From a virus, in the IMG/VR virus record IMGVR_UViG_3300045996_001641, positions 1 to 43,438 of that record: a stretch of DNA of 43,438 nt; one strand, given 5' to 3'. This document shows, piece after piece, positions 1-43,438 of this stretch. The position numbers were made by a program, and so were the translations under genes. The notes beneath the pieces were generated by a model. The model was not told the origin of the DNA. It worked only from the letters and a program-made list of their open reading frames with translations, and ran no database searches. Numbering within the stretch: the stretch's first letter is position 1; each line of letters begins with the position of its first letter.

Positions 1-1
1 C

Positions 2-85
2 GAGCACATGGCCGCGCTGTCGGAGCGCAGGGGCAAGATCGAGACGCTGAAGCAAGAGTTGGGGAGGAAGGTGCCCGGTGGCTGA
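2..85 (+). CDS. C-terminal end of an unidentified protein (runs in from the left edge)
   Basis: An open frame enters from the left edge and gives 27 residues before TGA. The visible part is charged and probably helical (ERRGKIETLKQEL), like the end of a short coiled coil. The next gene's GTG start overlaps its last codons, as elsewhere in this cluster, which supports it being real. An internal ATG at position 8 could start a 25-residue peptide, but a truncated longer gene is more likely. No function can be given. Confidence 0.5.
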   Translation, partial: EHMAALSERRGKIETLKQELGRKVPGG

Positions 86-632
86 CCTTGTTTGCGAGAT
101 GGTGATCGCGTGGCCGACCGATCGCGACGTGTTCCCAGACGACCCGGGAGAGCGCGACTGCGGCAAGCCAGCGACGCGTCGATGCTGCGGGCAGCCTGTC
201 TGCTCGAACTGCGAGCACAACTCAGGGACTCGGAAGCCTCACCGGATAGAGCCGGCCACCGAAGAGCCCGACCCGAAGCGGGGGGAGGCGCTACCGTGGG
301 AAGGGCACTACGCGGACACACCGCTCGGCGCGTGGCAGGCCTGGGCGTTCGACCTGATTCTCGACTGCGCACTCCTCGAAGGAGCGCCTGTCACCGACGA
401 CAGCGTCTTGCGTGACCGAATCGGAGCGGCTGTGCGAGCCCCTGCCGGCGTGCCGGTCGAGCGGGTGGAGCTACCAGAGTGGCGTGTCGCCAAGGTCCGC
501 GGAGCCATGGCGTTCGCTCGAGAGGCCTGGAAGCATAACGACGGCGCAGAGGGCGAGTCCGTGCGCCTGATCTGCAATGCGCTGGAGACGCTCCTGCCCA
601 AGGCAAAGCCCGACGCGGGCGGAGGTGGGTGA
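78..632 (+). CDS. Hypothetical protein with N-terminal Cys cluster
   Basis: 184 residues. The GTG start is preceded by GGAGG about ten bases upstream and overlaps the preceding stop. Cysteines at about 28, 36, 37, 42 and 45, with a nearby His (CCGQPVCSNCEH), look like a small zinc-binding knuckle. The rest is an acidic linker (about 55-75) followed by a helical domain with an Ala/Leu-rich stretch. The tail ends in four glycines. It belongs to no family I recognise. The gene heads a run of overlapping small genes, so it is probably co-transcribed with them. Confidence 0.75.
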   Translation: MADLVCEMVIAWPTDRDVFPDDPGERDCGKPATRRCCGQPVCSNCEHNSGTRKPHRIEPATEEPDPKRGEALPWEGHYADTPLGAWQAWAFDLILDCALLEGAPVTDDSVLRDRIGAAVRAPAGVPVERVELPEWRVAKVRGAMAFAREAWKHNDGAEGESVRLICNALETLLPKAKPDAGGGG

Positions 633-633
633 G

Positions 634-855
634 ATGGCGAAACAGGTCTACCGCTGGACGTCGTGGGTGGTCGTGGCGCGAGAGCCGGACGGTTCGGAGT
701 GGCTTGCTGCCACCGGATTCGACTTCCGCAGACAAGCGCGCATCGAGATCGATGAAACCCTCCGAACGGTAGCTCCGCGCTGCAAGTTCGTCACGAGGCC
801 TGTCAGCAACGAGGTCGAGCTCGCGCTGCCGAAGCGCCCGAAGAAGGTGAAGTGA
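634..855 (+). CDS. Small hypothetical protein, 73 aa
   Basis: The ATG follows the previous stop by one base, with a good GGAGGTG ribosome site inside the end of the upstream gene, so I chose it over an earlier in-frame start. The protein has strand-like segments (YRWTSWVVVAR, SEWLAATGF), a helix (ARIEIDETLRTV) and a second strand pair, then a Lys/Arg-rich tail (PKRPKKVK). The tail may be a nucleic-acid contact. Function unknown. Confidence 0.7.
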   Translation: MAKQVYRWTSWVVVAREPDGSEWLAATGFDFRRQARIEIDETLRTVAPRCKFVTRPVSNEVELALPKRPKKVK

Positions 856-860
856 TAGCG

Positions 861-1037
861 ATGACCAAGGCAGAGCGTGAGGCCCCGGTGGTCGTCATAG
901 AGGGCACCGTTGCCGGCGCTGAACTCAGTGAGTTCGCTAGGGCTGCTGAAGAGCAGAACCTTGCTCTCTGCTCTCGTCTCATCAGGTGGGGCGTCAGCAA
1001 GCCGAAGCGCCCGAAGCGAAGGAAGGCGGGGCGATGA
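861..1037 (+). CDS. Small hypothetical protein, 58 aa
   Basis: Starts at ATG 861, nine bases after an alternative GTG at 852 that overlaps the previous stop. Either may be used, which would add three residues. The N-terminal two thirds has a strand (APVVVIEGTV) and a helix (LSEFARAAEEQNLALCSRLI). The end is strongly basic (KPKRPKRRKAGR), resembling the basic tail of the preceding protein. The next gene overlaps it by ATGA. No known family. Confidence 0.6.
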   Translation: MTKAEREAPVVVIEGTVAGAELSEFARAAEEQNLALCSRLIRWGVSKPKRPKRRKAGR

Positions 1038-1282
1038 GCACCAGTCTGGACACCGCTTGCCGCGAACTCGCCGCGCTGTGCCAGGAGCTCGGAATCTGGG
1101 GCGCCCATGTCGGTGTTCGGTGCGACGGTCGCGTGGAGGTTGAGTTGCTCAGAGACTCGGTCGGCAGCGTTCGCGAACACGCCGACATCACGCATCCGGA
1201 GAACCCGCTGCCTGCCCCGTCTCGCGCCCTCACGATGGTGACCGAGAAGATGCGCGAGCAGCTCACCAAGAGGCGCCGATGA
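1034..1282 (+). CDS. Small hypothetical protein, 82 aa
   Basis: The ATG overlaps the previous stop (ATGA), which fixes the start and implies translational coupling. The predicted layout is an N-terminal helix (LDTACRELAALCQELGIWG), a strand pair (AHVGVRCDGRVEVELL), and a C-terminal helix ending in KRRR. Function unknown. Confidence 0.7.
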   Translation: MSTSLDTACRELAALCQELGIWGAHVGVRCDGRVEVELLRDSVGSVREHADITHPENPLPAPSRALTMVTEKMREQLTKRRR

Positions 1283-1656
1283 AACCACTGCGCGAAACGG
1301 TGGTGGAGCTGCGGAGGCTCGAGAAGGAGGCGACGCCGGGGCCGTGGCGACACGACAACGATGCGAAGGGCACGGAAGGCGACCCGTGCCTATTCACCGA
1401 GCGGGGCCCATCCTTTTGCCCGGGGAAGTCGCCGATATTCACAGCTCCGGCGTTCTGGACTGCCGCCGATGGAGACCTGTGCGCCGCCGCTCGCAACAGC
1501 CTCGGCCAGCTCCTCGACGCCGCCGACGAGAACGAGAGGCTTCGGTCGCTGCTGGGGGAAGCGCTGGCGGCGTTCAAGCGAGGGCACTGGTTAGTGGACA
1601 TTGAGGACCGCATCGAGGCGGAGCTGGGGACGCAGAGCGGGGAGGCGAGCAAGTGA
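1279..1656 (+). CDS. Ead/Ea22-like phage protein
   Basis: 125 residues, overlapping the previous stop by ATGA. The opening LRRLEKEATPGPWRHDND, followed by AARNSLGQLLDAADENERLR, has the layout of Ead/Ea22-like proteins of lambdoid and other phages: an ATPGPW motif, a small variable β region, then a helix around 'RN.L..LLD'. Those proteins sit in early regions and have no settled function. The resemblance is by motif only. The C-terminus is helical and acidic. Confidence 0.65.
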   Translation: MKPLRETVVELRRLEKEATPGPWRHDNDAKGTEGDPCLFTERGPSFCPGKSPIFTAPAFWTAADGDLCAAARNSLGQLLDAADENERLRSLLGEALAAFKRGHWLVDIEDRIEAELGTQSGEASK

Positions 1657-1850
1657 TCGCGCCACGTCAAATCCGCTGCATCCTCGACGCAACCGGCCAC
1701 ATCGTCGAAGCCGCCGCCTGGACCCAAGCCGAGGCTCGCTCATGTCGCCGCAAGTGGGCGCAGGCTTACCCCGAGCGGAAGTTCGCCATCGCGGCCTACG
1801 AGTTGAAGCGGCCGGATGGGGTGGTGATCAGGTTGGCGGGGAAGGGGTGA
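1653..1850 (+). CDS. Small hypothetical protein, 65 aa
   Basis: The GTG start overlaps the previous stop. It is a compact mixed α/β protein: strand (QIRCILDATGHIVEAAAW), helix (TQAEARSCRRKWAQAYP), strand (KFAIAAYELKRPDGVVIRLAG). It is the last gene of the overlapping chain that begins at 78. A non-coding stretch with two palindromes follows. No known family. Confidence 0.65.
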   Translation: MIAPRQIRCILDATGHIVEAAAWTQAEARSCRRKWAQAYPERKFAIAAYELKRPDGVVIRLAGKG

Positions 1851-1853
1851 CGA

Positions 1854-1869
1854 TTTCTGGAGCCAGAAA
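1854..1869. promoter_or_regulatory. Inverted repeat TTTCTGG-AG-CCAGAAA
   Basis: A perfect 7-bp inverted repeat with a 2-bp centre starts three bases after a stop codon. The small centre fits a dimeric protein-binding site better than an RNA hairpin. No U-tract follows, so it is not a standard terminator. It lies about 40 bp upstream of the first 14-bp palindrome. Confidence 0.4.
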
Positions 1870-1905
1870 AGGCTGAAGTGAGAATAACCGACAGACCATC
1901 GCTGG

Positions 1906-1936
1906 CGTTGGCGCCAACGGTGTGGCAGGGTATCTT
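1906..1936 (+). promoter_or_regulatory. 14-bp palindrome (operator copy 1) within a candidate promoter
   Basis: CGTTGGCGCCAACG (1906-1919) is a perfect palindrome that recurs once, at 2648-2661. Inside it, TTGGCG (1908-1913) is followed after 17 bp by TATCTT (1931-1936), giving a possible -35/-10 pair. A dimer bound to the palindrome would cover the -35 box. The palindrome ends 18 bp before an ATG, the same distance as in the second copy to within one base. Confidence 0.55.
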
Positions 1937-1937
1937 C

Positions 1938-2141
1938 ATGTTGAACGTGAACGAGACAAAGGTGATTGCGGAGGCTTCGACGGTTGACGGCGTGCTTTTC
2001 ATGAGCCGAGGCCGCCGCGGCTCTGTGCTCGTTTCCAGGGAACACGCGTGGTCGGACGTGCAGGCCTGGCAGAAGAACGAGAAGGTCAACCGAATCATGG
2101 TGCGACGAAAGGGCGAGATCGTCTGGACCTGGACTCGCTGA
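1938..2141 (+). CDS. Small hypothetical protein behind palindrome 1, 67 aa
   Basis: I start at ATG 1938 because the in-frame upstream start would place the palindrome inside the gene. The ATG falls one base after the candidate -10, so if that promoter is real the start may be later or another promoter is used. The protein looks β-β-α-β: VDGVLFMSRGRRGSVLVS, helix REHAWSDVQAWQ, strand NRIMVRRKGEIVWTW. Function unknown. Confidence 0.6.
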   Translation: MLNVNETKVIAEASTVDGVLFMSRGRRGSVLVSREHAWSDVQAWQKNEKVNRIMVRRKGEIVWTWTR

Positions 2142-2160
2142 TCGCCCCTAGGCCCACCCG

Positions 2161-2194
2161 GCCCGGCACTCGCGGCAAACCGCGGGCCCCGGGC
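2161..2194 (+). promoter_or_regulatory. Stem-loop H1 of a four-member hairpin family
   Basis: Lower stem GCCCGG/CCGGGC, a 2x2 mismatch, an upper stem of seven pairs including one G-T, and the loop CAAA. The GTG start of the next gene follows about 20 bases later, with GGAGG between. The same lower stem and a single unpaired base at the same junction recur in H2, H3 and H4. Few Ts follow, so it would be a poor intrinsic terminator. A leader structure or processing site are alternatives. Confidence 0.6.
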
Positions 2195-2214
2195 TCGAGG
2201 GCGTGGAGGCACCA

Positions 2215-2400
2215 GTGACTTACCAGATTCGCTCCAAGAAACCTCACGAGCACGCGGAACTCGAGCGCTTCTCGCAGCGCGAGAATGTCGGCCTGATCAA
2301 TTACACCTCGGAGTTTCACGCGCGCGCCGTCGCGGACGCGCTGAAGAAACACGCGCACATTACGTGCGTCGTGTGGCTCGATGGCAAGCCCCTCGACTGA
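2215..2400 (+). CDS. Small hypothetical protein behind hairpin H1, 61 aa
   Basis: GTG start with GGAGG five bases upstream. An in-frame GTG at 2203 overlaps that ribosome site and is less likely. Layout: strand VTYQIRSKK, helix EHAELERFSQREN, strand VGLINYTS, helix EFHARAVADALKKH, strand ITCVVWLDGKPL. That is a compact α/β fold. Function unknown. The non-coding leader holding H1 separates it from the gene before. Confidence 0.6.
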   Translation: MTYQIRSKKPHEHAELERFSQRENVGLINYTSEFHARAVADALKKHAHITCVVWLDGKPLD

Positions 2401-2442
2401 CCCCTCGCCCTCGCGACCCCGGCCCGGTAGGCTAGCGCGCCC

Positions 2443-2643
2443 ATGCCAAAGAAGAAGCGACCCGTGAGAGGATCTAGCGACACGCCTTCGGAAGAGTACC
2501 TGAACGCCAAATGGGAGCGCGCGAACATCCGCATGCCGAAGGAACTTGGCCTTGTGAAGCGCCTGCGAGCGCTCGCGGATCGCCGAGGTGAGTCACTGTG
2601 GGAGTGGGTTAAGCGCCACGTCGAGATCGATGAAAGAAAGTGA
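2443..2643 (+). CDS. Ribbon-helix-helix (Arc/CopG-like) DNA-binding protein
   Basis: 66 residues with a basic N-terminus (MPKKKRPVRG). Then come a short strand (ANIRMP, about 27-32), a helix (KELGLVKRLRALADRRG) and a second helix (ESLWEWVKRHVE). This strand-helix-turn-helix order is the RHH plan of Arc/CopG/MetJ proteins, which dimerise and bind palindromes through the strand. The gene lies between two identical 14-bp palindromes, one 5 bp after its stop, so autoregulation or cross-regulation is a reasonable guess. The start is the only ATG in frame; the ribosome site is weak. Confidence 0.7.
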   Translation: MPKKKRPVRGSSDTPSEEYLNAKWERANIRMPKELGLVKRLRALADRRGESLWEWVKRHVEIDERK

Positions 2644-2647
2644 TTGA

Positions 2648-2661
2648 CGTTGGCGCCAACG
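2648..2661. promoter_or_regulatory. 14-bp palindrome (operator copy 2)
   Basis: Identical to the copy at 1906-1919, CGTTGGCGCCAACG, with G following in both. TTGACG overlaps its left edge, but no good -10 follows at 17 bp. It ends 17-18 bp before the ATG of the next gene. Two identical 14-mers 742 bp apart with matching geometry are unlikely by chance. Confidence 0.6.
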
Positions 2662-2678
2662 GATGTCACTCTGCCTCT

Positions 2679-2885
2679 ATGAACAACGCCGCTGCCACCG
2701 ACACCACCCGCAACTCACTCATTGACGCCATCTCGACCAAGGTAGAGCCACTCGATCGGGACTCGGTATGCATCTACCGACACGGCGTCTTCATTCGCTC
2801 CTGCTCTCACGACTCGGCCAGCGGCTACATCGACAATCTCGTTAGGCGCGGCTACGGCAAGGTGAGTGAGTGCGAGATCAGGTGA
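2679..2885 (+). CDS. Small hypothetical protein behind palindrome 2, 68 aa
   Basis: I start at ATG 2679; an earlier in-frame GTG at 2640 would put the palindrome inside the coding region. Layout: Thr/Asn-rich start, helix (RNSLIDAISTKV), strand pair (DSVCIYRHGVFIRSCS), helix (DSASGYIDNLVRRG), strand (KVSECEIR). The β-β-α-β end is similar in plan, not clearly in sequence, to the protein behind palindrome 1. Function unknown. Confidence 0.6.
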   Translation: MNNAAATDTTRNSLIDAISTKVEPLDRDSVCIYRHGVFIRSCSHDSASGYIDNLVRRGYGKVSECEIR

Positions 2886-2906
2886 TCGCGACTGCGTCAC
2901 CGGCTG

Positions 2907-2938
2907 GCCCGGCACTCGCGGAAAGCGCGAGTCCGGGC
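2907..2938 (+). promoter_or_regulatory. Stem-loop H2 of the hairpin family
   Basis: GCCCGG, one unpaired C, ACTCGCG, loop GAAAG, CGCGAGT, CCGGGC. Thirteen base pairs with a single bulge make it the strongest member. It is followed by CTTAGGCGCGTGGAGGG and an ATG. H1 has a closely related follow-on (GAGGGCGTGGAGG), so the whole leader seems duplicated, not only the stem. Confidence 0.65.
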
Positions 2939-2962
2939 CTTAGGCGCGTGGAGGGACACAGC

Positions 2963-3157
2963 ATGACCAAATCAGCCAGCACGATCCGCATCTGGAAGGA
3001 CGACAGTGAAGTGGTTTTCGTCTTCGGCGAGGGGACGGCGCCGGTTCAGGTTCACGAGGACGGGCGCACCGTCGTCTGGGGATACAAGACCGCTAGCGCT
3101 GAGCTGACGACGCGACTGCGCCTTGGCTGGAGCTTGACGCCGGTGACGGTGGAGTAG
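2963..3157 (+). CDS. Small hypothetical protein behind hairpin H2, 64 aa
   Basis: ATG with GGAGGG seven bases upstream. The open frame extends further upstream but would include hairpin H2, so I reject the longer form. The sequence is almost all strand-like: STIRIWKDDSEVVFVFG, APVQVHEDGRTVVWGY, with a short helix (SAELTTRLRLG). It may be a small β-barrel or sheet. Function unknown. Confidence 0.6.
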   Translation: MTKSASTIRIWKDDSEVVFVFGEGTAPVQVHEDGRTVVWGYKTASAELTTRLRLGWSLTPVTVE

Positions 3158-3176
3158 GGGACGACGGAGCCGACTG

Positions 3177-3205
3177 GCCCGGAGTTGCCGCGAGGTGACC
3201 CGGGC
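3177..3205 (+). promoter_or_regulatory. Stem-loop H3 of the hairpin family
   Basis: GCCCGG, unpaired A, GTTGCC, loop GCGA, GGTGAC, CCGGGC. The loop is a GNRA tetraloop. Compared with H4 the upper stem keeps pairing while changing sequence (G-C to C-G at the first pair, T-G to C-G at the third), a small sign of selection on structure. TTTCGGG follows. Confidence 0.6.
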
Positions 3206-3217
3206 TTTCGGGTGCCA

Positions 3218-3230
3218 GGAACCTGGTTCC
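3218..3230. promoter_or_regulatory. Short palindrome GGAACC-T-GGTTCC
   Basis: Six-bp arms around a single T, between H3 and a strong AGGAGG ribosome site. As RNA the one-base loop could not form, so it would open to a larger loop. As DNA it is a plausible dimer site. There is only one copy in the area. Confidence 0.3.
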
Positions 3231-3250
3231 GCAAACAACAGGAGGCGCCC

Positions 3251-3514
3251 ATGCCGCCGTGCTGGCGAAAGCCAGTAGAGCCCGACTCGCCACGGGGTGA
3301 GCGGGCTTTAGGCGTCATGAGCGAGCAATTTCTGATTCAGAGCTTCGATGGGACCGCGTTCGTTGCCGTGGGGACAGATTGCAAGCTGGATCGTGCACGC
3401 CGTGCCGCGCAGACGATCACTCGACTTCGAGATTGTGAGACACGCGTAATTGATCGAGCGCTTCCGGTCGGGCCGCCGTGGATGGTGTCAGTTGTGGCCA
3501 GATATGAGCCGTGA
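3251..3514 (+). CDS. Hypothetical protein with two possible starts (87 or 65 aa)
   Basis: ATG 3251 has an excellent AGGAGG five bases upstream. A second in-frame ATG at 3317 has almost none but lies directly after hairpin H4, as starts lie after the other hairpins. The shared part is strand (EQFLIQSFDGTAFVAVG), helix (KLDRARRAAQTITRLRD) and strands (ETRVIDRALP, PWMVSVVARYE). The extra N-terminus (MPPCWRKPVEPDSPRGERALGV) looks unstructured. If 3251 is used, H4 lies inside the coding region and could control initiation at 3317. Function unknown. Confidence 0.6.
   Translation: MPPCWRKPVEPDSPRGERALGVMSEQFLIQSFDGTAFVAVGTDCKLDRARRAAQTITRLRDCETRVIDRALPVGPPWMVSVVARYEP
3280..3306 (+). promoter_or_regulatory. 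Stem-loop H4 of the hairpin family
   Basis: GCCCG, unpaired A, CTCGCC, loop ACGG, GGTGAG, CGGGC, then TTTAGGCGTC and an ATG at 3317. An extra A-T pair can extend the lower stem. It is the same bulged architecture as H2 and H3. The TTTAGGCG that follows also matches the CTTAGGCG after H2. Confidence 0.6.
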
Positions 3515-3517
3515 TTT

Positions 3518-3808
3518 ATGACCCAACTTGCCATCAAGCTCACCCCTCCGCTCGACCTCGCCCCCTGGCGCATACCGCTGTGGGGCGACGAGTACCAGGC
3601 GATCGTCGACGCCGCCGCATCCGAAGTCACGCTACACCCGGACGAGACTTTGACCGAAGCACTGCGCCGCTTCGGCTACGAGCGCGCCACCGTCGACGGC
3701 CGCCGAGTCACCGTGCGGAACGGCGTGGTTAAGCGGCTGGGCGATTGTCGACGGAGCTGGATTTGGTTGGCCCGAGTGAAGAGGCGTATTCAAGGGAGAC
3801 GAGGATGA
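3518..3808 (+). CDS. Hypothetical protein, 96 aa
   Basis: ATG three bases after the previous stop. The N-terminal 45 residues are hydrophobic and mixed (LAIKLTPPLDLAPWRIPLWGDEYQAIVDAAA). Then come a helix (TLTEALRRFGYERA), a strand (TVDGRRVTVRNGVV) and a strongly basic end (RRSWIWLARVKRRIQGRRG). A basic, Trp-containing tail could bind nucleic acid or membrane. Unrecognised. Confidence 0.65.
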   Translation: MTQLAIKLTPPLDLAPWRIPLWGDEYQAIVDAAASEVTLHPDETLTEALRRFGYERATVDGRRVTVRNGVVKRLGDCRRSWIWLARVKRRIQGRRG

Positions 3809-4128
3809 GCAAGTGGAACGTCGGCGACGATTGCGTGGTGACCAACGTCAACGCCAGGCCCAAGCACACCAAGATTGAGAAGGTTGGTCGCAAGTTCGTG
3901 ACGGCGGGCGGCCACGACTTCGAGATCGAGACCGGCAACGATCGCGACAAGGTCTACCGTCACTTTCGCCTCTACACGCTCGCCGAATGGGAGCGGGTCA
4001 TCGCGGTGGGCGAGGTCTGCGATGCGGTTAACTGCTTCAAACGCGCATCAGTCGAAGGTCTGACAAATGCGCAACTCAGGGCGCTGCGGGACATCTTGCG
4101 AAAACCAGCGCTCACTCCGGAGCTGTAG
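3805..4128 (+). CDS. Hypothetical protein with SH3-like N-terminus, 107 aa
   Basis: The ATG overlaps the previous stop (ATGA) and has GGAGACGAGG upstream. The first half (KWNVGDDCVVTNV, HTKIEKVGRKFVTAGGHDFEIETG) has the spacing of a small β-barrel of the kind found in many phage proteins opening with 'VGD.V'. The second half is helical (LAEWERVIAVGEV, LTNAQLRALRDILRK) with two Cys. No enzyme motif is visible. Confidence 0.65.
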   Translation: MSKWNVGDDCVVTNVNARPKHTKIEKVGRKFVTAGGHDFEIETGNDRDKVYRHFRLYTLAEWERVIAVGEVCDAVNCFKRASVEGLTNAQLRALRDILRKPALTPEL

Positions 4129-4316
4129 TGCGCTGCAACTTCTGCAACGACCCCGCCGTGCACGACTCGACCGGCTCGCGCTACGGCTCCAGAATGCTCG
4201 CCTGCTACGCCTGCACGGTCAGGTTCTGGAAGTGGGCCTTGCAGCACATCAACCGGCCAGCGCGGAAGAATGGGGCTGACTTTTACGAGGCGGCCGGAAA
4301 GTGGAGGATGAAGTGA
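4128..4316 (+). CDS. Small zinc-ribbon-like protein, 62 aa
   Basis: The GTG start shares one base with the preceding TAG. Two Cys pairs, CNFC (3, 6) and CYAC (26, 29), twenty residues apart match a zinc ribbon or treble-clef knuckle. The C-terminal half is helical and basic (VRFWKWALQHINRPARK). Such proteins often bind nucleic acid or another protein; nothing more specific is visible. Confidence 0.65.
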   Translation: MRCNFCNDPAVHDSTGSRYGSRMLACYACTVRFWKWALQHINRPARKNGADFYEAAGKWRMK

Positions 4317-4699
4317 CCAAGCTATCCCAATCCGAATTGACAGCCCTGCTTGCGCCAGTGCGCGCGGAGCTCGACAGGATCGAAGCCGAATCCGCAGTCA
4401 CGATCGAACGGGAGGAGGCGGCGGGCGAGGGCTCGTATGATGCCATCGCGTATCACGACGCCAGGGGGTCACTTGACACAGTCAAGAGCATCCGCGCCGT
4501 TCTCGACCGCCTCAACCCCGAGGCCGACACCCTGGTGATCCTCGGGATCGCGGCGCTCGGGATGCTGCGGGAGCTGCGAGACAGCGGTAACCTCAGCGTG
4601 CACGCCAACCGTGTCGAGGGTGGACCTGCTGCCTACGAGGACTGGCACAAGCGTGCCGACGCGCTCCTGGCCGCGGCGTATCCGAAGGCGGGGGAGTGA
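4313..4699 (+). CDS. Hypothetical helical protein, 128 aa
   Basis: GTG start overlapping the previous stop, with GGAGGATG just upstream. The first 70 residues are predicted as long acidic helices (LSQSELTALLAPVRAELDRIEAESAVTIEREEAAGEG), coiled-coil-like. A hydrophobic helix (TLVILGIAALGMLRELRDSG) and an amphipathic C-terminus follow. The hydrophobic stretch is too charged at its end to be a sure membrane span. Function unknown. Confidence 0.65.
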   Translation: MTKLSQSELTALLAPVRAELDRIEAESAVTIEREEAAGEGSYDAIAYHDARGSLDTVKSIRAVLDRLNPEADTLVILGIAALGMLRELRDSGNLSVHANRVEGGPAAYEDWHKRADALLAAAYPKAGE

Positions 4700-5280
4700 T
4701 GGAAACGCAACGAGTCGAGCCCACGCATTGCGACACCTGCCCAGCCAGCCTCGAGCGCGGCTACTCGTACGTCTACGAGGGAGAGAAGCTGGTGCGCGCC
4801 ATCTGCTTCGACTGTGACCGCAAGGAGCGCAATGCCGCGTTCCTGAAGACCGGCGTGCTGACGACCAAGACCATGGTCGAGGCGTCACTTGATCGGGCTC
4901 GGCCGCATGCGCCGTCCCATGCTCCACCGGAAGCAGTCGCCGCCCTGGACGCCATCGAAGCCGCGACCAAGGAGTTCGACCGCGACGTCTGGTACGGCGG
5001 CCTGCGTGAGTTCCTAGTGGCGTCGAATGACCGTGGCCACTCACGCCACGAAGGCAAGTTCAAGATCCTTTCGTACTACATGGCCGGCCGCTACATGTTC
5101 ACGCTCGAAGACGACGAGGCGAGCCTGACCCTGATCACGACTGACGACCCAGGTGTGCGCATGGGCATCCAGGGCGTGTGCGCAACGAAGGGTCAAGCGC
5201 TATCGCTGGTTGGGCGCGCGCTGGACCTGTGGCGAAAGCACGGAAGCCTTGAGCCCGATCGCGAGGTAGGGCTGCTCTAG
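4699..5280 (+). CDS. Hypothetical protein with N-terminal zinc finger, 193 aa
   Basis: ATG 4699 overlaps the previous stop; a GTG one codon earlier is possible. Cysteines at 11, 14, 36 and 39 (CDTC...CFDC) form a clean four-Cys zinc site in the first 40 residues. The middle is helical (VAALDAIEAATKEFDRD). The C-terminal 80 residues look like an α/β domain (YYMAGRYMFTLEDDEASLTLIT, then a helix KGQALSLVGRALDLWRKHG). No catalytic motif seen. Confidence 0.7.
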   Translation: METQRVEPTHCDTCPASLERGYSYVYEGEKLVRAICFDCDRKERNAAFLKTGVLTTKTMVEASLDRARPHAPSHAPPEAVAALDAIEAATKEFDRDVWYGGLREFLVASNDRGHSRHEGKFKILSYYMAGRYMFTLEDDEASLTLITTDDPGVRMGIQGVCATKGQALSLVGRALDLWRKHGSLEPDREVGLL

Positions 5281-5306
5281 TCGGCCACCAGTGCTACGCC
5301 AACCGC

Positions 5307-5498
5307 GTGCCCTTCCTCACCGAGACCATCCACCTAGCCAGCGGCCAAACCTGCGAGATCGCCTACGAACTAATGCGCGACGGCGGCTACTGCGCGATCC
5401 TGGAGTTCGGCGGCGTCAGGGTCACGGCTGCCGGCGCGACCAGGGAGCTGGCCAAGGCGAACCTGGTGGCCAAGCTGGCGGCGAGGGTGGGCGAGTGA
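5307..5498 (+). CDS. Small hypothetical protein, 63 aa
   Basis: GTG start with no strong ribosome site; the exact start is uncertain. Layout is strands (LTETIHLASGQTCEIAYEL, GYCAILEFGGVRVTAAG) then a helix (TRELAKANLVAKLAARVG), a β-β-β-α mini-protein like several others in this cluster. The stop overlaps the next start by GTGA. Function unknown. Confidence 0.55.
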   Translation: MPFLTETIHLASGQTCEIAYELMRDGGYCAILEFGGVRVTAAGATRELAKANLVAKLAARVGE

Positions 5499-5752
5499 CC
5501 TGGGCCAAGAACGGGCCCGTCTGGTGTCGCTTCTTCAACGGCGACGCCGACCGCTACCATGCGGCAATCGACGGCTACATTCGCCGCGTCTACGCCGATG
5601 GTTCAGCCACCTACTACGACCGGCAGCAGCGGCTCGTCACCATCCCACCCAAGCCCTGGCAGCACTGGGCGACTCGCGAGGAATGCGAGGCCGAGATCGC
5701 GAAGCAGCCGTGGCTGGATGTGCCGACGATCTCGGAGAGGGTAAGCCGCTGA
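5495..5752 (+). CDS. Hypothetical protein, 85 aa
   Basis: GTG start overlapping the previous stop. Rich in aromatics (WAKNGPVWCRFF, ATYYDRQQ, PWQHWATREE). The latter half looks like a small domain ending in a helix (REECEAEIAKQPW). It is the last of the unrecognised plus-strand genes before the toxin-antitoxin promoter. No known family. Confidence 0.6.
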   Translation: MTWAKNGPVWCRFFNGDADRYHAAIDGYIRRVYADGSATYYDRQQRLVTIPPKPWQHWATREECEAEIAKQPWLDVPTISERVSR

Positions 5753-5777
5753 TTTCCGTTGTTGACGGATTGTTTAC

Positions 5778-5812
5778 AGTCTGTTGACAGACTATTCACC
5801 GGGTGTCATATT
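5778..5812 (+). promoter_or_regulatory. Promoter and operator of the toxin-antitoxin operon
   Basis: TTGACA (5784-5789), 17 bp, CATATT (5807-5812) form a good -35/-10 pair. A perfect palindrome, AGTCTG-TTGA-CAGACT (5778-5793), overlaps the -35 box. This is the usual arrangement where an antitoxin represses its own operon. A weaker repeat, CCGT-TGTTG-ACGG, lies just upstream (5757-5769) and contains TTGACG. The start codon follows the -10 by only six bases, so the transcript would be leaderless or nearly so. Confidence 0.65.
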
Positions 5813-5818
5813 GGTTCC

Positions 5819-6166
5819 GTGGTCGAGGTCATCGTTACCGACAACTTCAGAGAGTGGTACGAGGCGCTCGACGACTCCGGCGTCGAAGACGTTGGTGCTG
5901 CGATTGGTGTGCTTGAGGACCAAGGTGTTAACTTGGGCTTCCCGCGCTCTAGCGACATCAAGGGCGCGTCCTTTGCACTACGTGAGCTTCGCGTTCAGTC
6001 AAATGGTCGACCGTTCCGCGTGTTCTATGCATTCGACCCTGCGCGACAAGCCGTCCTACTCATTGGCGGCGACAAGACCAACGACAACCGCTTCTATGAG
6101 ACCATGATCCCGGTCTCTGAGCGCATCTGGAAGGAGTACCTCCATGAAACTGCACAAGTGGAATGA
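5819..6166 (+). CDS. RelE/HigB-family toxin (type II toxin-antitoxin)
   Basis: 115 residues, GTG start chosen because the longer frame would run through the promoter. The order of segments is typical of HigB/Gp49-like RelE-superfamily toxins: FREWYEALDD, a helix ending LEDQGVNLGFPRSSDIKG, then LRELR (54-58), RPFRVFYAFDP, LLIGGDKT and a C-terminal helix. Family members are mRNA interferases acting at the ribosome. The basic residues of LRELR and RPFR are present, so the toxin looks intact. The downstream antitoxin overlaps by 23 bases. Confidence 0.8.
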   Translation: MVEVIVTDNFREWYEALDDSGVEDVGAAIGVLEDQGVNLGFPRSSDIKGASFALRELRVQSNGRPFRVFYAFDPARQAVLLIGGDKTNDNRFYETMIPVSERIWKEYLHETAQVE

Positions 6167-6446
6167 CGTAAAGCGGGGGCGCCTCTCAGAAGAGCAGATC
6201 CGGCGCGTCGATGCCCGCGTGCAGATTGATCTGCTGGAGATGACCCTTGCTCAGCTCCGCAAGGAACTAGACCTGACGCAGGAGCAGGTGGCTGCCGCTG
6301 CGGAGATGACGCAGAGCGAGTTCTCGAAGATCGAGCGCCGAGATGACCACCGTGTCTCCACGTTGCGTCGTGTGTTGCGCGCACTTGGTGGCGACATCGA
6401 GGTCACGGCTGTGCTGCCCGATCGTCGCGTAAAGCTGAGCATATAA
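6144..6446 (+). CDS. HigA-like antitoxin, XRE-family helix-turn-helix
   Basis: 100 residues. An N-terminal arm (about 1-35, with DARVQIDLLEMTLAQLRK) precedes a clear XRE helix-turn-helix (LTQEQVAAAAEMTQSEFSKIERR, then STLRRVLRALGGDIEV). GGAGT upstream and the overlap with the toxin frame support translational coupling. As in HigBA systems the toxin gene comes first. The protein should neutralise the toxin and repress the operon at the palindrome at 5778. A terminator follows the stop by 12 bases. Confidence 0.8.
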   Translation: MKLHKWNDVKRGRLSEEQIRRVDARVQIDLLEMTLAQLRKELDLTQEQVAAAAEMTQSEFSKIERRDDHRVSTLRRVLRALGGDIEVTAVLPDRRVKLSI

Positions 6447-6458
6447 TATAAGTACAGA

Positions 6459-6506
6459 ACGCGGAAGCCCGCCATCCCTGTTGTGGGGGACAGCGGGCTT
6501 CCGCGT
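6459..6506. terminator. Bidirectional intrinsic terminator
   Basis: A perfect 14-bp stem, ACGCGGAAGCCCGC with its complement GCGGGCTTCCGCGT, surrounds a 20-base centre that can pair further (TCCC/GGGA). It lies in the 76-bp gap between a plus-strand stop and a minus-strand stop, where convergent transcription must end. T-tracts are short on both sides, as is common at high GC. An AT-rich ATATAATATAAG precedes it. Confidence 0.75.
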
Positions 6507-6522
6507 CTCGTATGCTAGCGCG

Positions 6523-6723
6523 TCATTCGCTCTCGTAGTTCTCGGTACACCACACGATACCGATCGGCGTGAGTACACATGCTTTTGCCTGGAACTTGAG
6601 CATACCGAGGCGGATGAGTTCATCAGAGTGCTGCCCGTATTGGTAGGCGAGACGCGTGTTGAACCCATTGGCGGCAAACGTGCGGGCGATTCTGAGTAAT
6701 TCGTTTCTTGCTTGGGGAGACAT
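6523..6723 (-). CDS. Hypothetical protein, 66 aa
   Basis: Helical start (SPQARNELLRIARTFAANG) followed by DELIRLGMLKFQAKACVLTPIGIVW. The second part resembles the recognition helix and wing of a winged-helix protein ('LI..G.l.......LTP.G'), though the protein is short for one. It is the last minus-strand gene and is separated from the rest of the operon by a terminator, so it may be expressed from read-through or its own promoter. Confidence 0.55.
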   Translation of the reverse strand: MSPQARNELLRIARTFAANGFNTRLAYQYGQHSDELIRLGMLKFQAKACVLTPIGIVWCTENYESE

Positions 6724-6781
6724 GCGCCTAGGGTGCGTCGCCTGTGTCGTTGCGCCACGATAGCGCTATGCTTGACAAAGC

Positions 6782-6820
6782 AAAACGCCGCCGAACTCCC
6801 ATTAAGGAGCCCGACGGCGG
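6782..6820 (-). terminator. Intrinsic terminator, minus strand
   Basis: On the minus strand CCGCCG...CGGCGG encloses CTCC...GGAG around a TTAATG loop, and is followed by CG and TTTTGCTTT. A G+C stem with a T-rich tail is a standard Rho-independent terminator. It ends transcription after the gene at 6894-7172. The surrounding 170 bp hold no gene. Confidence 0.7.
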
Positions 6821-6893
6821 TTAGTGGGGCATGTCGCGGCCCCGCGTTACCCAGCCACGGCGTGCACACCGAGGCGGGGCGTAAGAGTTTGGT

Positions 6894-7172
6894 CTAGGTC
6901 AGCGCGTCGCAGATCGTAGCGAACGCGATGAAGCACGACGGCTCCGCTGACGAGCATGGTTCAGCGTTGTCGTGGGCTGCCTCGCGTACCAGAAAGTCGG
7001 CGTACCAGCTCTCGAACACGACCTCGTTCTGGTCAATCACCGCCGCATGCGCCTCCCTCTTGCCCGCGTGGCGAGCTCGGCGGATCTGGTGGCGCACGTC
7101 GTCACTGTCGGAGCAGTGAGAGCACCACTCGTAGCGGCAGCGTGACTGGTGGTACGGGTCGCGTTTGGCCAT
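6894..7172 (-). CDS. Hypothetical Cys/His-rich protein, 92 aa
   Basis: The ATG overlaps the stop of the 51-residue gene upstream (TGATG); a GTG one codon earlier is also in frame. The N-terminus (DPYHQSRCRYEWCSHCSDSDD) has a Cys/His cluster that could hold zinc, followed by a basic helix (RHQIRRARHAGKREAH). The C-terminal part is a hydrophobic/acidic helix with three more Cys. Function unknown. Confidence 0.6.
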   Translation of the reverse strand: MAKRDPYHQSRCRYEWCSHCSDSDDVRHQIRRARHAGKREAHAAVIDQNEVVFESWYADFLVREAAHDNAEPCSSAEPSCFIAFATICDALT

Positions 7173-7327
7173 CACTTCGGCTCCAAGAACCGCTTAACCG
7201 CGCGCCGGTACGGCTTCGACTCGGCTCGCTTCTTGATCTGCCGCCAGTACGAGGGTGAGACACAGGTGCGAGCTTCTTCGCGCCAGCGAGCTGGGATCTT
7301 GAATGGTACACGGAGGAGGATAGCCAT
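7172..7327 (-). CDS. Basic microprotein, 51 aa
   Basis: ATG 7327 opens a 51-residue frame rich in Arg and Lys (RVPFKIPARWREEAR, WRQIKKRAESKPYRRAVKRFLEPK). A stop lies three codons upstream, so no longer start is possible. Its TGA overlaps the next ATG, the coupling style of this operon, which is the main support. The net charge is strongly positive, suggesting nucleic-acid binding. Nothing else is recognised. Confidence 0.6.
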   Translation of the reverse strand: MAILLRVPFKIPARWREEARTCVSPSYWRQIKKRAESKPYRRAVKRFLEPK

Positions 7328-7343
7328 GGTGAGTCAGAGGCAT

Positions 7344-7390
7344 GCCCTGACGCCTCACCGGGCTTTCGCCATGCGGGTGGACGTCAGGGC
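7344..7390 (-). promoter_or_regulatory. Leader stem-loop upstream of the 51-aa gene
   Basis: A 9-bp perfect stem (GCCCTGACG/CGTCAGGGC) with a 29-base interior that can pair again (CACC/GGTG). It lies in the 180-bp gap between two minus-strand genes, ending about 17 bases before the ATG. No T-tract follows, so a leader or partial terminator role is as likely as true termination. Confidence 0.45.
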
Positions 7391-7500
7391 TACCGAAGAG
7401 AACACCGCCGCCACCGCACTCACCGAAGGCCAAGATCCTTCCCGCACAGTGAGACGGTGGCGGCCGGGATGCCGAGTCGGCGAACCGCATCGGCTTAAGT

Positions 7501-7530
7501 CTTATATCACCTTCGACTCGACTCTTCCAA
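7501..7530 (-). promoter_or_regulatory. Candidate minus-strand promoter
   Basis: Read on the minus strand, TTGGAA (7530-7525), 18 bp, TATAAG (7506-7501). The -10 lies just after the stop of the upstream gene. It would serve the 51- and 92-residue genes and include the 7344-7390 hairpin in the leader. A consensus match only. Confidence 0.4.
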
Positions 7531-8007
7531 GTCTAGCTGCAACGCCATCGCCGCCCTGGCCAACACGTGAGCCAGCGCCCGCTTGCCCGTCTCTGGATCG
7601 ACACGCTCACCGAACAGTGCAGCGCCGGCATGCTTCGAGATCTTCCCGATGTGCTGCTCGATCGTGTAGCCGCGCCACTTCGATTGCGGGTGCTTGCCCT
7701 GGCTGAACCCAACGACCGCGTCTGCCTCAATGAGCGCGTCGTGTAGCCCGATCGAGATCATCGACTCTCGCCCCGTCTTCAGCGAGCGCGCCACGTCGAG
7801 AAGCCGCACCCGGTCGGTCACACTGAGCTGGAAGAATACGTCGTAGAGCGCATGCCAATGCTCAATCGCAGGAGCAGGCGGCCTCACGCAAGGCTTCGGG
7901 CAGGCTTCCTGATGCGCGACGACGGCCAGTGACTCGGAGAGGCTTGCGGCGATGGGAGCGGAGCCGGGGACGGATTCGGGGGTGTTGGAGAGGGTGATCA
8001 CGACCAC
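7507..8007 (-). CDS. Hypothetical protein, 166 aa (weak likeness to DUF5664 enzymes)
   Basis: GTG start overlapping the end of the 28-residue gene. The first 40 residues look disordered; the rest is helical. The segment YTIEQHIGKISKHAGAALFG...DPETGKRALAHVLARAAMAL recalls the 'H...I..H......D..TG..hlaHa..na' pattern of phage DUF5664 proteins (proposed dATP/dGTP diphosphohydrolases). The match is partial, so I leave the function open. A minus-strand promoter starts in its last codons. Confidence 0.6.
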   Translation of the reverse strand: MVVITLSNTPESVPGSAPIAASLSESLAVVAHQEACPKPCVRPPAPAIEHWHALYDVFFQLSVTDRVRLLDVARSLKTGRESMISIGLHDALIEADAVVGFSQGKHPQSKWRGYTIEQHIGKISKHAGAALFGERVDPETGKRALAHVLARAAMALQLDLEESSRR

Positions 8008-8084
8008 GCTCCGTCAAGCAGACCGATCGTCACATGGCACACGCAGCATCCTCGGGGTTGGCGGCAGACTTTGCAGGGTTTCAT
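7998..8084 (-). CDS. Four-Cys microprotein, 28 aa
   Basis: The ATG overlaps the stop of the peptidase gene (ATGA), and its end overlaps the GTG of the next gene. The sequence MKPCKVCRQPRGCCVCH has CxxC and CCxC clusters within 17 residues, enough for one zinc ion. It may be a real knuckle-type mini-protein or simply a translational coupler. Support is the double overlap and the Cys pattern. Confidence 0.5.
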   Translation of the reverse strand: MKPCKVCRQPRGCCVCHVTIGLLDGAWS

Positions 8085-8503
8085 GGCTCCAATTGCTCTC
8101 CGTGTTCGATGAACGCCTTGATCTCTCGACCGCTCAGGTTTCGCTCCAGCAACGCTTCCGTGATGGCTTCCCAAGGTCGCTTGCACGGCCCGCGCAAGTA
8201 CCGGGTCGCCATGTCGATCAGGACGCGGCGCTCGCTCTTGCTGAAGTATAGGTCGGCCAGTTCGCGGAAGTCGCCAGCCCACCCGTAGTGATGAGTCAGC
8301 CCATGTAGCGCGTCGCCGGCAGGGCCAGCGGCGAACATGATGCCTGATTGTAGCCGCTTCGACAGCGGACACCCAAACTCGGTGTAACCGACCCACTTGC
8401 CGCCGATGAGCTTCACCGATCGCAGTGACAGCCCGAGATACGCGCCGACGACTGCATGAGCAGCCTCGTGGCGAGCGTCTTCGACGGCGCGCGGTCGTGT
8501 CAC
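8081..8503 (-). CDS. Stand-alone FtsH (M41)-like metallopeptidase
   Basis: 140 residues with the GTG at 8503 overlapping the upstream stop (GTGA), preferred over in-frame GTGs further upstream. RHEAAHAVVGAYLGLSLRSVKL carries HEXXH (His12, Glu13, His16). AAGPAGDALHG and GWAGDFRELADLYF follow, with Asp78 where M41 peptidases place the third zinc ligand. Compare FtsH: HEAGHA..., LGGRAAE, then D in the next helix. There is no ATPase, so it is a bare peptidase-like domain. Substrate unknown; roles in host takeover or in relieving a host repressor are guesses. Confidence 0.65.
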   Translation of the reverse strand: MTRPRAVEDARHEAAHAVVGAYLGLSLRSVKLIGGKWVGYTEFGCPLSKRLQSGIMFAAGPAGDALHGLTHHYGWAGDFRELADLYFSKSERRVLIDMATRYLRGPCKRPWEAITEALLERNLSGREIKAFIEHGEQLEP

Positions 8504-8934
8504 CCGATCCACCTCGTCCAGTAGAGAACCCCGTGAGCGCCGCACCGATCGCACGGTTCCCACCAAGGCTTGTCGGGCTCGAACGTCCGGAAGCCACAGG
8601 CCCAGAGACTAACGATGCTCTGCGCGTTGTCCGGCATCGTGTAGGTGACGAGGCTCTTGTGCCCGTGCCGCTTTGCCCACCTGACTCGAGCTTCGATGAG
8701 CCGACGTTGCAGCCTATTCCCACGATGCTGTTCGAGCACTCCTGCCGAGTTCAAGTAGACGCCGCCGGTCACAACGCAGGCACTGGCGAACCCCGCGATC
8801 TCGTCGTTCTCGTCGACCGCTACCCACCAGGTCGAGTCTTCGCGTGGAGGCCTGCAGCCTTCGAAGAACTCGGCGTAGAGATGGCGGCACGTCTGGATCT
8901 CTGAGCGCCTGGCGAGGCGGACGCGGTACTTCAC
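8500..8934 (-). CDS. GNAT-family N-acetyltransferase
   Basis: 144 residues. GNAT features in order: a helix (LYAEFFEG), strand (WWVAVDENDEIAGFASA), strand (GGVYLNSAGV), acetyl-CoA loop and helix (EQHRGNRLQRRLIEARVRWAKRHG, the R/Q-x-x-G-x-G/N pattern), then YTMPDNAQSIVSLWACGFR, the usual 'N..s...y...GF' motif. It transfers an acetyl group to an amine; the target is unknown. A Cys pair near the end (CDRCGAHG) is an addition. Phage GNATs are known to modify DNA bases or proteins. Confidence 0.8.
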   Translation of the reverse strand: MKYRVRLARRSEIQTCRHLYAEFFEGCRPPREDSTWWVAVDENDEIAGFASACVVTGGVYLNSAGVLEQHRGNRLQRRLIEARVRWAKRHGHKSLVTYTMPDNAQSIVSLWACGFRTFEPDKPWWEPCDRCGAHGVLYWTRWIG

Positions 8935-9194
8935 GAGAGCAGCAGCTCCGCAGCCACGTCACCCATCCCCGCGCTCTGCCCACGCTCCCGCATGGCTCGC
9001 TTGACCGCTTCCCTGGTGTCGTCTAGTTGCCGTCGAGCTTCGGTCGGATCCTGGGCGAATGACTCGACGGTGAAGGCATGCACGATCGCCGACGCCCTGA
9101 TCGCCGCCTCCGGTGAGTGATCGCAGACCAGCTCGGTCATCAGCGTGCCGATCGCGTCGATGATCTCGACTTGGGCTAGGGTGTGGGGTTTCAA
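8931..9194 (-). CDS. Hypothetical helical protein, 87 aa
   Basis: Almost wholly helical (AQVEIIDAIGTLMTELV, AAIRASAIVHAFTVESFAQ, ARRQLDDTREAVKRAMRERG) with an acidic/hydrophobic pattern. It overlaps both neighbours by four bases, so it is translated with the HNH nuclease and the acetyltransferase. No family recognised. Confidence 0.6.
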   Translation of the reverse strand: MKPHTLAQVEIIDAIGTLMTELVCDHSPEAAIRASAIVHAFTVESFAQDPTEARRQLDDTREAVKRAMRERGQSAGMGDVAAELLLS

Positions 9195-9925
9195 GCGGCT
9201 ACCTTTCGCGTCTGTTCCTTGGCTCTGCGCTCGAAGCGTGGGAGCCAGTCGAAGATCAGGTCGTCGTGCTTGCTCGCGTTGCAGCTGCCGCAGGCCGGCA
9301 CAACGTTTTCCACGGAGTGAGTTCCACCGCGCGCGAGCGGTCGGAAGTGGTCCATGCTGGTGCCTGGCTCAAGACAGAACGCACAACAGTGATTGAACTG
9401 CTCCAGGATCTCCGCCCATTGATCCGGTGTCACCCCAGTAGATTCGGCGGACTTCTTACGGGCCCTCCGCTTCTCTTCGCTCGCCGTAACCCGCGCCTTG
9501 TTCGCGTGCTTCCATCGCAGGGTCATAGCTGACACTGCCTGTCTATTGTTCGCTCGGTATTGCCTAGAAGTCTCAAGGCGCTTCTCCTTGTGCCGCTGGT
9601 AGCTGGCAGAGGATCGCTGCTTTTGCACAGACTTCGGCAACAACGCGCGCTGCTTGGCAACGTGCGCCTTCGCGCACTCCTTGCACTGGTACGTTATGCC
9701 GTCCTTTGCTTTGGAGTTCTTGTAGTATTCTGAACTCGGCTTGTTCGCCTTACAGACGGGGCATATCTTCGACGAAGGGGGCACCCGTTCGCGTGATGAA
9801 ATCCACTTGGCTTGAGCCTTCTTGTCGCATCCCCTGCATCGCCAAGACAGGCCGTCTGGTCGCGTTTTGCAGTTACTGAATTCAGCTAGTGGCAAGCTCA
9901 GCTTACACGCGCCGCACACTTTCAC
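9191..9925 (-). CDS. HNH endonuclease with N-terminal zinc knuckles
   Basis: 244 residues, GTG overlapping the phosphoesterase stop. Four Cys pairs (4/7, 30/33, 55/58, 81/84) form two similar zinc units, each 'C.xC...F/Y..N......W/Y.C..C'. A long basic helical region follows (about 90-165). The nuclease core is CCAFC...MDHFRPLARGG...NVVPACGSCNASK, with the DH dyad at 192-193, a conserved Asn, and two Cys pairs for structural zinc. It may be a homing-type endonuclease or a packaging-associated nicking enzyme; being collinear with its operon favours a working phage gene. Confidence 0.85.
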   Translation of the reverse strand: MKVCGACKLSLPLAEFSNCKTRPDGLSWRCRGCDKKAQAKWISSRERVPPSSKICPVCKANKPSSEYYKNSKAKDGITYQCKECAKAHVAKQRALLPKSVQKQRSSASYQRHKEKRLETSRQYRANNRQAVSAMTLRWKHANKARVTASEEKRRARKKSAESTGVTPDQWAEILEQFNHCCAFCLEPGTSMDHFRPLARGGTHSVENVVPACGSCNASKHDDLIFDWLPRFERRAKEQTRKVAA

Positions 9926-11166
9926 GCCGCCACCTTCTGCCCTCTGACCATTGCCATCTCGTTCACGATTGGAATCACCTGGCCCCAGACGCACCCGTGC
10001 TCGTCCATGTCGATCAGCCCAAAAGCATGCTGCCAATCACGCAGAGCTCGAGCCTTGTGCAAGTAGCTAATTTCAGCATACGAGCCGAGCCATCCTACGT
10101 TCAAGCAGACGTGACCTTCGCCCTTCGTGGTGCCTTGATAGGCGACCGACGCTCTGTGGGAATGCCCCACTGAAACGTTGCCGCCGACATCGAGCAGCGA
10201 TTGGCGCGCAGTGTTCACGCCGCATCGGCCTACGTCGTGCGTAAAGTACATCCGGCCCACATTGATCCCCTCGAAGTACGGGATCCACTCGATGCCGCGC
10301 TCTTTGACCTTCAGATATTCCTGAAGGGTTCGCACCATGCCATCCAATTCCGGCACCTTCTCTGCCACGATCCGCGTGAGCCGCCTTTCGTGGTTGCCCT
10401 CGGTCCAGATCTTTCTGGGGATGCGTAGCGCGTCGATCTCGTCGAGTTTCTCGTTCACAACGTCGAGCTCTTCGACGACTCTGTGTCGGCGGGTCGGGCT
10501 CTTCGTGTGGCTAGAGATGGCTTCGCAATCGGCAAAGTCGCCTATCAGGACCAGCACATCCGGACGCACCTTTCGCGCCACATTCAGGAACACTTCCCAT
10601 GCGACAGGGTCGTGGTACGGAACGTGAGTGTCTGGGCAGACTAGGATCGTTTGCTCTCTGCCGGAGAACGTCGGTGGGCCCTTCGGCTCTTCACGCATGA
10701 CGAACGTGCGATCCGCGGCCGGCTTCTGGAAGAACTCGCTGATTTTCGGCATCTCCCATGAGATGCCGAGGCGCTCGTTTTCCTCTCGCCGCTGCTTCTC
10801 CAGGATCTCGTACGGGGTGCTGGTCTCTAGAAAAGAATGACGCCCAGGCTTCACGTCGACACGCGACGGAGAGGCCTGGGCGGGGTTTGATGCGGGAGCC
10901 GCGTACGGTCCCGCTTTATGTGCCGGCACCTGTCCGGCTCGATTCAAATGATCGCTGGGCGTACCTAGATTCAGATCAGGAAACCGACGCCGGCCAGTCT
11001 CAAACAGCTCTCGCAGTGAGCGCGGCGAAGTCTGCCACCCGTGCTCACGTAGCAGCAACGCGCAGGCGTCGCTCGCGTTGGCGCTGCGGTTCAGCGCATG
11101 CACCAGCACATGAAAGTCTTCGCGCTCTCTTCGCGTAGGGATGCCCAATCGATCCTCCCGAAGCAC
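9922..11166 (-). CDS. Calcineurin-like metallophosphoesterase with helical N-terminal extension
   Basis: 414 residues. All metal-binding motifs are visible: D179-T-H181, GDFAD (209-213), GNHE (257-260), the His of FTHD (310) and GHSH (334-337). The fold hydrolyses phosphoester bonds (nucleotides, nucleic acids or phosphoproteins). The first 60 residues look like a helix-turn-helix (ASDACALLLREHGWQTSPRSLRELFE), followed by a Pro/Ala-rich linker. That suggests DNA targeting, perhaps an Mre11/SbcD-like or phage DNA-repair role. The gene is preceded by a tandem repeat at 11254-11279. Confidence 0.85.
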   Translation of the reverse strand: MLREDRLGIPTRREREDFHVLVHALNRSANASDACALLLREHGWQTSPRSLRELFETGRRRFPDLNLGTPSDHLNRAGQVPAHKAGPYAAPASNPAQASPSRVDVKPGRHSFLETSTPYEILEKQRREENERLGISWEMPKISEFFQKPAADRTFVMREEPKGPPTFSGREQTILVCPDTHVPYHDPVAWEVFLNVARKVRPDVLVLIGDFADCEAISSHTKSPTRRHRVVEELDVVNEKLDEIDALRIPRKIWTEGNHERRLTRIVAEKVPELDGMVRTLQEYLKVKERGIEWIPYFEGINVGRMYFTHDVGRCGVNTARQSLLDVGGNVSVGHSHRASVAYQGTTKGEGHVCLNVGWLGSYAEISYLHKARALRDWQHAFGLIDMDEHGCVWGQVIPIVNEMAMVRGQKVAA

Positions 11167-11253
11167 CGTCGCGACGACTGCCGCTCTCGTGCTTGATGTG
11201 AGTTGCTTGACTCTACCCGATGGGTGAGCGCGAACCCAAAACGCACGCCGCGA

Positions 11254-11279
11254 ATGACGTACGTGCGCGATGACGTACG
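11254..11279. repeat. Tandem ATGACGTACG repeats
   Basis: Two identical 10-bp copies start 16 bp apart (11254-11263 and 11270-11279). Each contains the self-complementary CGTACG; the first extends to ACGTACGT. They lie directly after the stop of one minus-strand gene and about 90 bp before the phosphoesterase start. The spacing is about one and a half helical turns. Protein-binding sites are the simplest reading. Confidence 0.45.
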
Positions 11280-11280
11280 G

Positions 11281-11892
11281 CTACTCGCTGACCCATTCGA
11301 TCGTCGGATAGGGCGTGTCGACGATCAGGATTGGCGCCACCGCATGCCTTCCCGGTAGCGGCCGCGGCCAATGCGTATCGATCGGCTTCATCGGCGGCAG
11401 CCCCTGGGGACGGCGAACGATCGCGACCTTGCCCTCTTCGAGGACTTGGATCGTGTAGTCCATCGTGCTCCGCTCCAGCACGTCGCGCTTACGGTCCTTG
11501 CGCTCCAAAGCTTCAACACGGGAGACGACGCCGTTCAGGTCTTCCCTGGTCACCGCGATCGTGGCCCCCTGGTTCTCGACGGTCCGCTGTGGAGCCTTGT
11601 CGAGCCACGCGCCACCACCGACGCCAAGGCCGGCGAGCCCCAGGAGAAGCGACGCCCAGGACTTGGCTGACCCGCTCGCCTGCACCTTGATATCGCCGCT
11701 CTTGGGCGCCACGGATTCGGGGGCGCGTCTCTGCGGCACCTGCGCCTTGGCCGCCTCAAGCTGAGCGAGCAGCTGGGCGTTATGCCGATCGCGCTCGTCT
11801 AGTTGGCGAGCCAGCTCGGAGTCGTCGAGTGATGGGCGGCTGGGCTGCCGGCGACGCAGCGGCGGCGGGTCTGTCTTTCGGTCTTCGGCCAT
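11281..11892 (-). CDS. Membrane protein with coiled coils, lysis-module neighbour, 203 aa
   Basis: Basic, Pro-rich start; a charged helix (ELARQLDERDRHNAQLLAQLEAAKAQ would be coiled coil); one membrane span near 77-96 (SWASLLLGLAGLGVGGGAWL); then a second coiled coil (about 105-135) and a C-terminal β-like region. Last gene of the lysis block. The single span with coiled coils on both sides would fit a spanin-like or anchoring protein, but there is no lipobox. Confidence 0.6.
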   Translation of the reverse strand: MAEDRKTDPPPLRRRQPSRPSLDDSELARQLDERDRHNAQLLAQLEAAKAQVPQRRAPESVAPKSGDIKVQASGSAKSWASLLLGLAGLGVGGGAWLDKAPQRTVENQGATIAVTREDLNGVVSRVEALERKDRKRDVLERSTMDYTIQVLEEGKVAIVRRPQGLPPMKPIDTHWPRPLPGRHAVAPILIVDTPYPTIEWVSE

Positions 11893-11907
11893 GACTGTGG
11901 GCCGAAG

Positions 11908-12444
11908 TCAGTCTTCGGCGGTGAAGATCTCCGGGTCGTGCCCGTTACCGTTGCGGTAGATGCCGTGAGCCTTGTCAGCGGGAAGCGCTGCGTGATCGTG
12001 GTCCTGCTCGAAGAGCGACTCGATCTGCTCGCCCTGAAAGCCAACGACGGACACGATCTCGCGCCTGAGTCGGTCGACTTTGCGATCGATCTCGGCGAGA
12101 CCGGCATTCGTCTGCTCTTGAAGGATGAACGCGACGCCGTCGGTCGCTACCCTGGATCGCTCCGACGCCTGGGCCGCGACTCTCGACGCCGCTCGGGCTG
12201 TGTCGGCAGTTCGCTCGATCAGGTCCAGCTTCGTCTCCATCGCGCCGAGCCGTAGCTCCAGGTTCGCGTCCCGCCTAGCCTGCTCGTCGCGAAGCTTCTT
12301 GAACTCCGCCATGATGTCGTTGGCCACCGCGACCATCAGATCCGATGGCGGTTCCGTGTCGCTAGGTGGCGCCGGCATCGTTGGGATCGGCGGCATTGAC
12401 GACGGCTTCAGTGGTTGCGGGTCTTCAGGATCGTCGAGACTCAA
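11908..12444 (-). CDS. Coiled-coil protein, 178 aa
   Basis: I choose TTG 12444: it follows the stop of the 43-residue gene by one base and has GGAG just upstream. A longer TTG start (12486) is also open. After a Pro-rich acidic N-terminus the protein is a long heptad-patterned helix (MVAVANDIMAEFKKLRDEQ to IDRKVDRLRREIVSVVG), ending in an acidic His-rich tail. It could be a trimeric or dimeric rod, or a spanin-like/structural factor. No signal or membrane span is visible. Confidence 0.6.
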   Translation of the reverse strand: MSLDDPEDPQPLKPSSMPPIPTMPAPPSDTEPPSDLMVAVANDIMAEFKKLRDEQARRDANLELRLGAMETKLDLIERTADTARAASRVAAQASERSRVATDGVAFILQEQTNAGLAEIDRKVDRLRREIVSVVGFQGEQIESLFEQDHDHAALPADKAHGIYRNGNGHDPEIFTAED

Positions 12445-12445
12445 G

Positions 12446-12577
12446 TCAACTCCAGATCGCAAGCGCGGCAAAACCGCAGTAGGCAAGAAAGAACCCGAAG
12501 ATGACGTGACTCTCCATCATGACCGACCAGAAGAAGTCAGCGATGGTGTCCTCAGTCCTGGCCCCCGATTCGATCAT
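12446..12577 (-). CDS. Single-span membrane microprotein, 43 aa (candidate holin or antiholin)
   Basis: The ATG overlaps the lysozyme stop (TGATG), and its own stop lies one base before the next start. The sequence has an acidic N-terminus, then SHVIFGFFLAYCGFAALAIW, one convincing membrane span. Small one-span proteins coupled to an endolysin are typical holins, antiholins or regulators. Tight packing on both sides supports a real gene. The specific role is inference. Confidence 0.6.
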   Translation of the reverse strand: MIESGARTEDTIADFFWSVMMESHVIFGFFLAYCGFAALAIWS

Positions 12578-13446
12578 CAGCTCTCCAGCTTCGGAGGCGG
12601 TTGGCTTTCGATGCCAGCGAGTTCGGCCATCTTGTCGAGGTGGTCGGCGTCGCGGATCTGCCGCGCGTAGTCCGCTTGAAGCGCGAGTACTTGAGCGCGC
12701 AGCGTTGCGTCCGAAGCGCGAGTAGGCTCGGCTACTGGCGACGGCGCCTTCTGTGGCTCGAGATTGCCAACGTAGACTTCAGCGCGCCCTGGCCAGAACA
12801 GTTCGCCCAGTGGCAACTCGTGCTCCAGCGCGTAGACCGTGTTCTCGAGGCAGAGGTAGTTGGACTTGTTGCGAGGCACGACCCCGGCATTGAACGTGCC
12901 ATCGGGTGCTGTCTCACGAATCTTGCCAGCCCAGCCACCGTTCGCGTCCTTCTTCAGGATCTGACGCCACTGTCCGGCGTTGATCATCCTGGTGAAGTTC
13001 GGGAACTTCTTGGCGAACCCAGGCCCAACCGCCCAGGCCATCGAACTCACCGCCAGCTGCGCATCCGCTGGCCAACTGTCCCACTCCGGAAAGTGGCTCT
13101 TCCGCATGTAGGCTTCGTTGGCCAACAGTTTCGCGATCACGAGAGCGTCGATGTCTCGGTCGTCGAGATGAAGTCGAAGCGGCGCGCGCTGAGCCTGGAT
13201 CTTGTAGTGAAACTTGGCGAGCGACTGCTGACCCTTGAGCAGCCGCCACTCTTCGGCGACCTGCGCATCCGTGGCCGTCACACCATTCGGCAGCTTCCAG
13301 TTGAGCTTCTGCGCCTCGCTGATCGTGTCGACGAGGTTGCCCTGGGCCGTCGTGACCAGGCCCAGGATATCGAGGTACATGGTCGAGACGCGGCCCTCGT
13401 ACTCAGCACTGTGCTTGAACCAGGCGTCGATGACGGATTGGTGCAT
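12577..13446 (-). CDS. Endolysin, T4-lysozyme-like muramidase
   Basis: 289 residues. Near the N-terminus Glu17, Asp26 and Thr32 have exactly the spacing of the T4 lysozyme triad Glu11-Asp20-Thr26, in the context AEYEGRVSTMYLDILGLVTT. The domain runs to about 190 (helices around AVSSMAWAVGPGFAKKFPNF and a Gly-Trp motif). A C-terminal tail (about 230-289) is Ala/Glu-rich and helical. It should cut the MurNAc-GlcNAc bond of peptidoglycan. No signal peptide, so release needs a holin. It starts directly after the stop of a membrane protein and is followed by the 43-residue protein. Confidence 0.75.
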   Translation of the reverse strand: MHQSVIDAWFKHSAEYEGRVSTMYLDILGLVTTAQGNLVDTISEAQKLNWKLPNGVTATDAQVAEEWRLLKGQQSLAKFHYKIQAQRAPLRLHLDDRDIDALVIAKLLANEAYMRKSHFPEWDSWPADAQLAVSSMAWAVGPGFAKKFPNFTRMINAGQWRQILKKDANGGWAGKIRETAPDGTFNAGVVPRNKSNYLCLENTVYALEHELPLGELFWPGRAEVYVGNLEPQKAPSPVAEPTRASDATLRAQVLALQADYARQIRDADHLDKMAELAGIESQPPPKLES

Positions 13447-13689
13447 TCAATTCCACATTCGATCGTTCTGCGCCGGCTCACCAGTATCGATCACGACCAG
13501 CGCGATCGTCGGCTGCTCCGGCTCATCCGGCTGATAGGTGTCGGCTGAGCGGCGAGCCCAGGCCGATCGGATCTCGCTCCAGCAGCCGCGTGCGGTCATG
13601 AAGCCGACGACGGCAACGGCAGCGGTGCAGCCGACGACGTGGCTGGCCACACCGAGGGCAGCGTTGATGATGCGGGATGAGCGGGTCAT
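13447..13689 (-). CDS. Small membrane protein, lysis module, 80 aa
   Basis: ATG chosen for its AGGAGAG ribosome site; longer frames are open upstream but carry no good start. One membrane span (IINAALGVASHVVGCTAAVAVVGFM), a Trp-containing basic loop (WSEIRSAWARR), then an acidic C-terminus ending in RMWN. The stop abuts the lysozyme start. It could be a holin component or an inner-membrane spanin. Confidence 0.6.
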   Translation of the reverse strand: MTRSSRIINAALGVASHVVGCTAAVAVVGFMTARGCWSEIRSAWARRSADTYQPDEPEQPTIALVVIDTGEPAQNDRMWN

Positions 13690-13762
13690 CGGCCTCTCCT
13701 GGTCCAGTGGGCGAAACAGATCGCGTGGCCGAAACACCAGCCAGCGACGCGAACTAGCGAGG

Positions 13763-13993
13763 TCACTTCGGCACCGTCTTTCGCAGCTTCGCCGCGCCAT
13801 CAGCAGCGGCTGCCATCGCTTGACTGGCAGCAGTCTTGAGTCCGATCGCTAGCGCTGCCTTGCGTAGCCGCTGGTCAATCGACTCCGGGCGACCGCGTAC
13901 GAGCTCGCCGATGACGTCGACCAGGAGTTGTAGCGTGCCAGGTGGCAGACTCGCAGCCGCAGCCGTGAGCTTGCTGACTAACTTCTCGATCAT
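13763..13993 (-). CDS. Small helical protein, lysis module, 76 aa
   Basis: ATG 13993 overlaps the preceding stop (ATGA) and has GGAGG seven bases upstream; ATG 13999 is too close to it. All helix: IEKLVSKLTAAAASLPPGTLQLLVDVIGELVRG, then a basic amphipathic half with Ala runs (KTAASQAMAAAADGAAKLRK). The first half is hydrophobic enough to touch membrane but not a clear span. Possibly a holin-associated factor. Confidence 0.6.
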   Translation of the reverse strand: MIEKLVSKLTAAAASLPPGTLQLLVDVIGELVRGRPESIDQRLRKAALAIGLKTAASQAMAAAADGAAKLRKTVPK

Positions 13994-14607
13994 TCGCATG
14001 CCTCCAGCGCGGCTTCGATCCGAGCGTGGCACTCGGCCTCGATCTTCTCGCGCTCAGCGCACTCGGCCCACGGCTTGCCCCCACAGCCGGCGACAGCGAG
14101 CGCGGGGCACTCGACGGTAGCGACGCGGGTAGCCTCAGGGCAGGCCTTGTCGGCGGCGGATTCGGGATCACCGAAGAGCCCGCAACCGGTCAACACCATG
14201 GCGAGCGCGAGCGTCGAGAGACCGACCGGTTTCTGGTCGTTGGGCGGGTCATCGCTCTTCGGCGGCTTCGGTTTGCCGCCCGAAGATCCATCCCACGGCA
14301 GCGGCGACTCTCTCAGACCGGCAGCAAGACCCATTGATCCGAGCCCAATCGATAGCGCGCCACCAAGCGCCGCATTCAGCGCGTCGATGAGTCCGGCTCC
14401 GTTGGCGTGGGCACCGACGAAGCCGGCGACAGCGCCGCCAACAAGCGGCACCGCAAAACGCAGACCGTCCGGGATCTTCTCCCAGATGAGTTGCTTCAGC
14501 GACGGGTGCTTACGCAGTAGCTGAACAGCAAACGTGAGCCACAGCGCCACGAGAGGATACCAGGCCTGCAGCCTCGCGGACTCGACGGTTTCTTGGATGA
14601 GTTGCAT
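13990..14607 (-). CDS. Holin-like membrane protein with Cys-rich, lipobox-like C-terminal half
   Basis: 205 residues. The N-terminal half has spans near 15-31 (WYPLVALWLTFAVQLL), 51-69 (FAVPLVGGAVAGFVGAHA) and 74-98, like class I/II holins or phage TM proteins. After a Lys/Pro/Asp linker comes GLSTLALAMVLTGCGLFG, a near-perfect lipoprotein signal core with Cys142, then a Cys-rich mature-like region with seven further Cys. No start codon lies between the linker and that signal, so it is read as one protein. It looks like a holin joined to an o-spanin-like or lipoprotein segment. Confidence 0.6.
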   Translation of the reverse strand: MQLIQETVESARLQAWYPLVALWLTFAVQLLRKHPSLKQLIWEKIPDGLRFAVPLVGGAVAGFVGAHANGAGLIDALNAALGGALSIGLGSMGLAAGLRESPLPWDGSSGGKPKPPKSDDPPNDQKPVGLSTLALAMVLTGCGLFGDPESAADKACPEATRVATVECPALAVAGCGGKPWAECAEREKIEAECHARIEAALEACE

Positions 14608-14752
14608 TTCTCTCCGTGAATTAGGCGGCCTTTTCGACTCAAGCCACCGCGCGCCGTAGCTAACGCGATTGGACCTTGCATCTGAGTCGGCCCTTCCTCT
14701 TGCGAGGCGCCGCGGTGGGCTGTGCCAAACGGGAGGTAGTTGGTGTTCTAAC

Positions 14753-14778
14753 TGATTTGAGTGACACTCACCAAATCA
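14753..14778. promoter_or_regulatory. Inverted repeat in the gap before the lysis genes
   Basis: TGATTTG...CAAATCA arms enclose GAGTG-A-CACTC. It lies in the 248-bp non-coding gap between the tail-fibre block and the lysis block. No T-tract follows on either strand, so a control site is more likely than a terminator. The rest of the gap shows nothing convincing. Confidence 0.4.
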
Positions 14779-14855
14779 CGATCACGCGCCCAAGGGTGCA
14801 CACGAACGAGGCGGGGAGGGACGCCGTCAGCTCGTGCGCACTCTGGGGAGCGGGC

Positions 14856-15158
14856 TCAGGGAAGCGGGGTGGTGAAGTTGCTCGGCTTGACCTTGAGGTA
14901 GCCCTCGCCAGCACAAACGAGTGCGCCGCTACCGATCCAGCGGTAGTGATAGGTGCCCCTCTCGGTCATCTGATATTCGAACGAGTAGATGCCCTCGGAA
15001 TCGCGCGTGATGTCGTCGCCGTCGTAGGTGGTCTCAGTGCCGGCCGGCGTTCGGACCAGAACCTGAACGGTCGTCGGATCCGTGACCTCGCCGTCGCTGT
15101 TAGTGAACGTCCCGCGCAGGATCGTCTGATCGCCGATGTCGTAGGTGTTGATGCTCAT
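14856..15158 (-). CDS. Small β-sandwich phage protein, 100 aa
   Basis: Strands throughout: TYDIGDQTILRGTFTNSDGEV, TTVQVLVRTPAGTETTY, GIYSFEYQMTERGTYHYRWIGSG. It has the look of a single Ig-like/fibronectin-like domain ('G.Y.f.y....Gty.yrw'). Last gene of the tail-fibre operon, overlapping the preceding stop by ATGA. It may be a fibre accessory or a virion decoration protein. Confidence 0.65.
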   Translation of the reverse strand: MSINTYDIGDQTILRGTFTNSDGEVTDPTTVQVLVRTPAGTETTYDGDDITRDSEGIYSFEYQMTERGTYHYRWIGSGALVCAGEGYLKVKPSNFTTPLP

Positions 15159-15346
15159 CCGGGCTCGTCAGAAACGGTGCAGGTTGCGGCGCGTCCGTTG
15201 GTCACGGTGCAGGTGGCGACGCGGCTGTCAGAGACCAGGCAGGTGGCCGTAGCCGAGTCGCTCACCTGGACGTCGCCGAACTCGGAGATGATCGGCGCGG
15301 TGACGGGGGAAGCGCCGCCGAACAAGAGGGAGAGGATGGGGAGCAT
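15155..15346 (-). CDS. Small Cys-repeat protein, 63 aa
   Basis: The ATG overlaps the stop of the lectin-like gene, and the stop overlaps the next ATG. The first 25 residues are hydrophobic (MLPILSLLFGGASPVTAPII), possibly a signal or surface segment. Then a 10-residue unit is repeated: ATATCLVSDS, RVATCTVTNG, RAATCTVSDE. Each repeat has one Cys in the same place, suggesting a short β-solenoid or crosslinked strand stack. Confidence 0.55.
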   Translation of the reverse strand: MLPILSLLFGGASPVTAPIISEFGDVQVSDSATATCLVSDSRVATCTVTNGRAATCTVSDEPG

Positions 15347-16122
15347 CAGCGGGCTCGAGCGCGCATGAGATGGCGAGCACCTGCGGAGCGACGGCGGTTG
15401 TAGGTTGGGCCAGCGGGCGGAGAGCCGGCATTCGGGTCGGCGTCGTTGTTGGCCAGCAGGGCCGTCACGTTTGCCGAACGCGCAGTGGCGTCGAGAACGT
15501 GCGAGTAGACGGCTGCATAGAAGAACTCGACCCCAGCAGCGACTCCGCCACCATCGGCGCGGCACATGAAGGCGACTAGGCGATCGGTCGTGCTCGACAG
15601 GTTGATGGTGCCGCCGACGCTAGAGCCGCCGAACGAGACGTCGCTGCCGTTCAGGTAGATCTTGCTCGTCGCTCCGTCCCAGGTGGAGTGGAGCACATAG
15701 ACAGTGTTGAGCGATACCGAAGCCGAGTTTACGTTGACGTCGGAGTTGCCGGCTGTCGTGAAGGTGCGCGCCGAGATCGCTCCCTCGAATGAGTTGACGC
15801 GCAGAATTGCGTCGCCGATCTCCATGATGTTCTGGATCGCTCCAGACGGGAACGAAGTGAACCGCACCACGAGTTCGATCGTGACCGCGGTTCCGCCGTG
15901 GAGACCGGTGTAGAGCTTGCCTGACGTGTTGAACGTCGCCGAGCGAGCACGGGTCTGATTCGTGCTGCTGATCAGACCGTTGCCGGCTGGGATCGACGTC
16001 CACCCGGTGCCTGAGCCATAGGTGATTGTCGCGTTCAGCGCCGTCGGTACAGAGTCACCGATCGTGGCTGGAGCGGTCCCCGAGGATGCCTCGGTGAAGC
16101 GCCACTGAGCAAGGAGAGCCAA
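15346..16122 (-). CDS. Lectin-like (LamG/concanavalin-fold) tail protein
   Basis: 258 residues. The arrangement LLAQWRFTEASSGT, GTAVTIELVVRFTSFPSG, VYVLHSTWDGATSKIYLNGSDVSF, VEFFYAAVYSHVLD is that of LamG/concanavalin-like domains ('w.hva.t.dg...yvng'). Such domains bind sugars or other surface ligands. The C-terminus is Pro/Gly- then Arg-rich. It lies downstream of the repeat-rich fibre with four bases between, so it is probably part of the adsorption apparatus. Confidence 0.75.
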   Translation of the reverse strand: MALLAQWRFTEASSGTAPATIGDSVPTALNATITYGSGTGWTSIPAGNGLISSTNQTRARSATFNTSGKLYTGLHGGTAVTIELVVRFTSFPSGAIQNIMEIGDAILRVNSFEGAISARTFTTAGNSDVNVNSASVSLNTVYVLHSTWDGATSKIYLNGSDVSFGGSSVGGTINLSSTTDRLVAFMCRADGGGVAAGVEFFYAAVYSHVLDATARSANVTALLANNDADPNAGSPPAGPTYNRRRSAGARHLMRARAR

Positions 16123-16125
16123 TCG

Positions 16126-18237
16126 TCAGTCCCTGATCACAGTCAGCGTGACCACGAGGTCATCGGTTGCTGCCGCATCGTAGGCGCCACGTGCTTCGAG
16201 AACTCCGAAGATCGAACTGGAGCCGCTGGTCACGTAAGGGAGCGCGACAGGCCCGCCGAGCCACGTGCCCTGTACGATGCGACTGTTTACGTAGGTGTGT
16301 TGATTGTCGGTGTCGAACTCGATGACGCCGATCGGGATCGCGGTCGCCAGGTTCGCGTCGGTGAACTCAAGGGCTCCGTTGTCCGCGTTGGCCAGCGTTG
16401 GTGAGACCTTGAAGAGGTGGAGCCGGATATCGAATACGCTGTTTGCGTCGTCGAAGAGCAGGGCACCAACGATCGTCCCAGACCGCCCGCTGGCCAGCGC
16501 TGCGTTCGAGAATGTCATCACCGAGCCGAGCCGATCTCCGCTCGCATAGACAGCGGTGTCGATGGTCGGCGTGACCTGGATATCGATCTGGTTGACGCTC
16601 GGCTTGACCACCTGGGCGCCGTTGAGATCGGTCCAGACTCGAGCCGCGTCGCCGTCGGTGCTGACAGCGGTCGGGACGCCAGCCGTGGCGAATCCGCCGA
16701 TCAGGACTGGATTGCCAGCCACAGCCGCGTCATGCGCCGCGTCGCCGACCACTTCGAGCGTATTGGTCGAGGCGGGCAGCGAACCGACCGCAATCGTGCC
16801 GGTCGAGTCGTTGGCCACCGTGACCCTGAGCGCCGTCGCGGCCGAGCCATTGCCGGTCGTAGACAGCGGCGCCGGTACGGTCAGCACATCGACATCGCCG
16901 ATGTTGTTCGTGCCGGCTGGTAGGGCGGCCACGACATCGACCTGGAGTTCGTTGCCAGCTACGGCATTGTCGAGTAGCCCAAGAGACGTGGCAGCCGCCG
17001 CAAGGTTGCCACCCGACTCGAGAGCGAGCACCGACGTGTTGAGGTTCGTGCCGGCGTTGGCGGTGACGGTTCCTGAGACCGTGACCGAACCGGTGACCGT
17101 GACGTCGTTGTTGCTCCCGAGGTTGACCAGTAGGCCGTCGGTGCTCGAGCCGGGGATAAGCTGGCCTCCGCCTGAGGCCGAGCCGACGAGTCCGACGACG
17201 GCCCGCGTATCGGTGCCGCCGCCCGTGTCTAGGTCAGCGGTTGTGAGTTCGGTGTCTGCCGTTACCGACCAGCTGCCGCTCTGAGTGACGGCATGCGTGG
17301 CGACGGTGAGTGTGCCCTCGATGGCGGTCTCGATCGCGGCGAGATGCCCGATCGCAGTCGACTGATTCGCAGCCGTGGACGCCCCGGTCGGAAGCGAGAC
17401 CGTGCCCGAGACGTTGGTGACGTTCCAGGTTCCGGACTGAGTGGCCGCTACCGTGCCGTCGACGGTGATGACGCCGCCACCGTCGTCGATCGAAAGCGTC
17501 GCGCCGTTGTCGGTGACCGGGATCGAGTCGACGTGCTTGACGTAGAGCTCGCCGGAGTTGGTGCCTCTCGCCGCCACATTGTCGCCGTCCGTGGTGACAA
17601 GCGAGCCAGAGCGCGCGTCGTTGCGGACCAGGATGAGCGCGCCGCCAACCGGGTTGCTGGCCGCGGCCGCATCCTCGGTGTACTCGGTGCCGGAGCCGCC
17701 TGAGCCGCCGCCGAAGCTGGTGATCTGGTTGCCGTCCGCGTCGACGACCGCCACGGTCATGGCCCGCTCGGAGCCGGCCACCTTGCTGGTCAGCGCGTTC
17801 CCGGATCCATCCTGGCAACGAACACCCCACGTGCCCGACTGGGTGACCGCATGGGTGCCAACCGTGAGCGTCCCCTCGACCGCCGCTTCGATGGCCGAGA
17901 GGTGACCGATTGCCGTGGCCTGGCTGGCCGCTGTGGCGGCTCCTGAGGGCAGGGGCAGGGAAGCGGCCGAGACCGCCAGCGTGCCCTCTACGGCCGTCTC
18001 AATGGCGCTCAGCGAGGCGTTGGCGGTCGCCTGGGCAGCGGACGTAGCGGCGCCCGTGGGGAGCGGCAGGGAGGCAGCGGTGACGGGGAGCGGTGCAGCG
18101 CTGGATACGTCCGTGGCCGAACCGTCGGCGCCGAACTGGACCTTGACCCTAGGCGAATGGACGCCGCCGATGTCGTCGGAGGCGAATGTTACTCCGCCCT
18201 CTTCGGTCGTTGGTGGGGTCGTATAGTTGTCGGACAA
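16126..18237 (-). CDS. Long repeat-containing tail fibre-like protein
   Basis: 703 residues, Ala/Thr/Ser/Gly/Val-rich. Copies of a unit 'LP.GA.TAA.QATAIGHLSAIE.AVEGTL.V' are at about 57-90, 94-126 and 281-311, two of them followed by THAVTQSG.W.V. The middle is β-rich with short TVSGTVTANAGT patterns. The last 150 residues look like a globular head domain. Fibres of this composition occur in many phages with Mu-like tails. The first 40 residues (about 15-35: GVTFASDDIGGVHSPRVKVQFG) are a common fibre N-terminus, likely the baseplate-binding end. Confidence 0.75.
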   Translation of the reverse strand: MSDNYTTPPTTEEGGVTFASDDIGGVHSPRVKVQFGADGSATDVSSAAPLPVTAASLPLPTGAATSAAQATANASLSAIETAVEGTLAVSAASLPLPSGAATAASQATAIGHLSAIEAAVEGTLTVGTHAVTQSGTWGVRCQDGSGNALTSKVAGSERAMTVAVVDADGNQITSFGGGSGGSGTEYTEDAAAASNPVGGALILVRNDARSGSLVTTDGDNVAARGTNSGELYVKHVDSIPVTDNGATLSIDDGGGVITVDGTVAATQSGTWNVTNVSGTVSLPTGASTAANQSTAIGHLAAIETAIEGTLTVATHAVTQSGSWSVTADTELTTADLDTGGGTDTRAVVGLVGSASGGGQLIPGSSTDGLLVNLGSNNDVTVTGSVTVSGTVTANAGTNLNTSVLALESGGNLAAAATSLGLLDNAVAGNELQVDVVAALPAGTNNIGDVDVLTVPAPLSTTGNGSAATALRVTVANDSTGTIAVGSLPASTNTLEVVGDAAHDAAVAGNPVLIGGFATAGVPTAVSTDGDAARVWTDLNGAQVVKPSVNQIDIQVTPTIDTAVYASGDRLGSVMTFSNAALASGRSGTIVGALLFDDANSVFDIRLHLFKVSPTLANADNGALEFTDANLATAIPIGVIEFDTDNQHTYVNSRIVQGTWLGGPVALPYVTSGSSSIFGVLEARGAYDAAATDDLVVTLTVIRD

Positions 18238-18246
18238 TTCGAATCC

Positions 18247-18699
18247 TCAGCGCCTATCCAGCGCCCGCTTGACCTCGGCGGCGTGCACGAAGGCCGAGTA
18301 TTCGCCGTCGTTGCCGATCGCGATCCCGAGCAGCTTGCCCTGTCGCCACAAGCCGAACCCGCTATCCCCAGGCTCGAGCTCGGGCCAAGCGCGCAGGAAG
18401 AACCGCCCGTCACTCAGGATGAGTGGATCCATGACGATGAAGTCGTGGCCACGTAGCGTCGCATCTTCGCCGTGCTCGATCGGCGACAGTTGCAGCTCAA
18501 CCGGCTCGGTCTTGCGGTCGACCTGGACGAGCTGCAGATCTGCGCCTTCGTCGCGGTAGACAGAGACGCCGTAGGTCGGGCAGTGGTTGGCCGTGGCAAC
18601 GATGCCTGAGGCTACGTCGACGGCGCCGCAGCGAGGCGTGACGGGAACCTGGATCTCGGAGCAGCCGAGGAGCACGATGGTGGCGAGGAAGCGGATCAT
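18247..18699 (-). CDS. Trypsin-like serine peptidase with lipoprotein signal
   Basis: 150 residues. MIRFLATIVLLGCSE is a short lipoprotein signal with lipobox LLGC (Cys13). The chain then carries a trypsin-like order: ATANHC (His39), GADLQLVQVD (Asp54) and EPGDSGFGLW (Ser113 in GDSG), plus GKLLGIAIG after it. Cys24 and Cys40 could form the usual disulphide. It is shorter than trypsin (about 220), so a minimal form. A lipid-anchored envelope peptidase in a tail-fibre operon is unusual; it might act on the host surface after lysogeny or infection, or be carried on virions. Confidence 0.7.
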   Translation of the reverse strand: MIRFLATIVLLGCSEIQVPVTPRCGAVDVASGIVATANHCPTYGVSVYRDEGADLQLVQVDRKTEPVELQLSPIEHGEDATLRGHDFIVMDPLILSDGRFFLRAWPELEPGDSGFGLWRQGKLLGIAIGNDGEYSAFVHAAEVKRALDRR

Positions 18700-18815
18700 T
18701 CGGCGGCTTTGGTGGATATCGGTGATCTGGTGGTGGCAGCGTAGAGTCGTGGCCGGACAGCCGTGCCGTCCCCGTCGACCTGACTATCTTTCTCGGCCGC
18801 CTTGACGGTCAGCAA
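18696..18815 (-). CDS. Short open frame, or frameshifted end of the next gene upstream
   Basis: The frame ends in a TGA that overlaps the ATG of the peptidase gene, exactly as real genes here do. Its sequence (LLTVKAAEKDSQVDGDGTAV, then VRPRLYAATTRSPISTKAAE) reads like the end of a tail protein. The only plausible start is TTG 18815, giving 39 residues without a clear ribosome site. The same frame is open for about another 80 bases upstream inside the neighbouring gene, whose own last 19 residues (about QPAANGAGLADRQGGRER) look like read-out of the wrong frame. A +1 shift would join the two. Confidence 0.4.
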   Translation of the reverse strand: MLTVKAAEKDSQVDGDGTAVRPRLYAATTRSPISTKAAE

Positions 18816-19182
18816 GACCGGCGCCGTTCGCAGCTGGCTGCGACGGTCTCCAGTCCACAGGAAGGTCGACGGCCGAGGCGATGGCGCCAGTTAGCCTCGC
18901 CTGCTCGACCTGAGTCAGTAGGTCCTTCCTGATCCCGCCGAGTGCGATTGATGATTCCGGATCAATGGGAGTCGCCCACTCGTTTCGGCCTGGATGCTTC
19001 AAGCTTGAGCCTCGGTAGCTCGTCCAGCCGACTGGCACTGAGCCCGTCCCGTCCCATGTCGCTGGCATCGCAACGTGAACGCCGCCGCCGACCTGCACGC
19101 CGGCAAGTGGGTACCCCAGCAGCTTGTCCTGCAGAACCTCGCAGCTGGTCGCGTCAGCTGCGATCCCGATCTTGTAGATCAC
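18784..19182 (-). CDS. Hypothetical tail-operon protein, 132 aa, possibly frameshifted at the end
   Basis: The ATG overlaps the previous stop. Strand-rich with Gly loops (YKIGIAADATSC, LAGVQVGGGVHVAMPATWDG, VGWTSYRG), then a helix (LLTQVEQARLTGAIASAV). The final basic, Gly-rich residues are unlike the rest and may follow a frameshift. No family recognised; position suggests a small fibre-associated or assembly protein. Confidence 0.6.
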   Translation of the reverse strand: MIYKIGIAADATSCEVLQDKLLGYPLAGVQVGGGVHVAMPATWDGTGSVPVGWTSYRGSSLKHPGRNEWATPIDPESSIALGGIRKDLLTQVEQARLTGAIASAVDLPVDWRPSQPAANGAGLADRQGGRER

Positions 19183-19913
19183 AGCGCATACTCCGCACGG
19201 AAGTAGCGATACAGATCTGCGATCTGCGTGGAACTAGCCACAGCATTCGCGACAACTACCTCGTAGACGTCAGAGTCTGCGGCATTCGCACCGTTGCTGT
19301 CGTAGCTGCCGATCGAAAACGCAGTGCTGGTGCCGTAGGCGTTGTTTGCCGATGAGCCGTCGGTCGCGCCGTTTAGGTAACCCTGCGTGGCGCTGGTGCC
19401 GGCGCTTTCTGTGGCCACCGTTTTGCCCAGCACATAGACAGGCGTGGCCGTCAGCGTCGTGCCAGCAGGGTTGACGAGATTCGCTCCGCCAAACCAGGCT
19501 GCGTTCGAGCCGTTGGCACCGATGCCGCTGGACTTCGTGCCGTCTCCGATCCCCGTGAAGCCTTTAAAAAAGGCCGAAGTGACGTTGAGTTTTGCGACGA
19601 TGAAGATCGAGTGCGCGGTCTTTTGAGATGGCGCGCCGCTGGCAACGGTGAGGATGTCCGAGTTGGCGCGAGTGAAGCGAATACAAGGCTTCCCATTCTG
19701 CGCAGAGGCCACGAAGAGAGGCTGGTTTCCGGCCGTGGCCTGCGCCGGATTGACTGCGCCACCGGTGCCCTGGTTCGCAATAGCGGACACATCGCCGCCG
19801 TTGAGCGTGATGCCCAGAGAGGCCTTGTACCAGAGATAGTTGTTGGCGCCGAGAATCGTGCGTGGGTTGAGTGAGCCACCGCCGCCGATCGCACCCGCAA
19901 ACGAGAAGGGCAT
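19179..19913 (-). CDS. Second lectin-like (concanavalin-fold) tail protein
   Basis: 244 residues. LWYKASLGITLNGGDVSAIANQGTGG is a common opening of phage proteins with a concanavalin/LamG fold; HSIFIVAKLN, GYLNGATDGSS, IGSYDSNGANAADSDVYEVVVANAV and a final helix (QIADLYRYFRAEYAL) follow in the expected order. It should bind a surface sugar. The stop overlaps the next ATG, and it is separate from the lectin gene at 15346, so the virion probably has two carbohydrate-reading proteins. Confidence 0.75.
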   Translation of the reverse strand: MPFSFAGAIGGGGSLNPRTILGANNYLWYKASLGITLNGGDVSAIANQGTGGAVNPAQATAGNQPLFVASAQNGKPCIRFTRANSDILTVASGAPSQKTAHSIFIVAKLNVTSAFFKGFTGIGDGTKSSGIGANGSNAAWFGGANLVNPAGTTLTATPVYVLGKTVATESAGTSATQGYLNGATDGSSANNAYGTSTAFSIGSYDSNGANAADSDVYEVVVANAVASSTQIADLYRYFRAEYAL

Positions 19914-21532
19914 CAGGAATGCTCGACGGTGGACTTGGAGCTGATGCGCCAGATCCTGGTGTCCAGACGACAGCCGGAGCCCATCGTGTTGGCGACACTC
20001 ACCCGCAGGTTGTTCGAGCTGATGGTCGCGCTGACAGCCAGACCGGAGCCCTCGGTCATCTGGATCTGGAACGTGCCGACCGTGGGCGCACTGCTGCCGC
20101 TTCTGACGACGCGGGCCATGCCGAGCACGTAAGCGCGCGTGCCGCCAGAGATCTCAGCGTCGGCTTCGATGCGGTACAGCTCCGTCGTGGATGCCGAGAT
20201 CGCTGTGTCGATGTTCGTTGACGACGCGGAGTTTGCCACCGCCTCGTTCAGCGAGCTGGCGACGAGGTTGACGCCGTCAGAGACGGTGCCGCCGGTGAAC
20301 GCCACGGCACTACCGGATAGGATCGTCGATCCGAACGCCGCTGTCGTCGAGTTGAACGTGACCTTGTTAGACCCGTTGACGTTGATGTTGACGCCAGACG
20401 TGCCGCGAACCACGGAGGTGTCGGCAGTCGTTCCGCCCACCGTAACCGTGCCACTGCCGTAGGTGAGGATGTCTCGGTCAGCGCTAAGTGTCTCGTTCAG
20501 CCCGATCAGTGACCAGGTGGCGCCTACGCGGTAGCTGCCGGTCGTGGCGACCTGGGTGCCCTGTCTCAGGATCAGGCTTTCTAGGTCGAAGTGCGTGTCG
20601 TCGAAGTATGCTATCTCCGACCCGTTCACCCGCCAGGTGTAACCGCCACTCGTGGCAACGCCGAATGCCATGCCGGCGACGGCGACCTCGCCGATCTCCA
20701 GCACATCAGGAGAACCGACACCCCACCCGAGAAGTAAGACGTCTGCGTCGCCAGCGTCGTTGCGTCCGTTCGCGTACCAGCCGGTGCTGACACGAAAATC
20801 GCCAGCGCTCGCCGGGCCTGCTCCGTGCTGGATGTCGCCGCTCAGGATCAGGCCGCAGCTCTGCAGATCCAGGTTCGTCGGAGTGAGTTCGACGATCTCG
20901 CCGTTGTTGACATACCACTTGTACGTCCCGGCCGTCTTGACTCGCTGCTCGATGCCGGCGACCAGCGTGTTGTCGCCGAACGTCAGGGTGTCGTTGGTGA
21001 CGGTGCCCCAGGAGACGAGTGGCGCGTCGGAGCCACCTGCGTTGATCTCGCCCTCGAGCAGAACGTCGCCGTGGTCGGCAGTGAGTGGAAGCGTGACTGG
21101 GCCGCCGCCTCCACCGCCGGCCTCGGCAAGCATCTCGTTGAGTTCTTCACACCAGCCGTGAGTGGCGTTGCGTTCGAGTTCTTCGTCAACGCAGAACGGC
21201 ACATGGCCGAGGTCGCTTTCGGCTCCGACGATGGCCCGGTGTGTCGCAATGCCGCCGCTACTGCCGGTGACCGTGCACTGGACGATGAACGCACGGCCAA
21301 GGCCGTCGCTCGGATCGGCTGGCATTGTGAACGACGCGGTTGCGCCAGTCGGCGATCCGGCGGGCGTGATCGTCGGCGCCGACACGCCGGACTTGCTGGT
21401 CGATGCGATAGACCAGGCAATCGTCCTGACTCCGCTGAGCGACGTGAGCGCAAGGTTGACGGTCGAGGCGAAGGCTACACTATGGGCCTGAACCGCTGTC
21501 GATCCGTTGACAGAGAAGGCGGCGCTGGGCAT
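19913..21532 (-). CDS. Large β-rich tail fibre/tailspike-like protein
   Basis: 539 residues. Ig-like N-terminal region (about 10-110: VNLALTSLSGVRTIAWSIAST, FTMPADPSDGLGRAFIVQCTVTG), a Gly run near 135-145, then repeated short units with 'GTYKWYVNNGEIVELTPTNLDLQS', 'GGYTWRVNGSEIAYFDDTHFDLES', each followed by 'ILSGDIQHG'/'LRQGTQVA'-like turns. That is a repeated fibre-shaft module. The last 120 residues form a β/Ser-Thr-rich head. No enzyme motif, so more likely a fibre than a depolymerase. Confidence 0.7.
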   Translation of the reverse strand: MPSAAFSVNGSTAVQAHSVAFASTVNLALTSLSGVRTIAWSIASTSKSGVSAPTITPAGSPTGATASFTMPADPSDGLGRAFIVQCTVTGSSGGIATHRAIVGAESDLGHVPFCVDEELERNATHGWCEELNEMLAEAGGGGGGPVTLPLTADHGDVLLEGEINAGGSDAPLVSWGTVTNDTLTFGDNTLVAGIEQRVKTAGTYKWYVNNGEIVELTPTNLDLQSCGLILSGDIQHGAGPASAGDFRVSTGWYANGRNDAGDADVLLLGWGVGSPDVLEIGEVAVAGMAFGVATSGGYTWRVNGSEIAYFDDTHFDLESLILRQGTQVATTGSYRVGATWSLIGLNETLSADRDILTYGSGTVTVGGTTADTSVVRGTSGVNINVNGSNKVTFNSTTAAFGSTILSGSAVAFTGGTVSDGVNLVASSLNEAVANSASSTNIDTAISASTTELYRIEADAEISGGTRAYVLGMARVVRSGSSAPTVGTFQIQMTEGSGLAVSATISSNNLRVSVANTMGSGCRLDTRIWRISSKSTVEHS

Positions 21533-21999
21533 TAAACGGCAGCTCCAAGCTCAACAGGGAAGATGTCGCCGGCCGGGTCTTTGGCAACGATTCCGGCCTG
21601 CTCGATCGACAGGTACATTGATAAGCCAACAGCGGGCGCAGGCACGCTCGCGTCAGAGATAGGCGATAACCGGATCACTTCGACGAGTTGCGAGATCCCG
21701 ACGCTGGTCACACTCAGGCGCAGCACGTAGGCCGTGGCACTGTCCACGATGCACTGAATTGTCCACAGCCCGCCCACGTCCGGTGTGAACGAGACTGAAG
21801 CGCCGGTCGTAGCGTCGAGCGCAGAGCGAGCTCGATTGCTCGTCGATGGCCAGCTGAGCGACCACACGTAGTCGGTGCCACTTGGGTTCGTGGTCAGAAG
21901 GATCCGCTCATTGGTCACATACCCAGCCCGCGCGTTGTCGGCAGACGTGTCACCAGCGAGCATTGTCGCCGACGCTGAATTGGCCAGTATTCCTGCCAT
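21532..21999 (-). CDS. Ig-like tail protein, 155 aa
   Basis: β-rich (RILLTTNPSGTDYVWSLSWP, TTGASVSFTPDVGGLWTIQCIVDS, AYVLRLSVTSV), the usual pattern of one bacterial Ig-like domain ('VSFTPD..G.W.iq..v.d'). It has the same type of core as the N-terminus of its neighbour at 19913. Its ATG lies almost exactly opposite the start of the HNH gene on the other strand. Confidence 0.65.
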   Translation of the reverse strand: MAGILANSASATMLAGDTSADNARAGYVTNERILLTTNPSGTDYVWSLSWPSTSNRARSALDATTGASVSFTPDVGGLWTIQCIVDSATAYVLRLSVTSVGISQLVEVIRLSPISDASVPAPAVGLSMYLSIEQAGIVAKDPAGDIFPVELGAAV

Positions 22000-22786
22000 G
22001 TGCTATGGAGTCCCTGTGATTAGGTACAATGGGAAGTCACAGAGCGTGGCTGCGTGGGCTCGTGAGCTCGGCATATCTGCTCTGTCGCTCAGGTGGCGGC
22101 TCGACAACGGGTGGAGCGTGGAACGCGCACTGTCGATTGCTCCCTCCAAACACAACAAGCGCATCGACATCACTGGCGAGCGCTTTGGTAGGCTTGTTGC
22201 GCTGAGTGCGCACTCTTACGGCAAGCAAACCAGGTGGAACTGCGTCTGTGACTGTGGAGAGAGGCGCGTTGTGCTGCTCTCGCAGCTGCGGGATGGTAAG
22301 ACGCAGTCATGCGGCTGTTTACACATTGAGCGGGTTAAGGCGGCTCGGACCCACGGAATGGCTAGCTCGCCGGAGTACACGGTGTGGCGCTCAATGCTGG
22401 ATAGGTGCAGGAACCCGAATGGGGCCACCTACGCCAGGTATGGCGGTCGCGGCATTGCTGTCTGCGCCAGGTGGCAGGGTTCCTTCGAGGCCTTCTATGC
22501 AGACATGGGTCCTCGACCATCGCCTGAGCATTCGATCGACCGCATCGACAACTCGGGCAACTACGAGCCCGGGAACTGTCGCTGGGCCACCCACACGGAA
22601 CAGGCTCTGAATAAGCGCAACAATCGCTTCATCGAGTGGAATGGGGCGCGCCTTACTGTGACCCAGTGGGCGGGAAGGATCGGCGTGTCACAGTCGGCGT
22701 TGTCTCACCGGCTGTCACGTGGCGAGGATCCGTGCGCGGCGCTTTCCGCTTTGTCCCGTTACGTTGCTAGGCGACGCGCTGCGTAA
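21998..22786 (+). CDS. HNH homing-type endonuclease flanked by duplicated helix-turn-helix modules
   Basis: 262 residues, opposite to all neighbours. Core: CVCDCG/SCGC zinc residues (82-107), HG and YTVWRSMLDRCRNPNGATYARYGGRG (127-151), then HSIDRIDNSGNYEPGNCRWATHTEQ (178-202), the signature of phage HNH homing endonucleases. Residues 10-46 and 213-250 are related to each other (NGKSQSVAAWARELGISALSLRWRL against NGARLTVTQWAGRIGVSQSALSHRL), so DNA-reading modules sit on both sides of the catalytic core. It has inserted between two tail genes without disrupting them. Confidence 0.85.
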   Translation: MCYGVPVIRYNGKSQSVAAWARELGISALSLRWRLDNGWSVERALSIAPSKHNKRIDITGERFGRLVALSAHSYGKQTRWNCVCDCGERRVVLLSQLRDGKTQSCGCLHIERVKAARTHGMASSPEYTVWRSMLDRCRNPNGATYARYGGRGIAVCARWQGSFEAFYADMGPRPSPEHSIDRIDNSGNYEPGNCRWATHTEQALNKRNNRFIEWNGARLTVTQWAGRIGVSQSALSHRLSRGEDPCAALSALSRYVARRRAA

Positions 22787-22820
22787 CTCGTGCTATTCGC
22801 GAGGATACCCATTGGTTCCC

Positions 22821-23978
22821 TTAGTTCGGAGGCGGCGCAGCCTTAAAGCCGGCCTGTGCGGAAAGGAGAGTTGCGCCGCTTGAAACGGTGGCGGCTGCGG
22901 TGGGTGACGTCGCCGCCCAGATGGCGAAGATCTGGCGAGCGACTTCGAGCATCTTCGGCAGCGCGGTCAGCACGTTGGCGGCGTCGGCACTGTCGTGAAC
23001 ACCGCTAGGTGATGCGCTCACTCGGTGCGCTTCGTACGAACGCCAGATCTCGGCTTGTGCCCAGTAGGCGTCGTCGTCACTCACGCCGTCGATGATCGGC
23101 AGGTTGGTGTTGTCGTTCACCTTGTTGGTGACGTTGTGGTAGTCGCCGGTGTCACGGCCAGCGACGGTGTTCCCGTAAGCCGCGTCGTTCAGGTAGTGGT
23201 TGCGCACCCTGGCAAGGATCTCGCTCACCGACTGTTTGAGAGCCTTCGTCGAGGCGACGCTCGCTAGCCCCGTAGGCAGAACGTTGACCGCGTCGGCGTC
23301 CTGGTGAACGGTGGAATCTGCGAGGTGGTCGTTCCACTCTCTGACGAACCCGCCCGCACTGTTGGCGAGCACGGCGCCCGGGGTTCCGAGCGCGGTAGCG
23401 ACTGCAACATCGACCAGATCGAGCGCCGCAGCCTTGACCGCAGCAGACTCGATCGCTGCAAGCTCACGGGCAGTCGCGCCGCTCTTGAACACGGCCGGCG
23501 ACGCTTCCCCATGGGTGCCACGTGTCGTCGCCCTGATCGTGTCGTTCCAGACCCAGACGACTAGGTTGACCGAGTCGATGCCGGCACGGATCGTGGATTC
23601 ACGGCGCTCGCCGATGTAGATCGTAAGCGTCGCTGCTGAGCCAACCGGCGTGCTCGTTAGGTCGCCGTCGGGATCGCCCTGGTAGCCGCCGCCGAAGTCA
23701 GAGGCGCCGCGGTCGTATTCCTGTGCTGTAAACGTGTAGACGCCGCCGATCTCGAACGTTGCCTGTTTGGTTGTAGTGGCGCCGCCCTTGCCCTCGTAGA
23801 ACAGCACGCGATTGCGCGGGTCCTTTGAGTCGTCGAGCTTAGTCCGCAGCTCGGAGCCCACTGGCGCGTTCGTGCACCAAATGCGCACGAAGTTCGAGCC
23901 GGACTCGGTCAGCGTCACCGTGAACGTGACCGGTCTGTTGGGTACCGGGTAGACCGGCACCGATGACATTGAGGGCAT
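22821..23978 (-). CDS. Tail fibre-region protein, 385 aa
   Basis: The N-terminal third is a β-sandwich (RPVTFTVTLTESGSNFVRIWC, KQATFEIGGVYTFTAQEYDRG). The middle and C-terminal thirds are helical and Ala-rich (LAAIESAAVKAAALDLVDVAVATAL, LPKMLEVARQIFAIWAATSPTAAATV). The open frame begins with an ATG next to a stretch free of genes on the minus strand. Probably a structural fibre or collar protein; no family recognised. Confidence 0.6.
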   Translation of the reverse strand: MPSMSSVPVYPVPNRPVTFTVTLTESGSNFVRIWCTNAPVGSELRTKLDDSKDPRNRVLFYEGKGGATTTKQATFEIGGVYTFTAQEYDRGASDFGGGYQGDPDGDLTSTPVGSAATLTIYIGERRESTIRAGIDSVNLVVWVWNDTIRATTRGTHGEASPAVFKSGATARELAAIESAAVKAAALDLVDVAVATALGTPGAVLANSAGGFVREWNDHLADSTVHQDADAVNVLPTGLASVASTKALKQSVSEILARVRNHYLNDAAYGNTVAGRDTGDYHNVTNKVNDNTNLPIIDGVSDDDAYWAQAEIWRSYEAHRVSASPSGVHDSADAANVLTALPKMLEVARQIFAIWAATSPTAAATVSSGATLLSAQAGFKAAPPPN

Positions 23979-24000
23979 TAGTTAGGCAGGCGGATTAGCC

Positions 24001-24028
24001 TTGCGTTGGACAGCCGACTGGCTATCCT
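24001..24028 (+). promoter_or_regulatory. Candidate promoter of the lone lipoprotein gene
   Basis: TTGCGT, 16 bp, TATCCT, ending six bases before the GTG start. A separate plus-strand promoter next to a gene turned against its operon is what a moron would need. Consensus match only. Confidence 0.4.
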
Positions 24029-24034
24029 TGGAAG

Positions 24035-24352
24035 GTGCGGAGGATTTTGCCTGCAATTGTGTTCGCTGCTTTAGGGTGTACGGTAGATCCGGGCCAGTTT
24101 TCGCCGGGCGATCTGCTCTGTCCCGCAAACGAGGTAGAGGTGCGGTCCAGCGACGCTGCTGTCACTTATCGTGTCGTCGAGGACACGAGCGACGCATTCT
24201 CGGTCGGCCCCGTAGATGGCTGCCGCAGAAGTCGGTGCTATGACGCATCTGCGGGAGAGCCAGTGGCGGTCTATGTCGACAAGGACCAGTCAACAACAGC
24301 GCACGGAAGGGTCCTGCCTAGCAATCTACCGTGCTCAGAAGGCGAGCCTTAG
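24035..24352 (+). CDS. Lipoprotein on the opposite strand (moron candidate)
   Basis: 105 residues, GTG start. MRRILPAIVFAALGC is a compact lipoprotein signal with lipobox ALGC (Cys15). The mature part (about 90 residues) has five further Cys and strand-like segments (NEVEVRSSDAAVTYRVVEDTS), so a small secreted disulphide-bonded domain. It reads against the late operon between two tail genes, has its own promoter-like sequence, and its TAG shares bases with the neighbouring gene's TAA. Envelope location fits superinfection exclusion or host modification; function is not shown. Confidence 0.7.
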   Translation: MRRILPAIVFAALGCTVDPGQFSPGDLLCPANEVEVRSSDAAVTYRVVEDTSDAFSVGPVDGCRRSRCYDASAGEPVAVYVDKDQSTTAHGRVLPSNLPCSEGEP

Positions 24353-25080
24353 GGGGCGATCTCCGTGACGGTGCAGGTTACCGTAAGCCCATGCAGCTGG
24401 AAGAAGTCAAGCGCGTTGGCGCCGCCTTCTGACTGAACCTCTGCGAAGTACATTCGCGCGCCATTCACTACCTCGCTAACGCCAGTCAGCGCGATTGTGT
24501 GAACCGCTTGGTACGCCGTCGTGTTGGCGGACGTGTCGGTTTGCTGCGCAACGTCGGTAACAACGTCCGTGCCATGGGCGCGGTAGCTAAGCTTTACACG
24601 CGGCATGGTCCCAGGAAGCCCCACGTGCCCACCCTTGCCCTGAACGTATGCGGTGACGCCAGTGATTGTTCCTAGGTACGGCAGGTTGTCCAGGTTGAGG
24701 TATAGCTGATAGGTAGTCGCATTGTTGTTGGTGCGATAACCGGGGATTGACTGAGGAATCCACTCGCTATCGCCTGCGGCCGCAATAAGCGACTGCGTAT
24801 ACGCGTAGCTGCGTGATCCGAGCTTCGGCAGGTTGCTCGTGCCGGTCCACGTGACGTTGCCAGTGAAGTTGACCGCGGCTGTGAAGTCCGCCTGGCCCGT
24901 GACGTCGATATCACCGAGGCCGTTGGCGCCGGTGATGTTGATCGCTGCACTGGGCGTGTAGGTGCCGCCCGCGTTACCGTCGACAGCGCGTGACTGGTTA
25001 AGGTCAATCGTGTTCGCCTGCGTAGACGTGAACCGCTCGCCCGTTGACCAGCCTGCGGGTTTTGCCCTGGAAAAAGTCAT
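24349..25080 (-). CDS. Tail protein, 243 aa
   Basis: The N-terminus (MTFSRAKPAGWSTGERFTSTQANTIDLNQSRAVDG) is a familiar start for phage tail proteins of this gene order. A Gly/Thr/Asn-rich strand region (NITGANGLGDIDVTGQADF) and a β-sandwich end (YQLYLNLDNLPYLGTITGVTAYVQG ... LHGLTVTCTVTEIAP) follow. Likely a fibre or fibre-attachment protein. It follows the YmfQ-like gene by six bases. Confidence 0.65.
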   Translation of the reverse strand: MTFSRAKPAGWSTGERFTSTQANTIDLNQSRAVDGNAGGTYTPSAAINITGANGLGDIDVTGQADFTAAVNFTGNVTWTGTSNLPKLGSRSYAYTQSLIAAAGDSEWIPQSIPGYRTNNNATTYQLYLNLDNLPYLGTITGVTAYVQGKGGHVGLPGTMPRVKLSYRAHGTDVVTDVAQQTDTSANTTAYQAVHTIALTGVSEVVNGARMYFAEVQSEGGANALDFFQLHGLTVTCTVTEIAP

Positions 25081-25086
25081 TTTGAA

Positions 25087-25857
25087 TTACGAAGGCGTAA
25101 GCCCTGTGTAATCGAGCGGGTCGATATCGAGATCGAACCCACCCGGCTCGGAAAGTGTGAACGTGCAATAGGCTGGCAATATGCGATCGAGCAGCTGCAC
25201 GCCCTGCACGTTGATGAGTTGCGTGTACTCGCCGAGCGTCATGCCTGGCGGCTGCTGAACCTGAACCCAGAGGTGGCTACGTTCGCTGGACCAGGCTCCC
25301 CCACCGAGGTCTGTCAACGGATCACCCGGATTTACCCCAGGCCAGAACGTCTGTGTCGGTGGGTTCGCTAGGTCTGTGCCCTCCGTGAAGCTCGCGTCGA
25401 CATAAACGTCGCCAAGCAGATCCTGGAGCGCGGTCCGGATCGTGGCCAGGTTCAGTTCCGCGCTGGCCTTGAAGTGTGCGGCGCATCGCTGCCTGAGTTG
25501 CCACTTCTGATCGGTGGGGCTCGACGGGACCGCCAGCACCTTGACCCAGTACGGCAGCCCCTCGTCAGACGTAGCCGGTTGCTGCGCGTTGCAAGCGAAC
25601 TTCTCCGGCGCGCGAAAGCAGCGATAGGCCAGGACGCGTGCGGCCGCCAGGTTCTCACAGTGGACGAGCGTGCCGCCGAGTTGCTTTGAATAGGCAGACC
25701 CGCGGAGGTTGCGCAGCTCGCAGTAGACGAACCACGCGTAGGGCGCCGAGCCCTCGGTATCGCTTGCGCGCTTGTCCAGAGCCCCGCCGTAATCGCCGAT
25801 CGCAGCAGCGCGGCTCCATGCCGGTTTGCCGGCTGGTGTCATTGACCCGTTCGCCAT
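25087..25857 (-). CDS. Baseplate protein, YmfQ/Mu gp48-like
   Basis: 256 residues. It comes after the baseplate J gene (with two small genes between), where Mu-type phages carry gp48. The C-terminal half (ELNLATIRTALQDLLGDVYVDAS ... LLDRILPAYCTFTLSEPGGFDLDIDPLDYTGL) has the YmfQ-like plan of a strand/helix block and a short conserved β tail. The N-terminus (AGKPAWSRAAAIGDYGGALDKR) resembles that of the protein at 26310, which is unusual. It would help attach fibres to the baseplate wedge. Confidence 0.6.
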   Translation of the reverse strand: MANGSMTPAGKPAWSRAAAIGDYGGALDKRASDTEGSAPYAWFVYCELRNLRGSAYSKQLGGTLVHCENLAAARVLAYRCFRAPEKFACNAQQPATSDEGLPYWVKVLAVPSSPTDQKWQLRQRCAAHFKASAELNLATIRTALQDLLGDVYVDASFTEGTDLANPPTQTFWPGVNPGDPLTDLGGGAWSSERSHLWVQVQQPPGMTLGEYTQLINVQGVQLLDRILPAYCTFTLSEPGGFDLDIDPLDYTGLTPS

Positions 25858-25860
25858 CGT

Positions 25861-26313
25861 TCACCAAACCGAGACACTGATGGCGCGGTCTGCAAGCAGG
25901 CCGCCAACGGTTCGCAGTCGAACCTGGATCCCGCTGGCGATGATGGTGACCACTACCGCGGCCTGATTCGCGCCGCCGATGCCGTTGTCATGGGCGTTCG
26001 CGATGACATGGCGGATCTTAAACGGCTGCTGAATGCCGTAGTCGTCTTCGAGCGATGGCGACGGCCACGTGAACGAGTAGATGCCGCTTCCGTCGACAGA
26101 GATCTCCGGCGCGTGCTCGAAGCCGGAGCCATTCATCCCGTAGTAACTGATGTATTCGAAGTTGGGGGCGATGCAGCTCCACGCGGCAAGTGGTGCCACA
26201 CGCGATGCTGCAACTAGGTCAGCGCAGAAGCGCGCGTGCTGCTCAGGCGCCCAGCCTTCGGTTGCGCTTCCGCCCAGACGGATCGGCGCCGGAGAGAATC
26301 CGCCCCAGGTCAC
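25861..26313 (-). CDS. Paralogue A of a tandem pair, tail region, 150 aa
   Basis: Shares plan and end with its upstream neighbour: a middle strand region (PNFEYISYYGMNGSGFEHAPEISVDGSGIYSFTWPS) and a final QVRLRTVGGLLADRAISVSVW, which aligns with TVRVRVYSDTGAAVSDPRFTLAVW next door. The chain is shorter and its N-terminus differs. Tandem duplicates near baseplate/fibre genes suggest adapter proteins. Function unknown. Confidence 0.6.
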   Translation of the reverse strand: MTWGGFSPAPIRLGGSATEGWAPEQHARFCADLVAASRVAPLAAWSCIAPNFEYISYYGMNGSGFEHAPEISVDGSGIYSFTWPSPSLEDDYGIQQPFKIRHVIANAHDNGIGGANQAAVVVTIIASGIQVRLRTVGGLLADRAISVSVW

Positions 26314-26849
26314 CAGACCGCCAGTGTGAAGCGAGGGTCTGAGACAGCTGCACCAGTGTCGCTATAGACGCGTACACGCACCGTCTGCCCAGAGATCACA
26401 ACCGGTGCGACGCGATGGGCGGTGGCCATGACGGTCGTCACCGCCTGCGTGGGGGCGAACGGGCCAGCCGTAGCGTACTCATCGTCGTAGCTCGCATCGA
26501 AAGTGACCGTAACGTCGCCGTTCCCGTTGCGGGCGACGGAGGGGTAGCCAGCAGGCGGACTGTCTCCCGCGTAGCTCGTCGATGGCACACCGGTCATCAT
26601 ATTGATGAACTCGACAGTCGGCGCAGCCGGAGACGAGTCGTTGCAGAGCATCGTCATCACGCACATCGGCAGCGTGCGCACGACCGCTGCGAGGTCGGCG
26701 GCAGCACGGCAAAGGTTCTCCGCGCCTACGTCCGTCTGGGCGTTTATGCACCCAGAATTCATGAAGTTCTGCTTGTTAAGGTTGCCGCCGTATTGCTCGT
26801 GGCTCGCAGTACGAGTCCAGGCTGGCAACCCCTCAGGTATGATCGGCAT
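26310..26849 (-). CDS. Paralogue B of the tandem pair, tail region, 179 aa
   Basis: The N-terminus LPAWTRTASHEQYGGNLNKQ is like that of the YmfQ-like protein at 25087, while the rest is like paralogue A (NGNGDVTVTFDASYDDEYATAGPF; ending FTLAVW). It looks like a mosaic. The start overlaps the baseplate J stop. β-rich with two Cys pairs (LCRAAADLAAVVRTLPMCVM). It is probably a baseplate-associated accessory. Confidence 0.6.
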   Translation of the reverse strand: MPIIPEGLPAWTRTASHEQYGGNLNKQNFMNSGCINAQTDVGAENLCRAAADLAAVVRTLPMCVMTMLCNDSSPAAPTVEFINMMTGVPSTSYAGDSPPAGYPSVARNGNGDVTVTFDASYDDEYATAGPFAPTQAVTTVMATAHRVAPVVISGQTVRVRVYSDTGAAVSDPRFTLAVW

Positions 26850-28357
26850 CAGATCGGGTAGAAGGCTAGATTTTGAGGAACAAGCACGTTCGGCGGATCA
26901 TCGACACCGCTCGGGATGGTCGGCGTCGTCAGGCTCTGATGCGAGAACTCGAAGTCAGTGATCTCCGGGTTGTCTCGACTCAGGCGAGTGAGCGCGGCGT
27001 TGGTGACGCCAGCTGGGTCTTCGCTCGTGGTGAACGGGTGTCGCTTCGATCGCGGCAACCGGTTCGCGTCGGCGGTCATCTCTCCGGGGCCGAGTTCCTG
27101 GAACAGCGCCACCCAGGTCTCGGCGTACCTCACCAGGTTCTGTGCGTTGGGCGAGATGAAGTCGCCGACAGTTGGGCCGATGCCGTTCTTGCCGACAAGC
27201 GGTCGGTCGAGGGTGAGCACCCAGGCGCCGGCCGTGCCGCTGTGGTCGGTAACGAGCGCGGGATAGAAGGTCCGGTCGTTGCGACTGAACCACGCTACCT
27301 GAGTCTGTCCGTCCACCGGCTCTGTCGCGGTATCAGCGGTGACGGTGATCTCGTCGTTCGTCGAGTTGACGGCGCTGATCGTCACGCGTCCGTTGTCTGC
27401 TGGCTCGAGCTGCGGCCATGGATCCGGGTCCGTCCAGCCCTGCCCGTTGCCGCCCGCGAGTGACGATTCGGGGATCTCAAGCAGCACTGCAAAGTCAGCC
27501 GCTTCATCGATGGCGGCGCGAACCGAAGTCTCGATGCCGGTGTTGGCGTCGGCCTGCAGCGAGTTGCGGATCGCCTGTAAGAGCGCGTCCGATGGCGCAC
27601 GCGAGAAGTCGTTGTTGTCCGGATCGAACTCGCGAACCGGAACGATCAGCTGCGAGCTCGGGCCACCGAGGGCAGGGTAGATGTAGCAGTCCTGGACGAA
27701 GCCGAACTCAGCCAGCACCTTGTCGCGCAGGTAGGCCCAGTTGCCCGCCGCGGGCTTGTTCCTGAGGACGTTGAGAATGCGGTCGCGCTTGCGCTCGTCA
27801 TCCTCGGCATTTGTGCCGCCGGTTAGCGGGAACTCTGCAGAGACTTCGGCCTCGGATTCGACGTTGGTTGGCGGCGAAACGAACGTGACGGTCTCGCCGG
27901 CTGCGAGGTTCGTGTCGGTGCCGGTGTCGATCGCCGCAACGTCGATCTCTTGGCCATCGACCGGGTTGATCGTCGTGCTGATCGTCTGGATCCGCTTGCC
28001 GTTCGGGAGCGTCAGCTGTTGACCGCTGCCGATCGTGGTCGAACCAAGGACCGTGACCCTGATCTTGCCGCTCGCGCCGGTGGGCTCGACGATGTCTAGG
28101 CCGTAGCCTTCACGCAGCCGATCGAGAGCCGCGCCCGTCGCGGTAAGGACGTTGGCATCGTCAGCGTGTATCGACTCGTTCGTGATCCCGATCAGCGAGA
28201 TCTGAGCGATGCCTTCGCCGATGATGTAAGCGTCGGTGCCGGGGCCAACGGGCGCAACCAGGCCAGCGTCAGAGGCAGCAAGCTGGTAGTCGGTGAGGAA
28301 CTGATTGCGCAGCTCCGCCGATCCGCTCGGCGTGGTGATGACAGCTACTTCAGCCAC
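26849..28357 (-). CDS. Baseplate J-like wedge protein (Mu gp47 family)
   Basis: 502 residues. Motifs of the J family appear in order: a helical start, GAALDRLREGYGLDIVEPTGASGKIRVTVLG, the insertion of β structure with TIGSGQQLTLPNGKRIQT, then TGGTNAEDDERKRDRILNVLRNKPAAGNWAYLRDKVLAEFGFVQDCYIYPALGG, the best-conserved segment of the family. It forms baseplate wedges that trigger sheath contraction. The start overlaps the upstream gp25-like gene's end by a few bases. Confidence 0.85.
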   Translation of the reverse strand: MAEVAVITTPSGSAELRNQFLTDYQLAASDAGLVAPVGPGTDAYIIGEGIAQISLIGITNESIHADDANVLTATGAALDRLREGYGLDIVEPTGASGKIRVTVLGSTTIGSGQQLTLPNGKRIQTISTTINPVDGQEIDVAAIDTGTDTNLAAGETVTFVSPPTNVESEAEVSAEFPLTGGTNAEDDERKRDRILNVLRNKPAAGNWAYLRDKVLAEFGFVQDCYIYPALGGPSSQLIVPVREFDPDNNDFSRAPSDALLQAIRNSLQADANTGIETSVRAAIDEAADFAVLLEIPESSLAGGNGQGWTDPDPWPQLEPADNGRVTISAVNSTNDEITVTADTATEPVDGQTQVAWFSRNDRTFYPALVTDHSGTAGAWVLTLDRPLVGKNGIGPTVGDFISPNAQNLVRYAETWVALFQELGPGEMTADANRLPRSKRHPFTTSEDPAGVTNAALTRLSRDNPEITDFEFSHQSLTTPTIPSGVDDPPNVLVPQNLAFYPI

Positions 28358-28802
28358 CCGGGAAGCTCACTCTCTGGTCTGGGACGCCTGTGGTCATGTC
28401 GGTGTAGACGACGGTTGTTTCAGACCGTCCGCCAACGCCCTTGCGGACTAGGATCTGGTCGATCCGCAGAACCTTCTCGACATCGGTCATCTGCTGCAGC
28501 GCGAGACGCACCGCTGCCTTCATCTCGGCCTCGAAGGTGTCGCCCATCTTTTGCGGTCGCTTGATTCCGAACGTGGGCTGTGTCGGAATCGATCCCTGCT
28601 CGGTTAACAGCGCGAGCAATACGCGTTGCCGAATCTCCGGCATCTGCGCGAACTGGCCAGTTGTCGCGTTGTATGCGTAATCACGCGTCGAAGCGTCGAT
28701 GTATCGAGAGCCAGCTGGACTCGTCGTCGGCAGCGCGGCCTCGCCGGGGACACCGAGGCCGTAAGGAGAGCCGCCGAATGGCGCAGAGCCGAATCCAGGC
28801 AT
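28350..28802 (-). CDS. gp25-like baseplate wedge protein (Mu gp46 family)
   Basis: 150 residues. RYIDASTRDYAYNATTGQFA, then PEIRQRVLLALLTEQGSIPTQPTFG and ALQQMTDVEKVLRIDQILV fit the GPW/gp25 family order (a 'mv.QRv...L.Te.Gs....p.fG' block). It bridges the wedge to the sheath. It lies directly upstream of baseplate J, as in Mu. The gap before its start holds the first gene of the opposite-strand island. Confidence 0.75.
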   Translation of the reverse strand: MPGFGSAPFGGSPYGLGVPGEAALPTTSPAGSRYIDASTRDYAYNATTGQFAQMPEIRQRVLLALLTEQGSIPTQPTFGIKRPQKMGDTFEAEMKAAVRLALQQMTDVEKVLRIDQILVRKGVGGRSETTVVYTDMTTGVPDQRVSFPGG

Positions 28803-28890
28803 GGAGGAATAGGCCGCCTTCAGACCAATGGCGTCGGGAGGAACGCTCGCGGTCTCGGCCGGCGGCAGCCGGGTGTGCTATGGGTTGGCG

Positions 28891-29199
28891 GTGACGCTTG
28901 AGCAGGTCGCCAGCGCAGCCGCAGAATTGTTGGACGCAGCCGACGAGCGTCTCGTCGCCGCTGACCTAGAAACGGTGTCCTATGACCACGCAGCGGCCGA
29001 AGCGCGGCTCGTCGTGGCAGGGTGTCTAGAGACAGCGAGCGAAGCGCCAGATGCGGCGCTCCTGATCCTGGAGATCACGCTCCAGATCCTAACTGTCCTA
29101 CCTTTGCCGACACGTCAGGACGAACTGAGGCTTGCGCTTCGGGCTGAGCTTCGCCGTCAGGGACACGCTCCGCCGCCGTTCCTGCAAGCCGTATCCTAG
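28891..29199 (+). CDS. Island gene 1: helical protein, 102 aa
   Basis: GTG at 28891 is chosen for the MTLEQVASAAAELLDAADERL start; an ATG at 28828 in the same frame gives 21 more residues of low-complexity sequence. Helical, acidic and Ala/Leu-rich throughout (AALLILEITLQILTVLPLPTRQDELRLALRAELRRQG). No membrane segment is certain. It reads against the baseplate genes and is diverged from the gp25-like gene. Function unknown. Confidence 0.6.
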   Translation: MTLEQVASAAAELLDAADERLVAADLETVSYDHAAAEARLVVAGCLETASEAPDAALLILEITLQILTVLPLPTRQDELRLALRAELRRQGHAPPPFLQAVS

Positions 29200-29278
29200 C
29201 CGCGTGCTGCCGGAATCTAGCGTCAATCCGTGGCATTACGTGGCGGATTTGCGCCGCGGCAGAAGGCGACATAGATTT

Positions 29279-29467
29279 ATGGGATTCGGGAGGAATGAAG
29301 ACTTGTCTCGCTCGACTTTGATTGCTCTGACCGTTGCCGCCATCGCGGCAGGCGGTGCCGTGTGGAAGATCTCCAGCTACCAAACCGAACAAGAGCGCCT
29401 GGGCAAACTCAGGGCTGTTTGCTCGCAGGTCTACACGCCTGCTTGCGACGAAATCGAGGGCCAATGA
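29279..29467 (+). CDS. Island gene 2: small membrane protein, 62 aa
   Basis: One N-terminal span (STLIALTVAAIAAGGAVWKIS), then a short tail with two Cys (CSQVYTPACDEIEGQ). ATG 29279 is used; a TTG 24 bases later has a better-placed GGAGG. The TGA overlaps the next ATG. A one-span protein followed by an overlapping lipoprotein is the arrangement of i-spanin/o-spanin pairs, but the periplasmic part here is very short. Confidence 0.6.
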   Translation: MGFGRNEDLSRSTLIALTVAAIAAGGAVWKISSYQTEQERLGKLRAVCSQVYTPACDEIEGQ

Positions 29468-30015
29468 TTCGCCGAGCGCTTGAGTGGTTTGGTGGCTCCG
29501 TCTTGGTCTACGTGCTGGTCGCGGCGTGCAGTTCGACGTCCGGCGGCGGCGGGCAGCCTGTGTCGATGGGCGAGGGCGGCGATGGCTCTGGCGGTGTCCA
29601 GGGCAACGGTGGAGAGGGAGTCCAGGGCGGCCGCGACGGTGGCATCATGAACCCTGTGCCCGATGCGATGGCGGCTGCAGGTGCGGGCAACGATGGCGAT
29701 GGGTCCTGTGAGTGCCCCGATCCGTACGTGCCACCGAAGCCGACCGTCGTGGAGGCGGAATGCGATATCGAGGGGCCTAGTGGCGTCATGTTCGCCGAAG
29801 CGGAATTCCCCGGAAAGACCGCTGATGAACTTGCTAGCACCACTGCGCTTGTCGAGTTCCCTCACGACATCGCGAGCAAGGTGCCCACTGGAGCGCCTGA
29901 TGGCTACGCTGCCCAATCGGCAAACGTATTCGTGCGCGATGGGTTCGTCGCCACCAACTGCGGAGCGTCCGGGAACGACCACGTTGCAACGCGCGTGGTC
30001 TTCACGCTGCCCTAG
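29464..30015 (+). CDS. Island gene 3: Gly-rich lipoprotein, 183 aa
   Basis: The signal ends in LVAAC (Cys22), a fair lipobox. The mature N-terminus is a long Gly/Ser linker with many charges (SGGGGQPVSMGEGG, GGVQGNGGEGVQGGRDGG), a style common in myxobacterial surface lipoproteins. A C-terminal β-like domain follows (about 95-183: CECPDPYVPPKPTVVEAECDIEGPSGV, ending DHVATRVVFTLP) with four Cys. The final TAG is shared with the convergent gene's TAG (CTAG). It could be an o-spanin, a surface-exclusion factor or a cargo gene; not resolved. Confidence 0.65.
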   Translation: MIRRALEWFGGSVLVYVLVAACSSTSGGGGQPVSMGEGGDGSGGVQGNGGEGVQGGRDGGIMNPVPDAMAAAGAGNDGDGSCECPDPYVPPKPTVVEAECDIEGPSGVMFAEAEFPGKTADELASTTALVEFPHDIASKVPTGAPDGYAAQSANVFVRDGFVATNCGASGNDHVATRVVFTLP

Positions 30016-30314
30016 TCAAATGGGCACGGCACAGAGAACGTCGGCAGCGTCGGGAGCTTCGGAATCGGCAGGGACGGGAACGGCAGTGCTAGCTTCGGAA
30101 GCTCCAGGTTTACGTCAAAGTCCAGATCGACGCTGAAGCTTGGCAGTGACGGTAGCTTGGGAATGGGCAACGAAGGGAACGGCAGCGCGAGGGTCGGCAG
30201 ATCCAAGCTCAGGTCGATGTCCAAATCGACGCTGAAGCTTGGAATCGTGGGTAGCTTCGGGATCGGAAGCGATGGCACCGGCAGCCTCAGCGCCGGCAAA
30301 TCGAAATTACACAA
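30012..30314 (-). CDS. Pro-rich three-repeat protein after the spike gene (novel)
   Basis: 100 residues made almost wholly of a 33-residue unit: LPxLxLPxPSLPIPKLPxxP then SFSVDLDxDxxL, starting at 6, 39 and 72; the third copy lacks its last segment. The ends mirror each other: MCNFD at the start and PCPFD at the end. Hydrophobic Leu/Pro/Ile, with acidic patches only in the DLDxD turns. The gene follows the baseplate spike gene by three bases, where some contractile systems carry a spike-tip (PAAR-like) protein. A repeating tip or shaft, with the terminal Cys linking chains, is my inference; no family recognised. Confidence 0.6.
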   Translation of the reverse strand: MCNFDLPALRLPVPSLPIPKLPTIPSFSVDLDIDLSLDLPTLALPFPSLPIPKLPSLPSFSVDLDFDVNLELPKLALPFPSLPIPKLPTLPTFSVPCPFD

Positions 30315-30317
30315 GCT

Positions 30318-30965
30318 CTACTTGCCGACGCCCATCACAGGGAACAGGAGCACAGGGGTTGGCGGTGTCTGCCCAGCAGGCGCCCCCTGCATGAGGACCA
30401 TGTTGGGCAGCATCCCGGGCAGCGAGAGGTCGCCGATCACGTAGACCTTGTCGTCGATGCGCAGGCCGGCTCCACCCTTAGCGGTCATGGTGATCGCTCC
30501 GTCTTCGCCGATCTCAATGATCGCCCCACGTGCCGTCCACTGCGCCTTCTTGTTCTTGCCGTCGAGCATGAACAGCATCGACTTGCCGTTCGTGTCATCG
30601 GTGGCGAGCCCAGCCTGCTTCTTCTCGTGTTTGAGGAAGCATTGAGCGACGGAACCTGGCCCCGTAGAGTGCACAGTAGTGTCGCCTGGCTTGAGCTTGC
30701 CGACCAGTGTCGCGTTGCGCGTGTCGCGAGCGCCGATGCAGATAGCGTTGTTGCCGCCGACGTCCTCGACGAAGCAACCTTGGGCGAATCCGGTATCGTC
30801 CTTCGGGAACGGCAGCGAGCTCAGGCCCAGGCCCTGATAGACCTTTAGTTCGCCGATCGGTTCCGCGTCATCGACGTCGTTGGCAACCGGCACAACCGAC
30901 TGCCACATGGGGCAGCCGTTGACGACGCGCGAGGCGCCAAGAACGGCAAGGTCTATGCGGTGCAT
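30318..30965 (-). CDS. Baseplate spike/assembly protein V (Mu gp45-like)
   Basis: 215 residues. An N-terminal strand-rich OB-like region, then ICIGARDTRNATLVGKLKPGDTTVHSTGPGSVAQCFL, typical of the gpV/gp45 baseplate puncturing protein. A β-helix-like C-terminal part follows (GAIIEIGEDGAITMTAKGGAGLRIDDKVYVIGDLSLPG) and a Pro-rich tail. It would form the trimeric needle that breaches the outer membrane. It follows the hub gene directly, as in Mu. Confidence 0.75.
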   Translation of the reverse strand: MHRIDLAVLGASRVVNGCPMWQSVVPVANDVDDAEPIGELKVYQGLGLSSLPFPKDDTGFAQGCFVEDVGGNNAICIGARDTRNATLVGKLKPGDTTVHSTGPGSVAQCFLKHEKKQAGLATDDTNGKSMLFMLDGKNKKAQWTARGAIIEIGEDGAITMTAKGGAGLRIDDKVYVIGDLSLPGMLPNMVLMQGAPAGQTPPTPVLLFPVMGVGK

Positions 30966-30968
30966 CGG

Positions 30969-32204
30969 CTATTCAGTGTCAGCGGTGATGACGAATGCGC
31001 CGGGACGCCACATCTCGAGGTCAGTGGTTGCGCCCTGGTTAGGCGAATACTTGAGCGTGCGGCGCGCGATCCACAGGTTCTCGTTGATCCCTGCGGTCGA
31101 GTCGTTCACTTCGCACATCGTGTTTACGGTCCAGATCGCGCCCGACTCTGGCTCGACGTGTCCACGAACGGTCACCGTGTAGCTCAGCGAGTCCTTCAGC
31201 AGCTCGGCGACTGCCTTCACAATCGCGTTGTCGATCTGCTCCGGATCCTTCGCGTCTTGGTCTCGGTAGTAGAGCAGCCGGTAAATCTTGTTGGTGTTGC
31301 GCGACTTGCCATTCGGGAGTCGACGACCAATCTCAGCAAGGTCTACAACCGTCTGCATCTGCGGTAGTAGCGACCGGCCCTGCACAACGGTCTCGACGTA
31401 GTCGACTAGGTTGAACTCGGAGTCGAGCCGGTTGCCGGCTGAGTCGCCAGTCTGCGGCGAGTTGCCGGTAAAGAGCGCATAGGTGGGGAAACTCGAGTAG
31501 TCGCGCGTCGCTGTGGCCGAGATGACGTTGTTGCTTGCGGAGCCTACCGTGTCGTCGGTGCGCTTGATGGCGTACCAGGGCGCCTGCGTATAGTCAGGCT
31601 CGCTCAGGATGACGGTCGAGCGATCCACATCCGGCTGCATCGTCGTGCCGAGTCGGTCCGTGATGCGCTTACAGAACTCGTAGATCCCTTCGCCAGGCTT
31701 GGCCTTGTAGTCAGACGATAGTGGCTTCGTCTTGCGCGGTCGTTTGGCCGTGCTCTTGCGCCGCTTCTGCTTGGGCATCCCGAGCCGGGTGTCGAGCGCC
31801 ACCGACTCGCTCGCGTCGATGATGACCGTGATGCCGCAGGGCGACATTGCGTTCCGGAGTGCAGTCTCCAGCGTGTCTCCGGCCGCCACCTTCACGAGCG
31901 GGTCGACGTTGCACTCGACCAGCTCGGCGATGTAGTCGCGGCCCTCGCAACGAATGGTCTTCGCAGTTTCGCCGCGAACCGTCTGATCGATGCGCCCCGC
32001 CAGCTGAGTTGCGCCGTTTACGATCAGGTCTACCGGCTGAAACTCCAGGTTCGTGATCAGCGCCTGGTCTTCTTCGAACAGTCGGAAACGAAAGCCGTCC
32101 GTGCTCACAAGGTATGCGCTATCGATCTCCCACTCGGTGACGTTGGTTGTTTCCCTGCCGAGCGCTGAAAAGCGAACGGTCAGGCCAGTGTCAACGTCGG
32201 CCAT
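30969..32204 (-). CDS. Baseplate hub protein (Mu gp44/gpP-like, late control D family)
   Basis: 411 residues. ADVDTGLTVRFSALGRETTNVTEWEIDSAYLVSTDGFRFRL is the usual opening of hub proteins. A later SDYKAKPGEGIYEFCKRITDRLGTTMQPDVDRSTVIL and a basic linker (KQKRRKSTAKRPRKTKPL) follow. It forms the trimeric hub that holds the spike and starts tube assembly. Its start overlaps the LysM gene's end by 14 bases, so both are translated together. Confidence 0.75.
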   Translation of the reverse strand: MADVDTGLTVRFSALGRETTNVTEWEIDSAYLVSTDGFRFRLFEEDQALITNLEFQPVDLIVNGATQLAGRIDQTVRGETAKTIRCEGRDYIAELVECNVDPLVKVAAGDTLETALRNAMSPCGITVIIDASESVALDTRLGMPKQKRRKSTAKRPRKTKPLSSDYKAKPGEGIYEFCKRITDRLGTTMQPDVDRSTVILSEPDYTQAPWYAIKRTDDTVGSASNNVISATATRDYSSFPTYALFTGNSPQTGDSAGNRLDSEFNLVDYVETVVQGRSLLPQMQTVVDLAEIGRRLPNGKSRNTNKIYRLLYYRDQDAKDPEQIDNAIVKAVAELLKDSLSYTVTVRGHVEPESGAIWTVNTMCEVNDSTAGINENLWIARRTLKYSPNQGATTDLEMWRPGAFVITADTE

Positions 32205-33090
32205 CGGCGCGGTAAACGCGGATCGGTGTGTTTGGCGGAACCGACGGGCGGCGAGCCAGGCTGGGGTTCAGGTCGAGCAGCTCCTTGACGGTCATTCCCG
32301 CCTCTGCAGCGACGCCAGAGATGGTCTTCAGATAGCGAGCAGTAACGGTCACGACCTGGCGCTGCGGGTCGCGCGCTCGACTGGCTAGGTTGGTTGCCGC
32401 CGCTCGATTGCGCCTCGCTGCCCGCTGGATCTGAAACCCGTCCGGGTTCTCAAGCCGCGCCGCCTGCTCCTCGATCTTCTCGAGCTTGAAAGCCGTCGCC
32501 TCAAGTGCGGCGACTCCCTTGTTGGCGTTGCCTTCGATCTGAGCGCCGAAACCAGCAATGGCGTTTAGCGCATCCATCGACGGCTCGGGTGAAGCCTCTT
32601 GGCCCCAATCGACGCGCGCTAGATCTTCGTCCAGCTTTCCCGCATCGGTGATCAGCCCGGAGATTGTCGGGTTCGGCTCCTCAGCGAACGGCGAAGCGAT
32701 GTCGACCGATCGCGTGAAGATGACTCGGACGTCCGTGCCGTCACGCTTCTGAAGGTCGATGTCGTCGTCGAACGACTGAGGTACACACGAGAACGACCCA
32801 TAGACCGGGTCTTCCAGGATCGCCCGAGTCTTGTCGAGCATGTCCCGAAACAGGATCGGCAGCCCCTCAGTGAAGAGGTTCAGATAATCCTTGATCGCGA
32901 TGTCTTCGCGGAGCGCCAGCGTGTACGAGAAGGTTGGCGAACGCGCGCCTAGTTGCTCGATGAACTCTCCGTCTCGGTACTGGATCCGAGTCGGCGCACC
33001 GTCGTGAGAGAACGAGACGTTACGCGCCAGTACCGGATACGCGATGCCGCGCCACCTGAATGGCGGGAGCCGCCTAAGTTCGTCTGTCAC
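32191..33090 (-). CDS. LysM baseplate protein with N-terminal DNA_circ/Mu gp43-like domain
   Basis: 299 residues. The N-terminal part (FRWRGIAYPVLARNVSFSHDGAPTRIQYRDGEFIEQLG) is of the DNA_circ_N type seen in Mu gp43 (N) proteins. A helical middle with an Arg-rich helix (RAARRNRAAATNLASRARD) follows. The C-terminus has a LysM-like domain (SGVAAEAGMTVKELLDLNPSLARRPSVPPNTPIRVYR). It links tape measure and hub, probably as a baseplate or tube-initiation protein with peptidoglycan affinity. Confidence 0.75.
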   Translation of the reverse strand: MTDELRRLPPFRWRGIAYPVLARNVSFSHDGAPTRIQYRDGEFIEQLGARSPTFSYTLALREDIAIKDYLNLFTEGLPILFRDMLDKTRAILEDPVYGSFSCVPQSFDDDIDLQKRDGTDVRVIFTRSVDIASPFAEEPNPTISGLITDAGKLDEDLARVDWGQEASPEPSMDALNAIAGFGAQIEGNANKGVAALEATAFKLEKIEEQAARLENPDGFQIQRAARRNRAAATNLASRARDPQRQVVTVTARYLKTISGVAAEAGMTVKELLDLNPSLARRPSVPPNTPIRVYRADGRR

Positions 33091-35393
33091 GACTTCTTCA
33101 CGCCCGAAGGCTTGTCGGAGCGGTTGACTGTAGACGCGTTGATCTTCTTCACGATTGCGTCGCCAATCTTCTCGCCTACTGCATTGGCCGCATTAGGGTC
33201 GATCTCTTGTGCCGCAAAGTTCTTGCGCCCGTATCGCTGCGCCATCTCATCCACGCCCAGCAGGCGCTTGGTCTCAGTGGCTCCGCCCTGATACTCCTTC
33301 GACGTGACGGCACCGATCACGGCGGAGCGGCGCTTCATCTCCGCATCCGCATCGTCGCTGCCAAAGAGAGCCGCAACACTCCGGCCGTAGCCAGTAAGCG
33401 TTCCCTCGTTCAGCGCCTCTGAGCCGGCTGCCAGGGTCTTGTCTTCTGTCAAGGCGAGGGTCTGAAGCTTTGCTCGGGTCTCCGGAGTTAGCGCCCCATG
33501 CTGATCGATCTCCGCCTGGGCCTGCTTGCGGACCTCGTCGCCACGCAGAGCAGCATCCTTCGCAGCGGCCTTACCTTCGTTCTGCTTCGCCTCTAGCCAG
33601 GTGACGAAACCGGCAAGAGCCGCAGTAACGCCGACGGCGGCTATTCCCACCGCTCCGAGCGGCGTGATGATTCCACCCGTCAGAGCAGACGATATTTGCG
33701 CCTTGGCGATCTCGGCAGTGAGGCTCGCGGCGAGGATGGCGCCGATACCAAGCACCGGGTTATCAGCAAGGGCCTTGCCTAGATCCAGGAACATGCTGGT
33801 TACTGCGCGAACGTATGGAGCTAGCTCCTTCAGAATCGGAGTCAGCTCCTTGACGACCGGCGTCAGCTCCTCAGAGAACACGCCCTTCAGTTCCATGATG
33901 GCGAGTTCGAGCTGAATGCTTGCGCTCTGCTGGATATCGGAAGCGTCCCGCTGGATCTCCTTGTAGTTGCCGCCGACGCCGGAGAACTCGCCGAGCATCT
34001 TAACGACCGCCGCATGGCCAGCGTCGCCACCGCCCGCGCGCGTAAACTCGGAGATGAAGGGGTTCATACCCTTCATGCCCTCGTCGCCAAACAGCTTCTG
34101 TAGCTCGATCTTGTTGCCACCAGAGGCGCGCAAGACGTCGGCGATCAGCACGTCGATGTCGCCGCGCATCGCGCCGGTCGCCTTCCCACCCTCGAAGACA
34201 TTCATCTTCTTGCCGGTGGAGAAAGCGGTGCCCTTCTGGATGTCGTCCGCCTTGGCCACCATCTGGCGGAAGATCGAATCGGTCGCGGTGCTCGTAACAG
34301 CCGCATCACCGGTACCACGCTGGACGACCTGCAGGACCGCCCCCATTTTGGCGATCCCCTCGACGCCACCGCCGACGCCACGACCGGAGAGGCCGGCCGT
34401 TACTCGCGGTAGTTGCGCGGCTAGGTCCTTGAACTCAAAGCTGCCCTTTTTCCCCTGGAAGGTGAGCTTTGCCAGAGCTTCAGTAAGGTCGTTGATGTCC
34501 TCGACCTTGAAGTTCTGGAAGAGGCTCGCCGCTGCCTCTGCGATCTCCGCTGGCTCGCCCCCAGTAGCCTGCCCGAACGTCGCGAACGTGTCGGCCATCT
34601 TCAGACCCACGTCGCCGCGACCGGTTACGGTCTGAAATTGCTGAGCGCCGGCCATGACAGCCTCCGGCGCAACGCCGCGAGCTGTCGCAATCTGCATGAC
34701 CTGGCGACGGATCGCCTCCGGGTCCATGCCAGTCGTGCCGACGTCGCGACCGGCAACCGAGAAGCGACGGATCTGCTCATCGAGCCTCAGCGTCTCAGAG
34801 ACCGCAGAGCCGGCTAGAACGCTGCCTCCGACGCCGATCATGGCGCCGCCCATCGCACCGACTGCGCCGAGCTTAGACACTGAGCCGGTTACACCAGAGC
34901 CGATCGAGCGGACGAACTGACCCTTAGATGCCTTCTGCTCACGAATGCGCTCGCGTGCAGAGGCCCGTAGCTTGTTCAGCTCCTCGCGCTTAAGTCTCTC
35001 CGCGTTCGCAAGCTTCAGCCGGTGAGCGGTGATCTCGCCGCGCTGCTCGAGCATCTGCATCTGGCGCGCTTCAGCCGCGGCCTTACGCAGGAATGACTGA
35101 CGCTCCTTAGCCACACGCTTTTGGCCAGCAATCTCTTGCTTGACGCGTTGATCTGCAGATCGCTTCTGCGCGTTGTCCCAATACTTCTGCTGGCGCTGCT
35201 GCTCGCGCGCGATCTCCGCGATCTCTGCTCCCGGCCTAGACCCCGACGCGCGCTCACGCAGACGACCGCCACCGCCAGCAAGGACGCGGTTGATTCGCGC
35301 GTTGTGTTGAACGAAGCGACGCTCAACGTTTCCGAGAGCTCTGGCGATGTCATTCTCGCCGATCACCCTCAGGTCGTAGGTCAGAATAGCCAA
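33087..35393 (-). CDS. Tail tape measure protein
   Basis: 768 residues, the largest tail protein in the window. Charged helical N-terminus (about 1-150), then a Gly-rich hydrophobic patch (VGAMGGAMIGVGGSVLAGSAV), then a TP901-like minor-tail core: GVAPEAVMAGAQQFQTVTGRGDVGLKMADTFATF and AASLFQNFKVEDINDLTEALAKLTFQGKKGS. Two further membrane-like stretches occur near 530-600. Its length should set the tail length. The stop overlaps the LysM gene's start. Confidence 0.9.
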   Translation of the reverse strand: MAILTYDLRVIGENDIARALGNVERRFVQHNARINRVLAGGGGRLRERASGSRPGAEIAEIAREQQRQQKYWDNAQKRSADQRVKQEIAGQKRVAKERQSFLRKAAAEARQMQMLEQRGEITAHRLKLANAERLKREELNKLRASARERIREQKASKGQFVRSIGSGVTGSVSKLGAVGAMGGAMIGVGGSVLAGSAVSETLRLDEQIRRFSVAGRDVGTTGMDPEAIRRQVMQIATARGVAPEAVMAGAQQFQTVTGRGDVGLKMADTFATFGQATGGEPAEIAEAAASLFQNFKVEDINDLTEALAKLTFQGKKGSFEFKDLAAQLPRVTAGLSGRGVGGGVEGIAKMGAVLQVVQRGTGDAAVTSTATDSIFRQMVAKADDIQKGTAFSTGKKMNVFEGGKATGAMRGDIDVLIADVLRASGGNKIELQKLFGDEGMKGMNPFISEFTRAGGGDAGHAAVVKMLGEFSGVGGNYKEIQRDASDIQQSASIQLELAIMELKGVFSEELTPVVKELTPILKELAPYVRAVTSMFLDLGKALADNPVLGIGAILAASLTAEIAKAQISSALTGGIITPLGAVGIAAVGVTAALAGFVTWLEAKQNEGKAAAKDAALRGDEVRKQAQAEIDQHGALTPETRAKLQTLALTEDKTLAAGSEALNEGTLTGYGRSVAALFGSDDADAEMKRRSAVIGAVTSKEYQGGATETKRLLGVDEMAQRYGRKNFAAQEIDPNAANAVGEKIGDAIVKKINASTVNRSDKPSGVKKS

Positions 35394-35399
35394 GGTGAA

Positions 35400-36203
35400 T
35401 CAGTCTTCGGGCTGGCCGCGCATGCGCAGAGCGAGGCGCATAGCCTGCTCAAAAGAGACTTCGTTTTTTGCTCCCGGGAGCATTGGCTCGTACGAGCTCT
35501 CTGGCTGCTCGCCAGCAGAGGACGTGCCCAAACAGAACGTCTGAAGTTCTGATTTCAAGGAATCTGGCAAGCTCGACCACTGGGATTCCAGCACTTGGCT
35601 GAGCGCGTACAAGCGCTGTGCCAGCGCCGTCAGCAACTCCGCCCACTGAGGCGAGCTTAGCCGCAAAAAAGGGTTGTCTGCGGCGCCCTCCACCAGACGC
35701 CGCACCCATTCGTTGACGTCCTCGGGAAGGCAGATCGACTCGTGCGGACCGTACTTCCACTGGACCATGTTGTAGGCGGCGAAGAGGTAGGCCACCTCGT
35801 CCGCGCTCAACACCTTGCCAACGGCGTCGCCGTCGGGGAACACGCGGCCGTAGCGCACGAACTCATCGCCCTCGGAGTAGCCGGGCATCGGCTTATCGTG
35901 GAGACAGGCAGCGGCCAGCACCTCGCATGCGGCAAGGTCGGCCTCGGTGCCCCTAACGGCCTCACTCTGCATGTCCTGCGGGGTGAGCGCGATGCCCTCT
36001 TTCTGAGCGAGATCGCGAACCTTCTTGTGAGCGAGGAGCCGAGCCCGATCGTGCTCGTTCTTGGCCAGCACCTGGATGCGCAGCTTGCCGCGTGCGCCAG
36101 GCTGGTCGAGGGCAGGGAATGCGACCGGCTCGTTAGGCCGTGGCCGCTCGAGCATCTTCTGGAAGAGCTCGCTGACTGCGACGTCTTCGGGAGGGCCGGG
36201 CAT
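35400..36203 (-). CDS. Tail assembly protein (chaperone position), 267 aa
   Basis: It lies between the tube and tape-measure genes, where tail assembly chaperones are coded. ATG 36203 shares a base with the preceding TAA. Helical and acidic (ELFQKMLERPRPNEP, WAELLTALAQRLYALSQVLE). In Mu-type phages this position is gp41/gp42-like. An A-AAA-AAC slip site 22 codons from its end is noted separately; a -1 shift there stops after four codons, so it is not the usual long frameshift product. Confidence 0.6.
   Translation of the reverse strand: MPGPPEDVAVSELFQKMLERPRPNEPVAFPALDQPGARGKLRIQVLAKNEHDRARLLAHKKVRDLAQKEGIALTPQDMQSEAVRGTEADLAACEVLAAACLHDKPMPGYSEGDEFVRYGRVFPDGDAVGKVLSADEVAYLFAAYNMVQWKYGPHESICLPEDVNEWVRRLVEGAADNPFLRLSSPQWAELLTALAQRLYALSQVLESQWSSLPDSLKSELQTFCLGTSSAGEQPESSYEPMLPGAKNEVSFEQAMRLALRMRGQPED
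35463..35469 (-). other. Slippery heptamer A-AAA-AAC in frame, tail assembly gene
   Basis: In the codon phase GCA AAA AAC, the classical -1 frameshift form. A shifted ribosome reads four codons (Arg-Ser-Leu-Phe) and stops at TGA, losing about 18 residues. No clear hairpin lies in the short downstream stretch. It may just be a homopolymer. Confidence 0.3.
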
Positions 36204-36535
36204 TAGGCGATGACCTCGCGCCACTCGCCGCCTTCAAAGCGGCGCGTCGAGACGATTCCGTCGCCGTGGCTAAGCGCAACCCAGTCGCCCTCGCGCGGCG
36301 TGAACTCGAACTTTGCGTTCGGATCAATGCGCGCGCCGACAACGTGGCCGCCGTAGCTCGGGTGAGTTCGCGTCCAAGCCATACGCTCGTTGTGCTCAGC
36401 GAAACGCCGCTCGATCCGCTCCATGGCGCCTGTCGAGTCGACTGTTCCTACGAGCTCATACTTTGGCTCTCGCTCAACAGCGACGCGCCCAAGCAGCAAC
36501 GCGGCAACCGCCGCGAAGAATCCTCTGCGTTTCAT
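36203..36535 (-). CDS. Small exported or membrane-anchored protein between tube and tape-measure genes
   Basis: 110 residues. KRRGFFAAVAALLLG is a short signal-like or anchor segment with a twin-arginine start; there is no classic lipobox. The body is mixed (ELVGTVDSTGAMERIERRFAEHNERMAW, EFTPREGDWVALSHGDG). The gene follows the terminator at 36557-36603. A membrane protein here is not typical; it might be an accessory or immunity gene. Unrecognised. Confidence 0.55.
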   Translation of the reverse strand: MKRRGFFAAVAALLLGRVAVEREPKYELVGTVDSTGAMERIERRFAEHNERMAWTRTHPSYGGHVVGARIDPNAKFEFTPREGDWVALSHGDGIVSTRRFEGGEWREVIA

Positions 36536-36547
36536 GCAAATCCTCCC

Positions 36548-36603
36548 AAAACGAAAGGCCCGCTCACCGTGTCGCCGGGAGGAGCTGACACGGGCTGCGG
36601 GCC
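36548..36603 (-). terminator. Terminator/attenuator within the tail operon
   Basis: On the minus strand GGCCCGC...GCGGGCC encloses CCGTGTC...GACACGG and is followed by TTTCGTTTT. It is a good Rho-independent terminator, in the 128-bp gap after the tail tube gene. It would reduce transcription of the genes after it, so sheath and tube, needed in many copies, are made in excess of baseplate proteins. Confidence 0.7.
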
Positions 36604-36663
36604 CTTACGAAACAGTGCGCGACGCCGTCTCCTCCCAGGATCGCGCTGATGTGAAAGTCGGCC

Positions 36664-37032
36664 TTATTCTGGCGCAGCCAACTCCCCGGTCCACGTAAGC
36701 GAACCTTCGCTCGCGTTGCCGACAGACTGACTGGACTCGACGGTTTCAAGCTTGCCGCGGCCAATGTAGCTCACGGCGCCCTCGAACACCTGGAAGTCCA
36801 CGTATTCACGGCGGGCAGCCATCGCGTGATACGGGTGCTCGGTGCCGCCGATCATGATCGGGAACGACATCTCGAGCGTGCATGCGCCAGAGCTGTGACT
36901 GAACCCGGCGAGACCTTCGAGAACTTCGATGCGAACGACGCCCGATTCGGTGCGTCGGCTGATGCTGCTTACGAGCGTGACTGGGCCACCATTCATGATG
37001 ACCTTGATTTGAGCGCCGTCTTGGAGAGCCAT
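36664..37032 (-). CDS. Tail tube protein
   Basis: 122 residues. A β-rich protein (QIKVIMNGGPVTLVSSISRRTE, GACTLEMSFPIMIGGTEHP, AVSYIGRGKLETVESSQS), the type of short tube protein (Mu M-like) that stacks as rings inside the sheath. It lies directly downstream of the sheath gene, with a terminator after it. Confidence 0.75.
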   Translation of the reverse strand: MALQDGAQIKVIMNGGPVTLVSSISRRTESGVVRIEVLEGLAGFSHSSGACTLEMSFPIMIGGTEHPYHAMAARREYVDFQVFEGAVSYIGRGKLETVESSQSVGNASEGSLTWTGELAAPE

Positions 37033-37052
37033 GTTCGTTTTCCTTCAGGCGC

Positions 37053-38597
37053 TCAGCCCGTCGAGACCTCGGCCACGCGGAACGTACCGATTAGGTTGTG
37101 ATCGATGATGTGCAGGTTGTAACCGCACTCAAGTCGAGAACCGTTCTTCTCGACGCGCACCGATTCGAGCGTTGCGTCGAGTTCCTGTGAGTGGCCGCGG
37201 TTGAAGAAGTCACGCAACAGCGAGAACAGGCGTGGCTTGTAGAGCGATGGGCGCGTCACGTTCGGGCGCAGCGGCTGATTCGGATTCGGCTTCCCGTTTT
37301 CCAGGAACGTGTCGTTTTCGAGTTTCTTGCCGGCCATGTTGAGGTGCCAGTCGGCCAGCACTTCGTCGACCTGCAGATCGGCGCCGCTCACGCGGTGGCA
37401 CTCAGTCGCCCGGAAGTCGTCTTGGGTGCCGGCCGCGTTCTTGCTGCGGGTGTTGACGTTCATCACCCAGACCGGGCCCGAGTCGGTCGACTGGATCGGC
37501 GACAATCCGTCGTTGATCGCGTCGTTCAGGTCGGTGTCAGTCGGCCAATCCGCGTTGCTGTAGCAGTTGGAAAGGATGTCGCTGAGCGAGTAGGTGGCGA
37601 GGTTCGCGGTTGCATCCAGCGCTTCCGCCTTCTGGCGGATGCCGGCGATGGCGCCAGCGATCTCGGCGCAGTCGTTGTCAGGCTTCTCGAGCCAGAGGAT
37701 TTGAAGGCGCTCGTAGTTGCGGCCAGTGGCCAACGTCGTCGCGTTGGCGAGGGTGCCGGGGTAGGCAGTGATCGCTACACTGCGAAGCCCGCGCCGAGGC
37801 TCGCTCTTGTTGACGATGTGCGTCTTCAGGTGACCTAGACTCGTTGCGTCGTTTGCGGAGCTGACGATGTAGTATTTGCGCGTCGAGTCGATCGTTGCCA
37901 GCGCGGACGCGAGGTTTGCGGCTTCGGTCGTGGTGCCGTCGGCGCCAGCAACGCCGGTCCCGAGGTGGGCGCCAGAAACGCTGATTGTCGTTCCGGTACC
38001 GGTAGAGATCTCGGCGCGTGCGCTGATGACGGGAACGGTGGCGGTGCCCTGGCTGACTCCAAGTAGCTTCGCGGTTACGGTCAGCGTCCCAGACGAGTTG
38101 TCGGCAGTGACAGGCAGCCACGGCTTCGCGTTGATTGCCGCCTTCACGCCAGCCGCGATCGTGGTGACGGTGTCGCCGCTTGCGTACGTAAAACTGCAGG
38201 CCTCGCCACAGATGTACACGGTAGTGGTCCCACGCGCTGTCGCGTTGGTCGCGTAGAGGCAGGTCCAGGTAGCCGCTACAGGAGAGCCGCCAGACGTCTC
38301 TGCAACGGGCAGCGCGTATACCTTCGCGTCCTTGTTCACCTGCATGAACTTGCGGATCCCGCGATGCAGCGGCGAACCTTCGCCAGCGCCGGTGATGACG
38401 TCCTGTTCGTTGCCGACGGGGTAGAGCGTCGTCGTAGCCGTCCAAGTGCCGGCAGAAAGCTTCGGCATGACAAAGACGACTTCTCGGACCCCTGTCGCGG
38501 CAGAGGCTGGCCCCTGCGCGAAGATCACCTCGGCATATGGCCCAGGAACGCGCCAGCTGCCGTCAATGCCCGTGATCGGAATGATGGGCGCACCCAT
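37053..38597 (-). CDS. Tail sheath protein (Mu gpL-like)
   Basis: 514 residues. The opening (GSWRVPGPYAEVIFAQGPASA, then VFVMPKLSAGTWTATTTLYPVGNEQDVITGAGEGSPLHRGIRKFM) is the fold of contractile sheath proteins. A central insertion domain (about 110-210: VAATWTCLYATNATARGTTTVYICGEACSFTYASGDTVTTIAAGVKAAINA) and a C-terminal half with LADWHLNMAGKKLENDTFLENGKPNPNQPLRPNVTRPSL follow. It contracts on adsorption to drive the tube into the cell. Its start is in a TAATG overlap with the previous gene. Confidence 0.9.
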   Translation of the reverse strand: MGAPIIPITGIDGSWRVPGPYAEVIFAQGPASAATGVREVVFVMPKLSAGTWTATTTLYPVGNEQDVITGAGEGSPLHRGIRKFMQVNKDAKVYALPVAETSGGSPVAATWTCLYATNATARGTTTVYICGEACSFTYASGDTVTTIAAGVKAAINAKPWLPVTADNSSGTLTVTAKLLGVSQGTATVPVISARAEISTGTGTTISVSGAHLGTGVAGADGTTTEAANLASALATIDSTRKYYIVSSANDATSLGHLKTHIVNKSEPRRGLRSVAITAYPGTLANATTLATGRNYERLQILWLEKPDNDCAEIAGAIAGIRQKAEALDATANLATYSLSDILSNCYSNADWPTDTDLNDAINDGLSPIQSTDSGPVWVMNVNTRSKNAAGTQDDFRATECHRVSGADLQVDEVLADWHLNMAGKKLENDTFLENGKPNPNQPLRPNVTRPSLYKPRLFSLLRDFFNRGHSQELDATLESVRVEKNGSRLECGYNLHIIDHNLIGTFRVAEVSTG

Positions 38598-38968
38598 TAG
38601 GCGGACTCCTTCAAAGCGCTCTTAGGCGCCGCAACAGGCTTCTCGGTCCACGCGCCGTCACTGAATGCGACAGCAACGAACGGAACACCGCAGAACTCGG
38701 CGGTCTCCTTGTTAGCTGGCCAGAGTGCGAGCTTGCGGCAGTGGCGTGCGGCAGCCTGCCCCTCAGGAGTTTCGGAATCGAATACCGATGGCTCCCTGGT
38801 CGCCGGGTTCGAAGCCGGCACCCTGGTTCGCTCTTTGCCGCCCGGACCGCGCTCGACCTCGCCAGCGACGAACTCGCGCCCGATGTAGCGGGCTGGCTGC
38901 CCAAACGCGGGATTCAGACCCGGATAGCGGACGAGAGCGTCTTCTCTCGCATAGAATGCAAGCTGCAT
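38597..38968 (-). CDS. Hypothetical protein before the sheath, 123 aa
   Basis: In the position of Mu gp38 (DUF2635), a small protein just before the sheath gene. The start (ALVRYPGLNPAFGQPARYIGREF) faintly recalls that family's 'R.p....p..G...' pattern but is longer. A Lys/Ala/Pro-rich tail (KPVAAPKSALKE) follows. Possibly a tail completion factor; low certainty. Confidence 0.55.
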   Translation of the reverse strand: MQLAFYAREDALVRYPGLNPAFGQPARYIGREFVAGEVERGPGGKERTRVPASNPATREPSVFDSETPEGQAAARHCRKLALWPANKETAEFCGVPFVAVAFSDGAWTEKPVAAPKSALKESA

Positions 38969-39012
38969 TGATGTTCCTTGAGACCGACGGCGCGAAGCTC
39001 GTCGGGTTGATT

Positions 39013-39477
39013 TCAGAAGCGCGAAGCGACGCGCTCCATGCCGTCCTTGAGCCCTTGCCCAAGGACACGGCCGGCAGCGTCTGCGGCGTTGTAGAGAAAG
39101 CGATAGGGCTTGTTGCCCGGGTGGTTCACCTTGCGAGCGAAGACGAGCTTGCCGCGAGTGATGAACCTGAGTGCGCGAGCTCGACGCGGTCGGATGACGT
39201 GCGGGCGAGCGCCGAGATCGATGGCAGCCGCATAGGGCGCCGTGTTCTGCAGCCGCAGGATCTTGCCTCCTCGCCTAACGAAGACCTTGTGACTGGTCTT
39301 GCGCTCGAGGTTGCCGGTCTGCGTCTTGAACTTGTGGTGATCGTGAACGTGCTGGACGCCGAAGCGACCGGCCTGCTCAGCTTCACGCTGCACCATCAGG
39401 GCGTGCCGCGAGATGAAGCTCGAGTGCGCCTTGTGGACCTGAGCGATGTTGATCGGTCCGGCGCTTTGGATGGCCAC
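39013..39477 (-). CDS. Tail completion protein, HK97 gp10-like
   Basis: 154 residues. FKTQTGNLERKTSHKVFVRRGGKILRL followed by APYAAAIDLGARPHVIRPRRARALRF is the HK97 gp10 family pattern ('tG.L..s......Y...iefGt..h.i.p....al'). A basic C-terminal helix follows. These proteins cap the tail end of the neck. It overlaps the 61-residue gene's stop. Confidence 0.75.
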   Translation of the reverse strand: MAIQSAGPINIAQVHKAHSSFISRHALMVQREAEQAGRFGVQHVHDHHKFKTQTGNLERKTSHKVFVRRGGKILRLQNTAPYAAAIDLGARPHVIRPRRARALRFITRGKLVFARKVNHPGNKPYRFLYNAADAAGRVLGQGLKDGMERVASRF

Positions 39478-39662
39478 TAACGAAACCTGATCGAGTTCGT
39501 CACCAACTGGCGCGCAAGCACCATGTGTGACTCAAGCATCAGCTCTCGCGAGCGTTCGGTGTCGCCCGCTTCAAGCGCCTCGGATGCCGACTCAAGCAGC
39601 TCCGCCGACTTGTTCAGCGCCACCTCTGCGGAGTCGTCAATCGTGTATTCGATGGTCGCCAT
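39477..39662 (-). CDS. Small helical protein, 61 aa
   Basis: A two-helix sequence (SAEVALNKSAELLESASEALEAGDTERSRELMLESHMVLARQLV). Neck/tail connector region with overlapping start and stop, which supports a real gene. It may be a small scaffold or adapter. No family recognised. Confidence 0.6.
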   Translation of the reverse strand: MATIEYTIDDSAEVALNKSAELLESASEALEAGDTERSRELMLESHMVLARQLVTNSIRFR

Positions 39663-40411
39663 TACGTCTCCGAGTCAGTCGATCCGAGTACCAGTGCAGG
39701 CGCGATCTCGTGCTCGTCACCGACGCCAACGACGAGGTCCATGCCGTCGAGCCCAGACTCCTCGGAGCCCTCGACCCAGCCGGATAGCTCGACCGTTTCG
39801 AGCACCATCTCAGCCGCCCAGAAAGGCGAGCCAGAGTCGCCGCCGGTAAAGACCGCGGGCCCGACTTCGAACGACTGAAGCTCAACGCCGGCCAGCGCGC
39901 TGGTGTCGCTGAAGAACTGGAGGGCGCCGTTTTGGTAGGCTTTGTGACGGCGCTGACGAATAGCCAGCCGAATGCACTTGGCTGCCGCAACGCCGAAGTC
40001 CTTGAGCTTGCGCTGGTCGCAGACGTCTAGCGGACCGACGATGTAGTGAAGGCGCCAAGGCTGCGTGAGCTTGTCGCGCTCCAGACCGTAGTCGCCAAAG
40101 GTGCCAGCACCGCTTCGATGCAGGGCCAGGATCGGGAACGCCACCTTAGCCTGCGTCAGCACCTGCTGCGTCGGCTCGTCGGGGTAGCACCAGGCTACGG
40201 GAGTGGCGCTCTTGCCGACCGGGTGGTTACCAGGAAGGCCAGCCGTCGCCACGACCCATGCGTCGCCGAGCTCGCTGTTGATGACCGCCTGGAAGAACTC
40301 CAGGAGCATGTCGCGAGCGGGGTCGAGAGAGGCGCCACCCGTTTCGGCGTCTCCAGAGGGAGGCAGGACTAACCCGCCGAATTTCTGGAGCATCGACTCG
40401 GCGACGGACAT
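39662..40411 (-). CDS. Head-tail connection protein, 249 aa (tail terminator candidate)
   Basis: Mixed α/β with a helical start (ARDMLLEFFQAVINSELG), strands around KVAFPILALHRSG, LHYIVGPL, and ETVELSGWVEGSEESG. Position between the head-closure candidate and the tail completion protein fits a tail terminator, and 'K.afPlLal.R' with 'W.l.Y..G' is seen in such proteins. No certain family. Confidence 0.6.
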   Translation of the reverse strand: MSVAESMLQKFGGLVLPPSGDAETGGASLDPARDMLLEFFQAVINSELGDAWVVATAGLPGNHPVGKSATPVAWCYPDEPTQQVLTQAKVAFPILALHRSGAGTFGDYGLERDKLTQPWRLHYIVGPLDVCDQRKLKDFGVAAAKCIRLAIRQRRHKAYQNGALQFFSDTSALAGVELQSFEVGPAVFTGGDSGSPFWAAEMVLETVELSGWVEGSEESGLDGMDLVVGVGDEHEIAPALVLGSTDSET

Positions 40412-40866
40412 CAGAGCGCCTGGACGCCCGCAGGCAAGGCTTGAATCATGTAGCGGAGCGCGCGGTCGCTGGTCAGCGCGTGGACGCGGTAGTCGGCGCC
40501 GTTCGGATGCGTTGGGCCGACGATGCGGAGTAGGCGAACGTTGCCTGTCTCAAGGTTGCTACCGTCGAGCGACGAGAGGTCGGTGCCTCCGCCAGTGAAT
40601 GCCGGTGTGATCGGACCGATCTCGACAGTGCCCTTTGGCAGTCCACCACCGAGCGCCAACTCTTCGTCCTTGAGCCAGCGGATCCGCGGCGGCTGGCCTG
40701 CGTCCTCAGTGATCTCTGTGACGGTATTGTCGCGGACGCCGTCGCCGACGTAGGTGCCGCTCGAGACGCTCGTGACCAGGTAGACGCGGTGCATCCTGAA
40801 CCCCAGGTCACCCGCAATCGCCCTGGCCTCGTAGACCGTTGGCAAGAGTTCGTCGCGAAGGGTCAC
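40411..40866 (-). CDS. Head-closure-like protein, 151 aa
   Basis: Strand-rich with helical start (RDELLPTVYEARAIAGDLG, HRVYLVTSVSSGTYVG, TEITEDAGQPPRIRWLKDEELA). The likely role is the head-tail stopper/closure ring, from its place after the adaptor-like gene. Start and stop overlap or adjoin neighbours. Low sequence certainty. Confidence 0.6.
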   Translation of the reverse strand: MTLRDELLPTVYEARAIAGDLGFRMHRVYLVTSVSSGTYVGDGVRDNTVTEITEDAGQPPRIRWLKDEELALGGGLPKGTVEIGPITPAFTGGGTDLSSLDGSNLETGNVRLLRIVGPTHPNGADYRVHALTSDRALRYMIQALPAGVQAL

Positions 40867-40867
40867 G

Positions 40868-41470
40868 TTAGTAGACGCTCAGACGCTGACCAGCTGCAGC
40901 CTTCATCCGCCACATATTCGGTACGCCTAAAAGAGCAGCCAACTCATCACGCAGCACCATGATCTCGGCGTTGCTAGACTCGAAGGCGCTCTTGTTGGTG
41001 TCGTACCAAGAGACGTCGCCGATCACTTCTTTGAGCGCGCCACGGCCACCAGACTTGCCGCGTTGCTCACGGGTGAGCGAGAGCTGGCGCAGCGTCTCGC
41101 GGACCAGTGATTCGCCGCCCTCGAGCGTGACTGGATAGGAGCCGCTATGGACCTTGGTCAGCATCACCGTGATGGTGCTGCCGCTCACACTCTGGACGGT
41201 GGCGATCTCCTGCCGCGAGTCGACGTCGATCACGACGCGCGCACCGGCAACGAAGTCGGTGGCGTCAGCGAGAACGAGACCAACTGGAGTCGGTGTCGTC
41301 GCTGCAGCTACAGCTGTTGAGCTGGTGGTGGTGGCGCCCGAGCTCAGATACGGCTGGATGATCTGGTCGAACAGAGAGACATACGAGATGTACGGCTCAG
41401 CGTCGACCGTCAGCACATGGTACCCGAGCTCGGCCCTAATGCGCGTGACCTCTGATTGCAACAGGCTCAT
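40868..41470 (-). CDS. Head-tail adaptor-like protein, 200 aa
   Basis: Starts with a helix (LLQSEVTRIRAELGYHVL) and has a β region (VGLVLADATDFVAGARVVIDVDSRQEIATVQSVSGSTITVMLTKVHSG) of the kind seen in phage head-completion proteins ('v.l.dvt.f..G..v.vd...e...v..vsGst.tvl....HsG.y.v'). A helical end follows (AEIMVLRDELAALLGVP). Adaptor position by order. Confidence 0.65.
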   Translation of the reverse strand: MSLLQSEVTRIRAELGYHVLTVDAEPYISYVSLFDQIIQPYLSSGATTTSSTAVAAATTPTPVGLVLADATDFVAGARVVIDVDSRQEIATVQSVSGSTITVMLTKVHSGSYPVTLEGGESLVRETLRQLSLTREQRGKSGGRGALKEVIGDVSWYDTNKSAFESSNAEIMVLRDELAALLGVPNMWRMKAAAGQRLSVY

Positions 41471-41486
41471 CGGCTAGAGCCGTCGA

Positions 41487-41897
41487 TCAGTGCTGGTTGT
41501 ACGAGTACGCGATCGAGTAGGTATCGTTCGTGGTGCCGGTCGCGGCGCCGACCACGAGCGAGAGCCGCGAGTAGCGCCAGCCCTCGATACCGACCGGCGC
41601 AGAGATCACTTTCGTGACCGCAGCGTCGGCGCCGCCGGTACCAGTGGCGAGCACGGTCGCAGCCACGTTGTTCGTCCCGTGCGCGAAGTCGTACCACGTC
41701 GATGCGTCGTTGGAGCCCTGCCACTTGGCGGTCAGGGTGAGGTTGGTCGTCTCGGCGTCGACAGTGACCACCGCGGAAAGGTCGGTGACCTTCTTCGAGT
41801 CGCTGCCCATGAACAGGCTTGCGCCGTTCACCTGGCTGGCGATCGAGACACCGTCAGCGGTGCCAGTGACCACATGCAGAATGGATCGCTTCAGCAT
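41487..41897 (-). CDS. β-rich head protein, 136 aa (decoration or cement candidate)
   Basis: ATG 41897 shares a base with the capsid stop (TAATG), preferred over a GTG upstream. Entirely strand-like and Thr/Ala/Gly-rich (VTDLSAVVTVDAETTNLTLTAKWQGSNDASTWYDF, IEGWRYSRLSLVVGAAT). It resembles a jelly-roll or β-sandwich domain. Directly after the major capsid gene, as for decoration proteins; identity not certain. Confidence 0.6.
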   Translation of the reverse strand: MLKRSILHVVTGTADGVSIASQVNGASLFMGSDSKKVTDLSAVVTVDAETTNLTLTAKWQGSNDASTWYDFAHGTNNVAATVLATGTGGADAAVTKVISAPVGIEGWRYSRLSLVVGAATGTTNDTYSIAYSYNQH

Positions 41898-42985
41898 TAC
41901 GCGGAGCTCCGAACCGAGTAGCACAAGGCGTTGTTCGCGAGACCGAACGCGAGATCGGCAAGCCAGACCGCGAGGACGGTTTCGCCGTAGTTGTCGTTCG
42001 TGTTCGGCGCAACGCGTGGCGCGCGACCCATGCCGGCAAGCAGGGCGCCAGGGGCGATCGCGTGGCCGTAGTGGATCGGAACGCTCGAGCTGTTGTTCGT
42101 CACCGTCAAGGTCGTCGACTTGAAGATGTGGAACTTGTTCACGCTCTTCACGTACTGCGGGAAGAGCATATTGTACTGCGGGAATTCCTTGCCCGCCTTG
42201 ATGAAGGTCTCGTTCAGGCCGAGCTGCGTGAGCTGCGTGGGCGTTAGAACGAGCGCGCGGAAGCCATCGCTGAACGTCGGCGCATTCGCCGTGTCCATGT
42301 CGCGCTCGACGCGGCAGATCTGCTCCCAGGTCATCGGGAACGAACCGGTCGAGGTCGCGTCGTTCACCGCGGTCATGCCGTCGGGGTAGACGGCGTTGGC
42401 GGCGAGGTCGAGCAAGGAGACCTGCACCGCATCGATGAAGCGGTGAAAGTCGCGCTTGAAGTGCGTGCCGTGGATCGCGGCCGCCTTGTGCACGCCCATC
42501 TGCGCGTCGAAAGCCTCGATCGCGAGCGGGGCAGGCGCACCCGTGTTGGTGTCGAGTGGACCACCGTAGCGGTACAGCGTCAGGTTCGTCTGCTGACTAC
42601 CCACCGCGATCGGCGTGGTGCTGATCGTGGTGCCGGAAGCGATTCGACGGCTTGCCTCGGTGTAAGTCGTGTTCGCGAACACCGGACGATTGATCTTGAT
42701 CGTGTTGCCGGGCTTGCCGGCGAAGTCGACCTCAGCCGCAATGACGTCGCGGAACATGGGGCTCGCGAGCTTCAGCCGGTCGCGGTCCTCGGGCGCATAC
42801 GGGGCGCCATTGCCGCCGACGGTGCGACCGGGCAAACCGATCTCGCTGGGCGTCTGGAGGCTGATGCCGAGGGCACCGAGAAAGAGCTCAGCATAGAAGT
42901 ACTGAGGCTCCGGCTGCACGAGCAGCATGTCAGAGGTGATGTCGTAGAAGTTTTCGGGCATCGTCGCCCGCTGAAAGGATGGCAT
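41897..42985 (-). CDS. Major capsid protein
   Basis: 362 residues, the usual length of an HK97-fold coat. PMFRDVIAAEVDFAGKPGNTIKINRP, IPIAVGSQQTNLTLYRYGG-like β segments, a long helix (KAAAIHGTHFKRDFHRFIDAVQVSLLDLAA) and SDGFRALVLTPTQLTQLGLNETFIKAG have the pattern of capsid proteins in this class. Placed between scaffold-like and head-completion genes. Sequence identity to a named family cannot be tested here. Confidence 0.75.
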   Translation of the reverse strand: MPSFQRATMPENFYDITSDMLLVQPEPQYFYAELFLGALGISLQTPSEIGLPGRTVGGNGAPYAPEDRDRLKLASPMFRDVIAAEVDFAGKPGNTIKINRPVFANTTYTEASRRIASGTTISTTPIAVGSQQTNLTLYRYGGPLDTNTGAPAPLAIEAFDAQMGVHKAAAIHGTHFKRDFHRFIDAVQVSLLDLAANAVYPDGMTAVNDATSTGSFPMTWEQICRVERDMDTANAPTFSDGFRALVLTPTQLTQLGLNETFIKAGKEFPQYNMLFPQYVKSVNKFHIFKSTTLTVTNNSSSVPIHYGHAIAPGALLAGMGRAPRVAPNTNDNYGETVLAVWLADLAFGLANNALCYSVRSSA

Positions 42986-43037
42986 TCAGTCTTTCCTTTT
43001 TGGTTGTCTTCTCCGACTCACCGAGTGCGGAGTTGGA

Positions 43038-43438
43038 TCACGTTTGTTCGTAAGCCTTTGGGTTGAGGCTTCCGTATGCAGCAGCGGCGAATGGGTTCGT
43101 CGTGCGCAGGTGTTGGTAGGTGGCGCGCGAATCCGGTGGCGAAGTCACACCGTTGCTCGGTGGCGCAGTCGGCGCAGGAGACGTATTGGCGGGTTGCGTT
43201 GGGGGCGTCACAGCCGGCAGAGTTGCGGTCTGCGTTGCCTTCGCCAGCTCATCAGCCTGCTTTGCCCAGATGGGCGCGAAGTGATGAATGGCCCGAAGCT
43301 GCTCAGTCGGGTTGTCGCCAGCGAAGTCACTGATGGCTTTCTGCTGGTCGGGCGTGAGCGCCATCAGCATTCGACCGGCGTGCTCTTTGATGAGCGCAGC
43401 CTGTCGCTCGGCTTCGGTCTGCGTGCCCTTGAGTTTCG
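43038..43438 (-). CDS. Scaffold-like protein, N-terminus beyond the right edge
   Basis: The frame is open to the right edge. The visible part is helical and charged (QTEAERQAALIKEHAGRMLMALTPDQQKAISDFAG, AIHHFAPIWAKQADELAKATQ), then a Pro/Thr-rich linker and a short C-terminal region (LRTTNPFAAAAYGSLNPKAYEQ). Directly upstream of the major capsid in transcription order, with 52 bases between, the usual place for a scaffolding protein. Partial. Confidence 0.65.
   Translation of the reverse strand, partial: KLKGTQTEAERQAALIKEHAGRMLMALTPDQQKAISDFAGDNPTEQLRAIHHFAPIWAKQADELAKATQTATLPAVTPPTQPANTSPAPTAPPSNGVTSPPDSRATYQHLRTTNPFAAAAYGSLNPKAYEQT

Follow-up and report, generated by a model that had tools for sequence, protein, structure and literature searches.

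A conserved 14-bp palindrome is probably the operator of an Arc/CopG-like protein in an almost uncharacterised phage group

Ribbon-helix-helix (RHH) repressors that bind palindromes and control their own synthesis are well known. The locus described here shares several traits with the Arc/CopG/MetJ group of these repressors, which includes P22 Arc, CopG and the MazE and VapB antitoxins: a small protein, a putative strand followed by two helices, and a palindromic operator-like site near the operon that encodes the protein. It differs from the named RHH families in that its protein has no significant match to any of them, a weak profile link being seen to Arc (E 0.1) and MazE7 (E 0.07). Moreover, we know of no operator of an Arc/CopG/MetJ repressor that resembles the palindrome of our locus, CGTTGGCGCCAACG. 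Short conserved stretches just before several gene starts, known as start-associated sequences, are reportedly found in the Cluster K mycobacteriophages, where they are said to occur in many copies and to have no link to an RHH gene. In a further parallel, MobC of plasmid RA3 is an RHH autorepressor whose palindrome lies between the -35 and the -10 of its own operon (PMC4175270). Unlike the protein of our locus, MobC is a conjugation auxiliary protein; its palindrome is imperfect, and no homology has been shown between the two. A full-text literature search did not find TTGGCGCCAA as an operator, and, as far as our searches go, the repressor-operator pair proposed below is undescribed.

The locus lies in an IMG/VR virus fragment of 63% GC, and the window, by which we mean the whole stretch of DNA analysed, is that record at its full length of 43,438 bp. 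Genes of the early region (1-6446) run along the + strand, those of the late region mainly along the - strand. Among the late genes are those for a tail sheath and a baseplate, named through their match to MW202476.1, a 77-kb Caudoviricetes sp. genome (isolate cta39025) from Manatee Spring, and these point to a probable myovirus. Genes for the terminase, the portal and replication did not turn up in the 43,438-bp record, which is therefore probably incomplete.

Several other features of the two regions deserve mention. Four sibling GC-rich hairpins are found on the + strand in the gaps between small early genes (2161-2194, 2906-2939, 3176-3206 and 3278-3308); three of them have a lower stem of 6-7 bp (GGCCCGG type), one bulged base on the 5' side, an upper stem of 6-7 bp and a loop of 4-5 nt. 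Nothing else in the window fits this pattern, the fold z-scores range from -2.0 to -3.5, and the hairpins are possibly terminators or start-associated RNA elements. At the end of the early region (5759-6446), a Gp49-like (DUF891) gene overlaps an Xre-type HTH gene (6144-6446), as in HigBA-type toxin-antitoxin pairs. In the late region, a small gene on the - strand (30012-30314), which adjoins the baseplate genes and has a counterpart in MW202476.1, encodes a repetitive protein rich in proline and leucine and contains a 99-bp tandem repeat with 76% identity (30036-30233). Finally, a + strand gene (21875-22786) sits inside the - strand late region and resembles MW202476.1 34870-35565 (annotated as pvl orf-50-like); the different placement of the similar gene in the two phages suggests a mobile, endonuclease-like insertion.

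The first-pass annotation of this DNA had described two identical 14-bp palindromes, each ending 17-18 bp before an ATG, with a small RHH gene between them. This description is accurate: both copies match CGTTGGCGCCAACG exactly, their ends lie 18 bp (copy 1) and 17 bp (copy 2) from the ATGs at 1938 and 2679, and the interval contains the expected ORF of 66 aa (Table 1). This ORF is the last of three small ORFs of like orientation between the copies, the second of which could alternatively start at an internal GTG at 2215. None of the three neighbours of the RHH gene, among which a toxin gene was sought, matched a known family in Pfam or PHROGs. The search for additional copies of the palindrome returned no third exact one in the 43,438-bp record, and since the record is a virus fragment, more could be present in the missing part.

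Table 1. Positions of the palindromes and of the genes associated with them in the window and in phage MW202476.1
Feature	Coordinates	Strand	Remarks
Palindrome copy 1, CGTTGGCGCCAACG	1906-1919	.	Exact match; proposed operator of the 1938-2643 operon
Small gene, first after copy 1	1938-2141	+	67 aa; ORF without Pfam or PHROG match
Small gene, second of proposed operon	2203-2400	+	65 aa from GTG 2203; ORF
Arc/CopG-like RHH protein gene	2443-2643	+	66 aa; proposed autorepressor; MW202476.1 relative, PHROG 13890, three-sequence profile
Palindrome copy 2, CGTTGGCGCCAACG	2648-2661	.	Exact match; proposed operator of the following transcription unit
Small gene, first after copy 2	2679-2885	+	68 aa; ORF without confident family match
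MW202476.1 arc-like gene	25510-25932	-	Annotated 'arc-like DNA binding domain'; 140 aa, RHH part C-terminal
MW202476.1 first gene of pair	25932-26258	-	1-bp overlap with start of arc-like gene
MW202476.1 palindrome, CGTTGGCGCCAACG	26277-26290	.	Exact 14/14 match

A sequence of this kind would rarely be found twice. The number of exact copies expected in the window is about 0.002 (0.0006-0.0037 with Markov orders 1-4), and a repeated 14-bp palindrome of any sequence appeared in only one of 200 order-3 simulations. When up to three mismatches to CGTTGGCGCCAACG are allowed, the window contains 26 sites against 4.9 expected; this excess is made of weak sites spread over the late genes, and none but the two exact copies is remarkable. 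Base composition is the one argument for a repeat that arose by chance, as the genome is GC-rich and GGCGCC is enriched in the window (55 observed, 39 expected), but two exact copies here together with a copy at the equivalent place in MW202476.1 make such an origin extremely improbable.

The comparison with MW202476.1 carries most of the argument. The two phages are distant: bases 1-25000 of the window have no near-identical DNA match among 50,697 phage records, and the sheath proteins are about 61% identical, while the order of the tail and baseplate genes is common to both and the late regions are largely collinear in protein comparisons. In a tblastn search of the same 50,697 records, the window RHH protein found MW202476.1 alone at E<=1 (E 0.1), a match that reaches E 1e-6 when MW202476.1 is searched as a single record. 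The protein found is the one annotated as arc-like, which shares with the window protein 33% identity over 61 aa (blastp; 43% in the best stretch) and a conserved PSExYLxxxWxR motif. MW202476.1 contains exactly one CGTTGGCGCCAACG, with about 0.005 expected, and this single copy precedes the ATG of 25932-26258 by 18 bp, at the head of a gene pair that ends in the arc-like gene. Thus, both phages have the identical palindrome at almost the same distance from an ATG, heading a cluster with an Arc-like gene at its end. They differ in that MW202476.1 has one copy instead of two and carries the RHH part at the C-terminus of a longer protein; the first gene of its pair is not detectably similar to any counterpart in the window, and its record annotates neither the palindrome nor any regulation.

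Beyond the spacing to the ATG, the 40 bp to either side of the palindrome are not clearly alike among the three sites (15-42% identity), so it is the 14-mer itself that is conserved. Its retention while the surroundings changed is the main reason to think that the site is functional, and the sequence comparison indicates that CGTTGGCGCCAACG very probably serves as a binding site; its pairing with the RHH protein is supported by two phages, with conservation of the site tested in one relative (n=1). That the binding protein is a different one, encoded by the phage or a repressor of its host, with the RHH gene a neighbour by chance, seems unlikely to us. Such a regulator could be sought in the Xre-type HTH antitoxin-like gene at 6144-6446 or in the further transcriptional regulator annotated in MW202476.1, and the binding and specificity of the RHH protein are themselves predictions. 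However, the sole relative of the RHH protein that was found sits in a pair headed by this same palindrome, and there is no copy with up to three mismatches near the Gp49/HTH pair.

Other occurrences of the palindrome served as a control for this association. Exact CGTTGGCGCCAACG sequences occur at more than 100 other places in IMG/VR viral contigs, nearly all of them inside long ORFs and apparently there by chance. Within 3 kb of these occurrences no relative of the window RHH protein was detected (best E 0.56), indicating that chance matches to the 14-mer do not mimic the association. One of these exact copies lies in a region of short ORFs with AT-rich, promoter-like flanks in an apparently unrelated virus (contig L087, 4863-4876), with no RHH gene of the window family nearby. 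Searches of viral contigs with the window RHH protein, a two-sequence RHH alignment, the full MW202476.1 protein and a codon motif found no further RHH relatives, and none were found in plasmids; a codon-motif search of genome contigs gave nine matches, which were discarded as they were all unrelated proteins. Eight relatives of the virus, all fragments, were found in IMG/VR through the sheath protein. These contain no RHH gene of the window family and no exact CGTTGGCGCCAACG, although they do contain near-matches with one or two mismatches.

We next consider the protein, for which sequence comparison gives moderate evidence of a ribbon-helix-helix (Arc/CopG-like) fold. No Pfam or NCBIfam model reaches threshold, and the match to PHROG 13890, an unnamed family, is modest (E 0.0012). 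The same PHROG is matched by the arc-like protein of MW202476.1 and by a second small protein of that phage (26469-26690), which itself gives E 0.012 with Pfam RHH_1 and matches the PHROG of Arc-like repressors weakly. A profile made from these three sequences and compared with the PDB finds MazE7, Arc and VapB26, all with weak scores (E 0.07-0.17) and with unrelated chains scoring alongside them. The window protein shows the pattern ERANIRM, helix, GES, helix, which fits the RHH layout and is conserved in the MW202476.1 relative. If the beta strand corresponds to ERANIRMP in the window protein and to DRLSLRLA in that of MW202476.1, both strands have the pattern R-x-(N/S)-x-R and the residues facing the DNA would be nearly the same, R-N-R and R-S-R, as would fit a single operator shared by the two proteins.

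Structure prediction added little. The AlphaFold2 monomer, modelled from the single sequence, is poor (mean pLDDT 67), with two C-terminal helices, a helix in place of the expected strand and no beta strand at all, as would be expected when an intertwined dimer is modelled as a monomer without relatives. Foldseek returned insignificant matches for this model, the top ones being to the RHH protein MatP, and we regard both predictions as uninformative on the RHH fold and not as support for it. MatP is, with ParG and Omega, one of the RHH proteins that serve in DNA organisation, replication or segregation, and these weak matches would agree with the palindromes being sites of that type, bound by the window protein. 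This we judge quite improbable, because the sites keep a constant 17-18 bp to the ATGs instead of forming iteron arrays, and because neither phage has an identified gene for a partition ATPase next to its RHH gene.

The position of the palindromes relative to promoters is less well defined. The overlap of copy 1 with a -35 element, suggested at first, was not borne out: TTGGCG-17-TATCTT can be written there, but the sigma-70 scan gives 0 matches, and it finds no consensus sigma-70 promoter at any of the three CGTTGGCGCCAACG sites. In MW202476.1, a weak promoter candidate read by eye, TTGCGT-16-TATTCT, straddles the palindrome; its -10 is 7 bp before the ATG, so that it would produce a leaderless transcript. 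The repeats could also act as RNA, either as a terminator or as a short hairpin of the 5' leader, given that each of the two window copies can be drawn as a 5-bp stem with a GCGC loop. Yet the folds of the transcripts of the three sites are at most slightly better than those of shuffled sequences (z -0.16, -1.44 and 0.14), no U tract follows the sites on the sense strand in the window, and the exact symmetry of the sequence, centre included, fits a site for a dimeric protein better. We consequently rejected the palindrome as an RNA element, a reading that we hold to be very improbable.

Taken together, these results lead us to propose that CGTTGGCGCCAACG is the operator of the RHH protein encoded at 2443-2643, which would regulate its own synthesis through copy 1, while copy 2 would control the next gene. 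We assign to this a probability of roughly 0.7. In the circuit that we infer, in which the fold, the binding of the protein to the site, repression, cotranscription and the promoter positions are all predicted, a dimer would dock at the palindrome with its two-stranded beta ribbon in the major groove, and transcription from overlapping or adjoining promoters would be shut off or dampened. Because copy 1 heads the 1938-2643 cluster, in which the repressor gene comes last, this would create an autoregulatory loop; copy 2 would place 2679-2885 under the same control. An operator-like site is thus found upstream of the repressor's own cluster, in the window and with the same layout in MW202476.1. 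The first-pass proposal of an RHH regulator with palindromic operators gains strong comparative support from the presence and spacing of CGTTGGCGCCAACG in MW202476.1. What becomes less likely is its picture of a stand-alone regulator of two unrelated genes, since the RHH gene ends the cluster that copy 1 heads, and for the same reason autoregulation is the likelier primary role.

Judging from the sequences, the repressor-operator pair is probably functional, of a kind known since P22 Arc and new to these almost uncharacterised phages. The locus provides a regulator side by side with its probable operator, and the strand residues R-x-(N/S)-x-R form with the 14-mer a recognition pair that is directly testable. 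It is also a case in which the by-eye reading of a palindrome in one phage could be checked against a distant relative whose surroundings have fully diverged. MW202476.1 carries, in addition, an exact 24-nt repeat (26309-26332 and 27223-27246), and on the - strand a perfect palindrome comes after each copy (CGTTGGCGCCAACG in one case, CGCTAGGGCCCTAGCG in the other), with a cluster ending in an RHH gene beyond it. These two operons, with different RHH genes and palindromes and the same 24-nt sequence ahead of them, raise the tentative and somewhat doubtful idea that early cassettes are interchangeable in this phage group, each cassette being a short operon with its own RHH regulator last and the perfect palindrome of that regulator first. 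If this is true, an operator would diversify together with its repressor.

Follow-up and report, generated by a model that had tools for sequence, protein, structure and literature searches.

A structured RNA element between small genes of unrelated dsDNA phages, with likely copies in a metagenomic virus

A structured RNA element recurs in several unrelated dsDNA phages of IMG/VR and is present in none of the RNA catalogues searched. Two hairpins, H2 and H4, of virus record IMGVR_UViG_3300045996_001641, analysed here over all of its 43,438 nt (the window), are likely but not certain members according to covariance models derived from other phages, and they stand with two further hairpins, H1 and H3, in a row of mini-genes. 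We give roughly an even chance to the reading that H1–H4 are intercistronic cis-acting RNAs of this recurrent family, coupled to the upstream stop codon through an outer helix, P0.

Four bulged stem-loops in a row of mini-genes

The window is a 43.4-kb virus fragment with a GC content of 63%, and its tail genes resemble those of Mu/T4-type myophages. By tail sheath (61% identity), its best sequenced relative is MW202476; a search of two genome groups for a prophage or host with the tail sheath protein returned nothing. Late genes occupy the minus strand, and a row of small plus-strand genes extends from position 1 to 6446. H1–H4 all lie on the plus strand within this row. H1 (2160–2195) begins 18 nt past the stop codon of mini-gene A1 (1938–2141, 67 aa) and is followed by mini-gene B1 (2215–2400, 61 aa, GTG start), both without a Pfam match. 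H2 (2906–2939) begins 20 nt past the stop of A2 (2679–2885, 68 aa), and H3 (3176–3206) begins 18 nt past the stop of B2 (2963–3157, 64 aa), the gene that separates H2 from H3 and whose protein has zero relatives in IMG/VR. H4 (3278–3308), which has no annotated upstream gene end, lies ahead of the ATG at 3317 of B3 (3317–3514, 65 aa). As the preliminary description had stated, each hairpin precedes a mini-gene start, with gaps of about 20, 24, 45 and 9 nt for H1 to H4, the gap for H3 being measured to an alternative start at 3251. This start is in frame with B3 and has a strong Shine–Dalgarno (SD) sequence; judged from the sequence, the region 3251–3316 may either place H4 inside the coding sequence or be a gutted mini-gene between H3 and H4. 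Elsewhere in the same gene row, a small protein encoded at 3805–4128 resembles Pfam PF24203 (Phage ProQ C-terminal-like; E = 8.6e-10), and an overlapping gene pair at 5821–6446, a small toxin-like ORF followed by a helix-turn-helix ORF, resembles by eye a toxin–antitoxin system.

Folding yields stable GC-rich stem-loops of −25 to −32 kcal/mol, and when the roughly 43,400 windows of 42 nt in this DNA are ranked by energy, H1–H4 are four of the lowest seven. With hyphens separating arms, unpaired bases and loops, the folds are GGCCCGG-CA-CTCGCGG-CAAA-CCGCGGG-CC-CCGGGCT for H1, GGCCCGG-C-ACTCGCG-GAAAG-CGCGAGT-CCGGGCC for H2, GGCCCGG-A-GTTGCC-GCGA-GGTGAC-CCGGGCT for H3 and GAGCCCG-A-CTCGCC-ACGG-GGTGAG-CGGGCTT for H4. 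The loops, the single unpaired C or A and the 2×2 mismatch of H1 that had been read from the sequence are all reproduced, as are the pair swaps between H3 and H4 (G–C to C–G and T–G to C–G), in which pairing is kept. Two other hairpins of the window stand out by their stability. One, at 6462–6503, is very stable (−32 kcal/mol), has a GCCCGC stem and two Ts, lies at the convergent junction of the early and late blocks and is probably a bidirectional terminator. The other, at 10841–10882, is the most stable of the window. Judging from the extent of the PHROG match, the metallophosphoesterase gene on the minus strand probably has its true start downstream of this hairpin.

To assess whether the four form one family, 133 hairpins that have this lower stem in other viral contigs served as background, with a mean pairwise alignment score of 25. 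H1 and H2 align with a score of 62, which is reached by 0.0002 of the background pairs and by none of the comparisons against H1 or H2. The pairs H3–H4 (score 34) and H2–H4 (score 32) are borderline, each being reached by 0 to 3% of the background comparisons, and the likeness of H1–H3, H1–H4 and H2–H3 is ordinary for unrelated GCCCG hairpins. Of 180 background strand-hairpins, 33 have a single unpaired base at the junction. Tails are shared by pairs only: TTAGGCG is common to H2 and H4 only, and GCGTGGAGG is common to H1 and H2 only, with neither following the stem of H3. In H2, the tail TTAGGCGCGTGGAGGG (2940–2955) comprises the conserved TTAGGCG and an SD sequence; in H4, the TTAGGCG tail (3308–3314) takes the last base of the hairpin as its first T. 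H1 is a diverged duplicate of H2. The best copies of the element in the window are H2 and H4, whereas H3, with an H4-like stem and another tail, would be a degenerate copy. The suggested family of four is thereby reduced to one clear duplication and two borderline pairs, and the trailing sequence that it was said to share is common to pairs of hairpins that leave out H3.

The duplication extends beyond the hairpins. Two near-identical 18-bp operator-like palindromes on the plus strand, TGGCGTTGGCGCCAACGG at 1903–1920 and TGACGTTGGCGCCAACGG at 2645–2662, share the core GTTGGCGCCAAC and lie 19–20 nt 5′ of the ATG of unrelated mini-genes, those starting at 1938 and 2679. The window holds two matches to this sequence pattern, whereas 0.07 would be expected, and the palindromes are likely repressor sites. 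The palindromes are 742 nt apart and H1 is 746 nt from H2; these spacings show that the unit is a duplicated or swapped cassette. The A1 and A2 proteins, which lie between the near-identical operator and hairpin modules, have no significant similarity. Parallel to the window operators, the promoter-like regions 1226–1260 and 2180–2222 of another phage contig, L138, contain the palindromes GGCCAAATTGGCC and CCAAATAATTTGG.

Recurrence and covariation in other phages

The element has a stem P1 of 6–8 bp, typically AGGCCCGC/GCGGGCCT, then a single bulged base or a small internal loop, and a stem P2 of 3–7 bp that often carries a GNRA loop. It ends in a purine-rich tail, T(A/T/G)AGGC(A/G), running into SD-like sequence. 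It is placed between two genes, and some phages have multiple copies in their mini-gene rows.

The exact core of H1 and H2 has zero matches in IMG/VR. A pattern combining the GCCCG stem with the H2/H4 tail matched 39 IMG/VR contigs, some of which contain real bulged hairpins before starts, and a second pattern matched 25. The tail with only a GGCC 3′ arm was found at three independent loci, each with a hairpin ending exactly there. Stem and tail were each rejected as a sole signal: the tail lacking a GC arm occurred in 18 contigs and was accompanied by a GC-rich hairpin of this kind only in L138 and its relative L139, and in a control scan AGGCCCGC..GCGGGCCT hairpins were common, many being T-tract terminators and 0 of 180 having the tail. 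Such hairpins are likewise very common in the IMG/VR viral contigs L156–L275. All carriers of the element are metagenomic contigs. In bacterial genomes, the pattern search gave 13 matches, mostly coding or terminator-like. No clear copies were found in the early operon gaps of MW202476. The hairpin at 25466–25494 of that genome resembled a copy but was rejected as one, because its position at a convergent junction makes a terminator more likely. Among 15 TWAGGC-tailed hairpins, nine have one junction bulge and six a GNRA loop; among 169 controls, 33 have the bulge (p = 0.0013) and 10 the GNRA loop (p = 0.0005). The TWAGGC tail was built into the search patterns, and these single-step p values are optimistic because the patterns were refined stepwise on the same data. 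In a post hoc split, not a planned test, the nine bulged tails go on with A or G and the six unbulged ones with C or T.

A covariance model, R1, was seeded with five hairpins of other phages from one equal-length class, because MAFFT misaligned the 5′ arms when stem lengths were mixed. R1 recovered two non-seed copies in L138, at 1517 (34.6 bits) and 1766 (43.6 bits). This phage has three hairpins in a row of genes for proteins of 52–85 aa; their P1 and P2 stems differ in compensated fashion, their loops are GNRA and their tails are near-identical. Further carriers hold two copies (G011, G026 and G019) or up to three (G022), and the G026 pair combines the same geometry and the same 14-nt tail with compensated stems. 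Across 13 R1 matches, 95.4% of the cells are paired and two-sided changes occur at 8 of 12 pairs, a level reached in 0 of 500 shuffles; this covariation figure leans towards structure since the R1 and R2 alignments were fitted to it.

The second model, R2, was built from the R1 matches, and the E-values of the models are rough. Over 12 kb of sequence, R2 matches H2 with 26.6 bits (E = 1.4e-6) and H4 with 26.1 bits (E = 1.9e-6). H1 (5.8 bits) and H3 (4.1 bits) are not matched by themselves, and H1 is tied to the element only as a duplicate of H2. Among unselected GCCCG hairpins the highest scores are 29.2 and 25.3 bits, and in 735 bacterial genomes R2 gives nine matches of 29 to 34.6 bits, which are largely terminators; the readable ones are either plain terminators or ambiguous. 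We hold the membership of H2 and H4 to be likely, not certain, because about 26 bits is within reach of these background and bacterial matches. The preliminary description had called for a covariance search; the one made here, with models from hairpins of other phages, matches H2 and H4 and does not match H1 or H3.

The earlier statement that no named element resembles these hairpins holds for Rfam 15, which at the gathering threshold has 0 matches in the window and 0 in seven carrier loci. The best sub-threshold match in 2100–3400 lies on the opposite strand and is to a snoRNA model with no relation to the hairpins (E = 0.28). A literature search, with most subscription journals outside its scope, found nothing relevant on a described phage element of this kind.

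Position relative to stop codons and a possible coupling mechanism

P1 starts 16–23 nt past the upstream stop codon in 14 of 19 members, as against 24 of 115 control hairpins (p = 1e-5), and pyrimidines make up 64% of the ten bases 5′ of P1, as against 39% in controls (p = 1.6e-7); the controls in both comparisons include A-tract terminators. Because the element keeps a fixed distance from the upstream stop, we regard it as intercistronic and not as a free leader. The duplicated RNA leader proposed in the preliminary description is thus partly supported, namely in kind, by the further copies in mini-gene rows of other phages, the two-sided changes, the carriers with separate T-tract terminators and the match of H2 and H4 to R2, and needs correcting as to position.

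The post-stop pyrimidine tract and the tail are predicted to pair as the outer helix P0. The flanks pair better with each other than with partners drawn by permutation (p = 0.003; p = 0.009 when the window is left out). At H1, the putative strands are CGCCCCTAGGCCCA (2143–2156, plus strand), directly past the stop codon, and AGGGCGTGGAGGCA (2198–2211, plus strand), which includes the GGAGG before the GTG at 2215; the duplex is predicted at −19.8 kcal/mol and ranks first of 20.

The fixed stop distance, the intercistronic position and P0 together suggest an element that is opened by the ribosome. P1 and P2 would stay folded throughout, as a scaffold just beyond the footprint of a ribosome that has reached the upstream stop, and P0 would mask the purine/SD tract of the tail. 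A ribosome terminating on the upstream gene would disrupt P0, and the downstream gene would then be translated in step with the upstream one. The geometry of SD masking fits the window (H1 and, in part, H2) and the G022a copy. It is not general: in L138, G016, G019 and G020 the P0 helix does not reach as far downstream as the SD of the predicted start, and in these four the tail may be a standby site. Overall, the role of the hairpins is probably the tuning of translation of neighbouring genes.

Hairpins that mask an SD and are opened by a ribosome at the upstream stop are familiar from translational coupling. To our knowledge, these are features of individual mRNAs. The same action is proposed here, and the element would differ in being a portable family across many phages.

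Alternative explanations and related systems

It is possible, though on the unlikely side, that the hairpins are intrinsic terminators or attenuators, GC-rich structures that end mini-gene cassettes and cut onward transcription, possibly with antiterminated read-through. Like Rho-independent terminators, the element has a GC-rich stem soon after a stop codon: H1–H3 start 18–20 nt past their stops, much as same-stem T-tract hairpins do (median 24 nt). H3 and H4 end in TTT, and the hairpin at 6462–6503, a presumed terminator, likewise pairs a GCCCGC stem with few Ts. P1-bearing hairpins are common in viral contigs and often are terminators, and hairpins with few Ts are a common sight between the genes of GC-rich phage contigs; in L156–L275, 97 of 125 strong-hairpin gaps between tandem genes have no T-tract. 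Against termination, the tails of H1–H4 hold one to three Ts and no T-tract, a terminator scan calls none of them, and the element has a small bulge and a conserved purine tail, TWAGGCR, with no known termination role. H1 and H2 are also only about 20 nt from the next start, which leaves no room for a promoter. Two carrier phages have T-tract terminators that are separate from the element, so the hairpins need not be terminators: there are several elsewhere in L138 and L139, which are of the same phage type (L139 has integrase, portal and Erf genes), and one in G019. L138 units run promoter, gene, element, gene, element, gene and T6 terminator, with the promoters assigned by eye. In L138/L139 and G019, the element is probably not the terminator. 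The earlier preference for a leader over four poor terminators gains from these carriers, and for the window plain terminators become less likely.

Phage RNA hairpins with bulges or GNRA-like loops are known from early operons, in lambda-type nut sites and HK022 put RNAs, and an RNA-binding protein or antitermination complex of the phage might bind the element in the manner of a boxA with a GNRA-capped boxB. GNRA loops, the small bulge and the pyrimidine tract directly 5′ agree with such a site, and in the L138_3 copy this tract reads TGCTCTTA, which we take by eye to resemble boxA. The boxA-like sequence was seen by eye in L138 only, however, and the loops vary (CAAA, GAAAG, ACGG and 8-nt loops). 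The stems and tails differ from those of nut and put sites, and repeated copies between genes would be unusual for nut sites; we consider this explanation improbable. Still less probable is that the hairpins are cassette boundary repeats, recombination joints for mini-gene swapping with no direct role in expression. Near-identical operators and hairpins flank dissimilar proteins in the two window modules, and the genes 3′ of the element differ between phages, as such joints would predict, but the compensatory changes imply selection on RNA pairing and the distance to the stop codon is constrained. A recombination-joint role has reportedly been proposed for T4-type phages, in which Arbiol et al. 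in 2010 are said to have described repeated regulatory cassettes, PeSLs, with a stem-loop among small genes, an early promoter and a tie to gene shuffling. The window hairpins differ from PeSLs in sequence and in the gap from H1 and H2 to the next gene, which has no room for a promoter.

The nearest published analogue of the element is the ESAS/SAS system of cluster K mycobacteriophages (PMC3203893). SAS is a 13-bp sequence, GGGATAGGAGCCC, and ESAS are 17-bp repeats conserved in sequence, their function being left unresolved (PMC3203893). As with the element, an inverted repeat lies just 5′ of a conserved block with an SD and of a start codon, and a single phage has several such copies ahead of its non-structural genes (PMC3203893). 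ESAS is conserved in sequence, whereas the stems of the element covary and its tail is TWAGGCR. With up to two mismatches, GGGATAGGAGCCC is absent at H1–H4 and at the other copies tested; its sole occurrences in the window are at 14946 and 41132.

Returning to intercistronic coupling, a wider reading, which we put forward tentatively and hold to be unlikely as it stands, is that unrelated phages place a portable structured RNA family between small genes, where the terminating ribosome opens the next start, as a reusable translational-coupling module that marks rows of accessory genes. If confirmed, this would make an uncatalogued structured RNA family a marker for rows of uncharacterised small phage genes, including genes without recognisable relatives, and would provide a simple system for testing the co-expression of neighbouring genes on one phage mRNA. 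It would account, too, for those T-poor hairpins that are apt to be annotated as poor terminators.

What the first reader, a model, noticed from the sequence alone, without database searches (positions are those of the whole stretch)
30012..30314. Three-repeat Pro-rich protein directly behind the baseplate spike
A 33-residue unit (LPxLxLPxPSLPIPKLP, then SFSVDLDxD) is repeated three times with near identity, and the chain begins MCNFD and ends PCPFD. Its gene follows the spike (Mu gp45-like) gene by three bases. Where other contractile systems place a PAAR-type tip, this phage has a hydrophobic repeat chain with matching Cys ends. It could be a new kind of spike tip, a membrane-inserting element or a chaperone. 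This is the strongest candidate for something new in the window.
Basis: partly seen in the sequence, partly recalled or inferred. Interest (0 to 1): 0.75.

Follow-up and report, generated by a model that had tools for sequence, protein, structure and literature searches.

The report
Three-repeat cap for phage piercing spike

Summary
ORF 30012-30314 encodes 100 aa with three 33-aa repeats, Cys at residues 2 and 97. It lies 3 bases after the gene in the Mu gp45 (spike) position of a sheath-bearing phage.

I found nine further records with the same gene in the same place. Five were reached through the spike alone, and all five have it. Every copy has one Cys near each end and no other. The layout is three-fold in all ten, though two are weak by statistics alone. 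Repeat length drifts from 32 to 37 aa, and the Cys-Cys distance follows at three repeats minus 3-6 (nine of ten). The gene evolves under purifying selection. Its frame relative to the spike varies, so it is not a readthrough tail.

The ten spikes lack the HxH iron-apex motif. Twelve canonical Mu-like spikes have it and lack the cap. No PAAR or DUF4280 match was found in nine of the records. Pfam, PHROGs, NCBIfam and PDB sequences have no match.

Best explanation: a separate, single-chain, pseudo-three-fold spike tip, a functional analogue of PAAR/gp5.4 from an unrelated family, probably closed by its terminal cysteines. The cap role, symmetry and disulfide are inferred; the AlphaFold2 models are too poor to show them.

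The parts
30012..30314 (-). three-repeat Pro/Leu-rich cap gene (100 aa, TTG start), proposed single-chain spike tip
   Evidence: homologues in the same place, purifying selection
30234..30299 (-). repeat 1, Pro-rich core LPALRLPVPSLPIPKLPTIPSF (residues 6-27)
30135..30200 (-). repeat 2, Pro-rich core LPTLALPFPSLPIPKLPSLPSF (residues 39-60)
30036..30101 (-). repeat 3, Pro-rich core LPKLALPFPSLPIPKLPTLPTF (residues 72-93)
30201..30233 (-). inter-repeat amphipathic strand 1 (SVDLDIDLSLD, residues 28-38)
   Evidence: alternating hydrophobicity, shuffle p = 0.0006
30102..30134 (-). inter-repeat amphipathic strand 2 (SVDLDFDVNLE, residues 61-71)
   Evidence: alternating hydrophobicity, shuffle p = 0.0006
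30309..30311 (-). Cys2, N-terminal member of the conserved Cys pair
   Evidence: a Cys at residues 2-4 in all ten members
30024..30026 (-). Cys97, C-terminal member of the conserved Cys pair (CPFD end)
   Evidence: a Cys 3-10 residues from the end in all ten members
30318..30965 (-). central spike gene (Mu gp45 position, 215 aa) without an HxH apex
   Evidence: gene order; Foldseek ranks spikes/baseplate proteins of contractile systems 1-4 and 6, not significant; no HxH
30969..32204 (-). Mu gpP-like baseplate hub
   Evidence: phrog_177 E = 2.3e-25
32191..33090 (-). DNA-circularisation N-like baseplate hub protein
   Evidence: phrog_184 E = 1.7e-5; PF07157 weak
33087..35393 (-). tail tape measure protein
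   Evidence: phrog_794 E = 6.6e-16
28350..28802 (-). gp25/gp46-like baseplate wedge
   Evidence: phrog_43 E = 2.2e-5
26849..28357 (-). baseplate J (gp47-like)
   Evidence: PF04865 E = 1.3e-20
37053..38597 (-). tail sheath: the tail is contractile
   Evidence: phrog_165 E = 1.1e-57

Best explanation
The gene encodes a separate tip protein for the central spike of a contractile phage tail. The spike in the Mu gp45 position is taken to be a homotrimer, like Mu gp45, and has lost the iron-binding HxH apex of other Mu-like spikes, leaving a blunt three-fold end. One copy of the 100-aa protein caps that end: its three ~33-aa repeats, each a Pro-rich extended stretch carrying a P-S-[F/L] motif plus an amphipathic beta strand, form the three sides of a pseudo-three-fold cone. 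The chain runs once round the axis and its two ends meet. The only two cysteines, one at each end and 3-6 residues apart in repeat phase, staple the ring shut, most simply by a disulfide formed once the virion is outside the reducing cytoplasm. On sheath contraction the capped spike is driven through the host envelope. The gene sits at or overlapping the spike stop with mostly GTG/TTG starts, suggesting coupled, weaker translation that suits one cap per three spike chains. Shown: the gene, its conservation, linkage to the spike, three-repeat layout, Cys pair, purifying selection, and the exchange between cap and HxH. Inferred: presence in the virion, binding to the spike end, one-chain pseudo-symmetry, disulfide.
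For: Ten records (window, L002, L003, L005, L006, L007, L008, L009, L013, L028) have the gene directly behind the spike, spacing -4 to +7 bases. Five (L007, L008, L009, L028, MW202476) were found with the spike as query and all five carry the cap. Three-repeat layout in all ten; the Cys-Cys span is 3 x period minus 3-6 while the period runs 32-37 in nine of ten. Exactly two Cys per chain. Repeats within a chain are 66% identical, between phages 41% whether at the same or a different position, as expected if all three must fit one symmetric partner. Spikes of the ten have no HxH; 12 of 12 canonical Mu-like spikes do, with no cap detected in those loci by the cap HMM. No PAAR or DUF4280 match in nine of the ten records. 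Strands alternate hydrophobic and polar. Precedents: PAAR starts with pseudo-trimeric symmetry and caps the blunt VgrG beta-prism (PMC10715212); T4 gp5.4 caps gp5 (PMC4576200); P1 has a trimeric gp5 with monomeric UpfC (PMC12810830); virion disulfides exist in phage Milano (PMC10811340).
Against: No direct structural or virion evidence. AlphaFold2 gave pLDDT 54 for the cap and 37 for the spike, so no fold is shown. The spike identity rests on gene order and non-significant fold matches. L028's cap is only weakly matched by the cap HMM (E = 0.02); it is assigned by position and architecture. L003's repeats are not significant against shuffles and L006's first repeat is degenerate. One control, Silvanigrella phage L040, has a spike without HxH and no cap, so loss of the apex does not strictly require this cap. 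Two Cys alone are not a complete metal site, and a disulfide is a guess.
Confidence: 0.66

Rival explanations
1. The protein is a homotrimeric extension of the spike: three chains, each with three repeats stacked along the axis, lengthen the beta-helix.
For: Strand-like alternation and repeats suit beta-helical fibres; the spike itself is expected to be trimeric (PMC11915804 for Mu gp45).
Against: Stacked fibre repeats normally vary in number, yet the layout is three in ten of ten while repeat length varies. It gives no reason why the two chain ends, each with a Cys, fall at the same phase of the repeat.
Confidence: 0.13
2. It is an assembly chaperone that holds the blunt, hydrophobic end of the spike trimer before tail assembly and is absent from the virion.
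For: Small, coupled to the spike gene, Pro-rich.
Against: Does not explain three repeats or the exchange with the HxH apex; without another tip the spike end would stay blunt, and no PAAR or DUF4280 match is found.
Confidence: 0.09
3. It is a membrane-active element carried at the tip that inserts into the host membrane after contraction.
For: About 40% Leu, Ile, Val and Phe in the window copy and over 20% Pro.
Against: No stretch looks like a transmembrane helix; 17-29% Pro in the nine chains measured, plus Asp at every second residue in the strands, argues for a folded beta structure. Capping and membrane contact are not exclusive.
Confidence: 0.07
4. It is a C-terminal extension of the spike made by reading through the TAG stop.
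For: In the window the two frames are the same, split by one TAG.
Against: The frame offset varies among relatives (0, 1 or 2) and starts can overlap the spike stop.
Confidence: 0.02

Closest known systems
PAAR-repeat tip proteins (T6SS PAAR, PF05488; T4 gp5.4; P1 UpfC)
   Same: About 100 aa, beside the spike, a thrice-repeated motif in one chain, expected to cap a blunt trimeric beta-helix/prism.
   Different: No PAAR motif, no His cluster for zinc, no sequence match; three long LP-rich repeats with PS[FL] instead, and a Cys pair at the termini.
PAAR-like DUF4280 / IglG (PF14107)
   Same: Cys-bearing ~100-aa tip of a contractile system.
   Different: IglG has four conserved Cys that bind metal; here only two, one at each end; no match to PF14107.
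Apex domain of Mu gp45 / P2 gpV spikes
   Same: Expected to do the same job, a sharp end on the spike, in the same gene neighbourhood.
   Different: The apex is part of the spike chain and holds Fe through HxH; here the tip is a separate gene and the spike has no HxH.

Membership tests
PAAR (PF05488) | match to the PAAR_motif profile | tested here: not met
   No Pfam match for three family members scanned at E <= 10 nor for the window protein at E <= 1; no match in nine whole records, control genomes ring
PAAR (PF05488) | zinc ligands: three His and one Cys | tested here: not met
   0-1 His and exactly 2 Cys per chain
PAAR (PF05488) | gene beside a trimeric spike | tested here: met
   Ten of ten directly behind the gene in spike position; trimerisation of that spike not tested
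PAAR (PF05488) | pseudo-three-fold cone fold | tested here: inconclusive
   Three sequence repeats but AlphaFold2 pLDDT 54
DUF4280 / IglG (PF14107) | four conserved cysteines, profile match | tested here: not met
   Two Cys; no match in nine records
Mu gp45 / P2 gpV spike with apex domain (for the upstream gene) | gene order between the gpP-like hub and the gp25-like wedge | tested here: met
Mu gp45 / P2 gpV spike with apex domain (for the upstream gene) | C-terminal HxH iron motif | tested here: not met
   0 of 10 cap-linked spikes, 12 of 12 controls
Mu gp45 / P2 gpV spike with apex domain (for the upstream gene) | OB-fold plus beta-helix fold | tested here: inconclusive
   Model pLDDT 37; Foldseek ranks 1-4 and 6 are phiTE baseplate, Anabaena CIS, Algoriphagus eCIS, P1 baseplate and phi92 spike, E 0.02-0.33

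The most novel reading that the evidence does not exclude
A new family of contractile-tail spike tips, unrelated in sequence to PAAR, in which a single chain of three LP-rich repeats forms a metal-free pseudo-three-fold cone closed by a bond between its terminal cysteines, evolved as a replacement for the iron-loaded spike apex.
Probability: 0.42. Interest if true: 0.75.

Novelty: new variant of a known kind. Interest (0 to 1): 0.62.

Why it matters
Every contractile injector must turn a three-fold spike into a point. The known solutions cited here use a metal-bound apex or a PAAR-type cap with a metal site. A third, repeat-built and apparently metal-free solution would show what the tip actually requires, and a one-chain three-fold adaptor is a simple natural scaffold to study symmetry matching. 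It also shows that such tips are missed by current annotation: in GenBank record MW202476 the gene is called in the wrong frame, and low-complexity filters probably hide it.

Tried and rejected
Readthrough fusion with the spike: rejected, frame varies. Chance repeat: rejected. tblastn of the cap in the phage collection: no match, but blind, since MW202476 carries the gene and was missed, probably through the low-complexity filter; not used as evidence of absence. Genome-contig scans with cap and spike profiles found nothing, so no host is known. Pattern scan of viral contigs gave only L007 and L003 again. Profile comparison of the spike with known Mu-like spikes was not significant. AlphaFold2 of cap and spike failed in confidence; Foldseek against viral models was uninformative. 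No paper was found that combines baseplate, spike, phage and proline-rich repeats.

Full report
Observation. The ORF lies at 30012-30314 on the minus strand. It starts with TTG 3 bases after the stop of 30318-30965. Its 100 residues repeat with a period of 33 at 72% identity, far above shuffles. The Pro-rich core is present three times, the following strand fully twice; the chain ends supply the third.

Setting. The window is an IMG/VR virus record. It has a tail sheath (phrog_165, E = 1.1e-57), a tape measure protein, a DNA-circularisation-like protein, a gpP-like hub (phrog_177, 2.3e-25), the 215-aa gene, the repeat gene, a gp25-like wedge and J. This is the order of phage Mu genes 42-47, so the 215-aa gene is in the place of gp45, the spike. 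Sequence libraries do not recognise it. A low-confidence model nevertheless ranks phiTE baseplate, Anabaena and Algoriphagus injection systems, P1 baseplate and phi92 spike 1-4 and 6 in the PDB, at E 0.02-0.33. I treat the spike call as likely, not proven.

Family. Searching with the repeat protein and with the spike gave nine more records. In all of them the repeat gene follows the spike directly (-4 to +7 bases), and where the contig or locus goes on, a gp25-like gene follows, in some after a gap. Five records were reached by the spike alone and all five have the repeat gene, an independent test of the linkage. In MW202476 the deposited annotation has a wrong-frame hypothetical protein there. 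Each of seven records searched whole with the profile has exactly one copy. The window and L007 differ with dN/dS 0.24, L002 and L005 with 0.13.

Anatomy. All ten chains are 99-115 aa, with one Cys at residue 2-4 and one 3-10 from the end, and no other. Repeat length is 32-37 and the Cys-Cys distance is three repeats less 3-6 residues in nine of ten; the automatic fit for L006 failed at its degenerate first repeat, though its overall period of 34 stands above shuffles. L003 alone does not beat shuffles. Repeats are more alike within a chain (66%) than between phages at the same or other positions (41% each). The inter-repeat strands alternate hydrophobic and polar residues. P14-S15 and the equivalent prolines P47 and P80 are invariant in the alignment of eight, a thrice-repeated motif in the manner of PAAR.

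The exchange with the iron apex. Milano, P2, phi92 and Mu spikes hold Fe at the tip through a double-histidine motif (PMC10811340; Fe presumed in Mu, PMC11915804). None of the ten cap-linked spikes has HxH. All twelve canonical Mu-like spikes examined have it (two of them with the same C-terminus) and the cap HMM finds nothing in their loci. A thirteenth, the Silvanigrella phage L040, has neither, so other solutions exist. No PAAR or DUF4280 protein was found in nine of the records.

Mechanism. The simplest reading is a tip protein made as a separate chain. A trimeric spike needs a partner with three-fold faces; a single chain of three repeats supplies it, as PAAR does by pseudo-trimeric symmetry (PMC10715212), gp5.4 on T4 gp5 (PMC4576200) and UpfC on P1 gp5 (PMC12810830). 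Homogenised repeats follow if all three must fit identical sites. Chain ends that meet at one phase, each with a Cys, fit a closed ring; a disulfide is plausible after lysis, and virion disulfides are known in Milano. Mostly GTG/TTG starts at the spike stop suggest coupled re-initiation and less cap than spike. All of this paragraph is inference.

Limits. No model of useful confidence was obtained; nothing shows the protein in a virion; nine of ten records are unidentified metagenomic viruses and no host is known. L028 is weakly matched by sequence. The association counts are not phylogenetically independent.

Verdict.

Noticed in passing
window 29464-30015 (+); L013 5344-6138 (-); L007 5941-6342 (-): A gene on the opposite strand lies between cap and gp25-like gene, glycine-rich with a lipobox-like start in the window and L013 (VAACSST, VACSGG) and Cys-rich in L007; no Pfam match for the window copy; may be a cargo gene, its style recalls myxobacterial lipoproteins (memory, untested).
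   Followed up: partly
   Followed up: yes
window 5783-6166 and 6144-6446 (+): Overlapping Gp49-like (PF05973, E = 1.5e-15) and HTH (PF13560) genes: a HigB/HigA-type toxin-antitoxin pair on a phage.
   Followed up: partly
window 9191-10036 (-): HNH endonuclease (PF01844, E = 6e-8) with an N-terminal Cys-rich part, possibly a homing endonuclease.
   Followed up: partly
window 21974-22786 (+): Gene on the strand opposite to its neighbours with HNH/AP2-like look (RWATHTEQALNKRNN), no significant Pfam match; interrupts the tail-fibre region.
   Followed up: partly
L040 1372-1950 (+), Silvanigrella phage CP017837: A Mu-like spike without HxH and without the three-repeat cap; the next frame encodes a short protein ending PMMSLPGVSGGQILGTGKIL; its tip solution is unknown.
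   Followed up: no
window 16126-18237 (-): 703-aa protein with many ATQSGTWNV / TAIGHLxAIETAxEGTL repeats, likely a tail appendage.
   Followed up: no
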